In this document: positions 1 to 61,378 of the stretch, one piece after another | How positions within the stretch are numbered: the stretch's first letter is position 1 | How the letters are laid out: each line of letters starts with the position of its first letter | Assembly (NCBI GenBank): GCA_900661335.1 | Contig: CAACVY010000001.1 | Location: forward strand, 1 to 61,378 | Direction of reading: 5' to 3' | DNA length: 61,378 bases | Source: an uncultured bacterium | GTDB taxonomy: Bacteria; Verrucomicrobiota; Kiritimatiellia; PWTM01 | The notes under the pieces: model-generated | Told to the model about the DNA's origin: nothing | What the model saw: the letters and a program-made list of their open reading frames with translations, nothing else | The model's database searches: none | Made by a program: the position numbers and the translations under genes

Positions 1-97
1 CCGCCACCTCGCCGTTTTTAATCGGCACGTTGAAGTCCACCCGGCACAACACGCGCCGGCCTTTCAAATCGACATCACGCACGGTCAACTTATTCAT
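1..97 (-). CDS. pgk: Phosphoglycerate kinase, N-terminal fragment (runs off the window)
   Basis: Reverse-strand translation from the ATG at 97 reads [32 protein letters not shown], typical PGK N-terminus; directly downstream of gap. Confidence 0.9.
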
Positions 98-182
98 CCT
101 TGCACCTCCCCAGCGGGTCCCGGAACGCAATGCGGGATGCAGACAACCGGCGCCTGCACCCCGCATCCGTTCGAGGGACGGT

Positions 183-1376
<1,194 letters not shown>

Positions 1377-1645
1377 CTATGCTGCCGGGATAGTCCCTGA
1401 GGGTCGGTGCAAGTGTCGCGTGGCCTCTGTCTCAGGCCGATCTCTGCACAGCTCTGACGCTTGGGGGCTTGGGTGCGTTCCATCGTCCATGGGGATGGGA
1501 GGTGGTTGCGGGGTGGTTTACGGGGCCAGACGCGAATCAGTCAAATGTGCGAGCCGGCCGACGGATCGTATCGACGTGGGCGGTTTCCAACTCCGTAGTG
1601 TGAGTCGCGAGATGGGGTGGGTTTGGTGTACACTAGGTGCCGCGC

Positions 1646-1722
1646 GGGCGGTTAGCTCAGTTGGCCAGAGCGTCTGGTTTACACCCAGAAGGTCGCAGGT
1701 TCGAGCCCTGCACCGCCCACCA
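1646..1722 (+). tRNA. tRNA-Val (anticodon UAC), CCA encoded
   Basis: Acceptor GGGCGGT/ACCGCCC, D-arm GCTCAG..GAGC, anticodon stem TCTGG-TTTACAC-CCAGA with anticodon TAC, T-arm GGTTCGAGCC, discriminator A plus CCA. Confidence 0.95.
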
Positions 1723-1727
1723 GTTGC

Positions 1728-3524
1728 TTAGGGGGTGCGGCGGATTCTCCAAAACTGGACATCGTTGGTGGTCGTGGGCTTGTGAACGCGTACGAAGCTC
1801 GAACTGGCCATGATGGCTGTCGCAGGCACAAAGGCACCGTTCGCCAGGTTGGTGCACAGTTGCACGTCGTATACCAACCCGGTCCATGCGGGGAAGCCGA
1901 TCCGCTCGCCGTTCCATTCGGTGATGCGCACGCAGGATGCGGCGCTAGTGGGATCGGTGCCAGCGAGAAACTCCTCCAAATTGGTCCAACCATCGCCGTC
2001 GGGATCGTCTCCAGCCCGGGAAGAGTCCGAGCTTCGGGGATCGGGATGGCCGAAGTACTGGGTCATCCAGGCATCTGGAAGGCCATCGCTGCCTGTCACG
2101 GGCCGGGTGTCCCGTTGGAAGGAAATCACCCGTACGTGGCAAGGCGGCGAAGCATTGGTGAGGAAGTCCCACAAGCGTACGACCGCCCGGTCGTAGTAGC
2201 TCGAGCCCAGAGGGTCCAGCCGCGAGCTGTTTAAGATGGCGTTGGGCGTGTAGCGGAGCACAAGGCCGGACAAGGTCCAGGTGCCGTACGTCGTGCTGGC
2301 AGTCATGAGTTCGGCAGTGCAAGTGCGGGAATCCCGGCTGAGAGCCAGCAGAGTGACTTGATTGACGCCAGGAATGGAAGGTTGCACTGCAGCGGTAACG
2401 GCATCCAACACTCGATCCGGTGTCCATGGCGGCGTGTCGGTTGGCGGATAGGCTTGCCGTACATTGGCCACGTCGGTCGTGTGAAGGGTAGCGCCGCGGC
2501 CATCGGCATGCGCCCGGTAGTACATGATGGCCTCGCGCAGCGCAGTATTGGTTTCAGCCGGATCTTCGCTGGTATGAGCCAAGCCGAGGGCATGGCCGAG
2601 CTCATGCGTGAGAACTTCCTCGAACGTCGAGGGGTTGTTGAGCGCCGAGGCAGTGTGTTGGAGGATCACATACCCGCGTTGGATATAATCGAACGCCGCT
2701 CCAGCCACAATACCGCCCAGGCCGCCAGTGGGACACAATGAGGTGTCATAGCGGTACACGAACCCGCCGATTCCGAGGGTGCTGCTGGACGAAATTCGGC
2801 CGTAGAGGTCATGAACTTGCACGTACACGACGCCGGCCTGGTCCGTCATGGTGTCGGCCGCGCGGCCGAACGATTGGATGCCGAGGTTTGTGAAGCTCAG
2901 TGATGTAACCTTCGCCCACGCAGAAAGAGCGGTCTCGAGCGCAGTGAGAACCTGGTTCGTCGTGAGACCGGAGGGGAGGGCGTCGAGGTCCACCCAAATG
3001 CCCACCGGCTGAGCGCGATCGGCTTGGGTCCAGCGGCATGGTGCCCCGGTGAACGCGTTGGTCGTCATTCCACTCAACTCGGCCCATACCTCGCGTTCCC
3101 ACAAGGTCACGTCGGCGGGGGGCACTGCACACCGCCAGGCCTCGCTGCGGTGAGGCCGGACCAGCGGCGCGGGCACGGCTGCGTCTGGAGTCTGCAGGAT
3201 CTGCAGCCGACGCCGCGGTGTTCGCCGCGTCGCGAACCGGTAGCATTCGCCAACTTTGAACATCGGTTCGCATCCAACCCACTCGCCGTGGTCCCCCAGT
3301 CGTCCGCCAGGGAATTCGATCAGGATCCACGAACCGCAGCGGCCATACTCGACGTTCTCGACCTCGATGGCAGCAACCGTGCGAAGTCGTCCTTGGTCAT
3401 CTCGTTCCGAACGCCACGCGCGGACGCGACCAAACAGGACCACTTCGGCTTCCGGAGCCTCGATGGATGCCCATATTGCAGCTGGCGCGGCCAAGAGCAG
3501 AAAGACTGCAGAACGGATGTTCAT
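1728..3524 (-). CDS. Secreted matrixin-like (M10-type) zinc metalloprotease with C-terminal Asp-rich repeat
   Basis: Signal-peptide-like start MNIRSAVFLLLAAPAAIWA; zinc motif HELGHALGLAHT (HExxHxxGxxH); C-terminal GLPDAWMTQYFG...DPDGDGWTNLEEFLAGTDPTS. Confidence 0.75.
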   Translation of the reverse strand: MNIRSAVFLLLAAPAAIWASIEAPEAEVVLFGRVRAWRSERDDQGRLRTVAAIEVENVEYGRCGSWILIEFPGGRLGDHGEWVGCEPMFKVGECYRFATRRTPRRRLQILQTPDAAVPAPLVRPHRSEAWRCAVPPADVTLWEREVWAELSGMTTNAFTGAPCRWTQADRAQPVGIWVDLDALPSGLTTNQVLTALETALSAWAKVTSLSFTNLGIQSFGRAADTMTDQAGVVYVQVHDLYGRISSSSTLGIGGFVYRYDTSLCPTGGLGGIVAGAAFDYIQRGYVILQHTASALNNPSTFEEVLTHELGHALGLAHTSEDPAETNTALREAIMYYRAHADGRGATLHTTDVANVRQAYPPTDTPPWTPDRVLDAVTAAVQPSIPGVNQVTLLALSRDSRTCTAELMTASTTYGTWTLSGLVLRYTPNAILNSSRLDPLGSSYYDRAVVRLWDFLTNASPPCHVRVISFQRDTRPVTGSDGLPDAWMTQYFGHPDPRSSDSSRAGDDPDGDGWTNLEEFLAGTDPTSAASCVRITEWNGERIGFPAWTGLVYDVQLCTNLANGAFVPATAIMASSSFVRVHKPTTTNDVQFWRIRRTP

Positions 3525-4451
3525 ATTCCACTGCCAGAGTATTTCAAGGGCGGAGGGCGTGCAAGAAAGTGGATTTTGGCATGGATACTGGGCTTCGCGC
3601 GGGCTTCTCTGGGACCGTTTTTCGTTGCGCTGAAGAACTGGGAGGTTGGGGGACGGGCGGGTGGCCAGCGCACGGTTTAGCGCAAGCGCAATGTGGCTCG
3701 CGGGCTTGCAGCTTCTCCGGTTAAGGTCGCTGGCTCCGCTTCTGCGTCTTGAACCGGCTTGCACACAGGGGGCTTCGCCGTCAGGGCGACCGCAATCTCG
3801 GTCAACGCGAACCTCGGCCAAATGGCGACTGGAGTTTCGAAACTCGCTGCGGTTGATGGCGGTAACTATTACTTGTGTGGCTAGGCCGTCCTGCCTTCCG
3901 GTCAATTCCAAGAACGCTTGAACGAATCTCCGCGGACCGTTGACCCGGGATGACCTCGCGCGGTCGCTCACTGCGGGCGAGTGGCACACCGTGGCTGTCG
4001 TTGGTGCGCACTGGGACAGGCGACGGGGGCTCGGTTTGGGTGGGTGGCTGTGTGGACAATGGCGGCGGGCTTCCCGGTTCTCGAAACCGATGAAATAGAC
4101 CTTTCGTGCCGGCTCGAGCTCGTCGAATGGGGGCAGACTAAAATCTGCCTGGAAGCCCCGGGGATCCTGCACATGGGCCGTAGGCTTTTCGCCGATGCCG
4201 GCGCAAACGGGGTGGAAAGGAGCGTATGGTCTATTACTGGCGGGTGTCGTCCACGCGTTCCATCCAGGTGCGGACGATGAATTGGGGGTCGTTTTGACTG
4301 GTAGAGGACCAATTCACCTTGAGTTTGTCACGACACCGGTGTTGCGAGCGACGCAAGGGAGGGTATCATATTTTGACTTGTCCCGGCCAGTGGAAACGTG
4401 GGCGGGAGCCTTTGCCCGGCCACCGATGCCGGGCCGGAAGCGGTTTTTGGT

Positions 4452-5777
4452 ATGTCGGAGCCAGTTGAGTTTGGTGTCGCAGTTATTGGTTTTGGTACGG
4501 TGGGCGCCGGCGTGGTGGATTTGCTCACGAAGCACCAGGACCTGTTAACGGAGCGAGCGGGGCTGCGCCCTTTGTTGCGGGGCGTGGGAGATTTGGATTT
4601 AGACCGCCCTCGCGGCGTGCGGGTGGATCGATCGCTATTGACTCGGGATGTGGAGGGGCTGATCCGACGCCCGGACGTGCACATTGTCGTGGAAACAGTG
4701 GGGGGAACCAAAGCGGCTCGGGACATTGTGTTAGCCGCATTGCGTGAGAGGAAGCCCGTGGTGACGGCGAACAAGGCGTTGTTGGCCGAGCAAGGGCCAG
4801 AGTTGTTTCAGGTCGCTCGGGACCACGGTGCGGGAATTTATTTCGAGGCGTCGGTGGCGGGGGGGGTGCCGGTCATCCGGGCCGTGCGCGAGGGGTTGGT
4901 GGCGAACCGGATTGCGCGGATTTACGGAATTTTGAACGGCACGTGCAATTACATCCTTACTCGCATGGAAGAGGACGGGGCCACGTTCGACGCTGCGTTA
5001 CAGGCGGCGCAGCAGGCTGGCTATGCGGAGACCGACCCTTCGTTGGACGTGGACGGCATTGATACGGCGCACAAAGCAGTCATCTTGGCGTCGCTTGCGT
5101 GTGGCCGGCCGGTGCCATTTTCGGCGGTGGGCGTCGAGGGAATTCGAAGTGTGGCGACGGTGGACTTGGAGTATGCGCGGACTCTGGGCTACAGCATCAA
5201 GCTCATGGCCGTGATTCGGAACGACCCCGGGGGTGTGAGTGTCCACGTCGGCCCATGTTTGGTGCCTCGGTACCATCTTTTGGGGCAGGTGCGGGCAGAA
5301 TACAACGCAGTGCTGGTGCGCGGTGATGCGGCGGGTGACACCGTGTACTGTGGGCGCGGAGCGGGCCGGTATCCGACCGCTAGCGCGATCGTGAGCGACA
5401 TCATGGATGCGGCCCGGCGCCGTCAGTATGCGGAGGCCCACCCAGATGCGTTTCGGGGAGAACCGCCGAAGATCCGGGCTGACGCTTATGACCGGGCACG
5501 TTGGTACATTCGCTTGATGCTCATGGATCGGCCTGGTATGTTGGCGCGCGCCGCGGACGTATTCGGACGGCACGAGATCAGTTTGGCGTCCGTAGTCCAG
5601 CGGGAAGGATGGCACGACACGTATGTGCCGGTGCTATTCTTGACTCATCCGGCCATGTACGGCGCGGTGCGACGGGCAGTTCGGGAACTGGCCCGGTTGG
5701 AAGGCATCGGAGGCCTGCCAGTATGCTTCCGGATTGAGGACCTGGCAGGGGACGAAGTTCCTCTATCGTCCCGATAA
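4452..5777 (+). CDS. hom: Homoserine dehydrogenase with ACT domain
   Basis: VAVIGFGTVGAGVVDLL Rossmann motif, GILNGTCNYILTRM, DPSLDVDGIDTAHKAVILASLA, C-terminal ACT-like region. Confidence 0.95.
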   Translation: MSEPVEFGVAVIGFGTVGAGVVDLLTKHQDLLTERAGLRPLLRGVGDLDLDRPRGVRVDRSLLTRDVEGLIRRPDVHIVVETVGGTKAARDIVLAALRERKPVVTANKALLAEQGPELFQVARDHGAGIYFEASVAGGVPVIRAVREGLVANRIARIYGILNGTCNYILTRMEEDGATFDAALQAAQQAGYAETDPSLDVDGIDTAHKAVILASLACGRPVPFSAVGVEGIRSVATVDLEYARTLGYSIKLMAVIRNDPGGVSVHVGPCLVPRYHLLGQVRAEYNAVLVRGDAAGDTVYCGRGAGRYPTASAIVSDIMDAARRRQYAEAHPDAFRGEPPKIRADAYDRARWYIRLMLMDRPGMLARAADVFGRHEISLASVVQREGWHDTYVPVLFLTHPAMYGAVRRAVRELARLEGIGGLPVCFRIEDLAGDEVPLSSR

Positions 5778-5797
5778 ATTAGTGAAACGGAGCAGCG

Positions 5798-7063
5798 ATG
5801 GCGTTGTTGGTCCAAAAGTACGGTGGGACCTCGGTAGCGAACGCCGAGTGTATGCGGAATGTGGCCCAGCGGATCGCGCGAACTCGGTCCGAAGGGCATC
5901 AGGTGGTGGTGGTCGTTAGCGCGATGGGCGACACGACGGACGACTTGATCGCGCTGGCCAAGCAGGTGAATCCGGATCCCGACCCACGGGAGATGGACAT
6001 GCTGCTGGCCACGGGCGAGCAAGTGTCCATCGCGATTTTAACGATGGCGCTGCACCACATCGGCGTTCCGGCGATTTCGTTCACGGGTCCCCAAGCGGGA
6101 ATTTTTGCTGAAAGCGTTCACCTGAAGGGCCGGATTATCGACGTACGTCCCAAGCGAATCGTGGAAGCGTTGCGCCATGGCAAGGTGGTGATCGTGGCGG
6201 GGTTTCAAGGTTTGGATGAACAGGAGGACATCGTGACGCTTGGCCGCGGCGGATCGGACATGACCGCGGTGGCGTTGGCTTGGGCGCTCAAAGCAGACCG
6301 GTGCCAGTTCTTCAAGGACGTGCGCGGGGTCTTTACCGCGGATCCGCGCATCGTTCCAGAAGCACGAAAACTGGACGAGATTTCTTATGATGAGATGCTG
6401 GAATTGGCGAGCATGGGTGCCGCCGTGTTGCAATCTCGTGCGGTGGAGTTCGCCAAGCAGTATGGCGTGCCCCTTGAAGTGCTGTCCAGCTTCGAAGACG
6501 AACCGGGTACCATCGTGCGAGAAGAGGTGAAAGCTATGGAACATGTGGTGGTGCGTGGAGTCGCGGCGGATCGAAATCAGGCGAAGATCACGATTTTGAA
6601 GGTTCCGGACCGGCCGGGGATCGCGGCGACGATTTTCGACGCGATCGCTCGTGCCAACGTCAACGTCGACATGATTGTGCTGAACGTCCGCTCGCAAGGG
6701 CAGTTAGCGGACCTTTCCTTTACCGTTCCCGAAGGGGATCTAAAGGTCGCCTTGAAGGCGGTGCAGTCGGTCGTTCCCGAGGTGTCGTCGGAGGGCGTCA
6801 TCTACGACACGAACATCGCGAAGGTCAGCATCGTGGGGGTAGGCATGCGTAGCCACTCGGGCATCGCGGCACGCATGTTCTCGGCATTGGCCAAGGCCGG
6901 CATTGACATCCACATGATTTCCACTTCGGAAATCAAGATCTCGGTGGTGATTCCTAAGGAAAAAGCTGATGAGGCGGTTCGGGTACTGCACCGTGAATTC
7001 CGGTTGGACCGGCCCGTGACCACGGTGCGCACGCGGGTAGTCCGCCGGCGGAGCCGTTCATGA
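5798..7063 (+). CDS. lysC: Aspartate kinase
   Basis: MALLVQKYGGTSVANAE; GRGGSDMTAVALA; FFKDVRGVFTADPRIV; duplicated ACT domains. Confidence 0.95.
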   Translation: MALLVQKYGGTSVANAECMRNVAQRIARTRSEGHQVVVVVSAMGDTTDDLIALAKQVNPDPDPREMDMLLATGEQVSIAILTMALHHIGVPAISFTGPQAGIFAESVHLKGRIIDVRPKRIVEALRHGKVVIVAGFQGLDEQEDIVTLGRGGSDMTAVALAWALKADRCQFFKDVRGVFTADPRIVPEARKLDEISYDEMLELASMGAAVLQSRAVEFAKQYGVPLEVLSSFEDEPGTIVREEVKAMEHVVVRGVAADRNQAKITILKVPDRPGIAATIFDAIARANVNVDMIVLNVRSQGQLADLSFTVPEGDLKVALKAVQSVVPEVSSEGVIYDTNIAKVSIVGVGMRSHSGIAARMFSALAKAGIDIHMISTSEIKISVVIPKEKADEAVRVLHREFRLDRPVTTVRTRVVRRRSRS

Positions 7064-8694
7064 GCCGGCGGATCGAGATCTATGACACAACGCTCCGAGA
7101 CGGAGCGCAGAGCCCGAGGGTGTTTTTCAGCGAGGCGGGGAAACTCCAGATTGCGCGGCGGCTCGACGCGTTCGGGATGGACTACATCGAGGGCGGGTTT
7201 CCGGCGTCCAATCCGAAAGATGCGGGATTCTTCCAAGAAGCGGCACGGTTGTCTTGGACGACCTCGCAAGTGGTGGCCTTTGGCAGTACGCGTCGTGCTC
7301 GGACGTCGGTGGGCGAGGACCCCGGCATCCGCGCGCTGCTGGAAACCCCAGTACCCGCGGTGGCGATCTTTGGTAAAGCGTGGCGGTTGCACGTACGCGA
7401 CGTGTTGAAGACCACGGACGCCGAGAATCTGCGCATGGTCTCGGATTCGGTGCGGGCGTTGAAGGCCGCCGGCCGTGAAGTGGTGTTCGACGCAGAGCAT
7501 TTTTTTGATGGCTACCGCGACGATGCGGCCTACGCCATGGCAGTGTTGGCCGCTGCGCGGGAGGCGGGCGCCGACGTTCTCGTGCTGTGCGATACCAATG
7601 GTGGATCGTTGCCCGATGCCGTCGCGCAGATTACCCGAGAAGTGGTTCAGCGATTTGGGGGGCGCATTGGGATTCATGCCCACAACGATGGCGAGCTTGC
7701 CGTGGCCAACACGTTGGCCGCGGTCCAAGCGGGGGCCGTGCACGTCCAGGGGACCATCAACGGATTTGGCGAGCGTTGTGGGAACGCCAACCTCTGCTCG
7801 ATCATTCCCAATCTCGTTCTCAAGATGGGACTCGATTGCACGGCGGCGCGGTCGCTGAAAGAGTTGCGCGCGTTGTCGGAGTTCGTGTACGAACTGGCGG
7901 ACATTCCGCCCAACCCTCGATTGCCGTTCGTGGGCGAGGATGCCTTCGCTCATAAAGCGGGCATGCATGCGGATGCCGTTCGGAAGAACCCACGCGCCTA
8001 TGAGCACATCCCGCCCGAGTCGGTCGGTCACCAGCGCCGAATCCTCGTGTCGGAGCTTTCCGGGGCTAGCAACGTGCTCATGAAGGCGATCGAAATGGGG
8101 ATGCACCTCGATCGGGATTCCCGGGAAGTTCGTGACATTTTGCTCGAGTTGGAGCGCCTTGAGCGACAGGGATACCAATTCGAAGCGGCGGATGCCTCGT
8201 TCAAGCTTTTGGTTCAAAAGGTCCTTCGGAGACACCGCGCCTTTTTCCACTTGGAGGGGTACCGCGTGATCGTGGAGAAACGTCGCGCTGGAGAACCTTG
8301 CGTGTCGGAAGCGACCGTGAAGTTGCGAGTGAACGACCAGTTGGTGCACACGGTCGGCGAAGGCGATGGCCCCGTGGACGCGCTGAACCATGCCTTGCAG
8401 AAGGCGCTTATTCCGTTCTACCCCTCGATCCGTGAGGTTCGGCTGGTGGACTACAGCGTCCGCATTTTGGACGCCAAGGCCGGCACTGCTGCGAAAACGC
8501 GCGTCTTGATCGAGTCGGCAGCGGGCCGACACCATTGGAACACGATGGGGGTGTCGGACAACATCATCGAAGCTTCTTGGGACGCCTTGGTCGAAGGAAT
8601 CGAATACAAGCTTCTCCTCGACGAACAGGAGGGGAAGACTTCCTCTCCGGCTACGAGCTCCGCGACGGCCGCCGAACCCCCGTCAGAGTCCTAG
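7060..8694 (+). CDS. cimA: (R)-citramalate synthase
   Basis: RRIEIYDTTLRDGAQSPRVFFS; GFPASNPKD; HAHNDGELAVANTLAAVQAGAVHVQGTINGFGERCGNANLCSIIPNL; C-terminal LeuA dimer domain. 4-bp overlap with lysC. Confidence 0.92.
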   Translation: MSRRIEIYDTTLRDGAQSPRVFFSEAGKLQIARRLDAFGMDYIEGGFPASNPKDAGFFQEAARLSWTTSQVVAFGSTRRARTSVGEDPGIRALLETPVPAVAIFGKAWRLHVRDVLKTTDAENLRMVSDSVRALKAAGREVVFDAEHFFDGYRDDAAYAMAVLAAAREAGADVLVLCDTNGGSLPDAVAQITREVVQRFGGRIGIHAHNDGELAVANTLAAVQAGAVHVQGTINGFGERCGNANLCSIIPNLVLKMGLDCTAARSLKELRALSEFVYELADIPPNPRLPFVGEDAFAHKAGMHADAVRKNPRAYEHIPPESVGHQRRILVSELSGASNVLMKAIEMGMHLDRDSREVRDILLELERLERQGYQFEAADASFKLLVQKVLRRHRAFFHLEGYRVIVEKRRAGEPCVSEATVKLRVNDQLVHTVGEGDGPVDALNHALQKALIPFYPSIREVRLVDYSVRILDAKAGTAAKTRVLIESAAGRHHWNTMGVSDNIIEASWDALVEGIEYKLLLDEQEGKTSSPATSSATAAEPPSES

Positions 8695-8813
8695 GCTTCT
8701 CCGCGGCGTTCGACCGTGGGCGACGGGCAAGGAATTGGCCGGATACGGCCGGCGAATGGGGCGAAAAGCCAACGCCTTGCGTAAGGCGAATGCCGAAATG
8801 GGAAGGTGTTCCC

Positions 8814-9827
8814 TTACACCACGCGGGCGCCGAGAGGTTCACCGCGCACGGTGACGAGGGAGTACCCAAATGCCTCGCAAAGGTCGTGGGGTGGGGGGAT
8901 ACCTGTGACCATAAGGATCCCAGCGGAGTCGCCACCGACCGCACCGGCTCCGCACACCTTGGCGGCGCCGCCGCGCTGTTCCACGGCCGCCACGAACTGA
9001 GCGACTCGCGACGGCACGACACCGATCCGACATAGGAGGGCGTGGTTGTCCCGCACCGCCTGGCAAAACTTCTCTGTCTGGTCGCCACGTAGCGCGGATT
9101 CCATGCGTGTGGTGACTTCGGAAAAATCGTCCCACAACAAGCTGGCATCGCCGTGGCGGCGCCGGACTTCCGCAACGCACTCACCCGTCGTAGTGACCGG
9201 TTGGCCGGTGTTGACCAAGACCATTGGGATCTTCGGCAACGGGATGCGTTCCACCTGGCCCTGTTGGAACCGCGCGCATCCTCCGTGGAGCGAGATGTAA
9301 GAGTCTACACCGCTCGGAAACCCGTGTTGCAGGCGTTCCACCTCGAGGCTGTACTGGTAGTACCAATCGGGCCGAAACTCTACCCGGAAATAATGTCCGA
9401 TGGCGCGGAGCATGGAAAGAATGGTCGCCGCCGACGACCCCAGGCCACACCCGATGGGAATGTTCGAGTGGAGACGGAAGTGCAGTCGGCGCTGAAGTTT
9501 CAGGTGCAGTCCGTCCAAAACAATAATGAACGCGTACTGAAACAGCTCGATGGGCTTCCGGAGAACCTGCCGGATGGTCAGGCGTCCCTCAAGAAACAGT
9601 TGGTAGTTGCGGAGGACCCGCCGTCGAAAGTCGCGAAGGGCTAGCAACGTATAGGACTCGCACTCGTGGAGGTCCGATAACTCGATCCCCACAGTTTCGT
9701 CTCCCGGTGGACCCTCGCGAATTTCGACGACGGCGCTGCGGTCAATCGCCATCGCGAGCGCAGGACGTCCGTAGACGACCGCATGTTCACCACTCAAAAT
9801 CAACTTGCCTGGCGCAATCGCTTTCAT
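8814..9827 (-). CDS. Mevalonate kinase (GHMP kinase family)
   Basis: APGKLILSGEHAVVYGRPALAMAI; IPIGCGLGSSAA; GFPSGVDSYIS; KVCGAGAVGGDSAG. Confidence 0.85.
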   Translation of the reverse strand: MKAIAPGKLILSGEHAVVYGRPALAMAIDRSAVVEIREGPPGDETVGIELSDLHECESYTLLALRDFRRRVLRNYQLFLEGRLTIRQVLRKPIELFQYAFIIVLDGLHLKLQRRLHFRLHSNIPIGCGLGSSAATILSMLRAIGHYFRVEFRPDWYYQYSLEVERLQHGFPSGVDSYISLHGGCARFQQGQVERIPLPKIPMVLVNTGQPVTTTGECVAEVRRRHGDASLLWDDFSEVTTRMESALRGDQTEKFCQAVRDNHALLCRIGVVPSRVAQFVAAVEQRGGAAKVCGAGAVGGDSAGILMVTGIPPPHDLCEAFGYSLVTVRGEPLGARVV

Positions 9828-10993
9828 GCTCGTTCGTACACCCGTTTGTGCTGGCTCATGCCCGCCAAACGGAATGGCCCCGTGCGGTACTGGGCGAACA
9901 CATACTCGCCGCCATCGCGGGGCATCGACAGTGTCACTATATCCTCATATTGCTGGTAGTCCAATTCGACGCGTTCCGCCAAGCGTCGCGCGTGAGCCTC
10001 CGACCACAGCGCCGCCCGGTACCCAGGCTGGACGACGCCGCTAAACCACTCGGCCGTGCATCCCGATCCGTAACTGAATAGGCCGATCCGATCCCCCGAG
10101 AGGTCGTCTGGACATGTATCGAACAACGCCGTGAGGGACTCGTACAGCGATGCCGCATATGTATTCCCCGTTTGACGGTTGTACGCGAGACCATACGAGA
10201 TCCGTCGAGCAGTTTCCTCGGCGGACCAAGCCGGCCATCCCGCTTGGCGGTGAAGCTGCTGGAGCCCTTTTTCTACGATCCGGGTAAACGGCAAGTGGCA
10301 GCATAGCCGCTGAAGGTGGTCCCATTGGAGGCCCGATGCGTCACGGTAGCGCTTCCAGCATTCCACCATGGCATTCAAGTAGACCCGGGTCGAGTATGGC
10401 CCATCCACCAAGGCTTCTTCACGATAGTTGGGTCGCCAGAAGTCCATGACGTCGTCCGCGTAGGTTCCCCGCCAGGGATCGAGGGCGAGCAGCCGCGGCT
10501 GGGCGCAGACACGCATGGCCACCGCCCCGGCGCCTTGCGTGGGCTCGCCAGGGCTACGCAGGTCATACCGCGCAATGTCGGCCGCGATGATCAACACCGC
10601 CCGTCCTGGGTGCGCCGCGACCCACGCGCACGCAAACTGTAAGGCTGCGGTGCCAGAATAGCAGGCCTGCTTGAGCTCCACGGCTGTGCACCGTTCAGGC
10701 AATTCAAGCAGACCATGCACGAACATGGCGGCGGCCTTCGATTGATCTACGCCGGTTTCAGTAGCGAAGAGAAGCCAGTCAAGATCTTCCACGCCATCCG
10801 CTTCGACAATTGGAAGCGCAGCGTTGGCGCCCATGGTCACGACGTCTTCATCGGGCGGTGCCACCGCCATGCGCTCTTGCCCTAAGCCGACGCGGTACTT
10901 GTTCGGGTCTACTTGGCGTACCGCGGCCAGCTTGGCAAGGTCGAGGTAGTAGGCCGGGCAGTAAAAACTCAGCCGATCGATCCCCACTTTCAC
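9824..10993 (-). CDS. mvaS: Hydroxymethylglutaryl-CoA synthase
   Basis: VGIDRLSFYCPAYYLDLAKLA; VELKQACYSGTAALQFA (catalytic Cys); GLFSYGSGCTAEWFSG. GTG start at 10993, overlapping the upstream stop. Confidence 0.9.
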   Translation of the reverse strand: MKVGIDRLSFYCPAYYLDLAKLAAVRQVDPNKYRVGLGQERMAVAPPDEDVVTMGANAALPIVEADGVEDLDWLLFATETGVDQSKAAAMFVHGLLELPERCTAVELKQACYSGTAALQFACAWVAAHPGRAVLIIAADIARYDLRSPGEPTQGAGAVAMRVCAQPRLLALDPWRGTYADDVMDFWRPNYREEALVDGPYSTRVYLNAMVECWKRYRDASGLQWDHLQRLCCHLPFTRIVEKGLQQLHRQAGWPAWSAEETARRISYGLAYNRQTGNTYAASLYESLTALFDTCPDDLSGDRIGLFSYGSGCTAEWFSGVVQPGYRAALWSEAHARRLAERVELDYQQYEDIVTLSMPRDGGEYVFAQYRTGPFRLAGMSQHKRVYERA

Positions 10994-12078
10994 GTTCCGT
11001 CCTCCAGTTCCCGGGGAAGAAGCAAATCGGTCCGTCCGATGAGTTCTCGAGCACTCCGAAGACCCGTCAACCACAGGGCCACTCGGAACTCGTGCTCGAA
11101 TTGACGGATCAGCTCCACAACGCGCTCTGTAGATTCCATCGCGGGGGCCAAGAAGGGCCGCGCCACGCCTACCAACGAGGCTCCCAACGCCATCGCTTTG
11201 ACCATGTCCAGCCCCGAACGAATGCCCCCGGAAGCGATGAGCGTCATGCCGCGCTCGCGAAACGGAGCCAACGCCCGTAACGCAATCGGTGTGGGCACCC
11301 CCCAGTCCTGAAAGGTCTGCCCTAGGTCGTCGCCGACGCCCGCGGCACGCCGGCGATGGCCTTCGATCCGGCTCCATGAGGTGCCCCCCGCGCCCGCCAC
11401 GTCCAAAATACGAATTCCAGCGGTCCAAAGCGCCTGGGCGTCGGCGGGCGAGACGCCTGCGCCCACCTCTTTGACCACCACCGGCACGGGCAACTGCGCG
11501 GCGATGGCCCCGATCTTTTGCACTAGGCCTCCAAATCGAGTTTGTCCTTCGGGCTGAACCGCCTCTTGCAAAGGATTGCAGTGCAAGATCAAGGCGTCGG
11601 CGCGAAGGTGTTCCACGGCTCGCCGACACTGTTCGAGGCCATAGCCATAATTGAGCTGCACCGCGCCCAAGTTAGACAAGAGTACGGTCGAGGGTGCCAG
11701 CGGCCGCAAATCGAAACTGGCCGCCGTTTCCGGGTGCTCGATCATCACGCGCTGGGAGCCCACCCCCATCGCGACGCGACACAACTCGGCGGCTCGCGCC
11801 AAGTTGTGGTTGATCCGTTGCAACCGTTCGCCTCGCCCGCCGGTCATGGAGGAGATGAGCAAGGGAAGAGCGAGGGTGCGTCCTAAGAACTCGATCGAGG
11901 TGTCCACGTCCTCAAGGTCATACTCCGGAAGCGCTCGGTGCCAAAGTTGAATGCGATCGAAGTACCGGCGGTTTCGATCCGCCTCGGCATCGCGGAGAAT
12001 GATCTCGATGGCTTGTTCTTTTCGGTGTGGCCCGGAGGGGTCCGATGGAATCGGACCTGACGAGTTCCGTGCGTTCAT
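10990..12078 (-). CDS. fni: Type II (FMN) isopentenyl-diphosphate delta-isomerase
   Basis: LALPLLISSMTGGRGERLQRINHNLARAAEL, MGVGSQRVMIEHPE, VVVKEVGAGVSPADAQALWTAGIRILDVAGAGGTSW, IASGGIRSGLDMVKAMALGA. Confidence 0.93.
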   Translation of the reverse strand: MNARNSSGPIPSDPSGPHRKEQAIEIILRDAEADRNRRYFDRIQLWHRALPEYDLEDVDTSIEFLGRTLALPLLISSMTGGRGERLQRINHNLARAAELCRVAMGVGSQRVMIEHPETAASFDLRPLAPSTVLLSNLGAVQLNYGYGLEQCRRAVEHLRADALILHCNPLQEAVQPEGQTRFGGLVQKIGAIAAQLPVPVVVKEVGAGVSPADAQALWTAGIRILDVAGAGGTSWSRIEGHRRRAAGVGDDLGQTFQDWGVPTPIALRALAPFRERGMTLIASGGIRSGLDMVKAMALGASLVGVARPFLAPAMESTERVVELIRQFEHEFRVALWLTGLRSARELIGRTDLLLPRELEDGT

Positions 12079-13187
12079 TCCGAAGTCTCCGAGTCGGTAC
12101 CGGCTCGCTCCAAACGCAGGTGGGCTCGGACGAGTTCTCCCGGATTGGTCAGCGCCGCCAAGAGCGACAACTCGCCGCACAAGACAACGGCCGCGGCGAT
12201 CATGGCGAGTCGCTGAGCGGCTCGTCCCGGTTCTGAACTTGCCGCGCAACCTAGCAGTTGAAGATGCTTGCGGACCCATGGAAGGGCCTTCCCGGCGCCG
12301 ACGGTTCCCACCACCAAGTTCGGAAGCGTCACAGAAAAGTACAGCGTGTCCGACTGCGCCTCGGCCCACGTCGTTCCTTGCGATCCTTCGACGATGTTAG
12401 CCGCGTCTTGCCCGGTGGCTAGGTAGAGAGCCAGCAGCATGTTGGCAAAGTGAGCATTGGCGGACCGCAGTGAGCCGGCCAACGAGGACCCGAGAAGGTT
12501 TTTGCGCACGTTCAACTCCTCGATGGCCATGGGACTGGATCGGAGAATTCGACGGCAGACGGACGAAGGGAGTTCGCATTCTGCGACGACAAAGCGGCCC
12601 CGTCCCAACAGCCCGTTCACGGCCGAGACTTTTTTGTCCGTGCAGTAGTTGGCGGAGACCGACACGGCGCGTAGCTGCGGCCATTCGCGGACCATCCAGT
12701 CCAACACTTGTTGGGCCGCGCGTGTGACCATGTTGTGACCGGCGGCGTCGCCCGTCCAAAGTTCCAGCCGTACGAAAAGAAGCCGACCGCAGACTTCCCA
12801 GTGCAGGCGTTGGAATCGTGCAAAGCGACTGCCGGTCGTCGCCACTTGGGCGAGGTCGGCTTCGCGGGCTTGAAGAGCCGCGCCGATCCGCGCCGCTTCG
12901 AGGGCCGAGGGGGCTTCCAACAGCACGGAGCGGGTCATGCCTTCGCGAACCACGGCGACGCGAATACCGCCGGCCTCCCGTGTGGCCCGGGCGCCTCGAG
13001 CCACGGACGGCCACAGTGGGGTTTCCAGGGTCGCCAGGGGGACCCACACCTCTGCAGGTGCGTCCACGCCGATTAGCCGCACAGGACCCACCACCCGGAC
13101 CGGGAAGGGGATCGTGTGCGACCGGCCTCCAGGGACGGTGTGCGATGTTCGATCAGTCGGTGGCGCGGTCATTCGTTTGGCGTCCAT
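12075..13187 (-). CDS. Hydroxymethylglutaryl-CoA reductase, class I-like
   Basis: NYCTDKKVSAVNGLLGRGRFVVAE; LATGQDAANIVEGS; AGELSLLAALTNPGELVRAHL. Glu (ATLE), Lys (DKK), Asp (GQDA) and His (RAHL) align by eye with class I catalytic residues. Confidence 0.9.
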   Translation of the reverse strand: MDAKRMTAPPTDRTSHTVPGGRSHTIPFPVRVVGPVRLIGVDAPAEVWVPLATLETPLWPSVARGARATREAGGIRVAVVREGMTRSVLLEAPSALEAARIGAALQAREADLAQVATTGSRFARFQRLHWEVCGRLLFVRLELWTGDAAGHNMVTRAAQQVLDWMVREWPQLRAVSVSANYCTDKKVSAVNGLLGRGRFVVAECELPSSVCRRILRSSPMAIEELNVRKNLLGSSLAGSLRSANAHFANMLLALYLATGQDAANIVEGSQGTTWAEAQSDTLYFSVTLPNLVVGTVGAGKALPWVRKHLQLLGCAASSEPGRAAQRLAMIAAAVVLCGELSLLAALTNPGELVRAHLRLERAGTDSETSE

Positions 13188-13338
13188 ATTACGTGAAAGC
13201 TGGCCGGTGCGCCAGGCATACCCACTGGGGACGGTGCGCGGTTTGGGAGATGGTTTTGCTTGGCTTCTCCGTGAGGACTTGCTAGACTGCCGGCTCGGAC
13301 GGTAAATCCGTCCCATAAACAAGAAAGGAGTGATCCAT

Positions 13339-14331
13339 ATGGCGAGGCCAGTAACACTGTTCACCGGTCAGTGGGCGGATCTTCCGCTGGAAACGATGTG
13401 CCAAAAGGCAAAAGACTTCGGGTACGACGGCCTGGAGCTTGCCTGTTGGGGGGACCATTTCGAGGTCGCAAAAGCCAACGCGGCCTATTGCAAAGCCAAG
13501 CGCGAATTGTTGGCGAGATACGGACTGAAGGTGTACGCGATTTCCAGCCACCTGGTGGGTCAAGCGGTGTGCGACCGTATCGACGAGCGCCACAAGGGCA
13601 TTCTGCCGGACTACGTGTGGGGCGATGGGGACCCTGAAGGTGTTCGTCGCCGCGCGGCGAAGGAAATGATCGCCACGGCAAAGGCCGCCGCCGCATTGGG
13701 TGTACAGGTGGTCAATGGATTCACCGGTTCCTCGATCTGGCATCTGCTTTATGCGTTCCCGCCGACGCCGCAGTCCATGATCGACGAGGGATATGCCGAC
13801 TTCGCTCGGCGCTGGAAACCTATCCTCGATGCTTTCCAGAAAGCCGGTGTGAAGTTCGCGCTGGAAGTTCACCCGACCGAAATCGCCTTTGACATCGTCA
13901 GCGCAGAACGCGCGCTCAAGGCCGTGGACAACCATCCTGCGTTTGGCTTCAACTTCGATCCCAGCCACCTAGCATACCAAGGCGTGGACTACGTCGAGTT
14001 CATTCGGCGGTTCCGAGATCGCATTTTCCACGTTCACATGAAAGACGTGGGAGTCGCGAAAACGCCTCGGCTGAGCGGCGTGTTTGGCGGTCACCTGCCG
14101 TTCGGCGATCCTCGCAGGTACTGGGACTTCCGTAGCCTGGGGCGCGGCAGCGTGGACTTCGAGGCCATCATCCGCGCGTTGAACGAGATCAACTATCGTG
14201 GTCCGTTATCGGTGGAGTGGGAAGACTCCGGAATGGACCGCGAGCACGGCGCGCGGGAGGCTTGCCAGTTCGTCCGCCGTTTGGATTTCGAGCCTTCGGC
14301 CGTTGCGTTCGACGCTGCATTCGAGCGCTAA
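13339..14331 (+). CDS. Sugar phosphate isomerase/epimerase family protein (xylose isomerase-like TIM barrel)
   Basis: [72 protein letters not shown] aaaggag upstream. Confidence 0.85.
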
Positions 14332-14375
14332 GCGAAACGCGTAGCCCGTCCGCGAGCTCGTTGGACGGGATGTGC

Positions 14376-14418
14376 ACCGCCGGCGCACCTACGGTGGGTT
14401 CGCCGGCGGTAGCTTTTT
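14376..14418 (+). terminator. Rho-independent terminator downstream of the isomerase gene
   Basis: Perfect 10-bp stem ACCGCCGGCG (14376-14385)/CGCCGGCGGT (14401-14410) followed by AGCTTTTTT. Confidence 0.8.
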
Positions 14419-14632
14419 TCGGGGGTTCGCATGGCCCATGCCGTGGTGCTCGAGTGCGGGTCTGGGTGTGATTCCATTTCATCATGATCTAACCACCGGT
14501 CGGTGTCGCGACGGCCAGGCACGGGTCCAGGAGGGCATATCGGTGCGATTTCCTAACCGGGCCGAACCCGTGTGGCGCGACGTCCCGAATAAGCCCTGCG
14601 AACCCGCAGGGGCGAAGGCGGCTCCGCTGGTT

Positions 14633-15727
14633 TCAAGTGGCGGCGGTGGGCTCGGCGCCAAGGGAAGTGAGGCGCGGCTGTTCGTGCGTCAGGCAGTGGA
14701 CCGACCCAAGCCCAAGAAGGAGATCCACCGCATGGATCCCCACCACCGTGCGGTCCGGGAACAGGTCGGCCAAGATTCCAAGCGCGAGCCGGTCATGGGG
14801 ATCGTTGAACGTGGGCACGAGCACCACGTGGTTGGCAATGTAGAAGTTGAGGTAGCTGGCAGGAAGTCGCCGCCCTCGAAAAGTGAGCGGTTCGGGCATC
14901 GGGATGGGTACGAGCGTGGGTCGCTCTCCATTTTCCAGGCGCATGCTCTGCAACCGTTCCAGATTCTCTTTTAGCCTCGCGTGGTTCTCATCGTGGGGGC
15001 GATGTTCGATGGCATAGACGATGGTGGTCGGGTTCACGAAGCGGCAGACGTCGTCCACATGCCCATGAGTATCATCGTCGCCGACGAGTCCTCGGGCCAG
15101 CCACACCACGTTGGAAGCCCCCAGCCATTTCGCGAAAACGGCTTGGTAGTCCTCTCGGGTGAAGCCAGGATTGCGCACTTGGATGTGTTCGTCCAGCAAG
15201 CACTCTTCGGTGACCAGAACGGTGCCGCGGCCGTTGACATCGAACGCTCCGCCTTCGAGCACGACACGACGGCCGCGATGCATGGGTTCTATGCGGACCA
15301 GGCCGAGCAGCTCGGCCACGTGGCGTGCGATCTCCGCATCGTTGTGCCAATCGGGATATTTGGCCCATGCGTTGAAGGCAAAGTGCAGAACGACGGGACG
15401 AGGCTGTCCGATGGCCTCCGCGAAGATGGGACCGGCATCGCGAGTCCAGCTTCGATCGCTCGGAATTCGGTAAAACTCTACATGATGCAAGGGCGCACCG
15501 CTGGCGTCCAAGATTGCCCGTACGACCCGTTCATGTTGCGGCGAACTGACGATGATGCGAACTAGTTCTCCCGTGGACGCCGGGCGGCGGACCATGTCGG
15601 CAAAATCCCACTGCACCGCCGCGAGCTTCCCCGGCCAGTCCTTACGGCTGTGGGGCCAACAGAGCCAGGTCGCTTCGTGGGGTTCCCATTCCGCGGGGTG
15701 ACGGAACCGTGGGAGATCGGCGCTCAT
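14633..15727 (-). CDS. aguA: Agmatine deiminase / peptidyl-arginine deiminase family
   Basis: MPAEWEPHEATWLCWPH-like start (PAEWEPHEATWLCWPHSRKDWPGK); WTRDAGPIFA; GGAFDVNGRGTVLVTEECLL; GDDDTHGHVDDVCRFV. Confidence 0.9.
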   Translation of the reverse strand: MSADLPRFRHPAEWEPHEATWLCWPHSRKDWPGKLAAVQWDFADMVRRPASTGELVRIIVSSPQHERVVRAILDASGAPLHHVEFYRIPSDRSWTRDAGPIFAEAIGQPRPVVLHFAFNAWAKYPDWHNDAEIARHVAELLGLVRIEPMHRGRRVVLEGGAFDVNGRGTVLVTEECLLDEHIQVRNPGFTREDYQAVFAKWLGASNVVWLARGLVGDDDTHGHVDDVCRFVNPTTIVYAIEHRPHDENHARLKENLERLQSMRLENGERPTLVPIPMPEPLTFRGRRLPASYLNFYIANHVVLVPTFNDPHDRLALGILADLFPDRTVVGIHAVDLLLGLGSVHCLTHEQPRLTSLGAEPTAAT

Positions 15728-15743
15728 GTTGGGTGCGCTGGTT

Positions 15744-15956
15744 TTAAGGCCCCGGGCTTGAACTCGGCCCTGGCGCGGCCGGAGGTGGTAGTGGTTCTAT
15801 CGGCCTGTAGCGCAGGTGCCACGCCCGGACGGCAAGTCCGACCAGCGCCAAAAAGAGTATCCGGCGCAGCCAGCGACGTTCGTCCGGGGTGAGCACAAAC
15901 CACGAGCGGAGAACGGTGCTCGCTGGGCTGGAACTCCATGAACCGCGCGGCTTCAT
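15744..15956 (-). CDS. Small predicted membrane protein
   Basis: 70-aa ORF with one hydrophobic segment (RRILFLALVGLAVRAW) between leuS and aguA on the same strand. Confidence 0.4.
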   Translation of the reverse strand: MKPRGSWSSSPASTVLRSWFVLTPDERRWLRRILFLALVGLAVRAWHLRYRPIEPLPPPAAPGPSSSPGP

Positions 15957-15963
15957 TTCCCCA

Positions 15964-18471
15964 TCAATTCGTGGCGATGTTCACCAGCCGCCCCGGTACG
16001 ACCACTACTTTGCGAACCTGCCGGCCTTCAAGCCATCGGGTCACGTTGGGATCCTTCATGGCCATCGCCTCGATTTCCATGTGCGAGGCACTGGCGGGCA
16101 CGCGGATCCGCCCGCGCACGCGCCCGTTGACTTGTACGGCGAGTTCGTGCTCGTCTCGAACCAACGCCTCCGGCCGTGCCACCGGCCATCCCGATTTCAG
16201 GATGCTTTGCTCGTGTCCCAGCTCTCTCCAGAGTTCCTCGGCGATGTGTGGTGCGAACGGGCCAAGGAGCCGGACGATGGTTTCGAACATTTCTCGATAG
16301 GCCGCTCGACGAGGTGCGGGCGAGTCAGCCGAGATCGGCAGCCGCTCCACCGCATTGAATAGCTCCATGATGGCCGCGATGGCGGTGTTGAAATGGAACG
16401 ACTCCTCGATGTCACGGGTCACTTTCTGGATCGTTTCGTGCAACTTCCGGTAGACCTCGCGTGCATCAGGTTCCAACGAAGCCGGGTCCACTGGCTCATT
16501 CGGGGCCGAGCGCAGCACGTCTAGGGTTTCGTACCCCCTTCGCCATAAGCGATTCAAGAACCGAAACGCCCCCTCGACCGCAGTGTCGCTCCATTCGGCG
16601 TCTTTTTCGGGCGGTCCGATGAACAGTGTGTACAACCGGAGGGTGTCCGCGCCATACTCACGGATCAACTCGTCCGGGCTCACGACATTGCCTTTGGACT
16701 TCGACATCTTATACAGCTGCCCGTCTTTTTCGCTGCGCTTGCAGATCATGCCCTGGGTGAACAGCGCGGCGAACGGCTCGCGAAACGCCACATACCCCGC
16801 GCGGTGGAGGACTTTGACGATGAACCGGGAGTAGAGTAAGTGAAGGACGGCGTGCTCGATGCCGCCGATGTATTGGTCCACGGGCAGCCATCGATTGACG
16901 TCGTCCGGAATGAACGGTCGGTCTTCTAGTCGCGGATTGATGTAGCGAAGGAAGTACCAGCAGGAGCATAGCCACTGCGCGATCGTGTCGGACTCGCGGC
17001 GCGCGGGGGCACCACACTTCGGACAGGTGGTGGAAAGGAAGCGTTCGTGTCGAGCCAAAGGATTTCCTTGCTCTGACCGAAAATCCACATCGTCGGGCAA
17101 CAGCACCGGAAGTTGCGATTCCGGCACCGGCACGGTCCCACACTGTGGGCAGTAGACGATCGGAATGGGCGCACCCCAGTAGCGCTGGCGGCTGATGAGC
17201 CAGTCGCGGATTTTCCACGTGACGGCGAAGTCACCCACTCCGTGTTCCTTAGCCCATCGGATCATGTCCGGCATCGCTTCGCGATTGCCCCGGCCCGTGA
17301 ACGGACCCGAGTGGACGAGTACGCCGTCGTCGACCCAGGCCGCGGTCATGGTGGTGGGGTCGAGCGGGTGCGCGGGATCCTGAATCACCACGCGGATCGG
17401 AAGCCCATACTTGCGAGCGAATTCGAAGTCACGCTGATCGTGCGCGGGAACGGCCATCACTGCGCCGGTTCCATAGTCCATCACCACGTAGTTGGTAACC
17501 CACAGCGGGACGCGCTCGCCGTTATAGGGGTTGACCACATGGTAGCCGGTGAATACCCCTTCTTTGGGTGCCGTTTCCGCTGTACGCTGCTGGACGCTCA
17601 ACATTTCTTGGCGCTTGGCGAATGCCTCGACCTCGGCACGCCGGGGATGATTCGCCATCAGTTTCTGAACCAGCGGATGTTCCGGGGCAATCGCCATAAA
17701 CGTCACGCCGTAGATCGTGTCCGGCCGTGTCGTGAAGATCGTGCACAGGTCGCCCGTTTCGGCCACTCGGAAGTCAATTCGCGCACCTTCGGAGCGCCCC
17801 AGCCAATTGGCCTGCATCGCGCGGACGCGCTCGGGCCAACGGTCTAACAGCGCCAGGTCGTCGAGCAGCTGCTGTGCGTACTCCGTGATTTTGAAGAACC
17901 ATTGTGTCAACATTCGGCGGGTCACAGGACGGCCGCATCGGTCGCAAGTGCCATCCGATCGAACCTCTTCGTTCGCCAATGTCGTGCAGAATTCGCACCA
18001 ATTGACGGGGGCGTTTTTCCGGTATGCCAGCCCTTGGTGGTACAGGAGCAGGAACAGCCATTGGGTCCACTTGTAGTAGCCAGGGTGGCACGTAGCGATT
18101 TCGCGCGACCAATCGTAGCCCACACCCCAGGAGCGGATTTGTCGCTTCATCTGGGCGATGTTGTTGAGCGTCCATTCCTTCGGGTGCACGCCCCGCTGCT
18201 TCGCCGCGTTTTCCGCGGGCAACCCGAACGCGTCCCAGCCCATGGGAGTGAGGACGCGATAGCCTTGGGTCAGTTTGTATCGTGCGACTGCATCCCCAAT
18301 GATGTAGTTTCGCCCGTGGCCCACATGCAGTGTGCCAGAGGGATAAGGGAACATGACCAGGCAGTAGTACTTCCGGTCCGAGTTGCGGGTGTCCACCCGG
18401 AAAAACCCCTGCTCGTCCCAAAAGGCCTGCCACTTGGGTTCGATTTCGGAAAACGGATATCGTTCGTTCAT
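15964..18471 (-). CDS. leuS: Leucyl-tRNA synthetase
   Basis: [41 protein letters not shown] (HIGH region); [16 protein letters not shown] (KMSKS). Confidence 0.98.
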
Positions 18472-18499
18472 GTACGACCTTTCTCGAACATTAGAGCCA

Positions 18500-18528
18500 T
18501 TTATACCGGAATCTGACCATTCTGTCGC
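18500..18528 (-). promoter_or_regulatory. Putative sigma70 promoter for leuS
   Basis: On the minus strand GCGACA-N17-TATAAA upstream of the leuS start. Confidence 0.4.
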
Positions 18529-18741
18529 GCCCAACGGTCGATAGTGAGCCGGTTGCGCTGTTCAGGATGCGGGCTTCAAAAGCTGGTAAGGCCCCAATGC
18601 CGAAAACGGGCTGACCCCGCCCCCCGCTCGAAACCGCCGATTTTCTCACTCTCGATCCGTTCGGTCCCGCAGCACACGCGTATTGTTTAGACCCTCCGCA
18701 TCTGGACGCGGGGAGGCGTTGCGCCGCAGATCGAAACGGCG

Positions 18742-18797
18742 TGGAGGGTCGGGCTCCACCCCGACCCGATCCGGACGCGGTGGAACGCGTCCCTCCA
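18742..18797. repeat. Intergenic junction-forming inverted-repeat element (REP-like candidate)
   Basis: TGGAGGG...CCCTCCA outer inverted repeat enclosing GGGTCGGG-CTCCAC-CCCGACCC and GGACGCG-GTGGAA-CGCGTCC hairpins. Confidence 0.55.
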
Positions 18798-19063
18798 GGC
18801 TCGAACTGGGCCGGGCGCCTTTCCTGCCCCGCGCTCCCTCGCCTCTCGCCCCAGCCTCCGAGCCTCTCGCGGCTTTGCAGCGCGATCGGTTCTCCGATGG
18901 CTTGCCGCCCCGTTGGAACGGGTCACGCCGGGAAAACAGCCGCGCAAACCGCTGTGGCGTGGCGTCGACGCCAACCGACGGCGCGGGAACTTTTTTTCGA
19001 ACGGCCTGCCAATCGCGCGGGCAATTCGGTCGAGCGGGGTCATCTCCGTACCGGAAAGCTCGA

Positions 19064-20584
19064 TCAGAAGTAGATATCCCGTTCGCCGGCCGCGACGCGT
19101 TGATAGGCAGCGTCAAACGCGGGCCACCACCGGGGCATAGTGCGGCGGACTTCTCCGATCTCGCGCTGGAGGACTCTTTCGCCGGCTTCTCGTGTCGGCT
19201 CGCTGGCAAAATCGTCGAGCCATTCGCGGTAGGTGAGGATCGCGTTGAGCTTACAGAATCGGGCCTCCGCTCCGCTGCGCAACAGGTCCATGATGCATTG
19301 TCCGGTTCGTCCGCAGCGATAGCCGGCGGTACAGAACGACACAATCAAGCCCATCTCGGCGAGATCCCGCACCAAATCGTCCAGCGAGCGGGTGTCGCCC
19401 AACATGAACTGCTGGCGTTCCATGGATTGTTCAGAGCGCACATCGCTGGTCGAGTAACCGCCGACTGCGATCCGCGCCGAGCCATCGGTCTGCGTAACGC
19501 CCAACTGCAATAGGCGCCGCCGGACGTCGGGCGGTTCGCGAGCCGTCAGGATCATGCCCGTGTAAGGGACGGCCAACCGCAACAGCACGACGATTCGCTC
19601 CATGTCCGTATCCGATACGCGCCATCGGGTTTCTTGGACATATGGGGCGTGGTCGGCCGGCTCGAGGCGGGGGAACGATATCGTATGCGGCCCGACGCCG
19701 AACACCCGTTCCAGTTCGATCGCGTGCGCCAACAAGCCCATGACTTCGAACTTCCAATCTCCGAGCCCGAACAATGCACCAATACCGACGTCGTCAATGC
19801 CCGCGGCCATCGCCCGGTGCATGGTGTACAATCGCCACGAGTAATTGGCCTTGAACGCCGCCGGATGAACCTGCCGGTACAGTTCCGGATCGTACGTTTC
19901 TTGGAACACCTGGTACGTACCCAGCCCAGCCTCGTGGAGACGACGAAGTTCTTCGATGCGCAGCGGGGGCGCATTGACGTTGACACGACGGATGGATCCC
20001 CAGCCGACGCGTGCACGGACCCGCACCGAGTAGATCGTCCGGATGCACTCGCAGATGAAGTCCACGTCCATGGACGGATGTTCGCCGAAGACAATGATCA
20101 GCCGTTTATGGCCAATGCGGCCCGCGAGCACTTCCACTTCGTTCCGTAGCTCCGTCATGCTCAATACCCGGCGGTCCATGTGCCGGTTCTCCACGCGTAG
20201 GCCACAGTACAGGCAGTTGTTGACGCAGCAATTGCCGATGTAGAGGGGGGCGAACGTGACGATGCGCCGGTCGTAGACCTTCAACTTGATTTCCGCGGCG
20301 ACGGTGCGCATCTCCTCCCAGAGGGCGGGGTCGGTGACGTGGAGGAGCGTTGCCAATTCGTCCAGGGATAGCGTGTGAATCGCTCGGGCCTTGGCCAAGA
20401 TGTCCCGTACCCGTTGGGCATCGGGTGGCTGTTCCGCCGCGCGCTGCAAGTGTGCACGAATCGCGTTGGGGTCGATAAAATCCCGGCCGCCCGGTCGCCA
20501 AGCGGCGATTTCATCCATGTTGATTCGACTTTGGGCCCAGCTGGCCACGTCGTGAGTCACTTGCGAGGATGTCGGACTCGTCAT
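19064..20584 (-). CDS. hydG: HydG-like radical SAM [FeFe]-hydrogenase maturase
   Basis: Radical SAM CVNNCLYCG (CX3CX2C); VGPHTISFPRLEPA; end-to-end HydG-like to the C-terminal AAGERDIYF. C-terminal cluster motif altered (see finding). Confidence 0.85.
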   Translation of the reverse strand: MTSPTSSQVTHDVASWAQSRINMDEIAAWRPGGRDFIDPNAIRAHLQRAAEQPPDAQRVRDILAKARAIHTLSLDELATLLHVTDPALWEEMRTVAAEIKLKVYDRRIVTFAPLYIGNCCVNNCLYCGLRVENRHMDRRVLSMTELRNEVEVLAGRIGHKRLIIVFGEHPSMDVDFICECIRTIYSVRVRARVGWGSIRRVNVNAPPLRIEELRRLHEAGLGTYQVFQETYDPELYRQVHPAAFKANYSWRLYTMHRAMAAGIDDVGIGALFGLGDWKFEVMGLLAHAIELERVFGVGPHTISFPRLEPADHAPYVQETRWRVSDTDMERIVVLLRLAVPYTGMILTAREPPDVRRRLLQLGVTQTDGSARIAVGGYSTSDVRSEQSMERQQFMLGDTRSLDDLVRDLAEMGLIVSFCTAGYRCGRTGQCIMDLLRSGAEARFCKLNAILTYREWLDDFASEPTREAGERVLQREIGEVRRTMPRWWPAFDAAYQRVAAGERDIYF

Positions 20585-21843
20585 AGGGGAACCTCCGCCA
20601 TGGGGTTCGCCGCCGCGCGAAAGGCGCGATAGGCATTCGGAAATGGTTCGAGCACGCGATCGAGGACTCCCCGGGCCAACGAGATGGCCAAGCCATAGTT
20701 CGTGATCGGCACTCCGGCTTCCCGAGCACGCTCGATGCGCGTCAGCGTTTCGCGTCGGGTAAGCATGCAGGATCCACAATGGACCACTACGTCGTAGCCG
20801 CTCAAATCATCGGGGTAATCCCGCCCCTGCATATACTCGATGCACAGTTCGGCGCCCACCATGGATCGCAGCCATCGGGGGAGCTTCGATCGGCCGATGT
20901 CATCCTCCAATGGGTGGTGAGAGCAAGTCTCGGCGATCAGCACGCGGCTCTGGGGACGCAAGCGCGTGAGCGCCGCTGCGCCCCGAGCGAGCTCGTCTAG
21001 ATCGCCTCGGGCACGGGCCATGAGAATGGAGAACGTCGTGCACCGAATACCTGCGGGTGTGGAACGGACCATCATATCTACGACTTGCGAGTCGCACACC
21101 ACGAGGTCCGGAGGACGCGGAAGGCTGGCGAGGGTCTCGGCGTAGCGGCATTCTTTCACAACCGTCACCACCAAGTCGTGATCCAAGGCATCGCGGATCG
21201 CTTGCACCTGCGGCAGAATCAACCGGCCGCGAGGAGCGGAAATGTCAATCGGGACGATCAGCACCAGCCAGCCACCCTTGGGAAGCAAATCGCCGAGCAA
21301 GGGCGGAACCGCCAGCACGGCATCCGGCAGCGCCTGTTCGAGTAGCCGTCGGAACCGGCGTGCAATGTCCTCGCGCTGCGCCGCGTCGACCGCGCACGCC
21401 GTGATCCAGCCCACGGTGGATTTGGCGAGACTGTCCTTTTGAATTTCTGAAACGGGCCCGAGGTCGGACTTGTTGACGACACCCACCACCGGCACCCGGC
21501 GCGCTCGGGCGGCGGCCAAAACTTCTTCTTCGGGCGGCCCCCACTGTCCAGGTTCGCATACCAACACGACTACGTCGCACCTCTGCATCGCGGCATAGGT
21601 CCGCCGGCGACGCGCTTCGCCAAGCTCGCTCACGTCGTCCAGCCCGGCGGTATCCAGTAGAACCACGGGTCCGAGGGGCCATAACTCCATCGACTTTTCC
21701 ACTACGTCCGTGGTCGTTCCCGGGATTGGCGACGTGATCGCGAGGTCTTGCCCGACCAGGTAGTTCATCAGGCTGGATTTGCCGACATTCGTCCGGCCGA
21801 AGAATCCGATGTGCAAGCGCAGTGATTTGGGTGCGGTGTTCAT
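20581..21843 (-). CDS. hydF: [FeFe]-hydrogenase maturation GTPase HydF
   Basis: GFFGRTNVGKSSLMNYL P-loop, DTAGLDD, NKSDLG; Fe-S motif ETCSHHPLEDDIGRSKLPRWL...VVHCGSCMLTRRE; GVPITNYG. Confidence 0.95.
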   Translation of the reverse strand: MNTAPKSLRLHIGFFGRTNVGKSSLMNYLVGQDLAITSPIPGTTTDVVEKSMELWPLGPVVLLDTAGLDDVSELGEARRRRTYAAMQRCDVVVLVCEPGQWGPPEEEVLAAARARRVPVVGVVNKSDLGPVSEIQKDSLAKSTVGWITACAVDAAQREDIARRFRRLLEQALPDAVLAVPPLLGDLLPKGGWLVLIVPIDISAPRGRLILPQVQAIRDALDHDLVVTVVKECRYAETLASLPRPPDLVVCDSQVVDMMVRSTPAGIRCTTFSILMARARGDLDELARGAAALTRLRPQSRVLIAETCSHHPLEDDIGRSKLPRWLRSMVGAELCIEYMQGRDYPDDLSGYDVVVHCGSCMLTRRETLTRIERAREAGVPITNYGLAISLARGVLDRVLEPFPNAYRAFRAAANPMAEVPL

Positions 21844-22130
21844 GGGGAAGGGGGAGGGGTGGCTGGTGGAACCTCCGGTGGGGATGTCTTTGCGAGCGCG
21901 GAGCGGACAGTGACCCCTTCGACTCGGCCGAGCCGACCCGTGAGTTGGCCAAGCTCGTCGGTGGTGGCATCCACGACCAGGGTGATAATGTGGAGTCCCC
22001 TCCGGGGATAGGGCAATCCGAGGCGCGCGACGATCAAATCTCCATGATCGGACAACACGCGGTTGACCTCCGCAGCGACCCGCTGACGGTTTTCAACGAT
22101 AATCCCGACAAACCCTAAACGCTTCTCCAT
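21840..22130 (-). CDS. TM1266-type iron-only hydrogenase system regulator (ACT-like)
   Basis: MEKRLGFVGIIVENRQRVAAEVNRVLSDHGDLIVARLGLPYPRRGLHIITLVVDATTDELGQLTGRLGRVEGVTVRS; 4-bp overlap with hydF. Confidence 0.85.
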   Translation of the reverse strand: MEKRLGFVGIIVENRQRVAAEVNRVLSDHGDLIVARLGLPYPRRGLHIITLVVDATTDELGQLTGRLGRVEGVTVRSALAKTSPPEVPPATPPPSP

Positions 22131-22459
22131 GGACTACTCCTGGTGGTGCGAACGGTAGTCTGAGGAAGGTGTTCGACCGCATGGGCCGGACTGGCCACGC
22201 TCGGATGCTCACCCTCGGTGTCAGACCGACGTCCTGACCTCAGGTGCGACTACGATACCACAAAAGTTCGCAGATCGCGAAGCCCGACCAGTTTCAGGAT
22301 GTCGGCGCGCTGCTCAAAAGCCAGGAAAAAGGCGAAGCCCAACGCGGCGTTTGGCCATTCAGACCCGGTTCTAAGCCAGGCTCAGTTAGCGCGTGGAATC
22401 TCGGCGGTAAGCGCAGGGGGCACGTGCAATCACCCGCCCGCCACCGCCATGGTGCGACC

Positions 22460-23308
22460 TCAGCGCAATGGCCGAGAGCGCGAGTCCCAAAGCGAACGCA
22501 GCGCGAGCCACAGAAATGTTGGGACCACCCGCAGGTATCTGGGGCCTAAGCGGCGTGGCTCTTGAAGCAATCGGTACAGCCACTGCAATCCCGATCGTTG
22601 GACCCACCTCGGCGCGTCGGTTCGAATCCCAGCCAAGATATCAAACGCCGCACCCACACCCACGAGCACCGGGGAGGGGTCCGTGGGAGCGTGGTCCGGC
22701 CACCGACGGTGCCAGTCGGCCATGAATTGCTCTTGCTTCGGCGTGCTCATGCCGACCCAGAGCAGCTCGACCCGGGCGATGCGAACTGCGCTCAACAACG
22801 CGGTCCACTCGTCTCCGGTCAGAGGACGAAAGGGCAGTGGCCAGGAGCCGGCGATCGTCACATGCGGGTACATGAAACGGACGCGATGCTCCAGGGCTTG
22901 CAGGACCTCTGGGGTGGAGCCCACAAATCCATGACGGAGGCCGGACGTGCTGGCGGCAATGTCCGGAGCGGAGGGTGGGGCGGAGGACCACATCAGGACT
23001 TTGCGCATGAGATCCGGGCCGTACACTCGACCGACGAGGGGAACTCTTCGAAGTCGTGCGAGCCACACCAAGGGCATGCCGTCTGGCACCGTCAGCCACG
23101 AGGCGTTGTGGATGTCCTTCAGCTGAGGATCGCGTTGGCACTCCACCACGCCGTGGGCGCCGGTCACGCAGACGTAGCCCCCGATGCGGTGGCGCGCGGC
23201 GCGCACGATCATTTCAGCCGCCCGGTCCAAAGTGACGGCGCTGATTTGTACGCCGGCCACGTCGAACCGTGAAGGCAGCTCAGTGGGAACCTGCAAGATC
23301 TCCGCCAC
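22460..23308 (-). CDS. WecG/TagA/CpsF family glycosyltransferase
   Basis: SWLTVPDGMPLVWLARLRR, YGPDLMRKVL, ELLWVGMSTPKQEQFMADW, GVGAAFDILAG, RSGLQWLYRLLQEPRRL. GTG start at 23308 tentative; ORF extends to 23407. Confidence 0.88.
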   Translation of the reverse strand: MAEILQVPTELPSRFDVAGVQISAVTLDRAAEMIVRAARHRIGGYVCVTGAHGVVECQRDPQLKDIHNASWLTVPDGMPLVWLARLRRVPLVGRVYGPDLMRKVLMWSSAPPSAPDIAASTSGLRHGFVGSTPEVLQALEHRVRFMYPHVTIAGSWPLPFRPLTGDEWTALLSAVRIARVELLWVGMSTPKQEQFMADWHRRWPDHAPTDPSPVLVGVGAAFDILAGIRTDAPRWVQRSGLQWLYRLLQEPRRLGPRYLRVVPTFLWLALRSLWDSRSRPLR

Positions 23309-23331
23309 GACGTTGAAACCTCTTCGACTAC

Positions 23332-24699
23332 TCAACGAGCTCCTCGGCCCGAAACGATGGCCCAGAAGGTTTGCGCCAGGATCAACAAATCCAGCCAAAC
23401 GGACCAATTGCGGACGTAGTACACGTCCCAGCGCGCCATTTCATGGATGTCGAGATCACTGCGGCCTCGGATTTGCCAAAGCCCGGTAATCCCGGGGCGC
23501 ACACGCTCGCGCACCCGGCGCGCATGGGGTGGGAGCACGGCGTGGTGATAGTTCGGCAACGGCCGAGGGCCGACCAGCGACATTTCTCCCCGCAGAACGT
23601 TCCAAACTTGTGGAATTTCGTCCAGCGACCAACGGCGCAGCACGCGTCCGATCAGACTCACGCGCCAATCATTGTTTAGCTTGTGGGTTCGGGTCCATTC
23701 CTCGCGGAAGGCTGGATCGTTCGCGAGGCGTTCTTCGAGTTGCCGTTCGGCATCGGGTACCATCGTCCGCAGTTTCCAGATTCGGAATGGCTGACCTCCC
23801 TCGCCGATTCGCTCTTGGGAGAACAGTGGCCAGCGACGATCCCAGAGTAAAATTGCCAGCATGGCAAGCACGCCCAGCGGCAACCACAGGGGGGCCAAGA
23901 CGAACAAGAGCAGCAAGTCAAGAGCTCGCTTGAGCCCGCGCCAACGCGGATCGGCGAGTTGGTTGGTGATCGTTAACCCCATGATGCCTTGGAGATCTTC
24001 TGGCACGACATTCAATGCCGTGTCGACCAATAGCTCCGGCACGAGCACCACCTTGCGATAGTTACGGAGAGGGCCATCGAGAAGTTGCTCCAGCGCTGGG
24101 CTAGTCAAACCCGATTGCGCCAGGATGATGGACTCGAATTCTTTGGCCCCTCGTTCGATCTCCGCTGGGAGCTGGGAATCGTCGGCCGTCCATCGGATGA
24201 CTCGGGCGGGTCGATATCCGATCGCAGGGTGAGATTGCAGCCAGTTCGCCACGGTATCCAGTAAGGGCGGGTCGCCGATCAGGATGACCGGCGCCCCCCA
24301 CCATGCATGATAGGCTAGGCGCTCTCGAACGATGTGCCGGGCGATCGGCAGGCCGATGGCGGCGGCTGCATACGCGATAAAATACGAGCCGCGATTGGCC
24401 GCCGGCGCAAAATCGCCTACGAACACGATCACGGCGGCCAGCGCGTAGATTGCGGCGAGCAGGCGCTCCACATGGCAGAGTTCGACCGCTGGGTTCAACC
24501 CCCAACCGGGAACAAGTTCGAGCCACAATGCCGCCAAGGCCCAAACAGGCACTACCAAAAGGCTGTAGCGCAGAGAGACCGGGGTGCCCACGAGCCAATG
24601 CATGACGAGGTCACCGAACCACAGGCCGGCCAGCAGCACCGCGCAATCCACCGCCAAAATCGTGCTGGTCGCCAGTGATTTTCGAACGGACAGCGTCAT
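23332..24699 (-). CDS. Polyprenyl glycosylphosphotransferase (WbaP-like)
   Basis: N-terminal TM segments; FRIWKLRTMVPDAE; RRWSLDEIPQVWNVLRGEMSLVGPRPLP; RPGITGLWQIRGRSD. Confidence 0.9.
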   Translation of the reverse strand: MTLSVRKSLATSTILAVDCAVLLAGLWFGDLVMHWLVGTPVSLRYSLLVVPVWALAALWLELVPGWGLNPAVELCHVERLLAAIYALAAVIVFVGDFAPAANRGSYFIAYAAAAIGLPIARHIVRERLAYHAWWGAPVILIGDPPLLDTVANWLQSHPAIGYRPARVIRWTADDSQLPAEIERGAKEFESIILAQSGLTSPALEQLLDGPLRNYRKVVLVPELLVDTALNVVPEDLQGIMGLTITNQLADPRWRGLKRALDLLLLFVLAPLWLPLGVLAMLAILLWDRRWPLFSQERIGEGGQPFRIWKLRTMVPDAERQLEERLANDPAFREEWTRTHKLNNDWRVSLIGRVLRRWSLDEIPQVWNVLRGEMSLVGPRPLPNYHHAVLPPHARRVRERVRPGITGLWQIRGRSDLDIHEMARWDVYYVRNWSVWLDLLILAQTFWAIVSGRGAR

Positions 24700-24778
24700 A
24701 GTTTACGATCCCAGCGAACGTTCGCTTCGGGGCCACCGCCGCCGCGCTGCGGATTTTTTTGCGAATTCTAAGCTAGGG

Positions 24779-24807
24779 TTGCCTTTTGTCACACGCGAAG
24801 ATACAAT
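24779..24807 (+). promoter_or_regulatory. Putative sigma70 promoter for the sugar transferase at 24926
   Basis: TTGCCT-N17-TACAAT in an AT-richer stretch of the divergent intergenic region. Confidence 0.6.
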
Positions 24808-24925
24808 ATCTAAATGTTTGTTCCAAGGATCCAGTGAAAGTGATGCACGACGTGGCAGCCTTGGTCGAGGGCTTCTATTTGAACCTGCGGCACGCGGGTC
24901 GATTCTGGAGTTGGAGAATTTCCGG

Positions 24926-26509
24926 ATGCGAGCCTTGTTCCGACGTTTGAGAAAGACGACGCTGTATTTGATTATGGCCGACGCCATGTGTTTCTTCGCC
25001 GCCTTCGGGCTCGCCATGCGGATTCGGTTCCGCCCGAATATCAACGTGATCGAGCTCCGAACCGGCGAGATGATCCCCGAGCTCGCGTTCGTATTGCTCC
25101 TGTCGTTCACGCTTGTGCCGATGGTGTTCAACTTGCTTCGACTTTACCAGCGTCGCGTCCTGTTGTCGCCGCCGTGGCACGCCGTTCAGATCCTCAAGGG
25201 AGTCGCCATCGTCGGCGCGACGTACATTGTGCTGCAGTTTTTGACCAAGTCCACTCTGTTGGTCCAGTCTAGGTGGGTCATGGCGATGTGGCTGGGGATC
25301 ACTGCGGCTGGGCTGTTAGTCCACCGTATGCTGGTGCTCCCATTTTTGCTTCGCTTATGTGCGCGCAACCTTCTGCATCGCCGCATCGCCCTGATGGGAG
25401 TTAACGACGTCAGTGTCCGTTTTGCGCGCGAGCTGCTGGCCAACCCGGATCGGTATTTGGTGCGCCCGATTGGGTTCATCAGCGATTCGGTGGCGGTCGG
25501 CGTCGAGCCCGTTCCAGGCTTACCGGTGCTGGGGCCTTTGTCCAAGCTCGAGATCTTGACGGACCTTCACCAACTTGAGGGCGCCATTTTGATGGCCCAA
25601 GGGCAGGACTATGACACGCTGCTGCAGACGGTGGAAACCTGCGCTCGAACCTTCGGTTGGGTGGAGGTGCATGCAGACCGGATTGCCACGCTGAGCCGAG
25701 ATTTGGATCCGGACACGTACTTCGACATTCCGTTTTTGCGGATGGGAAATGCAGCCCAAGGGGCGTGGATCCGGTGGCAAAAGCGGGTGTTCGATGTGAC
25801 GCTCGCGGGTCTCGCGATCGTCGTGTTGGCACCGGTCTTCGGACTGATCGCGGTACTGGTCCGGCTGACCTCTCCAGGACCGATCTTTTACGTGAGCGAG
25901 CGCGTAGGTCAGGGTGGCCGGAAGTTTCGGTTTTACAAATTCCGTACGATGGTGACGGGTGCGGACCGCGATCCAACGCGGCGCGAACAGGTCAAGCGGT
26001 TGTACACTGACCCAGATCAGGCCATGCCGCAAAAGGTCGTCAATCCAGCGCTGCTCACGCCAATTGGAATTTTCCTCCGCAAGTGGGCCCTGGACGAGTT
26101 GCCGCAGTTGTGGAACGTGTTGAAAGGCGATATGTCCCTCGTGGGACCTAGGCCGCTGCCACCGGACGAGTACGAACTGCAAACCGAATGGCAAAAGGGC
26201 CGGTTCGATGTTCCCCCTGGCTGCACGGGCTTGTGGAAAGTATACGCGGCACAGTATACGGAGATGCCGTTCAGCCAAGCGGCCATGTACGACATCTTTT
26301 ATGCGCGTAACGCCAACCTCGTGATGGACGTCACCATCCTGTTCAAAACTGCTTGGATTGTCCTGCGCGGGCTGGCGGATGGTCCCATTCCGCCGCGAAG
26401 TTCTCCTGAGTCGCGCGCACGCCATCGGGTCGCGCCGGCGCCTTCCGCGCCACCGGTTCGCGCCCCGTTCGCTGAAACGCCTTCGACGAATGCCACCACA
26501 TCGAGCTGA
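24926..26509 (+). CDS. Polyprenyl glycosylphosphotransferase (second copy)
   Basis: MRALFRRLRKTTLYLIMADAMCFFAAFGLAMRI; FRFYKFRTMVTGADRD; KWALDELPQLWNVLKGDMSLVGPRPLPP; VPPGCTGLWKVYAA. Confidence 0.88.
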   Translation: MRALFRRLRKTTLYLIMADAMCFFAAFGLAMRIRFRPNINVIELRTGEMIPELAFVLLLSFTLVPMVFNLLRLYQRRVLLSPPWHAVQILKGVAIVGATYIVLQFLTKSTLLVQSRWVMAMWLGITAAGLLVHRMLVLPFLLRLCARNLLHRRIALMGVNDVSVRFARELLANPDRYLVRPIGFISDSVAVGVEPVPGLPVLGPLSKLEILTDLHQLEGAILMAQGQDYDTLLQTVETCARTFGWVEVHADRIATLSRDLDPDTYFDIPFLRMGNAAQGAWIRWQKRVFDVTLAGLAIVVLAPVFGLIAVLVRLTSPGPIFYVSERVGQGGRKFRFYKFRTMVTGADRDPTRREQVKRLYTDPDQAMPQKVVNPALLTPIGIFLRKWALDELPQLWNVLKGDMSLVGPRPLPPDEYELQTEWQKGRFDVPPGCTGLWKVYAAQYTEMPFSQAAMYDIFYARNANLVMDVTILFKTAWIVLRGLADGPIPPRSSPESRARHRVAPAPSAPPVRAPFAETPSTNATTSS

Positions 26510-26753
26510 CTGCTATGGGTTCTGGGGAGTGTCCGCATTCGCCGAGGGCGGGGCAGTCGCACGCTTGATTGGCATGCAATTCATCGGGTCCGAGGGGACC
26601 GAGGCCGTGCTCGTGGCAGATTGTCTTGCTTCATTCGCCTGCGTCAAGTCTTGGCATCCCACGACTCACGCGGGATTGGCCGATGCATCGGCGGTTCCGA
26701 AGTGTCTTTGTGAATCGTTCTGGCCTGTGGCCCCATCGAGAGCGGTCTGAGGC

Positions 26754-27878
26754 CTAGACGGCCCGATCAAAAAACTCTCGGATGACCGCCACCACACGAT
26801 TCAACTGGGCCTCGGTCATTTCGGGGTAGATGGGCAAGGAGAGAATTTCTTGTGCCAAGCGTTCCGCCACCGGGAATTGGCCTCGTTTCCAGCCCATGTG
26901 CGCATAGGCCGGTTGGAGGTGAATCGGCACGGGGTAGTGAATCAATGCTCCGATCCCGTGTTCTTGCAACCAAGCCAGTAGCCGGTCACGGTAGGAGGTG
27001 CGAATCACGTAGAGATGCCATACCGGTTCCACATCGGCTTGTGCCTTTGGCAGCTGCAGATCGCCTACGCCTTTCAGGAGTTCCTCATACCGCGCTGCCA
27101 GCTCGCGCCGTCGCGCATTCCAAGTATCCAGGTGTGCCAGTTTGGCGTTCAACACGGCCGCCTGCAACGTGTCGAGACGGCTGTTCTCCCCGCAGAGCTC
27201 GTGGATGTACTTCACCTTCGAGCCGTAGTTTCTCAGCGTGGCGATGCGGTCCGCTAACGCCTCGTCGTTGGTGGTCACCGCTCCCCCGTCGCCATAGGCG
27301 CCTAGGTTCTTGCCCGGATAAAAACTGAAGGCGGCGAGCACGCCCAACGAACCGCACCGGCGGCCACGATACCGCGCGCCATGGGCCTGGGCCGCATCTT
27401 CCACCAAATGCAGACCATATCGCTCGCAGATCGCACCGATCGCAGCAATGTCCGCCGGATGGCCATAAAGATGAACCGGCAGTACCGCGCGGGTTCGGTC
27501 CGTGATCGCCGCCTCGATTTGTGCCGGGTTCATGGTGAAGGTGTCTGGTTCGCAGTCCACCAGGACTGGTTTCGCTCCCACCGCTGTGACAGCCAGGGCG
27601 GTGGCGATAAAACTGTTGGCCACCGTGATCACTTCATCCCCGGGGCGGATCTCGAGCGCGCGGAGCGCGAGTTTCAGGGCGTCCAAGCCCGAGGCCACCC
27701 CGACGGCTCGTCGGCATTCGCAGAACGAGGCGAACGCAGATTCAAACTCCGCGAGCTCGTGTCCAAGGATGAAATCCGCCCGTGTCAATGTCGCATCGAG
27801 TCGCCGCCGCACTTCAGGTTCGATCGCGCGAAACTGCGCGACGAGATCCACGAGTGGTATTCGATTCTCGTAGGTCAC
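26754..27878 (-). CDS. DegT/DnrJ/EryC1/StrS aminotransferase (FdtB/QdtB-like candidate)
   Basis: RIPLVDLVAQFRAIEPEV; HLYGHPADI; HLVEDAAQAHGARYRGRRCGSLGVLAAFSFYPGKNLGAYGDGGAV (PLP Lys). Confidence 0.9.
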   Translation of the reverse strand: MTYENRIPLVDLVAQFRAIEPEVRRRLDATLTRADFILGHELAEFESAFASFCECRRAVGVASGLDALKLALRALEIRPGDEVITVANSFIATALAVTAVGAKPVLVDCEPDTFTMNPAQIEAAITDRTRAVLPVHLYGHPADIAAIGAICERYGLHLVEDAAQAHGARYRGRRCGSLGVLAAFSFYPGKNLGAYGDGGAVTTNDEALADRIATLRNYGSKVKYIHELCGENSRLDTLQAAVLNAKLAHLDTWNARRRELAARYEELLKGVGDLQLPKAQADVEPVWHLYVIRTSYRDRLLAWLQEHGIGALIHYPVPIHLQPAYAHMGWKRGQFPVAERLAQEILSLPIYPEMTEAQLNRVVAVIREFFDRAV

Positions 27879-27937
27879 CGATTAACCTCCGGATGGTTAC
27901 GTTGGACTTCGCGAGCCCCTCGCTCCCAAAGCTCATT

Positions 27938-28939
27938 TTACCTCCCTTCGGGGCCTCGCGTACCTTCTTCGGCGAGCGAGTGGCCCGGGGCCAACCCCAC
28001 CGCGCGGGCCCAGTCCGTGCCACTCCACGTCTGCCCGTTCCAACGTACCTCGATCAATTCGATCGCGCCGACGGCGGCAGCGATTTCGAGTGGCGCAGTT
28101 CGCAGTACATGTCCAACTGGCGCGCGGCCGACAGTCGCACGGCAGCGGAGGACTTCGATTCGCACGCCGCGAAATTGAAAATACGGAACCTGCAAGGGTG
28201 GAAAGATCCGAGCCCGGATCCAGGCACTCAACGCCCGAGCGGGCTGAGTCCAACGGACTTCAAGGTCTTCGAACGGGAACTGACCTTTCGGATGGTAGGT
28301 TACGTACCGCGGGTCCTGAGGCACTGCCCCCAAGTTGCCACTGGCGATCGCGGGCAAACTCTCCTGGACCAGCGCCACGCCCTCCTTCAGTGCACGCTCA
28401 TACAAATCCCAGGCTGTGGTGTCGTCGCGGATCGGCCAGCGGCGCATGGCATAGATCGGGCCGTCGTCAACCCCGACGGCTTCGACCCGGTGCAGCGTGA
28501 CGCCCATGAACAAAAGTCCATCGTGGATGGCCCAGGCGAACGGGTCGCACCCGCGGAGCAATGGCAGTGGGGCATGGTGCAAGTTGACGGTGCCGCGTTT
28601 CGGGATCGTCACCAAGGGCGGGGCCAAAAGACGCCGGCACTGCACACTCAATAATAGATCGGCATTCACCTCCGCCACACGCTGGCAGATGAGCGGGTCA
28701 TTGGGGTTGGCGGGCTGCAGCAGGGTCGCTCCGTCCTGGTAGCCGAGCTCCCGTGCATGACGGACCAGCGATTCGCGCCACGTGTCTTCGCCGCGATCGC
28801 CAGGGTCCGCCAGCACGAGAGGAACCTCGCAGCCGATTTCCCGCAGCGCATGTAGAACTCGAACGGCTGCGGTGCCGTTACCAATCAAGACGACCGAGGG
28901 GGCCTTCAAACTCGTCGCTCCACCAGGACGGGACGGCAC
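27938..28939 (-). CDS. Formyltransferase family protein, probable sugar N-formyltransferase
   Basis: VVLIGNGTAAVRVLHAL; TVNLHHAPLPLLRGCDPFAWAIHDGLLFMGVTLHRVEAVGVDDGPIY, with the Asn/His/Asp formyltransferase triad. Start uncertain. Confidence 0.8.
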   Translation of the reverse strand: MPSRPGGATSLKAPSVVLIGNGTAAVRVLHALREIGCEVPLVLADPGDRGEDTWRESLVRHARELGYQDGATLLQPANPNDPLICQRVAEVNADLLLSVQCRRLLAPPLVTIPKRGTVNLHHAPLPLLRGCDPFAWAIHDGLLFMGVTLHRVEAVGVDDGPIYAMRRWPIRDDTTAWDLYERALKEGVALVQESLPAIASGNLGAVPQDPRYVTYHPKGQFPFEDLEVRWTQPARALSAWIRARIFPPLQVPYFQFRGVRIEVLRCRATVGRAPVGHVLRTAPLEIAAAVGAIELIEVRWNGQTWSGTDWARAVGLAPGHSLAEEGTRGPEGR

Positions 28940-29370
28940 GGTTCGTGGGCCGTAGCCGCCATGGTTTCGAAAGCCTCTCGGCTCCGGATATAGTCGCTTT
29001 CGTCGTACTCCATGCTCGCCAAGGCCAACAAATCCGTGGCCGGCTCGAAGTCATGCACGACGCGCCAAACTCGCGGCGGTAAGTACAATCCTCGATCACG
29101 CCGGTCTAACCGGACCACGGCGGTTTGCCCGCGGCCGTTGTCCAGTTCCACCGTGCACGCCCCGCGCAGGCACACCAACACTTCTTCGGTCCCAAGGTGG
29201 GCGTGTCCCCCACGCACGTGTCCCGGCTGAAGGTCGGTAATATACAAGACTTTGCGGATTTGGAATGGTATGGCGTCCGTCCGTGGTCCCGGCTGTAACA
29301 TGATCAACGTGCCGCCGCTTCGGCCACGGTGCTCGACCAACGGGATCCAGCGGTATAGCCCCTCACTCAT
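28906..29370 (-). CDS. FdtA/QdtA-type cupin dTDP-sugar 3,4-ketoisomerase
   Basis: IPFQIRKVLYITDLQPGHVRGGHAHLGTEEVLVCLRGACTVELDNG; GLYLPPRVWRVVHDF; LASMEYDESDYIRSREAF. Confidence 0.88.
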   Translation of the reverse strand: MSEGLYRWIPLVEHRGRSGGTLIMLQPGPRTDAIPFQIRKVLYITDLQPGHVRGGHAHLGTEEVLVCLRGACTVELDNGRGQTAVVRLDRRDRGLYLPPRVWRVVHDFEPATDLLALASMEYDESDYIRSREAFETMAATAHEPCRPVLVERRV

Positions 29371-30344
29371 TCTTGATCTCCAGAGTCCAGCCCGAGCTGT
29401 TTGCGATACAGTGCTACGTATTCCTTCAGGTAGTCGGCCAACGTGCGAGTGGGACGCCAACCTAGTGCACGGACTTTATCCGAGTTGACCGAGTAGCGCA
29501 GGTCCTGGCCCGGCCGATTAGGAATGAAGACAAATGCGTCCTTCGGGTCTACACCGACGGCCTGCGCGGCCATCGAAGCTGCCTCCAACACGCTGTGTTC
29601 TTCGCCCGAGGACACGTTGTAGATCTCGCCCACCTGACCGCGTTCCATGATCAGAAAAATCGCTTCGCAGTTGTCGCCGGCATACAGCCATTCGCGCCGG
29701 TAACTGCCGTCGCCGTGAATGGTCATTTTCTTTCCGCGGAGCAGAAACTCGATCGTTTTGGCCAGCAGCTTTTCCGGATACTGCCCAAAGCCATAGTTGT
29801 TACAGCTTCGGATAATCTGCACCGGCAACCCGTAGGTGTTCTTCCAGCCTAATACGAGTTGGTCAGCCGCGGCTTTGGTGGCGGAGTAGGGGTTGGACGG
29901 ACACAGCCGATCCGTTTCCTTAAACGAACCCCGAAGGATTGTTCCGTAGACTTCGTCCGTCGAAATCTGCACGAACAGCGGCCGGTCCGTTTCATCCTTC
30001 GCGCGCACGAGCTCCAACAGATTGTATACGCCCTGGACGTTGCTATGAAAGAAGTCCTGGTTGGCGAGAATCGCATTGTCCACATGGGATTCGGCCGCGA
30101 AGTTTACGATCGCCTCTACACCCACCGGGAGGTGGGTCAGCTCGCAAATGTCCGCCTTGATGAAGTGATAATTCGGGAAGCGCTCGAAGCCAAGGTCCTG
30201 CCGTGCCGCGTAGGTGACCTTGTCCACGTTGACCACCTCATAGCCACGTTCCAAGGCCATGCGGACGAAATAGGACCCGATGAACCCAAGGCCGCCCGTG
30301 ACCATGATCCGCTTGAGCCTGCTTCGTGCGATTCTTCCTGTCAT
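29367..30344 (-). CDS. rfbB: dTDP-glucose 4,6-dehydratase
   Basis: IMVTGGLGFIGSYFVRMAL; NFAAESHVDNAI; QISTDEVYGTI; NPYSATKAAADQLVLGW; RSCNNYGFGQYPEKL. Confidence 0.95.
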   Translation of the reverse strand: MTGRIARSRLKRIMVTGGLGFIGSYFVRMALERGYEVVNVDKVTYAARQDLGFERFPNYHFIKADICELTHLPVGVEAIVNFAAESHVDNAILANQDFFHSNVQGVYNLLELVRAKDETDRPLFVQISTDEVYGTILRGSFKETDRLCPSNPYSATKAAADQLVLGWKNTYGLPVQIIRSCNNYGFGQYPEKLLAKTIEFLLRGKKMTIHGDGSYRREWLYAGDNCEAIFLIMERGQVGEIYNVSSGEEHSVLEAASMAAQAVGVDPKDAFVFIPNRPGQDLRYSVNSDKVRALGWRPTRTLADYLKEYVALYRKQLGLDSGDQE

Positions 30345-30818
30345 GGCGATTGGTCTCTTTTCGTTGGTTATCTTATCTGACCACGATCGCCACGCAAAAC
30401 TCCTAACGCGGTGGGTCGCGCGATCCGAGGTGCAAAAACGATGCGGGGTTCTAGTCCCAACGCTGCGGCGCCCCAACCGTGCGCCAGTATTCAGGCCAAT
30501 CCGTGTAGCAGGTGTACTTACACCGCGACCGCGGCAAAGGCACCGAAGTGGAACCAACGTAGCAGCAGCGCCGGACCTGCACTCGCTACGTGTCCGATGC
30601 TTCTGCCCTAGCGTCTCATACACTTTGACCATGCCGCGGCGTCCCCTCCGGCTGAAATCCCACGTCGCGGAGTGCTTACAAGATGAGCGTGAGAATTGCA
30701 GCGCTGCTGTGCGATGCCTGCAGGCGCCTCGTGGTTCGAAGCGGTGGCCCGTTCCGTGGACCTGGATCCATAAGAATCTCTCGGGGCAACTGGAAGTACC
30801 GTCGTTGGGCCGGAGTTT

Positions 30819-30831
30819 TCCAAGGTTTGGA
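30819..30831. repeat. Palindrome TCCAA-GGT-TTGGA
   Basis: Noncoding; same TCCAA-N3-TTGGA format as two copies at 50779 and 50811. Confidence 0.4.
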
Positions 30832-31044
30832 CAAACTTGGTTGCACGCCGTCCGAGCCTTGGATGGCGGACGCCCGACCGCAGGAACAATTCCCCCCAAT
30901 CTCTTTCCAGACCCGCGGCGTCAACACGGCCGGCGGCGATTGGCCGCGTTGAATTGCTGCCTTGTCGTCGCTTCCAACCCAGGTGGGCGGACATGCTTGG
31001 GTGACTCGACAAGGCGCCGCCTTTGAGCGAGCTTAGTATGCCCC

Positions 31045-33048
31045 ATGCAACCTGGCAGTCAGTTGGTGACGACCATCGGCGAGCGGTGCCGCGTATGCTA
31101 CACGTGCGTGCGCGACTGCCCGGCGAAGGCCATTCGGATTGCCGGTGGGCAGGCGAGAGTCGTTCCGGAGCGCTGTATCGGCTGCGGGAATTGTTACCGC
31201 GTATGCAGCCAAAAGGCGAAGCAGGTGTACGATTCTCGGAATGATGTGCGCGCTCTGCTGGCTTCTGGCCGCACGGTGGCGGCCATCGTGGCGCCGAGTT
31301 ACCCTGCCGAGTTTTCAGACCTGGAACCCTCGCAGGTGGCCGGCATGATCCGCCGCTTGGGCTTTCAACTCGTGTGTGAAACCGCATTCGGAGCCGATTT
31401 GGTCGCCCAGGAGTACCGGCGGCTGCTTGAAACGGACCGTGGCCGTTTCATCGGAACGACCTGCCCTGCCGTGGTCGCCTATGTTCAAAAATACTTGCCC
31501 GAGTTAGTGCCGAACCTCGCGCCGATCGTGTCGCCCATGATCGCAGAAGCCCGTGCACTCCGGCGTATTCATGGGGATGAACTCGCGGTGGTGTTCATCG
31601 GGCCCTGTTTGGCCAAAAAGGTCGAAGCCGACGGGATGGGGGCGCAGACTGCGGAAGTCGAAGCGGTCCTTACCTTTGTCGAGCTACGCGCAATGTTGCG
31701 CGAGGCGGGTATCGAACCGCGCCCGGCATCGGAAGAGCGCGACTTTGATCCTCCTCATCCCACGTTGGGCGCGCTGTTTCCAATCAGTCGCGGACTGCTC
31801 CAGGCCGCGCATTTGCGCGAGGACCTTTTGGAGGGCACCATCGTGGCGGCCGATGGGCGCCCCGCGTTTTTGCAAGCGTTGAGCGACTTCGCGGCGGGCG
31901 CGCTGGACGTCCGCCTGCTGGAAGTGCTCTGCTGTAACGGCTGTGTCATGGGGGCGGGGATGAGTGTGGACGCGCCGCTGTTCCAGCGCCGGATGGCGGT
32001 CAGCCGTCACGCGCGACGGCGTGTCGAACGATCCGATCCCGCGACTGAAGAACTCATTCGTCACCGCTTGGCCGGTCTCGACCTCCGCGCGGAGTTCCGG
32101 CCAGAAAAACTCCCCCCGAGCGCTGTCCCGCCGGAGGAATTGAAACGGATCTTGGCGGTGATGGGCAAGCTCAGCCCGGAGGACGAACTGAACTGTGGGG
32201 CGTGTGGCTACTCGACCTGCCGTGAGCACGCTGCGGCCATCTATTTGGGGCTGGCCGAAAGCGAGATGTGCCTCCCGTACACGATCGACCGTTTGCGGGA
32301 ATCGCTTAAGGAGTTGAGCGAGTCCAACGCGCAGTTGGCCAGCGCGCGCGAAGCCCTGATGAATGCGGAGAAACTGGCCAGCATGGGGCAGTTGGCCGCG
32401 GGCATCGCCCACGAGATCAACAACCCACTCGGGGTGATCCTCCTGTATGCAAAGATGTTGTTGAACGAAATTCCACCGGCCTCGCAGGCGCGTCAAGATC
32501 TGGCGCTGATTGCCGAACAGGCCGAACGGTGCCGAAACATCGTGTCAGGGTTGCTCAACTTCGCGCGACGGAATCGTGTCGTCCGGCGTCCGACCAATCT
32601 CATCGAACTGGTCGAACGCTGTCGACGAGGGGTCGTGATTCCGGACCATGTCTACGTGTATGTTCGGCATAACATGCGCGATCCGATGGCGGAAGTGGAC
32701 GGCGACCAGATCCTGCAGGTGTTGACCAACCTGATCGTCAATGCTGTCGAGGCGATGCCCAATGGGGGCGAGCTGACGATTGAAACCGATGATACGGACG
32801 AGGAAGTCATCCTCCGAGTGCGGGATACGGGTTGTGGAATTCCGCCCCAGAACTTGCCCAAGATTTTCGAGCCTTTCTTCACGACCAAGCAGATCGGGAA
32901 AGGCACCGGACTTGGCTTGGCGGTGGCCTATGGAATCGTCAAAATGCACCGAGGGCGGATCGAAGTTACGTCGAATGCGGATCCCTCTCGCGGGCCGACC
33001 GGCACGACGTTCACGGTGACCTTGCCCCGTCGAGCGGAGGAGGTGTGA
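31045..33048 (+). CDS. [FeFe]-hydrogenase-like sensory histidine kinase (2x[4Fe-4S] - H-cluster domain - Fes cluster domain - HisKA - HATPase)
   Basis: CRVCYTCVRDCP and CIGCGNCYRVCS ferredoxin motifs; H-cluster motifs TTCPAV, GPCLAKK, EVLCCNGCVMGAG; NCGACGYSTCREHAAAI...MCLPY; GQLAAGIAHEINNPLG; DGDQILQVLTNLIVNAVEAM; DTGCGIP; GTGLGLAV. Confidence 0.9.
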   Translation: MQPGSQLVTTIGERCRVCYTCVRDCPAKAIRIAGGQARVVPERCIGCGNCYRVCSQKAKQVYDSRNDVRALLASGRTVAAIVAPSYPAEFSDLEPSQVAGMIRRLGFQLVCETAFGADLVAQEYRRLLETDRGRFIGTTCPAVVAYVQKYLPELVPNLAPIVSPMIAEARALRRIHGDELAVVFIGPCLAKKVEADGMGAQTAEVEAVLTFVELRAMLREAGIEPRPASEERDFDPPHPTLGALFPISRGLLQAAHLREDLLEGTIVAADGRPAFLQALSDFAAGALDVRLLEVLCCNGCVMGAGMSVDAPLFQRRMAVSRHARRRVERSDPATEELIRHRLAGLDLRAEFRPEKLPPSAVPPEELKRILAVMGKLSPEDELNCGACGYSTCREHAAAIYLGLAESEMCLPYTIDRLRESLKELSESNAQLASAREALMNAEKLASMGQLAAGIAHEINNPLGVILLYAKMLLNEIPPASQARQDLALIAEQAERCRNIVSGLLNFARRNRVVRRPTNLIELVERCRRGVVIPDHVYVYVRHNMRDPMAEVDGDQILQVLTNLIVNAVEAMPNGGELTIETDDTDEEVILRVRDTGCGIPPQNLPKIFEPFFTTKQIGKGTGLGLAVAYGIVKMHRGRIEVTSNADPSRGPTGTTFTVTLPRRAEEV

Positions 33049-34238
33049 TGGAGCGTTGGCGTGTTTTAGTGGTGGACGACGAACCCGGGATGTGCCGGGG
33101 TGTCCAGCGGGTGTTGCAACGTCACACCGTGCAACTGCCCGACTTGGGGGCCGAGATCGGGTTTGAAACTGAGGGCGTGGAAACGCTAAGCGAGGCGCGG
33201 GCGGCGCTGACGGCCCGACGGCCGGATCTCATCTTGCTCGACTACAAGCTGCCCGATGGATCGGGGCTGGATTTTTTGCGCGAGCTTCGAACCAGCCAGT
33301 GGGATGGATTGGTGATCATTATTACTGCGTTCGCCTCATTGGACGTTGCGGTCGCGGCGACGCGCAACGGGGCCTTCGATTTCTTGGCCAAACCGTTTGC
33401 GCCGGAAGAACTCGAGACGGTGGTTTCCAAGGCCGTGCGGACGCTTGTGGTCGAACGTCGTGCAAGGCGGTTGGAAGAAGAGCGGCGCCGTACGCGTCTG
33501 GAGTTCCTGTCGGTTCTTGCGCATGAGCTCAAAGCGCCCATTGGGGTGGTGGAGGGAATTTTGCGCCTGATGGCCTCGCGGGTGTTGGGAGCGGATATTT
33601 CCGCCTATGACCGACACATTCACCGCGCGTTGGCCCGGCTGGAAGGAATGCGCAAGCTGATTTTGGACTTGTTGGATCTGACCCGGATCGAGGCTGGCGA
33701 ACGGCGGCGTGAGCTCGGGCGCGTGGATGTGGCTGAGGTGGCGCGCGCCGCCCTCGACATGGTGGCCAGCGATGCCGCGGCACGAAAGATCCAGCTCCGC
33801 TTGCACGCGCAGCCACCGGTCGAGCTGTGGGCCGACCGTAGCGAATTGGAAATCATCCTGAACAACCTAGTGAGCAATGCAGTAAAGTACAACCGCGACG
33901 AAGGATCGGTGGACGTCTGGCTCCGGCGCCTAGAGGACGGCGTGGAGATCGAGGTGGCGGACACCGGGGTGGGGATGACCGAGGAAGAACAGGCACGGTT
34001 GTTTCGAGAATTCTCGAGGATCCGCAACGAAAAAACGCGGAACATTCCGGGCAGTGGATTGGGCCTATCGACCGTGAAAAAGCTGGTGCAAATCTATCGC
34101 GGCGAGATTACGGTCCGCAGTCAACCGGACGTCGGTTCGACCTTCACCGTCCGATTGCGCGATGCAACGGCTGCGAATCCGTCCACCCCGCCGCAGGCTC
34201 AGGTGATCTCGCCAACTCCCGTGGCGGAATCGCGCTGA
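33048..34238 (+). CDS. Response-regulator receiver fused to a histidine kinase
   Basis: VLVVDDEPGM...LILLDYKLPDGSGLDFL...KPFAPEEL receiver; EFLSVLAHELKAPIG HisKA; NNLVSNAVKYN, DTGVGM, GSGLGLSTVK HATPase. Overlaps the upstream stop (TGATG). Confidence 0.93.
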   Translation: MERWRVLVVDDEPGMCRGVQRVLQRHTVQLPDLGAEIGFETEGVETLSEARAALTARRPDLILLDYKLPDGSGLDFLRELRTSQWDGLVIIITAFASLDVAVAATRNGAFDFLAKPFAPEELETVVSKAVRTLVVERRARRLEEERRRTRLEFLSVLAHELKAPIGVVEGILRLMASRVLGADISAYDRHIHRALARLEGMRKLILDLLDLTRIEAGERRRELGRVDVAEVARAALDMVASDAAARKIQLRLHAQPPVELWADRSELEIILNNLVSNAVKYNRDEGSVDVWLRRLEDGVEIEVADTGVGMTEEEQARLFREFSRIRNEKTRNIPGSGLGLSTVKKLVQIYRGEITVRSQPDVGSTFTVRLRDATAANPSTPPQAQVISPTPVAESR

Positions 34239-34396
34239 TCACAGGTACGGCAGAAGGGTCGGATTTCGTCACGGTGGTCAAGAAGGTGTCGCTGTGGGCG
34301 GCGCTCGGGGGATCGGTGTTTTGTTCGCGGTTTCCTGACGTGACCACCATGGCGGGCGCGTGGTGTCTCGATGTGCGATGCGCCCGAGCGGTTCGC

Positions 34397-36454
34397 TCAT
34401 CGGGGGGTGAAATCTTCACTGCTCGACCACACGGCGATGGCGAGGGGATCAAGTACGATGTGATGCGTGCAGACCTCTGGCGCGACGGTCATCGAAGTCA
34501 ACTCCAACTTCCAGTGACCTGCGGGGAGTTCGAAGCGCATGGGAGTACGTGCGCCATTGATTAGCACCAACAGGTCGGGTTCGGGTGAGTGACTTCCGGT
34601 GTGAACCGGGTGTCCACTGAGATGAAAGCCCAACGCACTGCCGCGATGCCAATCGGGAGTGCCCCCATCCGGTCCGAACCACACGATGTCCGGGCCGACG
34701 CCATCCGGCCCGCGCCCGGTTAAAAACCTCGTTCGACGAAGCGACCGGAACCGGGCGCGCAACCGAATCAGCGCGCGGACCCATGCATGCAATTCAGCGT
34801 TTTTGTCAAGCAACGACCAGTCCACCCAGCCGAGCGGGTTATCTTGCGCGTAGACGTTGTTGTTACCCTGCTGCGTGCGACCCAACTCGTCACCCGCCAG
34901 CAACATCGGGACGCCCTGAGCGAGTAGCACGCAGGCCAACAGGTTTTTTTGCTGGCGCAGGCGAAGTGCCTCGATGGCCGGGTTATCCGAAGGGCCTTCG
35001 ACGCCGCAGTTAAACGAGAAATTGATTTGATCACCGTCGCGCCCGCCTTCGCAGTTGGCCTCGTTGCGCGGTCGCGTATAGCGAACAAGATCTGCCAGGG
35101 TGAAACCATCGTGGCAGGTGACGTAGTTCACGCTTGTCAACGGTCCATGGGGGCGGCCGGTGTAGAGGTCCGAACTGCCGGCGAGGCGCGTGGCCAGCGC
35201 GCCGAGAAAGCCCGGGTCACCGCGCCAGAACCTTCGCACGTCGTCGCGGAATCGTCCATTCCATTCCAACCAAGAACGGCCAGGGAAGTTGCCAACTTGA
35301 TAGAGACCGGCGGCGTCCCAAGGCTCGGCGACGAGGCGTACGTTGCGCAGGACGGGGTCCGCGGCGATGTGGGCGAGGAGGGGCGGGTCGCGTAATGGCA
35401 TGCCATCCGGCCCTCGCGTGAGCGCGGCGGCGAGGTCGAACCGGAGGCCGTCTACGTGGAAATCTTGAACCCATCGGCGGAGAACCTGGACGATCAAGTC
35501 AGCCACCGGTGGCTCGTTGGCGTTGACCGTGTTGCCGCACCCCGTGTAATTGGCGAAGTCCTCGGTGCCTGGACGGCGAAGGTAGTAGAGGTCGCGGTCT
35601 AGCGCTTTGAAGTGAAACACCGGTCCGCCGGCGCCCCATTCGCCCGTGTGGTTGAAGACCACGTCCAGCCACACTTCGATCCCCGCGGAGTGCAGTCGCC
35701 GTACGAGCTCGCGGAACTCGTCCAACGCACCTGTGGCGGTGGTGGCGGCGGCGTACTTCGAGTTGGGGGCGCCCCACGCGATGGGGTCGTATCCCCAGAA
35801 GTTCCGCAAGTGTCGGCGATGACGGGCTTCGAGGAAAAATGCCATTTCGTCGAACTCCTGCAGCGGCAGGAACTCCACCGCGGTGACGCCGAGATCCACG
35901 AGATACGGGATCTTTTCCATGAAGCCCGCGTAGGTTCCCGGGTGCTGCACGCGTGAGGACGGGTGCGCGGTGAAACCGCGGAGGTGCACTTCGTACACGA
36001 CGAGATCCTCGAGTCGGTGACGCGGGGACTGGTCGCCTCGCCAGTCGAACCGCGAGAAGTCCACGACCACGCACTTGGGAAATTCGGCTCCGTGATGGCG
36101 CCAGCGCCCAGGGGTCAGGCCTCGAGGGTCGCCCCACGGGGCTGGCCACGCCAGCGCGCTGGCCGCTGGATCCAAGATCCATTGCGTCGGATCGCCACCA
36201 GGTATTTCGACGCGGTATACATACAGCGCGCCATGCTGCACACCCGGCACATGCACGCACCAAAGATCTTCGATGCGGTGGTGTTCGGGGTCGAGCGCCA
36301 AGGTCTCGAACGGCTGCTCGTCATCCGGGTTCTCGAACAGCATTAGGTACACGCGCCGCGCACGCGCGCAGCGCAACACGAACCGCGTGCCATCGGGTTC
36401 CACCCGTGCGCCGCATTCGAGCGGTCCGTCCATGCACAGAAGTCGAGAATCCAT
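34397..36454 (-). CDS. glgX: Glycogen debranching enzyme GlgX / isoamylase (GH13)
   Basis: VVYEVHLRGFTAHPSSRV; GIEVWLDVVFNHTGEW; VDGLRFDLAAAL; FANYTGCGNTVN; NYVTCHDGFTLADLV; GDELGRTQQGNNNVYAQDN. Confidence 0.93.
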   Translation of the reverse strand: MDSRLLCMDGPLECGARVEPDGTRFVLRCARARRVYLMLFENPDDEQPFETLALDPEHHRIEDLWCVHVPGVQHGALYVYRVEIPGGDPTQWILDPAASALAWPAPWGDPRGLTPGRWRHHGAEFPKCVVVDFSRFDWRGDQSPRHRLEDLVVYEVHLRGFTAHPSSRVQHPGTYAGFMEKIPYLVDLGVTAVEFLPLQEFDEMAFFLEARHRRHLRNFWGYDPIAWGAPNSKYAAATTATGALDEFRELVRRLHSAGIEVWLDVVFNHTGEWGAGGPVFHFKALDRDLYYLRRPGTEDFANYTGCGNTVNANEPPVADLIVQVLRRWVQDFHVDGLRFDLAAALTRGPDGMPLRDPPLLAHIAADPVLRNVRLVAEPWDAAGLYQVGNFPGRSWLEWNGRFRDDVRRFWRGDPGFLGALATRLAGSSDLYTGRPHGPLTSVNYVTCHDGFTLADLVRYTRPRNEANCEGGRDGDQINFSFNCGVEGPSDNPAIEALRLRQQKNLLACVLLAQGVPMLLAGDELGRTQQGNNNVYAQDNPLGWVDWSLLDKNAELHAWVRALIRLRARFRSLRRTRFLTGRGPDGVGPDIVWFGPDGGTPDWHRGSALGFHLSGHPVHTGSHSPEPDLLVLINGARTPMRFELPAGHWKLELTSMTVAPEVCTHHIVLDPLAIAVWSSSEDFTPR

Positions 36455-36605
36455 TGTGGGTCCGAACGTATAATGGTACGACCGTTGGACGCGTAAGCGA
36501 ATCGAATCCTTCAAGGCATTGCGGTTGACCTTTTAGGCGGCAATCCGTCGCTCGCCAGTCAGGCAGCTCTTTCCCGACTGTGTCGACCCGCCATCCGCCC
36601 ATACG

Positions 36606-37955
36606 TCACTGCGCGGCGACCTCGGGCGGGTTCCCCGGTTCGAGGCAAAAGAGCGCGGATCCTTGCGCCGTTTCGAGATCGTCTGTATTGCGAACGAGAA
36701 ATAGCTTCCTGTGGGCCCACACGGGTGGAGCCCAGGTTTGGGTGGCCAAGAACACACGACACCGCCCTTCCACTGCGCAGCCTTCGCGGCGAATCCGAAG
36801 CGAAAAGAAATGTCCCAGTTCACTGGACCCCAAGACGCCCGTCGGCGTGGACACGAGCCAACCTCGGCCCATGCGAACTGGGACCGCGCGCGGGCCGGAC
36901 GGCAGACAAGCGACTTCATTCCATTGGAGAGGTTCGCGCCACAATTCGGTGCCCGTGTCCAAGTCCAGCGCCACCAGGGCGGTATCGCCTGGCCCATGAC
37001 CCGTCACGCCCACCCACATGCCGGAGACCACAACGGGCTGCATGAAGTGCACGCCGACCGCGCGATTGGTCCACACAGGAGTGATTCGACCGTCGGGCTC
37101 GATTTGAACCATCACGGTGCCGGCCCCGTAACACTCCGAAATGACGATGCGGTTCCCGATGATGGTGGGTGGGGCGGCGTTGACCGACTCGAAGCGTCGT
37201 CCCCTCCAGGCAAAACGGGCCAGTTCTTGCCCTGACTCCTCATCGAGGACCAACAAACCGCCATTGGGCGGATCGCTTTCGCCGCCCGTGAAACACACTA
37301 CACATCGGCGCCCGTACAACGTAGCGGGGACCGGAGCCGCATAGCCCGCGCTCCAGCCATGGCCGGCGGTCCAGAGCAACGTTCCATCGGACAGCGAAAA
37401 GGCTCGCACGCACGGCCCGGTACCCGTACCGATGTTGACGATGACCCGATGGCCGAGCACCAGCGGGGTGGCACCCGAACCGAAAAAGTTACGGCCGGTG
37501 TTGAATTCACGACATAAGTCCCGCGACCAGATCGGGTGGCCGTCCTTTAGCCCCACAACGTCCAGCCCTCCATCCGGCCCGAGTGCGATGACGCGATCGT
37601 TTGCGACTACGGCGGGTGCGCGCGGTCCACCGTTGTAGCCGTAGCGGTCTCGATAGTCCGTGGGTCGCGCGAACCGCCAACGTCGCTGGCCGGTTTCGAT
37701 GTCGTAGGCATCGATACAAATCTCTTCCCCGATGCGATGGGCGAGCACGACGGTAGTCCCCACCACGGCTGGCGCTGCAAACCCTTCGCCTTTGGGCACG
37801 CTCCACACCACCCGCCAAGTTTGGCTTGTAACAGGTGGCCACGGCTCGGACGTGGTCATGGACCAAGTCGGCCCCAGCAGGTGCGGCCAGTCCGCTGCGA
37901 GAACCCACTGTGCAATGCCGAGGGTGCCGATCAGTATGATTCGATGGCTGTTCAC
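36606..37955 (-). CDS. Secreted PQQ-like beta-propeller repeat protein
   Basis: Signal-like start MNSHRIILIGTLGIAQWVLA; repeats such as AYDIETGQRRWRFARP, VVGLKDGHPIWSRDL, ALDLDTGTELWREPL. Confidence 0.8.
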   Translation of the reverse strand: MNSHRIILIGTLGIAQWVLAADWPHLLGPTWSMTTSEPWPPVTSQTWRVVWSVPKGEGFAAPAVVGTTVVLAHRIGEEICIDAYDIETGQRRWRFARPTDYRDRYGYNGGPRAPAVVANDRVIALGPDGGLDVVGLKDGHPIWSRDLCREFNTGRNFFGSGATPLVLGHRVIVNIGTGTGPCVRAFSLSDGTLLWTAGHGWSAGYAAPVPATLYGRRCVVCFTGGESDPPNGGLLVLDEESGQELARFAWRGRRFESVNAAPPTIIGNRIVISECYGAGTVMVQIEPDGRITPVWTNRAVGVHFMQPVVVSGMWVGVTGHGPGDTALVALDLDTGTELWREPLQWNEVACLPSGPRAVPVRMGRGWLVSTPTGVLGSSELGHFFSLRIRREGCAVEGRCRVFLATQTWAPPVWAHRKLFLVRNTDDLETAQGSALFCLEPGNPPEVAAQ

Positions 37956-38162
37956 GGAAACACCTATACGTCCAACTCACGTCGTCCGCACCCGCAACAC
38001 GACCGGCAGCAAACTTGCGTCGCCCTCCGTTCGCGTCCAGAAGAGTTTCGGATCTGCTCGACGCACACGCGAAGCATTATGAAACCCGGCCCAGGCCTTT
38101 CGTGTTGACAGGATCCCGCGTAGGGCCTGGTGTCGATTCCGCCGACGAATCCGCGGGGGTGG

Positions 38163-40697
38163 TTACGATGGGGTTTCCAAAGGGTTCGCTCGACGGCGCA
38201 GAAGCCAGATCAGCCATGCCACGAGCCACATGCCGCGACCAGCCAACGCAATGTAGAACGGCCCACGCGAGGGGCGGTACTCCCATTCGACCTGGTGAGT
38301 GCCTGCGGGCACCCGGAGGGCCTGAAACAACGCATCCGCCACGTGCAGCGTGGCAGGGCGGCCGTCGACACGGACGATCCAATCTGGATCGTACTTGGTC
38401 GCGCGGACCAGCCAGCCGTCCGCGGAGAGCCGGACCTCGGCTTTTATGAGAGCTGGCTCGTCGTGAACAATCCGGATCTCGTGATCGAGCGATTGTTCAA
38501 CGGCCGCGGAGTCGGCTCCCTGGAGTACGGATTCCGCAAGGGGATCGAAATTGGGAGCACTGATGCGATCCAGGGCTTGGCGTTGGCCCTCGGCCGTCGC
38601 CGGGACGGGAGTGACCACGCGAGGAACGAACAGGCGTGGGCGGGCACCGTCAAACGCGACGATCCGGACGAGTTGTTGGTCCGCTGGCACATCACTGCTC
38701 GGCACGATCGCGCCGGCTTGTTGAACCAAACCTAGTTTCGCGACCTCCCGGAACCGGCCGCGGTTGCCGTCCATCCGGTCCAGCTGCTCCGCGGCCCCGG
38801 GCACGGTGACAAAGAACCGGACGGCCCCCAGACTCCACATGCGAAGCTGGTCACGGATATGTTGGAAGAACCCTGCGTAATCGGATGGCAATCGAGATAC
38901 GCTGACTGGATCGAAGAGATCACAGCCCGACACCTGAAGGTAGGACATGCGCAAGAGGTTGAACACCGACTGCAAGCCGGGGTGCTCCGGTGGAAGGAGC
39001 TTGAACCGCCCCTCACTGCGGTGGTGAGCGACGAATTCCGTGAGCGGGTTAGGCTCTAGAATGTGGCGGTACTCGCGGCCGGAGGCGTATCGTCGGTTGA
39101 CCCACCCCAGTTGTACCAATGCCAAGACCGCGAGCCATGCAATCGCCCAGCGGTTGGCTCGCGAGGGATCCGCCCACGGCCGGCGGCGGTGGATCCAGCT
39201 CAGCCCGCCGATCGCCAATCCACTGAGAAGGACCACGCTAAGCGATGAAGCGACGGCCGTGCGCCAGGCCGCCATGGCTTGTTCGGATGTGAATTCTTCG
39301 CTCATTCGGGCTGCGAGAAACGCTTCGCGACCACTGAGTAACTCGAGCAGCAAAAACAGTCCAACCGCTCCGAGCCCGATGCACACGACAACAAACGGTT
39401 CCCTCAGGAACCCGAAGCCAAAGCTCGCTCGGACTGGTTCGGGCGTGCGGTGCGCGATGCGTTCAATGCCCTCGGCCATCGCCGGCAGCGCGAACAACAA
39501 ACCGGGCATCCACCACTTTTCCGGGTTACGAATCGTCCCGAGGTACGGGAGTGAAAATACCAGCCGATAAAACGGCGTGTACCGCCCCCATGCGAGCACC
39601 AAGCAGACTGCGCAGCCGACAAGCGAAATCCACAGCCAACGGCGCCGACGGTTCGATGGATAGCCGCGAAGGCTCCACCAACCGGCCAGTACCCATACTA
39701 CGGGGATGAGCCCCAAGTAGTGGCCGGTCAACGAAAAATTTCGGAAGCCGCGGCGATGGACTTCCCAGCCAGGCGTGCGACCGATTCGGCCCCAATAGGG
39801 CGCGGTTTCGGACCTCATACTCAATCCGAAGTAAGGGCCAGAAACCAACGTCCAGGTCTCGTTTGGAGGCAAGCTCCACTGCGTCGCCCAGTTGTATCGC
39901 TCGGCTGGATCGTCGGCCATGCCACTTTGCACGCCGGCGATTTGCGTACGGAACATGACGTGGACCGTTTGCCATGCCAGTAAAAAGCTCGCCGCCACGA
40001 GTGCAAGACCCCGGCCGGCTAGACCGACCCATTCGCGCACGTTCGCTCGGTCCGGCCAATGACGGGCGAGGAATATCGCAGCGATGGTGAGCGCAAAAAA
40101 CACGCCAATGTCCGGCACCTCGGCGATCGCCATCCCCAGGCAGCCACCAGCCAAGGCGTACGGTAAAATCGCGCGGTCTTGAATGCCGCGTTCCAAAAAC
40201 CCCACCGCCAATGCGGCGAAGCCCAACGCGGCCGCGCGGACCGTGAGGCCCAATACCGCAAAGCTAAAGCAACTTCCGCTCAGGGCTGTGACGACGCCTG
40301 TGAGTGCAGATGCCAATGGGGAAAATCCCAGCTGGCGCAGCGCCCAATAGATCGCTCCAGCGACGAGGGCCAACAGCACTACCACGAACTCGCGACGGTA
40401 ATGGTGAGGGCCGAACAGCGACTCGCCGAGGCTGGCGGTGGAAATCGCGAATTGCTGTCCCCCTTGGCCAAAGAAGAACTGGTTGTCCCAGACTCGCAGC
40501 ATGGCGGCAGGACATCGGTACGTCGGACTCAACGCGGATTCGATGTTTCCGTCGTTGAAGTCCAGCACCCACGAGGGGCGCAGCAACACGTGGGCCATGG
40601 ACACTGCTGCGAGTAGCGCGGTGGCGATCACGGCACCGGCGGCCCAGGTCCAAGCCCTGCAGGGCACGGACGAATGGTCGGGGGACATTCGGCTCAT
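38163..40697 (-). CDS. Large multi-TM membrane protein, YfhO-like
   Basis: Many hydrophobic segments; GTIRNPEKWWMPGLLFALPAMAEG; YDPDWIVRVDGRPATLHVADALFQALRVPAGTHQVEWEYRP C-terminal YfhO-type signature. Confidence 0.65.
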   Translation of the reverse strand: MSRMSPDHSSVPCRAWTWAAGAVIATALLAAVSMAHVLLRPSWVLDFNDGNIESALSPTYRCPAAMLRVWDNQFFFGQGGQQFAISTASLGESLFGPHHYRREFVVVLLALVAGAIYWALRQLGFSPLASALTGVVTALSGSCFSFAVLGLTVRAAALGFAALAVGFLERGIQDRAILPYALAGGCLGMAIAEVPDIGVFFALTIAAIFLARHWPDRANVREWVGLAGRGLALVAASFLLAWQTVHVMFRTQIAGVQSGMADDPAERYNWATQWSLPPNETWTLVSGPYFGLSMRSETAPYWGRIGRTPGWEVHRRGFRNFSLTGHYLGLIPVVWVLAGWWSLRGYPSNRRRRWLWISLVGCAVCLVLAWGRYTPFYRLVFSLPYLGTIRNPEKWWMPGLLFALPAMAEGIERIAHRTPEPVRASFGFGFLREPFVVVCIGLGAVGLFLLLELLSGREAFLAARMSEEFTSEQAMAAWRTAVASSLSVVLLSGLAIGGLSWIHRRRPWADPSRANRWAIAWLAVLALVQLGWVNRRYASGREYRHILEPNPLTEFVAHHRSEGRFKLLPPEHPGLQSVFNLLRMSYLQVSGCDLFDPVSVSRLPSDYAGFFQHIRDQLRMWSLGAVRFFVTVPGAAEQLDRMDGNRGRFREVAKLGLVQQAGAIVPSSDVPADQQLVRIVAFDGARPRLFVPRVVTPVPATAEGQRQALDRISAPNFDPLAESVLQGADSAAVEQSLDHEIRIVHDEPALIKAEVRLSADGWLVRATKYDPDWIVRVDGRPATLHVADALFQALRVPAGTHQVEWEYRPSRGPFYIALAGRGMWLVAWLIWLLRRRANPLETPS

Positions 40698-41222
40698 AGG
40701 ACAGTTCCTCGAATCCTGCGATGCTAGCATGGTGCCACGAACAGCGCGATCGGGTCGCTGAGCGCATTCGATTGATTCCGTGTTCTGAGGGCAACAGCAT
40801 CCCAGCATGACGACGGCTGTCTTCTGGTGAGACTGGGTGCCGATGTGCCGCGAGGTGGGCGGGTCCACTGCGACGTTGTGGGGCATCGACTCGATTCGAG
40901 CCCAAGGTCCACACTTGACCCCAACCGCATGCCACACCGGAACGAAGTTTCTGGAAAAACGCCGCGTTCCGTGGAACGTGAACGACTACAAAGTTCCCAA
41001 GCGGCCCCAGTCAGCGAGGGTCCACGCTACCGCGTCCGTTGCCGTGGCGGTCGCCTGACGCCCAGCCTTGCTTTGGCCACTCTGTGAGCGGGGAGCTTCG
41101 CGGCTTCAGTTTCGCGGAGCGGTGGTGTTTTGGCGAGAGATTGCGGCGGCTGTGGCGGGTAGGGCAGCTCCGGGCTTTGACGGCCGGAGGTATCGCTGCG
41201 CGACGAGCGTTCCGCGAACGAA

Positions 41223-41251
41223 TTGCATGTCCGGTGTCGAGCAAGTATATT
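41223..41251 (+). promoter_or_regulatory. Putative sigma70 promoter for the PPi-PFK gene
   Basis: TTGCAT-N17-TATATT 82 bp upstream of the start codon. Confidence 0.6.
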
Positions 41252-41332
41252 TTTGTTATATCTGGTCAGGCCGGTGTCCGTCCGCGAGAGCGGATGCACG
41301 GCAACGACCTCTAGAAGCAGGAGTGGATTCCC

Positions 41333-42565
41333 ATGGCGACGAAACGGAGTGTGAACACTTTAGTAGGCAACATGGTCATTGCACAGAGTGGGGGCCCGAC
41401 GGCGGTGATTAACCAGAGCCTGGTCGGGGCCATTCTGGAGGCGAAGAAGCATCCGGAGATCCGGAAGATCTACGGGTCGCTTCACGGCTTGAAAGGGTTG
41501 TTGGAGGAACGCTTGTGCGATCTTCGGAAAGAAACGCCAGCCAACCTGGAGCTTGTGGCTCGAACGCCATCGGCGGCGTTGGGCTCGGTCCGAAAGAAAC
41601 CCACGCCTGAAGAGTGTGCCCAAATCTTCCAGGTGCTCCAGAAGTACGACATTCGCTACTTCTTCTACATCGGCGGCAACGACAGCGCGGAAACGACCCA
41701 CATCATCAACGAGGAGGCGCGCAAGGCTGGCTTCCCAATACGGTGCTTCCACATCTGCAAGACGATCGACAACGACCTGCGCGAAAACGATCACACGCCC
41801 GGATACGGCAGCGCGGCGAAGTTCGTCGCCCAGGCGTTCATGGGGGACAACCTCGACAACCGCTCGCTGCCTGGTGTGAAAATCAATGTCGTAATGGGCC
41901 GCCACGCGGGATTTTTGACGGCGGCGTCGGCCTTGGCGCGAGTTTGGCCGGATGACGGACCGCACTTGATCTATTTGCCTGAGCGGCCGTTCTCCATGGA
42001 GAAATTCGTGTTAGACGTGCAAGAGGTGTACGCCAAGTACGGCCGCTGTGTGGTGGCCGTGTCGGAAGGCATCGCGGATGAGCACGGCGAGCCGATCGCA
42101 AGCAAGTTCATCAAGGAAACGGACTCCCACGGCAACGTGCAGTTGAGCGGCTCTGGCGCGCTCGGGGACCTGCTCGCTCGCGAGGTCAAAGAAAAGGCGA
42201 AGATCTCGCGGGTTCGGGCGGACACGTTCGGGTATCTGCAGCGGTCCTTCGTGGGTGTCGTTTCCGAAGTGGATGCTCGGGAGGCTCGCCAGGTGGGTGT
42301 GATGGCCATTCGGTTCGCTACGCGTGGGGATGTCACCAGTGGCAGCACCGCGATTCGGCGAGCACCAGGACGGGCGTACAAGATTTCGATCGAATGCGTA
42401 GAGCTGTCCAAGGTGGCGAAAGAAACCCGTCACATGCCCGACGAGTTCATTGCGCCCTCTGGGCACGACGTGACCCAAGCGTTCCTAGAGTATGTCCGGC
42501 CAATCGTGGGCGAGCTCCCGAAGATCGGTCGCCTGAAGATGGTTCCGGTTCCGAAAAAGGATTGA
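41333..42565 (+). CDS. Diphosphate-dependent 6-phosphofructokinase
   Basis: IAQSGGPTAVINQSLVGAI; YFFYIGGNDSAETTHII; HICKTIDNDLRENDHTPGYGSAAKF; VVMGRHAGFLTAASAL. RBS caggag upstream. Confidence 0.92.
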   Translation: MATKRSVNTLVGNMVIAQSGGPTAVINQSLVGAILEAKKHPEIRKIYGSLHGLKGLLEERLCDLRKETPANLELVARTPSAALGSVRKKPTPEECAQIFQVLQKYDIRYFFYIGGNDSAETTHIINEEARKAGFPIRCFHICKTIDNDLRENDHTPGYGSAAKFVAQAFMGDNLDNRSLPGVKINVVMGRHAGFLTAASALARVWPDDGPHLIYLPERPFSMEKFVLDVQEVYAKYGRCVVAVSEGIADEHGEPIASKFIKETDSHGNVQLSGSGALGDLLAREVKEKAKISRVRADTFGYLQRSFVGVVSEVDAREARQVGVMAIRFATRGDVTSGSTAIRRAPGRAYKISIECVELSKVAKETRHMPDEFIAPSGHDVTQAFLEYVRPIVGELPKIGRLKMVPVPKKD

Positions 42566-42628
42566 GCCACCTGATTTCGAGGGTTCGGGGTTGCACCCAT
42601 CGTGGGTGAACGGCCCTCGGCTACTTGG

Positions 42629-42988
42629 ATGAACCGGCACGTTGTCATCACCGTCATTCTGTTGATTTGCAGCAACGTCTTCATGACGTTTGCGTGGTAC
42701 GCTCACCTTCGCAATTTGTCCGACCGGCCGTGGTTCATCGCGGCGCTGGCGAGCTGGGGGATTGCATTGTTCGAGTACATGCTGCAAGTCCCAGCCAACC
42801 GTATCGGACACCAGGTTCTCAGCGTGCCTCAGCTCAAAATCTTGCAGGAAGCGATCACGCTGACGGTCTTCGTGCCGTTCTCGGTGCTGTATCTGCGGGA
42901 ACCGGTGCGGAGCGACTACGTCTGGGCGGCGTTGTGCGTGATGGGTGCGGTCTTCTTCGTATTTCGGGCCAAACTGATGGGCTCATGA
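42629..42988 (+). CDS. DMT/DUF486 family small membrane protein
   Basis: MNRHVVITVILLICSNVFMTFAWYAHLRNL...ALFEYMLQVPANRIGHQVLSVPQLKILQEAITLTVFVPFSVLYLREP. Confidence 0.85.
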   Translation: MNRHVVITVILLICSNVFMTFAWYAHLRNLSDRPWFIAALASWGIALFEYMLQVPANRIGHQVLSVPQLKILQEAITLTVFVPFSVLYLREPVRSDYVWAALCVMGAVFFVFRAKLMGS

Positions 42989-43013
42989 CTCCATCCGCCC
43001 GGCGGTCGGTACG

Positions 43014-43484
43014 ATGAGCGAACCGCGAGCACAGGGTAGCTCGATCCCTTGGCGGCAGATCCAACCGCTTCCAGCCCGTGCGTTGGCACTGGCGGCGTGG
43101 GTGTTCTCGCGTCAAAAGGACGGAGAGCACAAATTCGCCCACTCGTGGCGCGTGATGCGACGAGTTCGGGGGCCGATGCTCCGTGCGGCGGCGGCACTCC
43201 ACGACGTGGTGGAAAGCGGGGGGTGCACGCTGGAAGACTTGTGCGCAGCGGGTTTTCCTGACCGTGTTGTGCAGTGGGTGGACTTACTTTCGAAGCGCCC
43301 GGGCGAAGAGTACCTTGCCTATATTCGCCGCCTGGCCGTTTCGAAAGCGGCACGAACGATCAAGCTAGCCGACTTGGCCGATAACATGGTCCACAAAGGT
43401 CGCACCGACCCGGATCGCCGAGCTCGCTACATGACTGCCTTGGCGTGGTTGCGGCCCCGACGGCCTCGCAAGCTGTCCGCATAA
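43014..43484 (+). CDS. Small HD-domain phosphohydrolase, SpoT/MESH1-hydrolase-like
   Basis: DGEHKFAHSWRVM; ALHDVVESGGCTLEDL; AARTIKLADLADNMVH. Confidence 0.75.
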   Translation: MSEPRAQGSSIPWRQIQPLPARALALAAWVFSRQKDGEHKFAHSWRVMRRVRGPMLRAAAALHDVVESGGCTLEDLCAAGFPDRVVQWVDLLSKRPGEEYLAYIRRLAVSKAARTIKLADLADNMVHKGRTDPDRRARYMTALAWLRPRRPRKLSA

Positions 43485-43797
43485 CTTCCTCGCAGGCTAG
43501 TCCGTCGGAAGTCAGGTGTCGGAGGCACTAGGACGCGCCCATGGTGGGCCACGCCTGCACCCGTGGCGTTTCCCCCAAGCGCTGTCGAGTGAGTCATTTC
43601 CGGTGTTTTGCCTTCAAAATCGAAAGGATCTGCGCGGTTCCAGATTGATCTTGGCCGCCGTACCTGTTGAGTCCCATCGTGCGGCGGTGGCCGAAGTCGT
43701 GTCGTGGAAGGGAAAGCCCGTCACTTCGTACGCCCACGTGGAAATTCGTCAACGCACTCCATGACCCGCCACAGAGCAAAGGTGAGGTGGCGTGGCT

Positions 43798-45057
43798 CTA
43801 AGCTGAGGCGTCCCGCGCAGTTGTGGTACGAACCTCGGCCATAAGAAGGCCGAACGCGATCGCGAGCAAATTCAGTCCAATGTCCGGCATCCGTGGTCGG
43901 CGCGTGAACGTGAGCCATTGCAACGACTCCGCCCAACATGCCACAATGAGGAATCCCAATGCGATCCAACCCCAATGGCATCCGCACGCACGAACTTGTC
44001 GAAGACGAAATCCAAAACTCCGTTGCGCGAGCCACGCAAACACCGCGAACACGGCGAGATGGCCGGTTTTGTGCAAGTCGATTCGCGCGATGGACCGACG
44101 AACACGCGCCGCTATTTGGTGTGCGAGGGTGGGTACTTGGGTTGTTTTCTGCGCCGGCGGTGGGGGAGAAGGGGACGCAGCGGCTTCGCTCGCTGAAGGT
44201 AGGACCGGCTTGGCAGACACAGCCTGCTGGGGGCCTTGGGAAACACCTGAGACTGAGGGCTCCGGTACGTTGGCCCATTGCTGCAGGTGGTGTTGGAACC
44301 GTGCGATGGCGGAGTCGGGCACCCACATCCCTACCCAAATCAGTGCAGTCCATGCCGCCAACGCCCATCCACCTCGTCGAGTGCCCAACCGCAGGCATCG
44401 AAAGCTGTGAACGGCCAGCGCAACCCAAAGCAGCGCCCAGGCCGCAAAGACCCATGTGGTAGCCGGGTGCTGCACCGCGCGGACCGCTTCGAAGCGGGAG
44501 CACTCCAGCGTGCCTCCCTCCCCTTGATGGGCGAGGGCGAAGGTCCAGGACTCTGCGTCGGGAGGCGGGTGAAAGCGATGCTCGAATGCATGCCACCCTC
44601 GCGTGCCGGTGAGTTCGGCGGCCGTATGCGGCAGATCCCATCGGGCACGTCCGTCGCGGTCACGCACGAAGAAGAGCGCCCGTGCGACTAAATATGGGTA
44701 CTCACCGGGTTGAATTCTCTCGCCCCGCCAGGATCCGCGAACGACGATGGCTTCCGCCGGTTGAGGATTGGTGATCACGTACCGCAAGATCGGGTGACAG
44801 GTGGGGGACGCCGCCAGGCGAACGACTGGAGATGTCGAGGTGCGAACCCACTCGACGCCCGGGTCGTGGACTCCCATCCATGCGGCGTGGATCCCATTCG
44901 ATGGAATCGCGTCGTCGGGTGCCCAGGGTGGGAGCAAATTCTGGCCGACGTCCCGGTACAGAGGCCACGAGAGAAAAAAGGTCCACATGGCCACCAGCGA
45001 GGCGATCACTGGGGCCACGATTCGCGCGGCAGTTGGATGTTCGACATTCTGGTTCAC
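43798..45057 (-). CDS. VanZ-like family membrane protein
   Basis: IDLHKTGHLAVFAVFAWLAQRSFGFRL...AESLQWLTFTRRPRMPDIGLNLLAIAFGLL (VanZ-type E..Q and DxxxN motifs). Confidence 0.75.
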   Translation of the reverse strand: MNQNVEHPTAARIVAPVIASLVAMWTFFLSWPLYRDVGQNLLPPWAPDDAIPSNGIHAAWMGVHDPGVEWVRTSTSPVVRLAASPTCHPILRYVITNPQPAEAIVVRGSWRGERIQPGEYPYLVARALFFVRDRDGRARWDLPHTAAELTGTRGWHAFEHRFHPPPDAESWTFALAHQGEGGTLECSRFEAVRAVQHPATTWVFAAWALLWVALAVHSFRCLRLGTRRGGWALAAWTALIWVGMWVPDSAIARFQHHLQQWANVPEPSVSGVSQGPQQAVSAKPVLPSASEAAASPSPPPPAQKTTQVPTLAHQIAARVRRSIARIDLHKTGHLAVFAVFAWLAQRSFGFRLRQVRACGCHWGWIALGFLIVACWAESLQWLTFTRRPRMPDIGLNLLAIAFGLLMAEVRTTTARDASA

Positions 45058-45068
45058 GCGGCAGAGCC

Positions 45069-46127
45069 CTACGGGAACAGCGGAAGGCGGATCTCACGAC
45101 CTTCCTGCATGCTTCGCCAAACTGCCTCGGTGAACTCCATGTAACGGACGCCATCCTCGAACGTAGTGAGGCGCACGGGCTGTTCGCCGCGGATGGCGGC
45201 CACGAAGTCCGCTTCGACTCGCCACTCACCACGTTCATGTGGTGGGATCTCTAGACGGGCAAGGCCTGCATCGCCTCGTCGCCCCATCCACAGTTGGCCG
45301 TCACGGAACACCAGCACGGCAAGATCCCCGTACAGCCACGTGCCGGCACCTTCTTGGAACGCGGTGACGGTACTCTGTTGGATGTGGAGTAGGGCGCCCC
45401 CGGCCAATTCCGCGAGGACGTCGAGGTGATCGGGGATGCGCACGGCGCCCAGCGAGCCGTCCTCACGCCGGCGATAGGGGACGAAGACGCGGCCCATGGC
45501 CATGACCCGAGTGGCCTCGCCAACCCAGCGCAAAATCATTTCGTAGACCACGCCGAGCATCTGGATGTTGAAGCCGTTGAGTGCAATGTCTTGGCGCCAG
45601 TGCAACGGCTGATCAGGGTCCAAGAACCCCCGCGGCTCACGGTGTTCGATGTAGCGGAGCGTGCCCAGCTGTCCCTCCGCGAGCAAGCGGCGAACCGTCA
45701 GATCCACGCCCAAGCTGAACGGCGAGGGAACGATTTGGGCCACCAAGTGAGGACGACGCCGTGCCGCCTCCCACATGGCTCGGGCCTCGGCGGCGTTCAT
45801 GGCCATGCGGGCCTCGGTCAATACGTGCTTGCCGCATTCAAGCGCGGCGATTGTGATGGGCGCGTGAAGATATGGCCAGGTGCCGATCACGATCGCGTTG
45901 GTCTCCGGATCTTCCACCGCTTCGCGCCAGTGACGGTAAATCCGGGGGATCCCAAATTGTTCCGCGACGCGTCGCGAGGACGCCTCGGTTCGGTTAACAA
46001 CGCCGACAATGCGGACCCCGGGCAATGCTTGCAACCCGGGGATGTGACGCAGACAGGTGTTGGCGCCGGCGCCGACGATGCCCACTCGGATGTCGAGATT
46101 CGAAGTGTTCATGGTGGCTTCGCTCAT
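45069..46127 (-). CDS. Gfo/Idh/MocA family oxidoreductase
   Basis: VGIVGAGANTCLRHIPGLQALPGVRIVGVVNRT; ALECGKHVLTEARMAMNAAEARAMWEAA. Start 46127 or 46112. Confidence 0.9.
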   Translation of the reverse strand: MSEATMNTSNLDIRVGIVGAGANTCLRHIPGLQALPGVRIVGVVNRTEASSRRVAEQFGIPRIYRHWREAVEDPETNAIVIGTWPYLHAPITIAALECGKHVLTEARMAMNAAEARAMWEAARRRPHLVAQIVPSPFSLGVDLTVRRLLAEGQLGTLRYIEHREPRGFLDPDQPLHWRQDIALNGFNIQMLGVVYEMILRWVGEATRVMAMGRVFVPYRRREDGSLGAVRIPDHLDVLAELAGGALLHIQQSTVTAFQEGAGTWLYGDLAVLVFRDGQLWMGRRGDAGLARLEIPPHERGEWRVEADFVAAIRGEQPVRLTTFEDGVRYMEFTEAVWRSMQEGREIRLPLFP

Positions 46128-47461
46128 GTAAGTGCGGATTCCAGGCGTGCGGCCAAAATCTCGATTTCCTCTTTGGTCCGCTTCTCGGTAAAAGCGAGCA
46201 ACAGCACGCGATCCATATCGCGGTAGTAGCGGCTCACAGGAAATCCTGCTGCGATGCCGTGATCCAGGAGGCGCCCCACGACCTCTGAAGCGTCGCGCGG
46301 CAACACCAGTGCGAACTCGTTGAAAAAGGGCCGCTCGAAGGCGCGCCGAACGCCAGGGATTCGGGTGAGTCGCTGCAGGGCATACGTCGCATTGGCGGCG
46401 CAGGTTCGTGCCAGCTCGACGAAGCCTTCACGGCCAAGGAGGCACAAGAAGATCAACGCCCGCAGGGCGCACAGCGCTTCGTTGGTGCAAATGTTGGACG
46501 TCGCCTTCTCGCGACGTATATGCTGCTCGCGGGCCTGGAGAGTCAGGACGAATCCTCGTCTGCCTCGCTTGTCCTGAGTGACCCCGACGACGCGCCCCGG
46601 CATTTGACGCACATGCGCTCGTCGCGTCGCCATGAAGCCGAGGTAGGGCCCGCCGAACGACAGCGGCAGCCCGAGGCTTTGTCCCTCGCCGGTGGCGATG
46701 TCCATGCCCATGTCGCCCGGGGGTTTCAACAGCGCCAACGAGATCGGATACACCGAGAGGATAGCCAGCGCTCCTGCGCGGTGGGCCGCGTCCGCCAGGT
46801 CGGAATAGTCGTCCACACATCCGAAAAAGTTCGGGTTTTGTAGGACCAACACGGCGGTGTGTTCGTCCAACCTGGAGCGTATGGCTTCGCGGTCAGTTCC
46901 GCCATTGCGCAGCGGGATTTCCTCGTACTCGATCTGCAGGTTCCGAGTATACGAACGCAGCATCGTCCGGTAGATCGGATTGACCCCTTCGTCCACGAGC
47001 ACGCGCGGCCGCTCGGTGATCCGCAGCCCCATCATGACAGCTTCGAAGAGGGCAGTACCGCCGTCATAGAGCGAGGCATTGGCCACGTCCATTTGGGTCA
47101 GGCGGGCGATCATCGTTTGATACTCGAAGATGGCCTGTAAGGTGCCCTGCGAGGCCTCGGGCTGGTACGGCGTGTAGGCTGTGAAAAACTCGCCGCGGGA
47201 GGCCAGGGCGTCCACGGCGGATGGGATGAAATGGTCGTAGAACCCGCCGCCGCAGAAGTTGACCAACTGAGCAGAATTGCGCGCGGCGAGCGCCCGAATT
47301 TCGCGGAGCATCTCCATCTCCGAGAGGCCAGGGGGGAGTCGAAAGTCATCCGTCTGCCATTCGGCCGGAATGTCGGCAAAGAGGTCGTCTACGCTCCGGG
47401 CGCCCACCGCGCTCAGCATGCGCTGGATGTCATCCGAAGACGCTGAGGTGAAATTAGTCAT
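46124..47461 (-). CDS. gcvPA: Glycine dehydrogenase (aminomethyl-transferring) subunit 1
   Basis: LVNFCGGGFYDHFIPSAVDALASRGEFFTAYTPYQPEASQGTLQAIFEYQTMIARLTQMDVANASLYDGGTALFEAVMM; EKATSNICTNEALCALRA. Confidence 0.95.
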   Translation of the reverse strand: MTNFTSASSDDIQRMLSAVGARSVDDLFADIPAEWQTDDFRLPPGLSEMEMLREIRALAARNSAQLVNFCGGGFYDHFIPSAVDALASRGEFFTAYTPYQPEASQGTLQAIFEYQTMIARLTQMDVANASLYDGGTALFEAVMMGLRITERPRVLVDEGVNPIYRTMLRSYTRNLQIEYEEIPLRNGGTDREAIRSRLDEHTAVLVLQNPNFFGCVDDYSDLADAAHRAGALAILSVYPISLALLKPPGDMGMDIATGEGQSLGLPLSFGGPYLGFMATRRAHVRQMPGRVVGVTQDKRGRRGFVLTLQAREQHIRREKATSNICTNEALCALRALIFLCLLGREGFVELARTCAANATYALQRLTRIPGVRRAFERPFFNEFALVLPRDASEVVGRLLDHGIAAGFPVSRYYRDMDRVLLLAFTEKRTKEEIEILAARLESALT

Positions 47462-47787
47462 GTCGATCCCTTTCTCGCCATGAATGTGCGTCATGATGAC
47501 GCGGTCCGCTAGTCGTTGCAACGATGAACGAGGGAAGGCCCGGTGAGGTGGGTCGGGAGGGGCCGTGGAGACCGCGGGCATTTCGCGACATACGCGGCGG
47601 GATTGAGTTCGATGTTCCATCCTTGCGACCGAGATGCTGCGTGAGAATGCAACGGCCGCCGAATCGGTTTTGCGTATGGAGTCGGGACCACAGTGCCAGC
47701 GCTTTGGCCTCAGTTGAGCCAGTCCGCACTGGCTGCCCCTTCGCTCAGCCAGGGTGAACCACCAGCGCGCGTGAGCCCCGCGGCCGG

Positions 47788-50130
47788 TTACTTGACCTGG
47801 AGCCAGGGTTCTCCGGTGCCGGCAATGACCGCTTGGCCAAACGCAACCCCGCCGTCGTTGGGAGCAACTTTCTGGTGGGTCAGCACCCTGAACCCGCGGT
47901 GTTCTAACTCGTTCGACAAGCTCTCGTGGAGAAGACGGTTCATAAATACACCGCCGGACATTCCGACCGTCGTCATGCCGGTTTGCTCCCGTGCATGTTC
48001 TACCATGCGCAGCGCGGCTTGGACCATTGCGGCGTGGAACGTGCGTGCAATATCCGGAACGCGGTCGAGGAGCCGAGGCACCGCGTAGAGCCAACGAAAC
48101 AGCGGTGACCAGTCCACCCACAGAAATTCCCCCTCGAGTTCCGCGGACCAAAACGTACGGGCGAGCGACTCGTCCGCCCAACCCGGCCGTGCGCGGGCCT
48201 CCAAGCGTACGGCGGTCTGTCCCTCATATGTGACGGTTTCCGGCGCCAGGTGCAGCGCTGCGGCAACGGAGTCAAAGACGCGACCCGCTGCATGCGTCGC
48301 GAACACGTTCCACGATCGTTGAACTTGGGCTTGCCAGATCTCGGCGGTGCGTTCGGGAATTCCAAGGCGGCGTGCGATCGCTTCCAGCGAATCCACCTTT
48401 AACACGAGCCACCGCGCAAAGATCTGTCGTACGGGCTCGCGCACGGCCGCGTCCCCGCCGAGAAGCGGTGCAGGTCGGAACGACGCCAGGCGGCGCGCAT
48501 GGGCGAAGTTAGGAAGGAGGAACAACTCCGCGCCCCAGATCGTTCCATCGGGCCCCAAGCCGGTGCCATCCCAAGCTAACACCAGGCCCGACTCGCACCC
48601 ATGCTCGGCGAGCACCGCCACGGCGTGTGCATGGTGGTGCTGAATGCGCACGACCGACCCATGATGCTTCAATGCCAGTTCCTCGCCCAGGCGAGTGGAG
48701 TGGTAGTCCGGATGCAGATCCACGGCCACCACCGAAGGGTGGATGCGAAGAAAGTCCGGTAGTGAAGTTGCAACTTTGCGCAAGTGCGCCACAGCTTCGG
48801 GCGCTTCGAGGTCCCCGATGTGGGGCGACATCCAAACGCAGTTGCCCTCGGCCACCGCGACCGTGTTCTTCAGCTCGGCACCCATAGCCAGTACCGATCG
48901 TTGGAGCGGCCGATGCAACCGAACAGGCTCGGGCGCCCACCCGCGGGCACGCCGCCAGACCTGCAAGGTTCCAGATCGCGGGGTGGCCAGAGAGTCGTCA
49001 GCGCGAAATTGGATCTCCCGGTTGTGGAGCAACAACAGATCCGCCACATCGCGCAACGCGGTAAGAGCTTCTTCGTTGGACAAACAGATCGGCGCACCAC
49101 TTCGGTTGCCGCTGGTCATGACCAGTAAGTCGAATGGAGGAACGGGGTCGTCACGGAGAGGCATCCCTAGCAACAGTTGCAGTGGCGTGGCGGGCAACAT
49201 GATGCCGATGGTGCCCGTGTCAGGTGAAAGCCATTCCACCAGCCGTTGGCCAAGCGGCGTTGGGTCTAGGATGACAATCGGGGTTACGGGCGGTCCGAGG
49301 GCGTCGCGGAGTTCGTCCGGGACCACGACGTACCGAAGGAGGGTGTCCAAGTCGCGCGCCATGACGGCGAGGGGTTTCGAGGGGCGGCGCTTGCGCTCGC
49401 GGAGCCGGCGGACCGCATCGGGCTGGGTCGCGTCCACCGCCAGTAGAAACCCGCCCATGCCCCGCAGTGCGACAATGCGACCCGCTGCCAAGGCGGCCCG
49501 CGCAACGCGAATCGGTTCGCCCGACACCGGTTGGCCGTCGGATGTGACCAGCTGCAGACGTGGGCCGCAGATCGGGCATGCGATGCTCTCCGCGTGAAAT
49601 CGCCGGTCGCTCGGATCCTCGTATTCGCGTTGACACGCGGCACAGAGAGGAAACACGCGCATGGTGGTGCGCACACGATCGTACGGCATGGACTCGATCA
49701 CGGTGTAGCGAGGTCCGCAGTCGCAGCACGTGGTGAAGGGATACCCATACCGGCGGTTGGAGGGATCCAGGACTTCTACACGGCACGCGTCGCACATCGC
49801 CATGTCCGGTGGAATCCCAGGTCGCGCGGTGGGATCCTCCCCGCCATACCGAATGTGGAAAGGTCCGTGTGCTCCGGGGGGAATCCGCATGAGCTCCACG
49901 GTGCGGATCGAGTCCACTCGAGCACGCGGCGGGAGGCGCGACGGCAACTCGTCCAAAAACCGCTGCACCAGCTCCTCGGGTCCTTCGAGTGCCAACCGCA
50001 CGGTGCCCGTGCGGTTCTGCACCCACCCGCCCAGCCCTGCGGCCGTGGCCAGGCGGTGGAGCGCGGGACGGAACCCCACGCCCTGGACGATCCCAGTGAG
50101 GTCAACGACATGACGGATCCAACACGACAC
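47788..50130 (-). CDS. hypF: Carbamoyltransferase HypF ([NiFe]-hydrogenase maturation)
   Basis: Acylphosphatase domain GIVQGVGFRPALHRLA; zinc motifs CDACRVEV/CCDCGPRYT/CAACQREY/CPICGPRL; RERKRRPSKPLAVMARD; HHHAHAVAVLAEHG; MSGGVFMNRLL. Confidence 0.97.
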   Translation of the reverse strand: MSCWIRHVVDLTGIVQGVGFRPALHRLATAAGLGGWVQNRTGTVRLALEGPEELVQRFLDELPSRLPPRARVDSIRTVELMRIPPGAHGPFHIRYGGEDPTARPGIPPDMAMCDACRVEVLDPSNRRYGYPFTTCCDCGPRYTVIESMPYDRVRTTMRVFPLCAACQREYEDPSDRRFHAESIACPICGPRLQLVTSDGQPVSGEPIRVARAALAAGRIVALRGMGGFLLAVDATQPDAVRRLRERKRRPSKPLAVMARDLDTLLRYVVVPDELRDALGPPVTPIVILDPTPLGQRLVEWLSPDTGTIGIMLPATPLQLLLGMPLRDDPVPPFDLLVMTSGNRSGAPICLSNEEALTALRDVADLLLLHNREIQFRADDSLATPRSGTLQVWRRARGWAPEPVRLHRPLQRSVLAMGAELKNTVAVAEGNCVWMSPHIGDLEAPEAVAHLRKVATSLPDFLRIHPSVVAVDLHPDYHSTRLGEELALKHHGSVVRIQHHHAHAVAVLAEHGCESGLVLAWDGTGLGPDGTIWGAELFLLPNFAHARRLASFRPAPLLGGDAAVREPVRQIFARWLVLKVDSLEAIARRLGIPERTAEIWQAQVQRSWNVFATHAAGRVFDSVAAALHLAPETVTYEGQTAVRLEARARPGWADESLARTFWSAELEGEFLWVDWSPLFRWLYAVPRLLDRVPDIARTFHAAMVQAALRMVEHAREQTGMTTVGMSGGVFMNRLLHESLSNELEHRGFRVLTHQKVAPNDGGVAFGQAVIAGTGEPWLQVK

Positions 50131-50144
50131 ACTTACAGCCTACG

Positions 50145-50552
50145 TCAGAAGCGGCGCGGCTGCGACCCAGGATAGCGGTAGGATCCCTGGAGCGGGAAGA
50201 CGTCTTTGAGGTGCCGAACCTCGGGACGGGCACCGTCGGGAGTGCCGATGACCTCCACGACATCGAAGCGAATGAACTGTGGCGGGTGGCGGGGAAAACG
50301 GCGTTGTATATAACGAAGTGCGGCGCGCGAAAGGTAACGGCGCTTGGCGCTGTCTACCGCTGCTGCAGGCCGACCGAAGGTTTCGCTGGCGCGGGTTTTG
50401 ACTTCCAGGAACACCAGCGTGTCGCCTTCCCATCCAACCAAGTCCAGTTCGTCTCGACGGCCCACGCGTACGCGTCGGCCAATGATACGCATTCCCGCGC
50501 GCCGCAGTTCGGCTTCAGCGATTCGTTCGCCCCACTCGCCAGGTCGGAGCAT
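50145..50552 (-). CDS. YraN/UPF0102 family endonuclease-like protein
   Basis: GEWGERIAEAELRRAGMRIIGRRVRVGRRDELDLVGWEGDTLVFLEVKTRASETFG. Start may lie further upstream. Confidence 0.85.
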   Translation of the reverse strand: MLRPGEWGERIAEAELRRAGMRIIGRRVRVGRRDELDLVGWEGDTLVFLEVKTRASETFGRPAAAVDSAKRRYLSRAALRYIQRRFPRHPPQFIRFDVVEVIGTPDGARPEVRHLKDVFPLQGSYRYPGSQPRRF

Positions 50553-50778
50553 TTCGGCGCCCGTTGCCCCGAGCCATCGCAGGAGTGCCTGCCACACGGA
50601 CCGCGCGTTCACACGGAGAATTATACGACCCTGCGGGGTAGGGCAGCGAGCAACAAAGTTGCTTGGCTTCTGGCCACAGGTAGCTAAGCGCGCGAATGTC
50701 TTCCACGAGTTACGGGGCCGAACGAACCCATGGCGCAGGTCGCGACTGGCGTTACCGAGGTCGAAAGCGCTGACACTA

Positions 50779-50823
50779 TCCAACCTTTGGACGGGACACC
50801 CGTGAACTTCTCCAAACCTTGGA
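50779..50823. repeat. Two TCCAA-N3-TTGGA palindromes, 32 bp apart
   Basis: TCCAACCTTTGGA at 50779-50791 and TCCAAACCTTGGA at 50811-50823 in noncoding DNA. Confidence 0.45.
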
Positions 50824-51661
50824 CACTTTGCGGCCTGCGGCGTCCAATCCTTTCGGAGGGCGCGTCGGTCAGCCTCCTGTTCTTCTTCGTGGCAGTCTTT
50901 CTTTCTTCCTGCGCACGGGCGAGGGCCGGCGGCCCGACACTAGGAACCTTCCCTAGCTCCCACAGTGGGTCCGCCGCACGCCAACCCGTGCGCTCAGCGA
51001 CTCGGTTCGTCCTCGCTTCCATCCGGGTTCGTCCCAATCCTCTTCGCCGCCCCCTGCAGCATGAACACTACCGAGGAGCGTGTCGCATCCGTTGGGTCAA
51101 GCCGCTCATTGGGCTCAGATTAGACTTGCGCTGACGCCCCAGTGGGTCGAACTGTCGCCGCGTGCCGATACTCCTCTTCCTCGCTCAACACGTAGTACGG
51201 CGCCTTGGCCAAATCCGCGCCACCGCCACGATCGATTTCGGATGCCTCTTCCGCCACGCAACCCGGTCCTACAGCACGCACACGGGCCGATTCGGTACAT
51301 ACCGCCGGCTCCAACATACGCACAAGGAGACACACCTACGGAGAAGGTAGCAGGTTCGACTCATGCAAACGGTAGTATCATTGGGCGAAGCCGCAGGCGC
51401 TGGGCGGCCAGTGAACCCCAATGACATCGGTCATCCTACGCCGGAGGACCTTCGCAGCTGACTCCGAGACGCCGTCGAGGGTGTCCGACACGTTCATGGA
51501 ACCATATTTACGTCGCGAACGGCGGCGACGAGACCTTTGGGCGCGTTCGGCGCGGAGCCCGGAAACTGGACCTCCATGGAACCCGAGCGGATCACGGCCG
51601 ACGAGGTTCTCGCGGGCCCAAGGGGCAGGTGAAACGAAAACTGATCGGCCAGCCAATCGTG

Positions 51662-51700
51662 GGGTTGCAACCCAGCAGTATTTTTGCGATAGTTGCAAAA
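51662..51700. promoter_or_regulatory. Paired TTGCAA-containing palindromes, candidate operator for the CAZyme cluster
   Basis: GGGTTGCAACCC (51662-51673, perfect 12-bp palindrome) and TTTTGC-N7-GCAAAA (51682-51700), 50-90 bp upstream of the GH43-like gene. Confidence 0.45.
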
Positions 51701-51749
51701 CTCGCTTGTTCCAGCTGCGGCGGGCGCGAGTGGGGTCAAATTGGAGCGA

Positions 51750-52973
51750 ATGCAAAAGGTTCAACCAAGGTCCTGGAAGTTTGTGGCGCGCGATCCAGGG
51801 GCGCGGGTCGTCCTACGGGATAGTCGCGCCGTGGGCGTGTGGTGGGCATGGGTGCTGCTCGCGGTTCTGTTGCCGTTGGCTCGTGGCGCTGACTCAGGCG
51901 CAGTGGGCGGTGCGACGAACGAGGAAGAGGAATGGAACTTGTACGCCCGGCTGCAGCCCGTGCCGCTGACGGGGAAGTTCGAGGACCCAGAGTACAACAT
52001 TTGGTGCGGCTCAGCCATTCGGGGAGAGGACGGACGGTACCATCTGTTTTATTCGCGTTGGCCTCGGCGGCTGGGACATCAGGCCTGGGTGACTCACTCC
52101 GAAGTGGCCCGGGCCGTCAGTGATTCTCCGTTTGGTCCGTGGAAACATCAGGAGGTCGTGTTGCCAGCTCGTGGCACGAATTTCTGGGATGGCTCGTGCA
52201 CGCACAACCCGACCGTGGTGCGGATCGGCGGGCGCTACTACCTTTACTACATGGGGAACTATGGCGACGGAGTGGTGGGGCGATCGTTGAATTGGACGCA
52301 TCGAAATCGGCAACGGATTGGCGTAGCCGTTGCGGATTCTCCCGAGGGTCCGTGGCAACGGTTCGACCGGCCGATTCTGGATGTCACGGACCGACCCGAC
52401 GCGCCGGATGCGCTGATGGTGTCCAACCCGAGCGTCACAGAGCGTCCGACGGGTGGCGTGCTCATGGTGTACAAGGCGGTGGGATTGGAGCGGCCGTTGC
52501 CGTTCGGCGGGCCGGTCGTGCACTTGGTCGCCACGGCGGAGAGTCCGCTGGGTCCGTTCACGAAGACCTACCGAAAAGTGTTCGGGGCGCCCGGGGTGAT
52601 GTTTGCGGCCGAGGACCCCTTCATTTGGTGGGACGGCCGGCGATATCGGGCGATCGTGAAGGACAACGCCGGCCATTTCACGAAACAAGGCTATTCGCTG
52701 GCGTTGTGGGAGTCGGACGATGGGTTGGAATGGCGCTTGGCAAAGTACCCGCTGGTTGCGAAGCCGGAGGTCGTTTGGGCGGACGGACGACGCCAAACGT
52801 TGACGGCGTTGGAGCGACCGCAGCTACTTTTCTCACAGGGCCGTCCGATCGCGTTGTTGTGTGCGGCCGCCGAGACTCGCGACCGTACTGGAAGCTTTAA
52901 TATCCAGATTCCGATTGCCCCGGTGCCCCGCGGTGTGAAGAACCAGATAGATCGCGGCGAAGTCGCTCCATGA
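51750..52973 (+). CDS. Glycoside hydrolase family 43-like five-bladed propeller protein, secreted
   Basis: EDPEYNIWCGSAIRGEDGRYHLFYSRWP; SCTHNPTVVRIGGRYYLYYMGNY; GPVVHLVATAESPLGPF; AAEDPFIWWDGRRYRAIVKDN. Confidence 0.8.
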   Translation: MQKVQPRSWKFVARDPGARVVLRDSRAVGVWWAWVLLAVLLPLARGADSGAVGGATNEEEEWNLYARLQPVPLTGKFEDPEYNIWCGSAIRGEDGRYHLFYSRWPRRLGHQAWVTHSEVARAVSDSPFGPWKHQEVVLPARGTNFWDGSCTHNPTVVRIGGRYYLYYMGNYGDGVVGRSLNWTHRNRQRIGVAVADSPEGPWQRFDRPILDVTDRPDAPDALMVSNPSVTERPTGGVLMVYKAVGLERPLPFGGPVVHLVATAESPLGPFTKTYRKVFGAPGVMFAAEDPFIWWDGRRYRAIVKDNAGHFTKQGYSLALWESDDGLEWRLAKYPLVAKPEVVWADGRRQTLTALERPQLLFSQGRPIALLCAAAETRDRTGSFNIQIPIAPVPRGVKNQIDRGEVAP

Positions 52974-53758
52974 ACCGCGGCAGTGTTCCTGCTTGGGTGG
53001 CGCTTGGGCTTTGGGTGGCGGTGTGCACGCAGGCCGCGCCGCCCTCGCCGACTTCCCAGTGGGCGCTGGTGTGGGCGGATGAATTCGATGGCTCGGAGGC
53101 GGATTTGGATCGCCGGTGGGAATCGCAAAACGGGCCCAGCACCCATATCCTCTGCAGCCGCTGGCGGGAGAATGTCTCGGTTTCGAATGGCCTGCTTCGC
53201 CTCGTGGCGCGAAAAGAACGCCGAGGCGGTCAGGATTGGGCCGCAGGATCCATTTGGACCCGCGAGAAGTTTTTGTACGGGTACTTCGAATGCCGGTACC
53301 GTTACGCTGGGGCCACGGGTTTGAACAACTCGTTTTGGCTGATGCCCGTGCGCGGCGAGGACATCGTCACGGGCAAATTCTTTGAGATCGACATCAACGA
53401 AGGTCACTACCCCAACCGCATCAACACGAATATCCACAACCATTCGGATATCATAGAGACCAACGGGCGCCGGCGACATCCAAGTTGGCCCCGTTCCTGG
53501 ACGATTCCCGACGCAGATTTTTCCAAGGAGTTTCAAGTGTTTGGGCTGTTGTGGAACGAGCGCGAATTGGTCTTTTTCCATAACGGGAAAGAGCTCCGTC
53601 GAGAGCCCAATCGCATTTGTCATAGTCCTGCCCGAGTGTGGCTAAGTTTGGCCGTGATCTCATGGGCCGGGCCGGTCACGGAAGCCAGCCACAATCAGGC
53701 GATGGAAGTGGATTATGTGCGCATTTACCGGATCCAGACTGGGAGCCGTGCAGATTGA
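52970..53758 (+). CDS. Glycoside hydrolase family 16-like protein, secreted
   Basis: Signal-like N-terminus; WADEFDGSEADLDRRW; catalytic ExDxxE as FFEIDINEGH; VWLSLAVISWAG; MEVDYVRIYR. 4-bp overlap with the GH43-like gene. Confidence 0.88.
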   Translation: MNRGSVPAWVALGLWVAVCTQAAPPSPTSQWALVWADEFDGSEADLDRRWESQNGPSTHILCSRWRENVSVSNGLLRLVARKERRGGQDWAAGSIWTREKFLYGYFECRYRYAGATGLNNSFWLMPVRGEDIVTGKFFEIDINEGHYPNRINTNIHNHSDIIETNGRRRHPSWPRSWTIPDADFSKEFQVFGLLWNERELVFFHNGKELRREPNRICHSPARVWLSLAVISWAGPVTEASHNQAMEVDYVRIYRIQTGSRAD

Positions 53759-53888
53759 TATTGCGTGCGACTGTGCACGGGGGCGAAATTGTGTGTAGAG
53801 AGCGCCACGCAAAGAGACGAGTAGACTGATGGGGCATTCACTGGAGGCCGTGGATCATTCAGCGAGGGACGCAGCAGAGGTTATGGCG

Positions 53889-56504
53889 ATGATACGGCGG
53901 ATCATTGGCAGTGGTGTGTGGGTAGCGCTGAATCTCCTTACGAGCACCGCGTGGGTGGATGAAGTCCCGGCCTCTTATGAAGTGGTGTGGGACAGCCCGA
54001 GCGAGAACCCACGGGGGTCCATGCCCCTGGGCAACGGCAACGTAGGGCTCAATGTATGGGCCTTGCGCAATGGAGCCGTGCATCTGTTGATCAGCAAGAC
54101 GGACGCCTGGGACGAGAACGCGCGCTTGGTGAAGGTGGGGCAAGTCGTGGTTCGATTTCCGCCGGAATGTTTTGCTCGGGCCTTCCGCCAGCAACTCGAC
54201 GTGCGTACAGCGACGGTCCGAATTGCGACGGAATACGAGGGCCGTCCCACAGAGATCCGCATTTGGGTAGATGCGTTACATCCCGTCATTCACGTGGATG
54301 CGGAAATCCCTGCCACGGCCACAATCGAACTGTGGCGAACGAATCGCAGCCCGATCGCGTTGCAGTGTAGTGACATCCTCCATCGAGCGCCCGCCGCGTA
54401 TGCTGAACCGCAATGGGCGGAACCCGATACAATCTGTACGGGATGGACAGACCGCATTGGTTGGTTCCACCACAACGCGCGATCGCTCGGGTTCGAGCTG
54501 ACGCGCATACAACAGGGCCTGACTGGCTTTCCGCAAGAAGATCCGCTCCTTCACCGGACCTTCGGTGCGATCGTTACGGCTCAGTCTGGGCAGCGGTTGG
54601 ATGACGCGCGCTTACAATCGCGCCACGGCTTTCAGATCCATGTCCTGACGCTTCAACCCGCGTCACCGGCGCAGTGGGTCGCGGCGATGAACGATGTGAT
54701 CCGGGACGACGCTCGGTCGGACTATACGGCCCACACAAACTGGTGGGCAGAGTTCTGGTCCCGTAGTTGGATCCACGCCCGTCGCAGTCGGGGCACGGCC
54801 TCCCTAAGCATCCTGGACAATGGTCTTCCTTTTCAAGTCGGGCGGGATCAAAAGGGTGAAAACCGTTTTGCGGGCGAACTGCGGGAGGTCCGCATCCAAA
54901 CCAACACCGCGGGGCGCTTGGTCATCGAGGCCCGTGCGCGGCCAGCGGCGCGAGAGACGGGCAGGATCGTGGACAAAATCACTCCGGGCGGGCGAGATGG
55001 CTTTCTCCTGGATGCCTATCCCGGGAACTCGCTACGACTCATTGCGGGCGGCCATGTATGGGTGACCAACGGCGTGTTGCCGGCCAACCGTTGGGCACAA
55101 ATTCGGGTGGAGGGCAACGACTGGGGTTGGCGCGTGGAGTTGAACGGGCAAGTCCTGGTTGAGTTGGACGGGGCCCACGTTGCCGACGACGCGGCGCTGA
55201 TCAGTCACCGGTATGCCCTGCAAAGGTTCATTACGGCGTGTGCAGGTCGGGGGGCCTATCCGATCAAATTCAATGGATCCATTTTTACGGTCGCTCCGGA
55301 CCAGAATCGCGATCACGATTTTCGCCGATGGGGTCCTGGGTATTGGTGGCAAAACACGCGGCTGCCTTATTACCCCATGTGTGCGGCGGGAGATGTGGAT
55401 CTGATGCGTCCCCTCTTCCGGATGTATGCCGAGGAGCTGGTGCCGTTGTGTCGCTACCGAACACGGCTGTACTGCGGGCACGAGGGTATTTTTTATCCGG
55501 AGTGCATCTATTTCTGGGGGGCGATCTTCCCTGAGGTGTATGGTTGGACGCCGTTCGAACAGCGGGCAGACAAACTTCAAGAGTCCGGTTATCACAAGTG
55601 GGAGTGGGTGGGAGGACTGGAGCTGGCCTGGCTATTGCTGGACTACTACGACTACACATTGGATCGGGACTATTTTCAGCGCGTCGTATGGCCCGTGGCG
55701 CGAGAGGTTCTTTCGTTCTTCGATCAGCACTATCCCGACGGCCCTGATGGCCGGATGCGGATGCACCCGGCCCAGGCATGCGAAACGTGGTGGGACTGCA
55801 CAAACCCGATGCCGGAACTGGCTGGGTGCATCGCGGTGTCCGAGCGCCTGCTGGGAATGCCGGAGTTGAGCAGTGCGGATCGCCAGTTTCTATCGCGGTT
55901 CCGGGCGCGGTTGCCTCCATTGCCGGTCCGGCAAGTGAATGGAGAGACCGCGTTGGCTCCCGCCGCGGAGTTTGCCAACAAGCGGAACATCGAGAATCCG
56001 GAACTGTACGCAGTGTTTCCGTTCCGACTCATCGCTATCGGCCGACCGAACACCGAATGGGGATGGGCCGCGTTGCGGCATCGTTGGGACCGTGGACACT
56101 CCGGTTGGCGCCAAGACGACATCTTCATGGCCTATCTAGGCTTAGCGGAGGATGCACGGCGGAACTTGGTCGCGCGCGCTCGCCATCACGATCCGCAAGA
56201 ACGTTTCCCTGCATTTTGGGGCCCGAACTATGACTGGACCCCCGACCAATGCCATGGGGGTGTGCTGATGAAGGCATTTCAGTCCATGTTGCTACAAACC
56301 GATGGACGCCGAATCTACCTGCTTCCAGCATGGCCAGCAGACTGGGACGCCGACTTCAAGCTTCACGCGCCTTACCGCACAGTGGTCGAGGGTAAAGTTC
56401 GAAACGGACGGTTGACCGATCTTCGGGTCACGCCACCGGAACGCCGAGCGGACATCGTCATTTGGCCTGAAGTCGTCGGGAGTGGACGGTCGGCGACGCC
56501 TTGA
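53889..56504 (+). CDS. DUF5703 / GH95-like (alpha/alpha)6-barrel glycosidase with internal LamG-like domain
   Basis: YEVVWDSPSENPRGSMPLGNGNVGLNVWALRNGAVHLLISKTDAWDENARLVKVGQV; YALQRFITACAGRGAYPIKFNGSIFTV; internal beta-rich segment FAGELREVRIQTNTAGRLVIEARARP.... Confidence 0.82.
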   Translation: MIRRIIGSGVWVALNLLTSTAWVDEVPASYEVVWDSPSENPRGSMPLGNGNVGLNVWALRNGAVHLLISKTDAWDENARLVKVGQVVVRFPPECFARAFRQQLDVRTATVRIATEYEGRPTEIRIWVDALHPVIHVDAEIPATATIELWRTNRSPIALQCSDILHRAPAAYAEPQWAEPDTICTGWTDRIGWFHHNARSLGFELTRIQQGLTGFPQEDPLLHRTFGAIVTAQSGQRLDDARLQSRHGFQIHVLTLQPASPAQWVAAMNDVIRDDARSDYTAHTNWWAEFWSRSWIHARRSRGTASLSILDNGLPFQVGRDQKGENRFAGELREVRIQTNTAGRLVIEARARPAARETGRIVDKITPGGRDGFLLDAYPGNSLRLIAGGHVWVTNGVLPANRWAQIRVEGNDWGWRVELNGQVLVELDGAHVADDAALISHRYALQRFITACAGRGAYPIKFNGSIFTVAPDQNRDHDFRRWGPGYWWQNTRLPYYPMCAAGDVDLMRPLFRMYAEELVPLCRYRTRLYCGHEGIFYPECIYFWGAIFPEVYGWTPFEQRADKLQESGYHKWEWVGGLELAWLLLDYYDYTLDRDYFQRVVWPVAREVLSFFDQHYPDGPDGRMRMHPAQACETWWDCTNPMPELAGCIAVSERLLGMPELSSADRQFLSRFRARLPPLPVRQVNGETALAPAAEFANKRNIENPELYAVFPFRLIAIGRPNTEWGWAALRHRWDRGHSGWRQDDIFMAYLGLAEDARRNLVARARHHDPQERFPAFWGPNYDWTPDQCHGGVLMKAFQSMLLQTDGRRIYLLPAWPADWDADFKLHAPYRTVVEGKVRNGRLTDLRVTPPERRADIVIWPEVVGSGRSATP

Positions 56505-56758
56505 AGAATCGGTTCGAAACGCGGAACAGCGCGCCCACGCATCGCAGGGGGCTGGGACTGTGGAACCATTCCGAGGCGGGGCGCGACGGTGCGCGAGACG
56601 CCAGTGAACTACGTGCGCATGGGTGGCGGCCTTAGGGGCCTGCTTTGAAATGGGTTCTCCTGTGGGGCGAATTCGAGAGTGGCCCGGGATGTCGTGCAGG
56701 ATCGGACTCGAGGCGAGCATGGGGACCGCGTGGCCTGCCGATGCGGTCGTTTGTAGAA

Positions 56759-58111
56759 TCAGTAGGTGTACACGCTGCCGCCGATGAATTCCCGGATAAT
56801 CGAATTGGCGGGGATGCACGAGTCGTCGTGGACCTCGCGCAAAGGTTCCAACCACTCGGCTAGACGTTTGGCCCGCAGGTAGGCATCCTGCCGTCGGGGG
56901 TCGTCGCGGCAAAGCTTCATGGCTTCGGGCAGGAACGTGATGACACGCGGCTTGAGAATCGACAACTCGTGGGGCAACGCGCTGTTGAGGATGTAATCCG
57001 CGGTGTTGATGTAGGGGATGATGTACTTGAGCTCACTGGTTCGCACGTAGTGCCAATGGGTGATGGTCTGAACTGGCGCGTGGTTCCGTTGCCGGGCATC
57101 GCGGACCATGCGGCGCATCATCCGCAGGTCGGCCCAGCGCAAAAACACGCCATACCCGTTGCGAACTTGCTCGAGGGTTTCGATGTACAGACGAAACTTC
57201 TGATGGTCGGGTACTGCGGCCGTGAGCGGCCCGTAAAGTCCATGCAGGCTGTCGACGAGGAGAATCTCGTCCTTGCCCAGTTGCATAGGATGGACATCCA
57301 AGGTCCGCCGCCCGGTCTGGAAGTCATAGTGCGGGGTGCGAATGGGCCGCCCTTCCAGCAGCGCAGCCAGGTCGCGGTTGATTCGCTCGATGTCTAAGGC
57401 GTTGGGAGTTTCGTAGTCGTAGTCACCGTACTCGTCGCGGGGGTGGTTTTCTAGGTCAAAAAAGTAGTGGTCGAGATTGATCGGCACTAGGCGAAGCCCG
57501 AGCTCCCGCAGGTATTCCGACAGCCGCATCGTCGTGGTCGTTTTCCCCGACGACGAGGGGCCTGCAATGATGACCAGTCGTACGGTCCCTTGCCGTTCGC
57601 GGATTCGCTCGGCCGCTACGCGAAGATCTCGGTCGAAGCGAGCCTCCGCCTCGCGGACCAGTTCCGGGAAGCGACCCGACTCGACCCACTCGTTGAGGTG
57701 GTCGATGGTGTCGCACCGGTGGTCAAGGTTCCAGAGGAGAACCTCATAAATGATCCGGTACGGGATGTTATCGGTGGCTTCAACCCGCCTTGCTCGTGCG
57801 TCACGAAGCCGTGCCCGCTCGTGCCGATAGATGATGTATGCGCGGGCGACCTCGGGGTAACCGGAGTCCATGAGGATACGCTCGACGATGTCTTGGATGT
57901 CCTCGACGGTAGGCGGCGTGGAGCCGTAGGCCTGAACCAGCCAGGCTTCCACCTTTTCGGCGAGTCGTTCGGCCTCCTCGCGGCTGCCTTGGCGCAGAGA
58001 TGCGAACGCTTTGAGAATCGCGACGACGATTCGCTCGCGATCGTAGGGCACCGCCGTGCCGTCCCGCTTGATGACAGTTCGGGGGGCGGTCGGTGGATGA
58101 TCCGGCGGCAT
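56759..58111 (-). CDS. ATP-cone domain fused to a uridine kinase-like P-loop kinase
   Basis: N-terminus TVIKRDGTAVPYDRERIVVAILKAF...VEDIQDIVERILMDSGYPEVARAYIIYRHERARLRD (ATP-cone); VIIAGPSSSGKTTTTMRLSEYLRELGLRLVPINLDHYFFD...DYDYETPNALDIERINRDLAALLEGRPIRTPHYDFQTGRR (Udk-like). Confidence 0.88.
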   Translation of the reverse strand: MPPDHPPTAPRTVIKRDGTAVPYDRERIVVAILKAFASLRQGSREEAERLAEKVEAWLVQAYGSTPPTVEDIQDIVERILMDSGYPEVARAYIIYRHERARLRDARARRVEATDNIPYRIIYEVLLWNLDHRCDTIDHLNEWVESGRFPELVREAEARFDRDLRVAAERIRERQGTVRLVIIAGPSSSGKTTTTMRLSEYLRELGLRLVPINLDHYFFDLENHPRDEYGDYDYETPNALDIERINRDLAALLEGRPIRTPHYDFQTGRRTLDVHPMQLGKDEILLVDSLHGLYGPLTAAVPDHQKFRLYIETLEQVRNGYGVFLRWADLRMMRRMVRDARQRNHAPVQTITHWHYVRTSELKYIIPYINTADYILNSALPHELSILKPRVITFLPEAMKLCRDDPRRQDAYLRAKRLAEWLEPLREVHDDSCIPANSIIREFIGGSVYTY

Positions 58112-58113
58112 GG

Positions 58114-59982
58114 TTAGTACAGGGTCTCTGCAAATCCCTCGAGCTTCTTGATCCGGCTCGGATGCCGAAGCTTCCGCAGCGCCTTGGCCTCGATTTGGCG
58201 GATCCGCTCACGGGTTACTTTGAAGCGGCGTCCCACTTCCTCCAAGGTCCGGGAGTAACCGTCCACGAGGCCGAACCGAAGCTTCAATACCTCTTGTTCG
58301 CGTTCCGTCAGCGTTTGAAGCACCTCGCGCAATCGCTCCTTGAGCATGGACTGCCCGGCGGCATCCGCGGGATCCTCCACGCTCGTATCCGCGATGAAAT
58401 CGCCGAAGGTCGTATCATCGCTGTCGCCAACTGGGTTGTGGAGGGAAATGGGCTGCTGTGCCATTTTGAGAATGCTCCGCACCCTCTCCACGGGCATGTT
58501 CATCTCCTCGGCGAGTTCCTCCGTGGTGGGTTCGCGCCCGAACTCTTGCTGCAACTGCTTCTGCACACGCATCAGCTTGTTGATCGTTTCGATCATGTGC
58601 ACCGGGATGCGGATTATGCGGGCCTGGTCGGCAATGGAACGTGTGATGGCTTGGCGAATCCACCACGTGGCGTAGGTGCTGAATTTGTAGCCGCGCCGCC
58701 ACTCGAATTTTTCGACCGCTTTCATCAATCCCATGTTGCCTTCTTGGATGAGATCCAAGAACGACAGACCACGGTTGGTGTACTTCTTGGCAATGCTGAT
58801 GACCAGCCGCAGGTTGGCTTCTACCATATCCGACTTGGCTCGCAGGGCCTTGCGCATCCACGACTTGAGCTCTTGATAGCGCGCTTCGAACTCTCCAACG
58901 GGCACCAAAGCATCGCGGGCGATTTCCGTCAGTTTTTGCTCCGCCTCCGCACGCCGAGCGGCCGCCGCTCGACCGGTCAAGCCATCCCGGCCGTCGTAGG
59001 CGCGACGGGCCATTCGGAACTGCTGGTAGACCTCGTCCGCGATGGCCATGCTGTCCTCGATCGCTTTTTGCTTGAAGCAGAGCTTCTCCAATAGATCCGA
59101 CATCTGCCGGCGAGCCTGCTCGAATGCTTTCCGGCGCTGTTCGTACGCGGGCCGCTTCGGATCCGTTCGTTGCCACGCGTCGAACCGCTCCAAGGCCACC
59201 TTGTGGGCGCGTCGAATTTCGGAGCAGAGCCGCGGCAGCGATTTCAGGTACTTGTCCCGTCTGGGCGCCAGCTTGTCGTTCACCACTCGGTCGAACCGTT
59301 CGCGGGAGCTCAAGAGCCGTTCCGCGATGCCGAGAAAAGCTCGAACGGCAAAGCCGAACGCGAGGAAACACTTCCGCGCCTGGAGCTCGGACTCCTCGAT
59401 CCGCTTGGAAATTTCCACCTCCTGTTCGCGCGTGAGCAACGGCACCTGGCCCATCTGCTTGAGGTACATGCGGACTGGATCGTCGAGGACGTCCACCTTT
59501 TCAGCGCTGCGCGCACGGGTTTCCTCGATCTGCGACTTGTATTTGTCCACCTCCGCCGCGTCGATGATATCGATGTCCATCCCCCGCAGCATGATCAGAA
59601 TGCTGTCGAGCTCGGCGGGACTGATGCAGCTTTCGGGCAACGCGTCGTTAATGTCGTCGTAGGTCAAGTATCCTTGCTCGCTAGCCAACGCGATCAACTC
59701 GCGCAATTTGAGATTGCGAGTTTCGCGGTCCATCCGTCCGACTTGCGAGGATGCGGTGCTGTTGCGGATATCGGCGGAGGTTGGCCGCGGGCGGTCGGCA
59801 TTCAGGGCCGCCTCCGAATTTGGTGCGGGTGCCGCCGGCGTGGGTTCCGGCGCGGGGGCCGGCGGCTCGCGATGCGCCGCGCGCGCTGGGACGCGCGCCT
59901 TCGATCGCGCCGCGGCGGAAGTGGTGCGTTTCGATGTACGAGTACGCTTCGACTGCTTTTCGCGTTTCGCCTTGGTCGCCAT
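58114..59982 (-). CDS. rpoD: RNA polymerase sigma factor RpoD (sigma-70)
   Basis: [123 protein letters not shown]. Confidence 0.98.
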
Positions 59983-60030
59983 GCGTGGATCTACCTCAAT
60001 GGGTTACAGGTTACTAGGCCATAAAGACCC

Positions 60031-60036
60031 ATTATA
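60031..60036 (-). promoter_or_regulatory. Putative -10 box (TATAAT) for rpoD
   Basis: Consensus TATAAT on the minus strand about 50 bp upstream of the rpoD start; no good -35 at standard spacing. Confidence 0.35.
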
Positions 60037-60430
60037 CCGTGCGCGTCAATATACCGATGGCGGTCATGGGTGTCAAATGAACTTGCGAACGCGTTCCACG
60101 CGACGCGGGAACTTGACCTTCGTGCCCAGAGTTTTCGGACAGTGGCCGATCCAATGCGACCGCGGGTTCGTCGCGGCGAATCATTCGGAGCACTCGACAC
60201 GTCGGTCTGTCGTGGTGTTGAAGGCTTTGTCGAAGCCGGGCGGGTACGGGCTGGCGTGGCATCGGAGCCGGATTCCGTCGAAGTTCGCCATCTTCCTGAG
60301 ACTTGTTCCAGCTGGACGCATTCGAAGCGTCGTGCGATCGAGTGCCCGAACGCGGGAGTGTGGAGCAACTTTGTGGCGAGGCTGAGGGTTGGTTGCTTCG
60401 CAGGTGCTGTGGGTGAATGTGCGGACTAAG

Positions 60431-61378
60431 TCACCGCTTGCGCGAGTCGTCCAATCCACTCGTGCCGCCGGATACCGCGTCGGCTTCGCAGCTGGGTCCT
60501 TGGCTCGGTGGGTCGTATGCACACCAGGGGTCTTCCGCAAAAACGTCCCCGGTCAAGGCGTAGGCCCGGGAGCGCGATCCACCACATTCGTTGCGAAACT
60601 CGCAACGTCCACAGCGGCCGCGGAGGCGATTGGGATCGCGTAAGGACCGAAACAGCTCCGAATTACGGTAGATCGTGGCTAATGGCGTTGTCCGCACATT
60701 GCCGGCGGAGATTGGCAGGAACCCGCTCGGGTATACCTCTCCGACATGATCGATGAAGCAAAATCCCTTGCCGGCGTTCACCGGCCAGGGGGAGAGGCCG
60801 ACACGCGACCCGTGAGGCCGGGGGGACGTCGAGGCTGGAGTGGGGTGCTGGCGGATGTAACGGCGATAGTGCGGGGCTTCGGTAATCTTGATCAGAAACG
60901 GCGCGCTCATGGATTGGGCGTATAGGAAGGCGAACATCTCTTCCACCTGGTGGGCCGTGAGACCTTCGAGTTGGGCGCCACGACCGGTGGGTACGAGCAG
61001 AAAAACTTCCCAGAACACCGCTCCCAGATCCCGCACCAACCGTGCGATCTCCGGCAGGTCGTCGTAGGTGCGGGCGCAGACCACGGTATTGATCTGAACC
61101 GGCAAACCCAGGTCATGCGCCCACGCCACGGCGCGCATGGCAAGGTCAAAGCATCCGGGCACCCCTCGCAAGCCGTCATGAATCTCGGGGCGACTGCCGT
61201 CGAGGCTAAGGGCGATTTGGTCCACGCCGGCCTCCGCAATGGACTGTATACGGTCGCCGGTCAAGCGCGGGGTCTCGGCCGGGATCGTGCCGACCCGAAG
61301 TCCCAAGCCCTTGGCGTGGCGGATCAGCAGTTCGAGGTCGTCGCGCTGAAGCGGATCGCCGCCCGTGAAAATCACCAC
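60431..61378 (-). CDS. Radical SAM/SPASM protein (TIGR04053-like), N-terminus outside the window
   Basis: FTGGDPLQRDDLELLIRHAKGLGLRVGTIPAETPRLT; ALSLDGSRPEIHDGLRGVPGCFDLAM; VFLLVPTGRGAQLEGLTAHQVEEMFAFLY; C-terminal CGRCEFRNECGGSRSRAYALTGD. Confidence 0.88.
   Translation of the reverse strand: MVIFTGGDPLQRDDLELLIRHAKGLGLRVGTIPAETPRLTGDRIQSIAEAGVDQIALSLDGSRPEIHDGLRGVPGCFDLAMRAVAWAHDLGLPVQINTVVCARTYDDLPEIARLVRDLGAVFWEVFLLVPTGRGAQLEGLTAHQVEEMFAFLYAQSMSAPFLIKITEAPHYRRYIRQHPTPASTSPRPHGSRVGLSPWPVNAGKGFCFIDHVGEVYPSGFLPISAGNVRTTPLATIYRNSELFRSLRDPNRLRGRCGRCEFRNECGGSRSRAYALTGDVFAEDPWCAYDPPSQGPSCEADAVSGGTSGLDDSRKR

Follow-up and report, generated by a model that had tools for sequence, protein, structure and literature searches.

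The hydG gene of the 61,378-nucleotide stretch of DNA analysed in the present study (the window) most probably encodes a functional HydG from a widespread subclade whose auxiliary [4Fe-4S] cluster has Cys424 as its third ligand in place of the cysteine usually found at position 421. HydG cleaves tyrosine at its radical-SAM cluster and gathers CO and CN- on the dangler iron of a C-terminal cluster (PMC6212873), and is most often recognised by the motif CX2CX22C (PMC9431212). The window protein carries CX5CX19C instead, the second cluster cysteine being shifted by three positions. Hereafter, position 4 denotes the second canonical cysteine (Gly421 in the window) and position 7 the residue that follows YR (Cys424 in the window). 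The gene, its upstream neighbour and the residues discussed below are as follows, all on the minus strand:

20581..21843, minus: hydF, directly upstream of hydG (TIGR03918, 501 bits, cut-off 326)
19064..20584, minus: hydG, 506 aa, CX5CX19C variant (open reading frame, TIGR03955); its ATG and the hydF stop codon share ATGA, an overlap from which we infer the start
20204..20227, minus: radical-SAM CX3CX2C with C120, C124 and C127 (CVNNCLYC), read from the sequence
19685..19687, minus: His300 of VGPHTIS, an invariant column, present in all of the exceptions shown
19331..19333, minus: Cys418 (TGT), first auxiliary-cluster cysteine, invariant in the alignment
19322..19324, minus: Gly421 (GGC), at the canonical site of the second auxiliary-cluster cysteine (sequence and alignment)
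19313..19315, minus: Cys424 (TGC), proposed replacement ligand, conserved in the subclade and never found with Cys at position 4
19295..19297, minus: Cys430 (TGC), an optional extra cysteine
19253..19255, minus: Cys444, third auxiliary-cluster cysteine, invariant in the alignment

The codons at 19253-19333 of the minus strand read TGT ACC GCC GGC TAT CGC TGC GGA CGA ACC GGA CAA TGC ... TTC TGT (AAG) and translate as CTAGYRCGRTGQCIMDLLRSGAEARFC(K), running from C418 through G421, C424 and C430 to C444. The original prediction of CTAG instead of CTAC with two nearby extra cysteines was thus exact in both coordinates and reading, and the radical-SAM CX3CX2C and VGPHTIS histidine that it described as intact are both present. 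His300 is the VGPHTIS histidine, which in known HydG binds the dangler iron.

Assignment of the protein to HydG is based on a score of 452 bits against the NCBIfam equivalog TIGR03955 (curated cut-off 312), spanning profile positions 9-469 of 470, together with the radical-SAM CX3CX2C, His300 and a HydG fold that includes the C-terminal domain. The protein does not qualify as ThiH, scoring 236 bits against a cut-off of 380 and possessing the C-terminal domain. Since the C-terminal motif is CX5CX19C and not CX2CX22C, we class it as a member of a variant subclade of HydG rather than as canonical HydG. An auxiliary [4Fe-4S] cluster with dangler iron, and tyrosine cleavage to CO and CN-, are putative features of the window protein.

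Three other genomes of the same genus, from separate assemblies, have GGC at the Gly421 codon and TGC at the Cys424 codon, so the glycine is not a sequencing or assembly error, and this explanation was rejected. The broader proposal of an error or a decayed gene found no support beyond the incompleteness of the bin; the shared codons, the conserved subclade and the long open frame all oppose it, and we give it a negligible probability. The CTAGYRCGRTG...C motif is found in HydG of the same family and of 16 genera of the same class, and other families of that class have the ordinary CT[A/G/S]CYR. Relatives with an ordinary CTAC had been named in advance as evidence against the variant; it is instead shared by members of the genus and the family and by many further genera, and alignment of homologues revealed the Gly4/Cys7 combination to be conserved across a large subclade. 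When one genome per species was scanned for F-C-T-x-G-Y-R-x-G-R-T-G, a pattern that leaves the residue after YR free, at least 118 contigs matched, and among the matches listed this residue was Cys in 113 of 118. Cys7 HydG occurs in at least 19 named phyla, including Omnitrophota, Kiritimatiellota, Lentisphaerota, Verrucomicrobiota, Spirochaetota, Bacteroidota, Planctomycetota, Bacillota and Thermodesulfobacteriota, as well as in one archaeal (Archaeoglobaceae) bin. The CX5CX19C HydG therefore appears to be genuine, functional and widespread, and not an error.

The proposed role of Cys424 draws on a swap between positions 4 and 7. In an alignment of 344 HydG sequences, a few of whose genes were possibly counted twice (reached via two loci), none of the 183 sequences with Cys4 also had Cys7, which was present in 153 of the 161 sequences lacking Cys4. 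The same pattern was seen in a sub-sample of 217 sequences obtained from family or protein searches and not chosen by motif, with Cys7 in 0/179 sequences with Cys4 and in 36/38 with Gly or Ala at position 4 (Fisher p 4e-39, a value that takes no account of relatedness and greatly overstates the significance). C418, C444, the radical-SAM cysteines and the histidine are conserved throughout the alignment. The two extra cysteines differ in this respect: C424 is conserved in essentially all of the variant subclade, but C430 in only about half (53%), which makes Cys424 the candidate ligand. Cys430 (GQC) was accordingly rejected as a general replacement. The original prediction had allowed that either the YRC or the GQC cysteine takes over the ligand role, and the Cys4/Cys7 exclusivity among the 344 sequences favours a takeover specifically by the YRC cysteine.

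A tree of 74 HydG sequences with ThiH as the outgroup places the Cys7 proteins in one large clade and a few nearby lineages. Four labels mapped onto this tree require 8 changes in all, and Cys4 and Cys7 require 4 each, so that the exclusivity rests on few independent events and is poorly replicated; an independent-pairs test of the swap likewise had too few events and no power.

Gly at position 4 without Cys at position 7 was found in seven distinct genes. A minor clade with the motif CTAGYR[E/Q]GRTG...FCIANG (loci L057, L068, L091, L301 and L297) has Glu or Gln at position 7. The four Glu/Gln7 genes without Cys4 come from genomes that hold a second HydG, canonical where its motif was read, and the clade member that is the single HydG of its genome (L297, genome G1013) has kept Cys4. 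This pattern fits a loss of the ligand when a second HydG copy is present, and the CTAGYR[EQ]GRTG clade looks like such a second copy. HydG proteins with CTAGYRAGRTG, and thus two C-terminal cysteines, were found at loci L113 and L339 in genomes G065 (a Syntrophomonas bin) and G710; each is the sole HydG of a genome with 4-5 hydrogenases and HydF. They do not fit the second-copy pattern. It follows that two cysteines may suffice, or that another ligand may be used, and these two proteins are the strongest evidence against a strict need for three cysteines. Compensating cysteines common to the two-cysteine exceptions were looked for, and none was shared.

These exceptions bear on an alternative in which only two protein cysteines, 418 and 444, hold the auxiliary cluster throughout the Gly4 group, helped by a ligand from outside the protein (free cysteine, water or carboxylate, for example), with Cys424 serving for protection, redox, delivery or as a partial substitute. 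We consider it unlikely: the sole Gly4/Ala7 HydG of G065 and G710, beside several HydA and HydF, and the natural occurrence of Gly4/Glu7 and Gly4/Ile7 members speak for it, but 95% of Gly4 sequences have Cys7, and no sequence combines it with Cys4, a pattern difficult to account for unless position 7 does the job of position 4. A more general reading, which also seems rather unlikely, is that the second ligand of the auxiliary site can come from either of two positions, and that some natural HydG (Gly4/Ala7) build the site with two protein cysteines only; the synthon site may then not require three cysteine ligands, or may rely on another third ligand and another release step.

Replacement of Cys421 by Cys424 remains our preferred reading, and would shift the second cysteine of the auxiliary [4Fe-4S] site to position 7, leaving Gly at position 4. 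Cys418, Cys424 and Cys444 would then hold the cluster through CX5CX19C in place of CX2CX22C, leaving its fourth iron open for the dangler unit, while the dangler iron would be held by His300 and a free cysteine as in known HydG. With this chemistry presumably unchanged, the variant would retain tyrosine cleavage and supply HydE and HydF with the Fe(CO)2CN synthon. The predicted model of the window HydG (pLDDT 94) superposes on 4WCX_A with a TM score of 0.97 and 1.5 Å. In the model, residues 420-423 form a short helical turn with 424 just after it, and positions 421 and 424 are separated by about one helical turn. A canonical HydG modelled likewise has a matching turn (387-390) that includes the second Cys, and its local structure is the same. 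A three-residue move of approximately one helical turn suggests that the side chain would stay on the same face.

Two HydA are found in the genome to which the window belongs, comprising a catalytic [FeFe]-hydrogenase on contig 126, with canonical TSCCPAW, MPCTAKK and ECMACRGGC-type motifs, and a sensory enzyme in the window, which is a likely client of the maturases:

31045..33048, plus: [FeFe]-hydrogenase domain fused to a histidine kinase, sensory type (PF02906, HisKA, HATPase_c)

It is followed by a response-regulator/histidine-kinase protein at 32832-34238 (+), with which it probably forms a sensory hydrogenase system. The window enzyme has GTTC where TSCC is usual, that is, its proton-relay cysteine is replaced by Thr. 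Elsewhere in the window, an HMG-CoA synthase-like protein adjoins an FMN-dependent protein (9824-11629 and 10990-12369, both on the minus strand); the latter may be a type 2 isopentenyl-diphosphate isomerase, and the two a mevalonate-pathway pair.

HydE was not detected in the bin containing the window, which is 68% complete. It scored over the cut-off in 28 of the 29 genomes examined, namely all 28 besides this bin, the closest relatives included; HydA was found in 33 of 34. The variant is usually the sole HydG of the genomes examined and is accompanied by HydE, HydF and [FeFe]-hydrogenases. No canonical HydG was found elsewhere in its own genome or in most of the other genomes examined, and a paralogue existing beside a canonical HydG was rejected on these grounds; Peptoclostridium litorale, which has both forms, is an exception. 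The complete genome of Clostridiaceae M8S5 holds no HydG other than the variant; one clear HydE and eight hydrogenase matches accompany it, and no [NiFe] hydrogenase was found there. The complete genome of Desulfosarcina widdelii PP31 has hydG, hydE, a GltA-like NAD(P)-binding oxidoreductase, hydA, aspartate ammonia-lyase (aspA) and hydF in a run, ammonia-lyase genes such as aspA being known companions of hyd operons (PMC11736057). The genome note on Sphaerochaeta halotolerans makes no mention of H2. Judged by its gene content, a sole HydG beside HydF, HydE and HydA points to a working orthologue, and the divergent HydG paralogue offered by the original prediction as its other option is mostly unsupported.

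Such a paralogue would not synthesise the H-cluster synthon and would serve another pathway, which we regard as very unlikely. Consistent with it, a 100% complete Kiritimatiellae genome (G316, locus L396) has the variant HydG and HydF with no [FeFe]-hydrogenase match, and a Thermodesulfobacterium bin (G062) has HydG, HydE and HydF with no hydrogenase match. In nearly all genomes examined, however, the variant is the only HydG and occurs with HydE, HydF and HydA, often as neighbours. Separately, genomes G1131 and G888 (loci L279, L312, L274 and L313) each carry a pair of HydG, of which one falls in a deep CT[S/T]CYR clade; neither [FeFe]-hydrogenase nor HydF was detected in these two genomes, and another role for their HydG-like proteins is possible.

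Because a large natural subclade carries the ligand one helical turn away, motif searches of the CX2CX22C type miss real HydG genes. The natural variants (Cys4, Cys7 and two-cysteine) also provide material for testing what the third ligand contributes as the synthon is assembled and released. By mutation, maturation was reported to require the C-terminal cluster of canonical HydG (King 2006, as cited in PMC9431212), whose ligand sequences can vary (Duffus 2012, as cited in PMC9431212). Variability of the C-terminal motif is therefore already known; no description of a CX5CX19C HydG was found in the open literature searched, which covers a minor part of the specialist papers.

Among the closest described systems is HydG of Thermoanaerobacter italicus (PDB 4WCX), which matches the window HydG in fold (TM 0.97, 1.5 Å) at 42% identity and shares its radical-SAM motif, VGPHTIS histidine, first and third auxiliary cysteines and GERDxYF protein end. 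The two differ in that 4WCX has CTACYRMGRTG (CX2CX22C) and the window HydG CTAGYRCGRTG (CX5CX19C). HydG of Carboxydothermus hydrogenoformans (PDB 4RTB) is of the same family and fold, but likewise has the canonical cysteines (CTACYRKRRTG). Certain clostridial radical-SAM proteins (C-x4-C-x23-25-C), which PMC9431212 presents as possible atypical HydG, also have altered C-terminal cysteines and are set apart from the window HydG by their described spacing. ThiH (2-iminoacetate synthase, PDB 7PD1) has the radical-SAM tyrosine-lyase core in common with the window HydG at 30% identity but, in contrast to it, lacks the C-terminal auxiliary-cluster domain.

Follow-up and report, generated by a model that had tools for sequence, protein, structure and literature searches.

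Organization of the locus

The DNA analysed here, a stretch of 61,378 nucleotides referred to as the window, carries a gene encoding a HydS-type [FeFe]-hydrogenase-like domain fused to a histidine kinase (the sensor), followed by a gene encoding a receiver-kinase (the partner), whose ATG at 33048 overlaps the stop codon of the sensor as TGATG. The features of this pair, and the hydrogenase maturation genes on the same contig, are the following:

31045..33048, + strand: HydS-type [FeFe]-hydrogenase-like domain fused to histidine kinase, 667 aa
31087..31206, + strand: two N-terminal [4Fe-4S] motifs, Cys 15, 18, 21, 25 and Cys 44, 47, 50, 54
31273..31956, + strand: H-domain (PF02906), with Cys140 in TTCP, Cys188 in GPC, Cys297 and Cys300 in CNGC
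31921..31944, + strand: EVLCCNGC, the third H-cluster motif, which lacks one residue of the canonical ExMxCxxGC
32194..32271, + strand: C-terminal Cx2Cx4Cx16C cluster motif, Cys 384, 387, 392, 409
32272..32382, + strand: helical linker from cluster motif to kinase, no PAS domain found
32383..32571, + strand: HisKA dimerisation/phosphoacceptor domain, His456 in HEINNP
32698..33033, + strand: HATPase_c catalytic domain of the sensor (Pfam)
33048..34238, + strand: partner receiver-HisKA-HATPase kinase, 396 aa, without DNA-binding domain
33240..33242, + strand: receiver phosphoacceptor Asp65, at least 97% conserved in 66 homologues
33522..33524, + strand: partner phosphoacceptor His159 (HELKAP), at least 97% conserved in 66 homologues
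19064..20584, - strand: HydG, radical-SAM maturase of the H-cluster, its start taken to be the ATG that overlaps hydF (the open frame continues to 20779)
20581..21843, - strand: HydF, H-cluster maturation GTPase, gene overlapping HydG
47788-50130, - strand: HypF, [NiFe]-hydrogenase maturation protein

Pfam matched the N-terminal half of the sensor to Fer4 pairs (residues 12-54) and Fe_hyd_lg_C (77-304, E 7e-43), and the C-terminal half to the FeS domain PF04060 (382-411), HisKA (447-509) and HATPase_c (552-663). NCBIfam hydrogenase models matched far under their cut-offs, so the H-domain is divergent. An AlphaFold2 model built from 68 homologues reached a mean pLDDT of 88, and its best PDB matches in Foldseek were [FeFe]-hydrogenases (E ~1e-20) and the ZraS kinase (5e-19), with a Desulfovibrio hydrogenase, Thermoanaerobacter kivui HydA and CpI on one side and ZraS and CckA on the other among the best matches. 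These results confirm the fused hydrogenase-kinase domain order proposed in the initial annotation, and the TTCP, GPCLAKK and C-terminal cluster motifs are present as first described. That the sensor has no space for a PAS domain also holds: Pfam found none, and the gap of ~35 residues between the FeS and HisKA domains is modelled as one helix (410-435). All eight cysteines of the N-terminal [4Fe-4S] motifs are invariant in the 68 homologues, and the Cx2Cx4Cx16C motif was present in 80 of 80 loci, the best of at least 578 relatives.

The putative H-cluster site keeps its ligand cysteines but has a shortened third motif

Alignment to solved hydrogenases placed Thr139 of the sensor at C299 of CpI, Cys140 at C300, Gly186 at M353, Cys188 at C355, Lys191 at K358, Leu295 at M497, Cys297 at C499 and Cys300 at C503 (CpI residues numbered as in common usage and PMC8163306). 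The four ligand positions, C140, C188, C297 and C300, are invariant in 68 sensor-family sequences, as are the PCxxK lysine and the APS loop. At the C299 position the family has Thr, Ser or Ala, and no member with a legible motif retains the Cys; the M353 position is Gly (GPC) in 75 of the 75 motifs found and the M497 position is an invariant Leu. The earlier view that the proton-relay cysteine is lost and the remaining H-cluster cysteines are kept is therefore borne out; its reading of the motifs and ligands stands, but it overlooked the residue missing from the third motif, which is C-x-G-C in the sensor and in nearly all relatives instead of the canonical C-x-x-G-C. Only two members of the family, L043 and L133, retain the canonical CxxxC spacing, while CxxGC is retained by catalytic HydA and by those PAS-type relatives in which the motif could be read. 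The first Cys of CCNGC was considered as a ligand that would restore the canonical spacing, but many relatives have Ala, Ser or Phe there, so it is not a conserved ligand.

Since the ligand cysteines are invariant but the third motif is shortened and C299 and M353 are lost, binding of an H-cluster by the sensor H-domain is putative, though likely. The contraction is a specific reason for caution, both on H-cluster binding and on H2 sensing, and we know of no spectroscopically studied H-cluster protein with a C-x-G-C spacing. The loss of C299 and the change of M353 to Gly agree with known sensory enzymes of the TmHydS type; TmHydS and TamHydS are without C299 and yet hold a functional H-cluster (PMC10055695, PMC8163306). 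TamHydS likewise carries Leu at the M497 position (PMC8163306), a change that in CpI hindered [2Fe] insertion (PMC10055695).

Residues for a predicted relay are in place in both proteins

Pfam matched the partner to Response_reg, HisKA and HATPase_c, which, together with the coordinates, agrees with its first description as an overlapping receiver-HisKA-HATPase protein with no DNA-binding domain. The phosphoacceptor His and Asp residues are in place in sensor and partner: His456 is invariant in the 68 homologues and Asp65 and His159 are conserved as listed above. Asp61 of the single-domain receiver found in related operons (L117 numbering) is conserved too. A working relay requires this conservation, which leaves the direction of phosphotransfer unproven; a relay of the sensor signal to the second kinase is plausible.

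The pair recurs within hydrogenase operons of many phyla

In a survey of 390 genomes of the phylum, close homologues of the sensor (50-100% identity) were found in 17 genomes. HydG was detected in 16 of these 17 against 162 of the 373 others (p=2.4e-5, uncorrected for phylogeny), and the one sensor genome without detected HydG, G321, has HydA beside the sensor. Separately, 13 survey genomes hold PAS-type or other Fe_hyd relatives without detected HydG (G101, G104, G110, G124, G172 and G311 among them), and six of the 13 share one genus.

A scan of a public genome collection gave at least 578 sensor relatives, of which the best 80 loci were mapped by HMM; these are the closest relatives, and the counts below hold for the sensor family, not for all group C proteins. 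Lentisphaerae, Planctomycetota, Hydrogenedentota, Acidobacteria, Myxococcota, Latescibacterota, Calditrichota and Elusimicrobia are among the names in the titles of the MAGs that yielded these 80. The recurring operon reads Rex, HydC, HydB, HydA, (receiver), sensor, receiver, receiver-kinase, HydE/HydG, HydF. Where the flanks permitted a call, the receiver-kinase lies directly downstream of the sensor in 62 of 65 loci, a single-domain receiver adjoins the sensor in 50 of 60 and HydA is immediately upstream in 53 of 63. Sensor and receiver-kinase thus co-occur in many phyla, and the possibility raised in the initial annotation, that they might never be found together outside one genome, falls away. 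The pair is tied to H2 metabolism far more closely than the sequence-only reading could show, and because the pair is kept in hydrogenase operons across many phyla, it very probably belongs to a hydrogen- or redox-sensing circuit.

Other neighbours are scattered only; an NtrC-type regulator occurs in 7 of the 80 loci at varying positions and was not taken as an output. The catalytic HydA of the sensor operons (L055-L134) reads TSCSPGW in 51 of 56 cases, with Ser at the C300 ligand position, a variant known from Hydrogenedentota (PMC11406978), whereas the sensor keeps the C300 Cys and loses C299. In our own tree of the sensor family, PAS-type relatives and HydA, the sensor family forms a clade (support 0.92) apart from the other two.

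In the family of the window the pair stands outside the operon

HydG and HydF, which the initial annotation had not pointed out, lie ~10 kb upstream of the pair, and HydA (TSCCPAW, full motifs) and HydB of the same genome are on contig C126. HydE had no match in the assembly, which we attribute to its completeness of 68%, since three of three genomes of the same genus carry HydE. Throughout the family of the window HydG is kept in all genomes and HydE in all but this incomplete assembly, and sensor and partner are found at 61-78% identity. No hyd structural genes adjoin the pair in the window or in the loci L055-L057; in this family the pair has moved out of the hydrogenase operon, and in the window it is isolated, with sugar-nucleotide genes on one side and glycogen-debranching genes on the other.

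Between HydFG and the pair lies an exopolysaccharide/nucleotide-sugar cluster (22460-30899) with two bacterial sugar transferases, a WecG/TagA type glycosyltransferase and an epimerase-like gene, and the mevalonate pathway genes for mevalonate kinase, HMG-CoA synthase and HMG-CoA reductase are grouped at 8814-13364 (- strand). Despite HypF, the incomplete assembly yielded no NiFe large subunit.

Single-domain receivers as candidate outputs

The question of the output regulator, which the initial annotation had raised, is narrowed rather than answered. The receiver of the operon is missing from the family of the window (absent from 8 of 8 genomes with a full-length query, positive controls 1e-46 to 1e-86; a 50-residue query gave no match in the genome of the window, and was too short to be informative). 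The other seven genomes have single-domain receivers of another family, RR2, which in close relatives lies in or near Hox operons. It closes a Hox-type NAD-linked [NiFe]-hydrogenase operon in G007 and G020 (HoxEF, U, Y, H, protease, RR2); the RR2 gene of G053, G216 and G248 is close to the one for the NiFe large subunit. In G055 a single strand reads HoxU-HoxY-HoxH-protease-RR2-HydC-HydB-HydA-sensor-RR1-receiver kinase-HydG-HydE-HydF. Hox operons of relatives that end in an RR2 of 123-128 aa lie at L153:5294-10797, L154:4610-10089 and L049:14223-17831, the last continuing directly into a HydABC-sensor operon.

The receivers that travel with hydrogenase operons carry no DNA-binding domain, and those inside the operons are candidate outputs. 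A wider proposal, which we regard as a rather long shot, is that of a widespread H2-sensing relay working through an H-cluster with a shortened motif coupled directly to a kinase, in which single-domain receivers, and no DNA-binding protein, act on the hydrogenase enzymes or their maturation. If it were true, the receivers would be those of the HydABC operon in most phyla and those of the Hox [NiFe] operon in the relatives of the window.

Relation to known sensory hydrogenases

In HydDB, group C1 carries the label 'histidine kinase-linked (putative)' (PMC5037454). For Hydrogenedentota, a HATPase_C domain in C1 proteins and adjacency to A3 genes in 21 of 53 cases have been reported, the best HydDB C1 match being described as without HATPase domain (PMC11406978), and in Vallitalea and Cloacimonadota C1 genes lie near kinases encoded by separate genes (PMC6163223, PMC8542988). 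Like C1 proteins, those of the sensor family join an Fe_hyd domain of sensory type to a histidine kinase, here by fusion, often beside group A3 hydrogenase genes, and one homologue (L118) comes from CSSed162cmA_463, a Hydrogenedentota genome used in PMC11406978. As kinase-linked and HATPase-bearing C1 proteins have been described, this kind of protein is already known. The C1 reports (PMC5037454, PMC11406978), however, include no receiver or receiver-kinase partners and no family-wide operon, and leave the missing P1-P3 motifs unexplained; the C-x-G-C contraction may be the reason why these signatures were hardly detected in the HATPase-bearing C1 proteins of Hydrogenedentota.

Thermotoga maritima HydS (group C, M2f) resembles the sensor in its two N-terminal clusters, the lack of C299, the Gly at M353 and the C-terminal Cx2Cx4Cx16C motif, a feature of sensory groups C and D (PMC8163306), but it has the PAS domain that defines M2f after this cluster, whereas the sensor has none, is fused directly to the kinase and has a shortened third motif. 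Thermoanaerobacter mathranii HydS (group D, M2e) is likewise without PAS and shares the C-terminal cluster, Leu at M497 and a kinase gene nearby; group D has Ser or Thr at M353, as M2e is defined, and no fused kinase, while the sensor family has Gly in all motifs found. The regulatory [NiFe]-hydrogenase with HoxJ (HydDB 2b) is alike in that an H2-sensing hydrogenase controls a histidine kinase, but its active site is unrelated and its kinase is a separate protein with a PAS-like domain. The sensor would fit best as a kinase-fused variant without PAS, close to HydDB group C1, a placement by description and not by reference tree. In the open literature, subscription papers excepted, we found no description of a PAS-less fusion with relay partners, of the cross-phylum operon, of the shortened motif or of the receiver-Hox link. 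To the known group our analysis adds the partners in the relay, an operon shared by many phyla, the contraction of the motif and candidate outputs.

Discussion

Taking into consideration the computed domains, the conservation of phosphotransfer residues and H-cluster cysteines and the linkage to HydABC/HydEFG operons, we infer H-cluster binding, H2 as ligand, a direction of phosphotransfer and an output. The N-terminal half would be a sensory [FeFe]-hydrogenase of low turnover that HydEFG matures, and its H-domain would read H2, or a redox state set by H2; the helix would drive the HisKA dimer, and the kinase would pass phosphate to the receiver domain of the adjacent REC-HisKA-HATPase protein and so alter the second kinase. 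In most relatives the adjacent single-domain receiver would be phosphorylated too, the final target being hydrogenase expression or activity. In TamHydS, H2 induces a structural change and the C-terminal cluster stays oxidised (PMC13104023), for which reason a conformational signal is favoured and an electron path through the C-terminal cluster to the kinase is doubtful. In Ruminococcus and Thermoanaerobacterium, sensory hydrogenases of the PAS type have effects on fermentation and on hydrogenase genes. We consider it fairly probable that the pair is such a hydrogen-sensing (H2 or H-cluster redox) phosphorelay; the contracted third motif, the invariant Leu at M497 and the position of the pair outside the operon in its own family count against it.

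The first two of these points, with the loss of C299 and M353, would also fit a hydrogenase relic that binds only the [4Fe-4S] cubane, as Nar1/NARF proteins do, and that senses the ferredoxin redox state or oxygen, its relay controlling the hydrogenase genes. The authors of the Hydrogenedentota study, who barely found P1-P3 motifs in HATPase-bearing C1 proteins, doubted H2 sensing (PMC11406978). Against such a relic, the four ligand positions are invariant over many phyla, nearly all sensor genomes encode HydG, and the CxxxC spacing kept in L043 and L133 suggests that the site is still a cluster site; we judge it unlikely, although it deserves to be taken seriously. Recruitment of the pair to another job in this particular organism would account for the lack of adjoining hyd structural genes in the window and in L055-L057 and for the loss of the operon receiver from the whole family, but HydF and HydG are only 10 kb off, the pair is retained at 61-78% identity, and HydG, and HydE except in the incomplete assembly, are found in every family genome, so that we hold recruitment to be quite improbable. 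That the sensor is mainly a catalytic hydrogenase modulated by its attached kinase, as its complete N-terminal [4Fe-4S] relay would allow, is very improbable given the replaced proton-relay Cys in every member with the motif read, the Gly at M353 and the separate catalytic HydA (TSC[S/C]P) in operon and genome.

Returning to the phosphorelay, the sensor-kinase relay is real and conserved, and it probably responds to H2. It is a good experimental target, with occupancy of the H-cluster site as its key point, and the shortened motif poses a chemical question, whether an H-cluster can be assembled on C-x-G-C. The finding bears on the signal output of sensory [FeFe]-hydrogenases, as no partner is known for the characterised TmHydS and TamHydS, and work on TamHydS published in 2026 asks for its interaction partner to be identified (PMC13104023). 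Here a single polypeptide combines sensor and kinase, and the following protein of the relay is encoded beside it, which makes H2-dependent autophosphorylation and transfer directly assayable; this arrangement occurs in hundreds of genomes.
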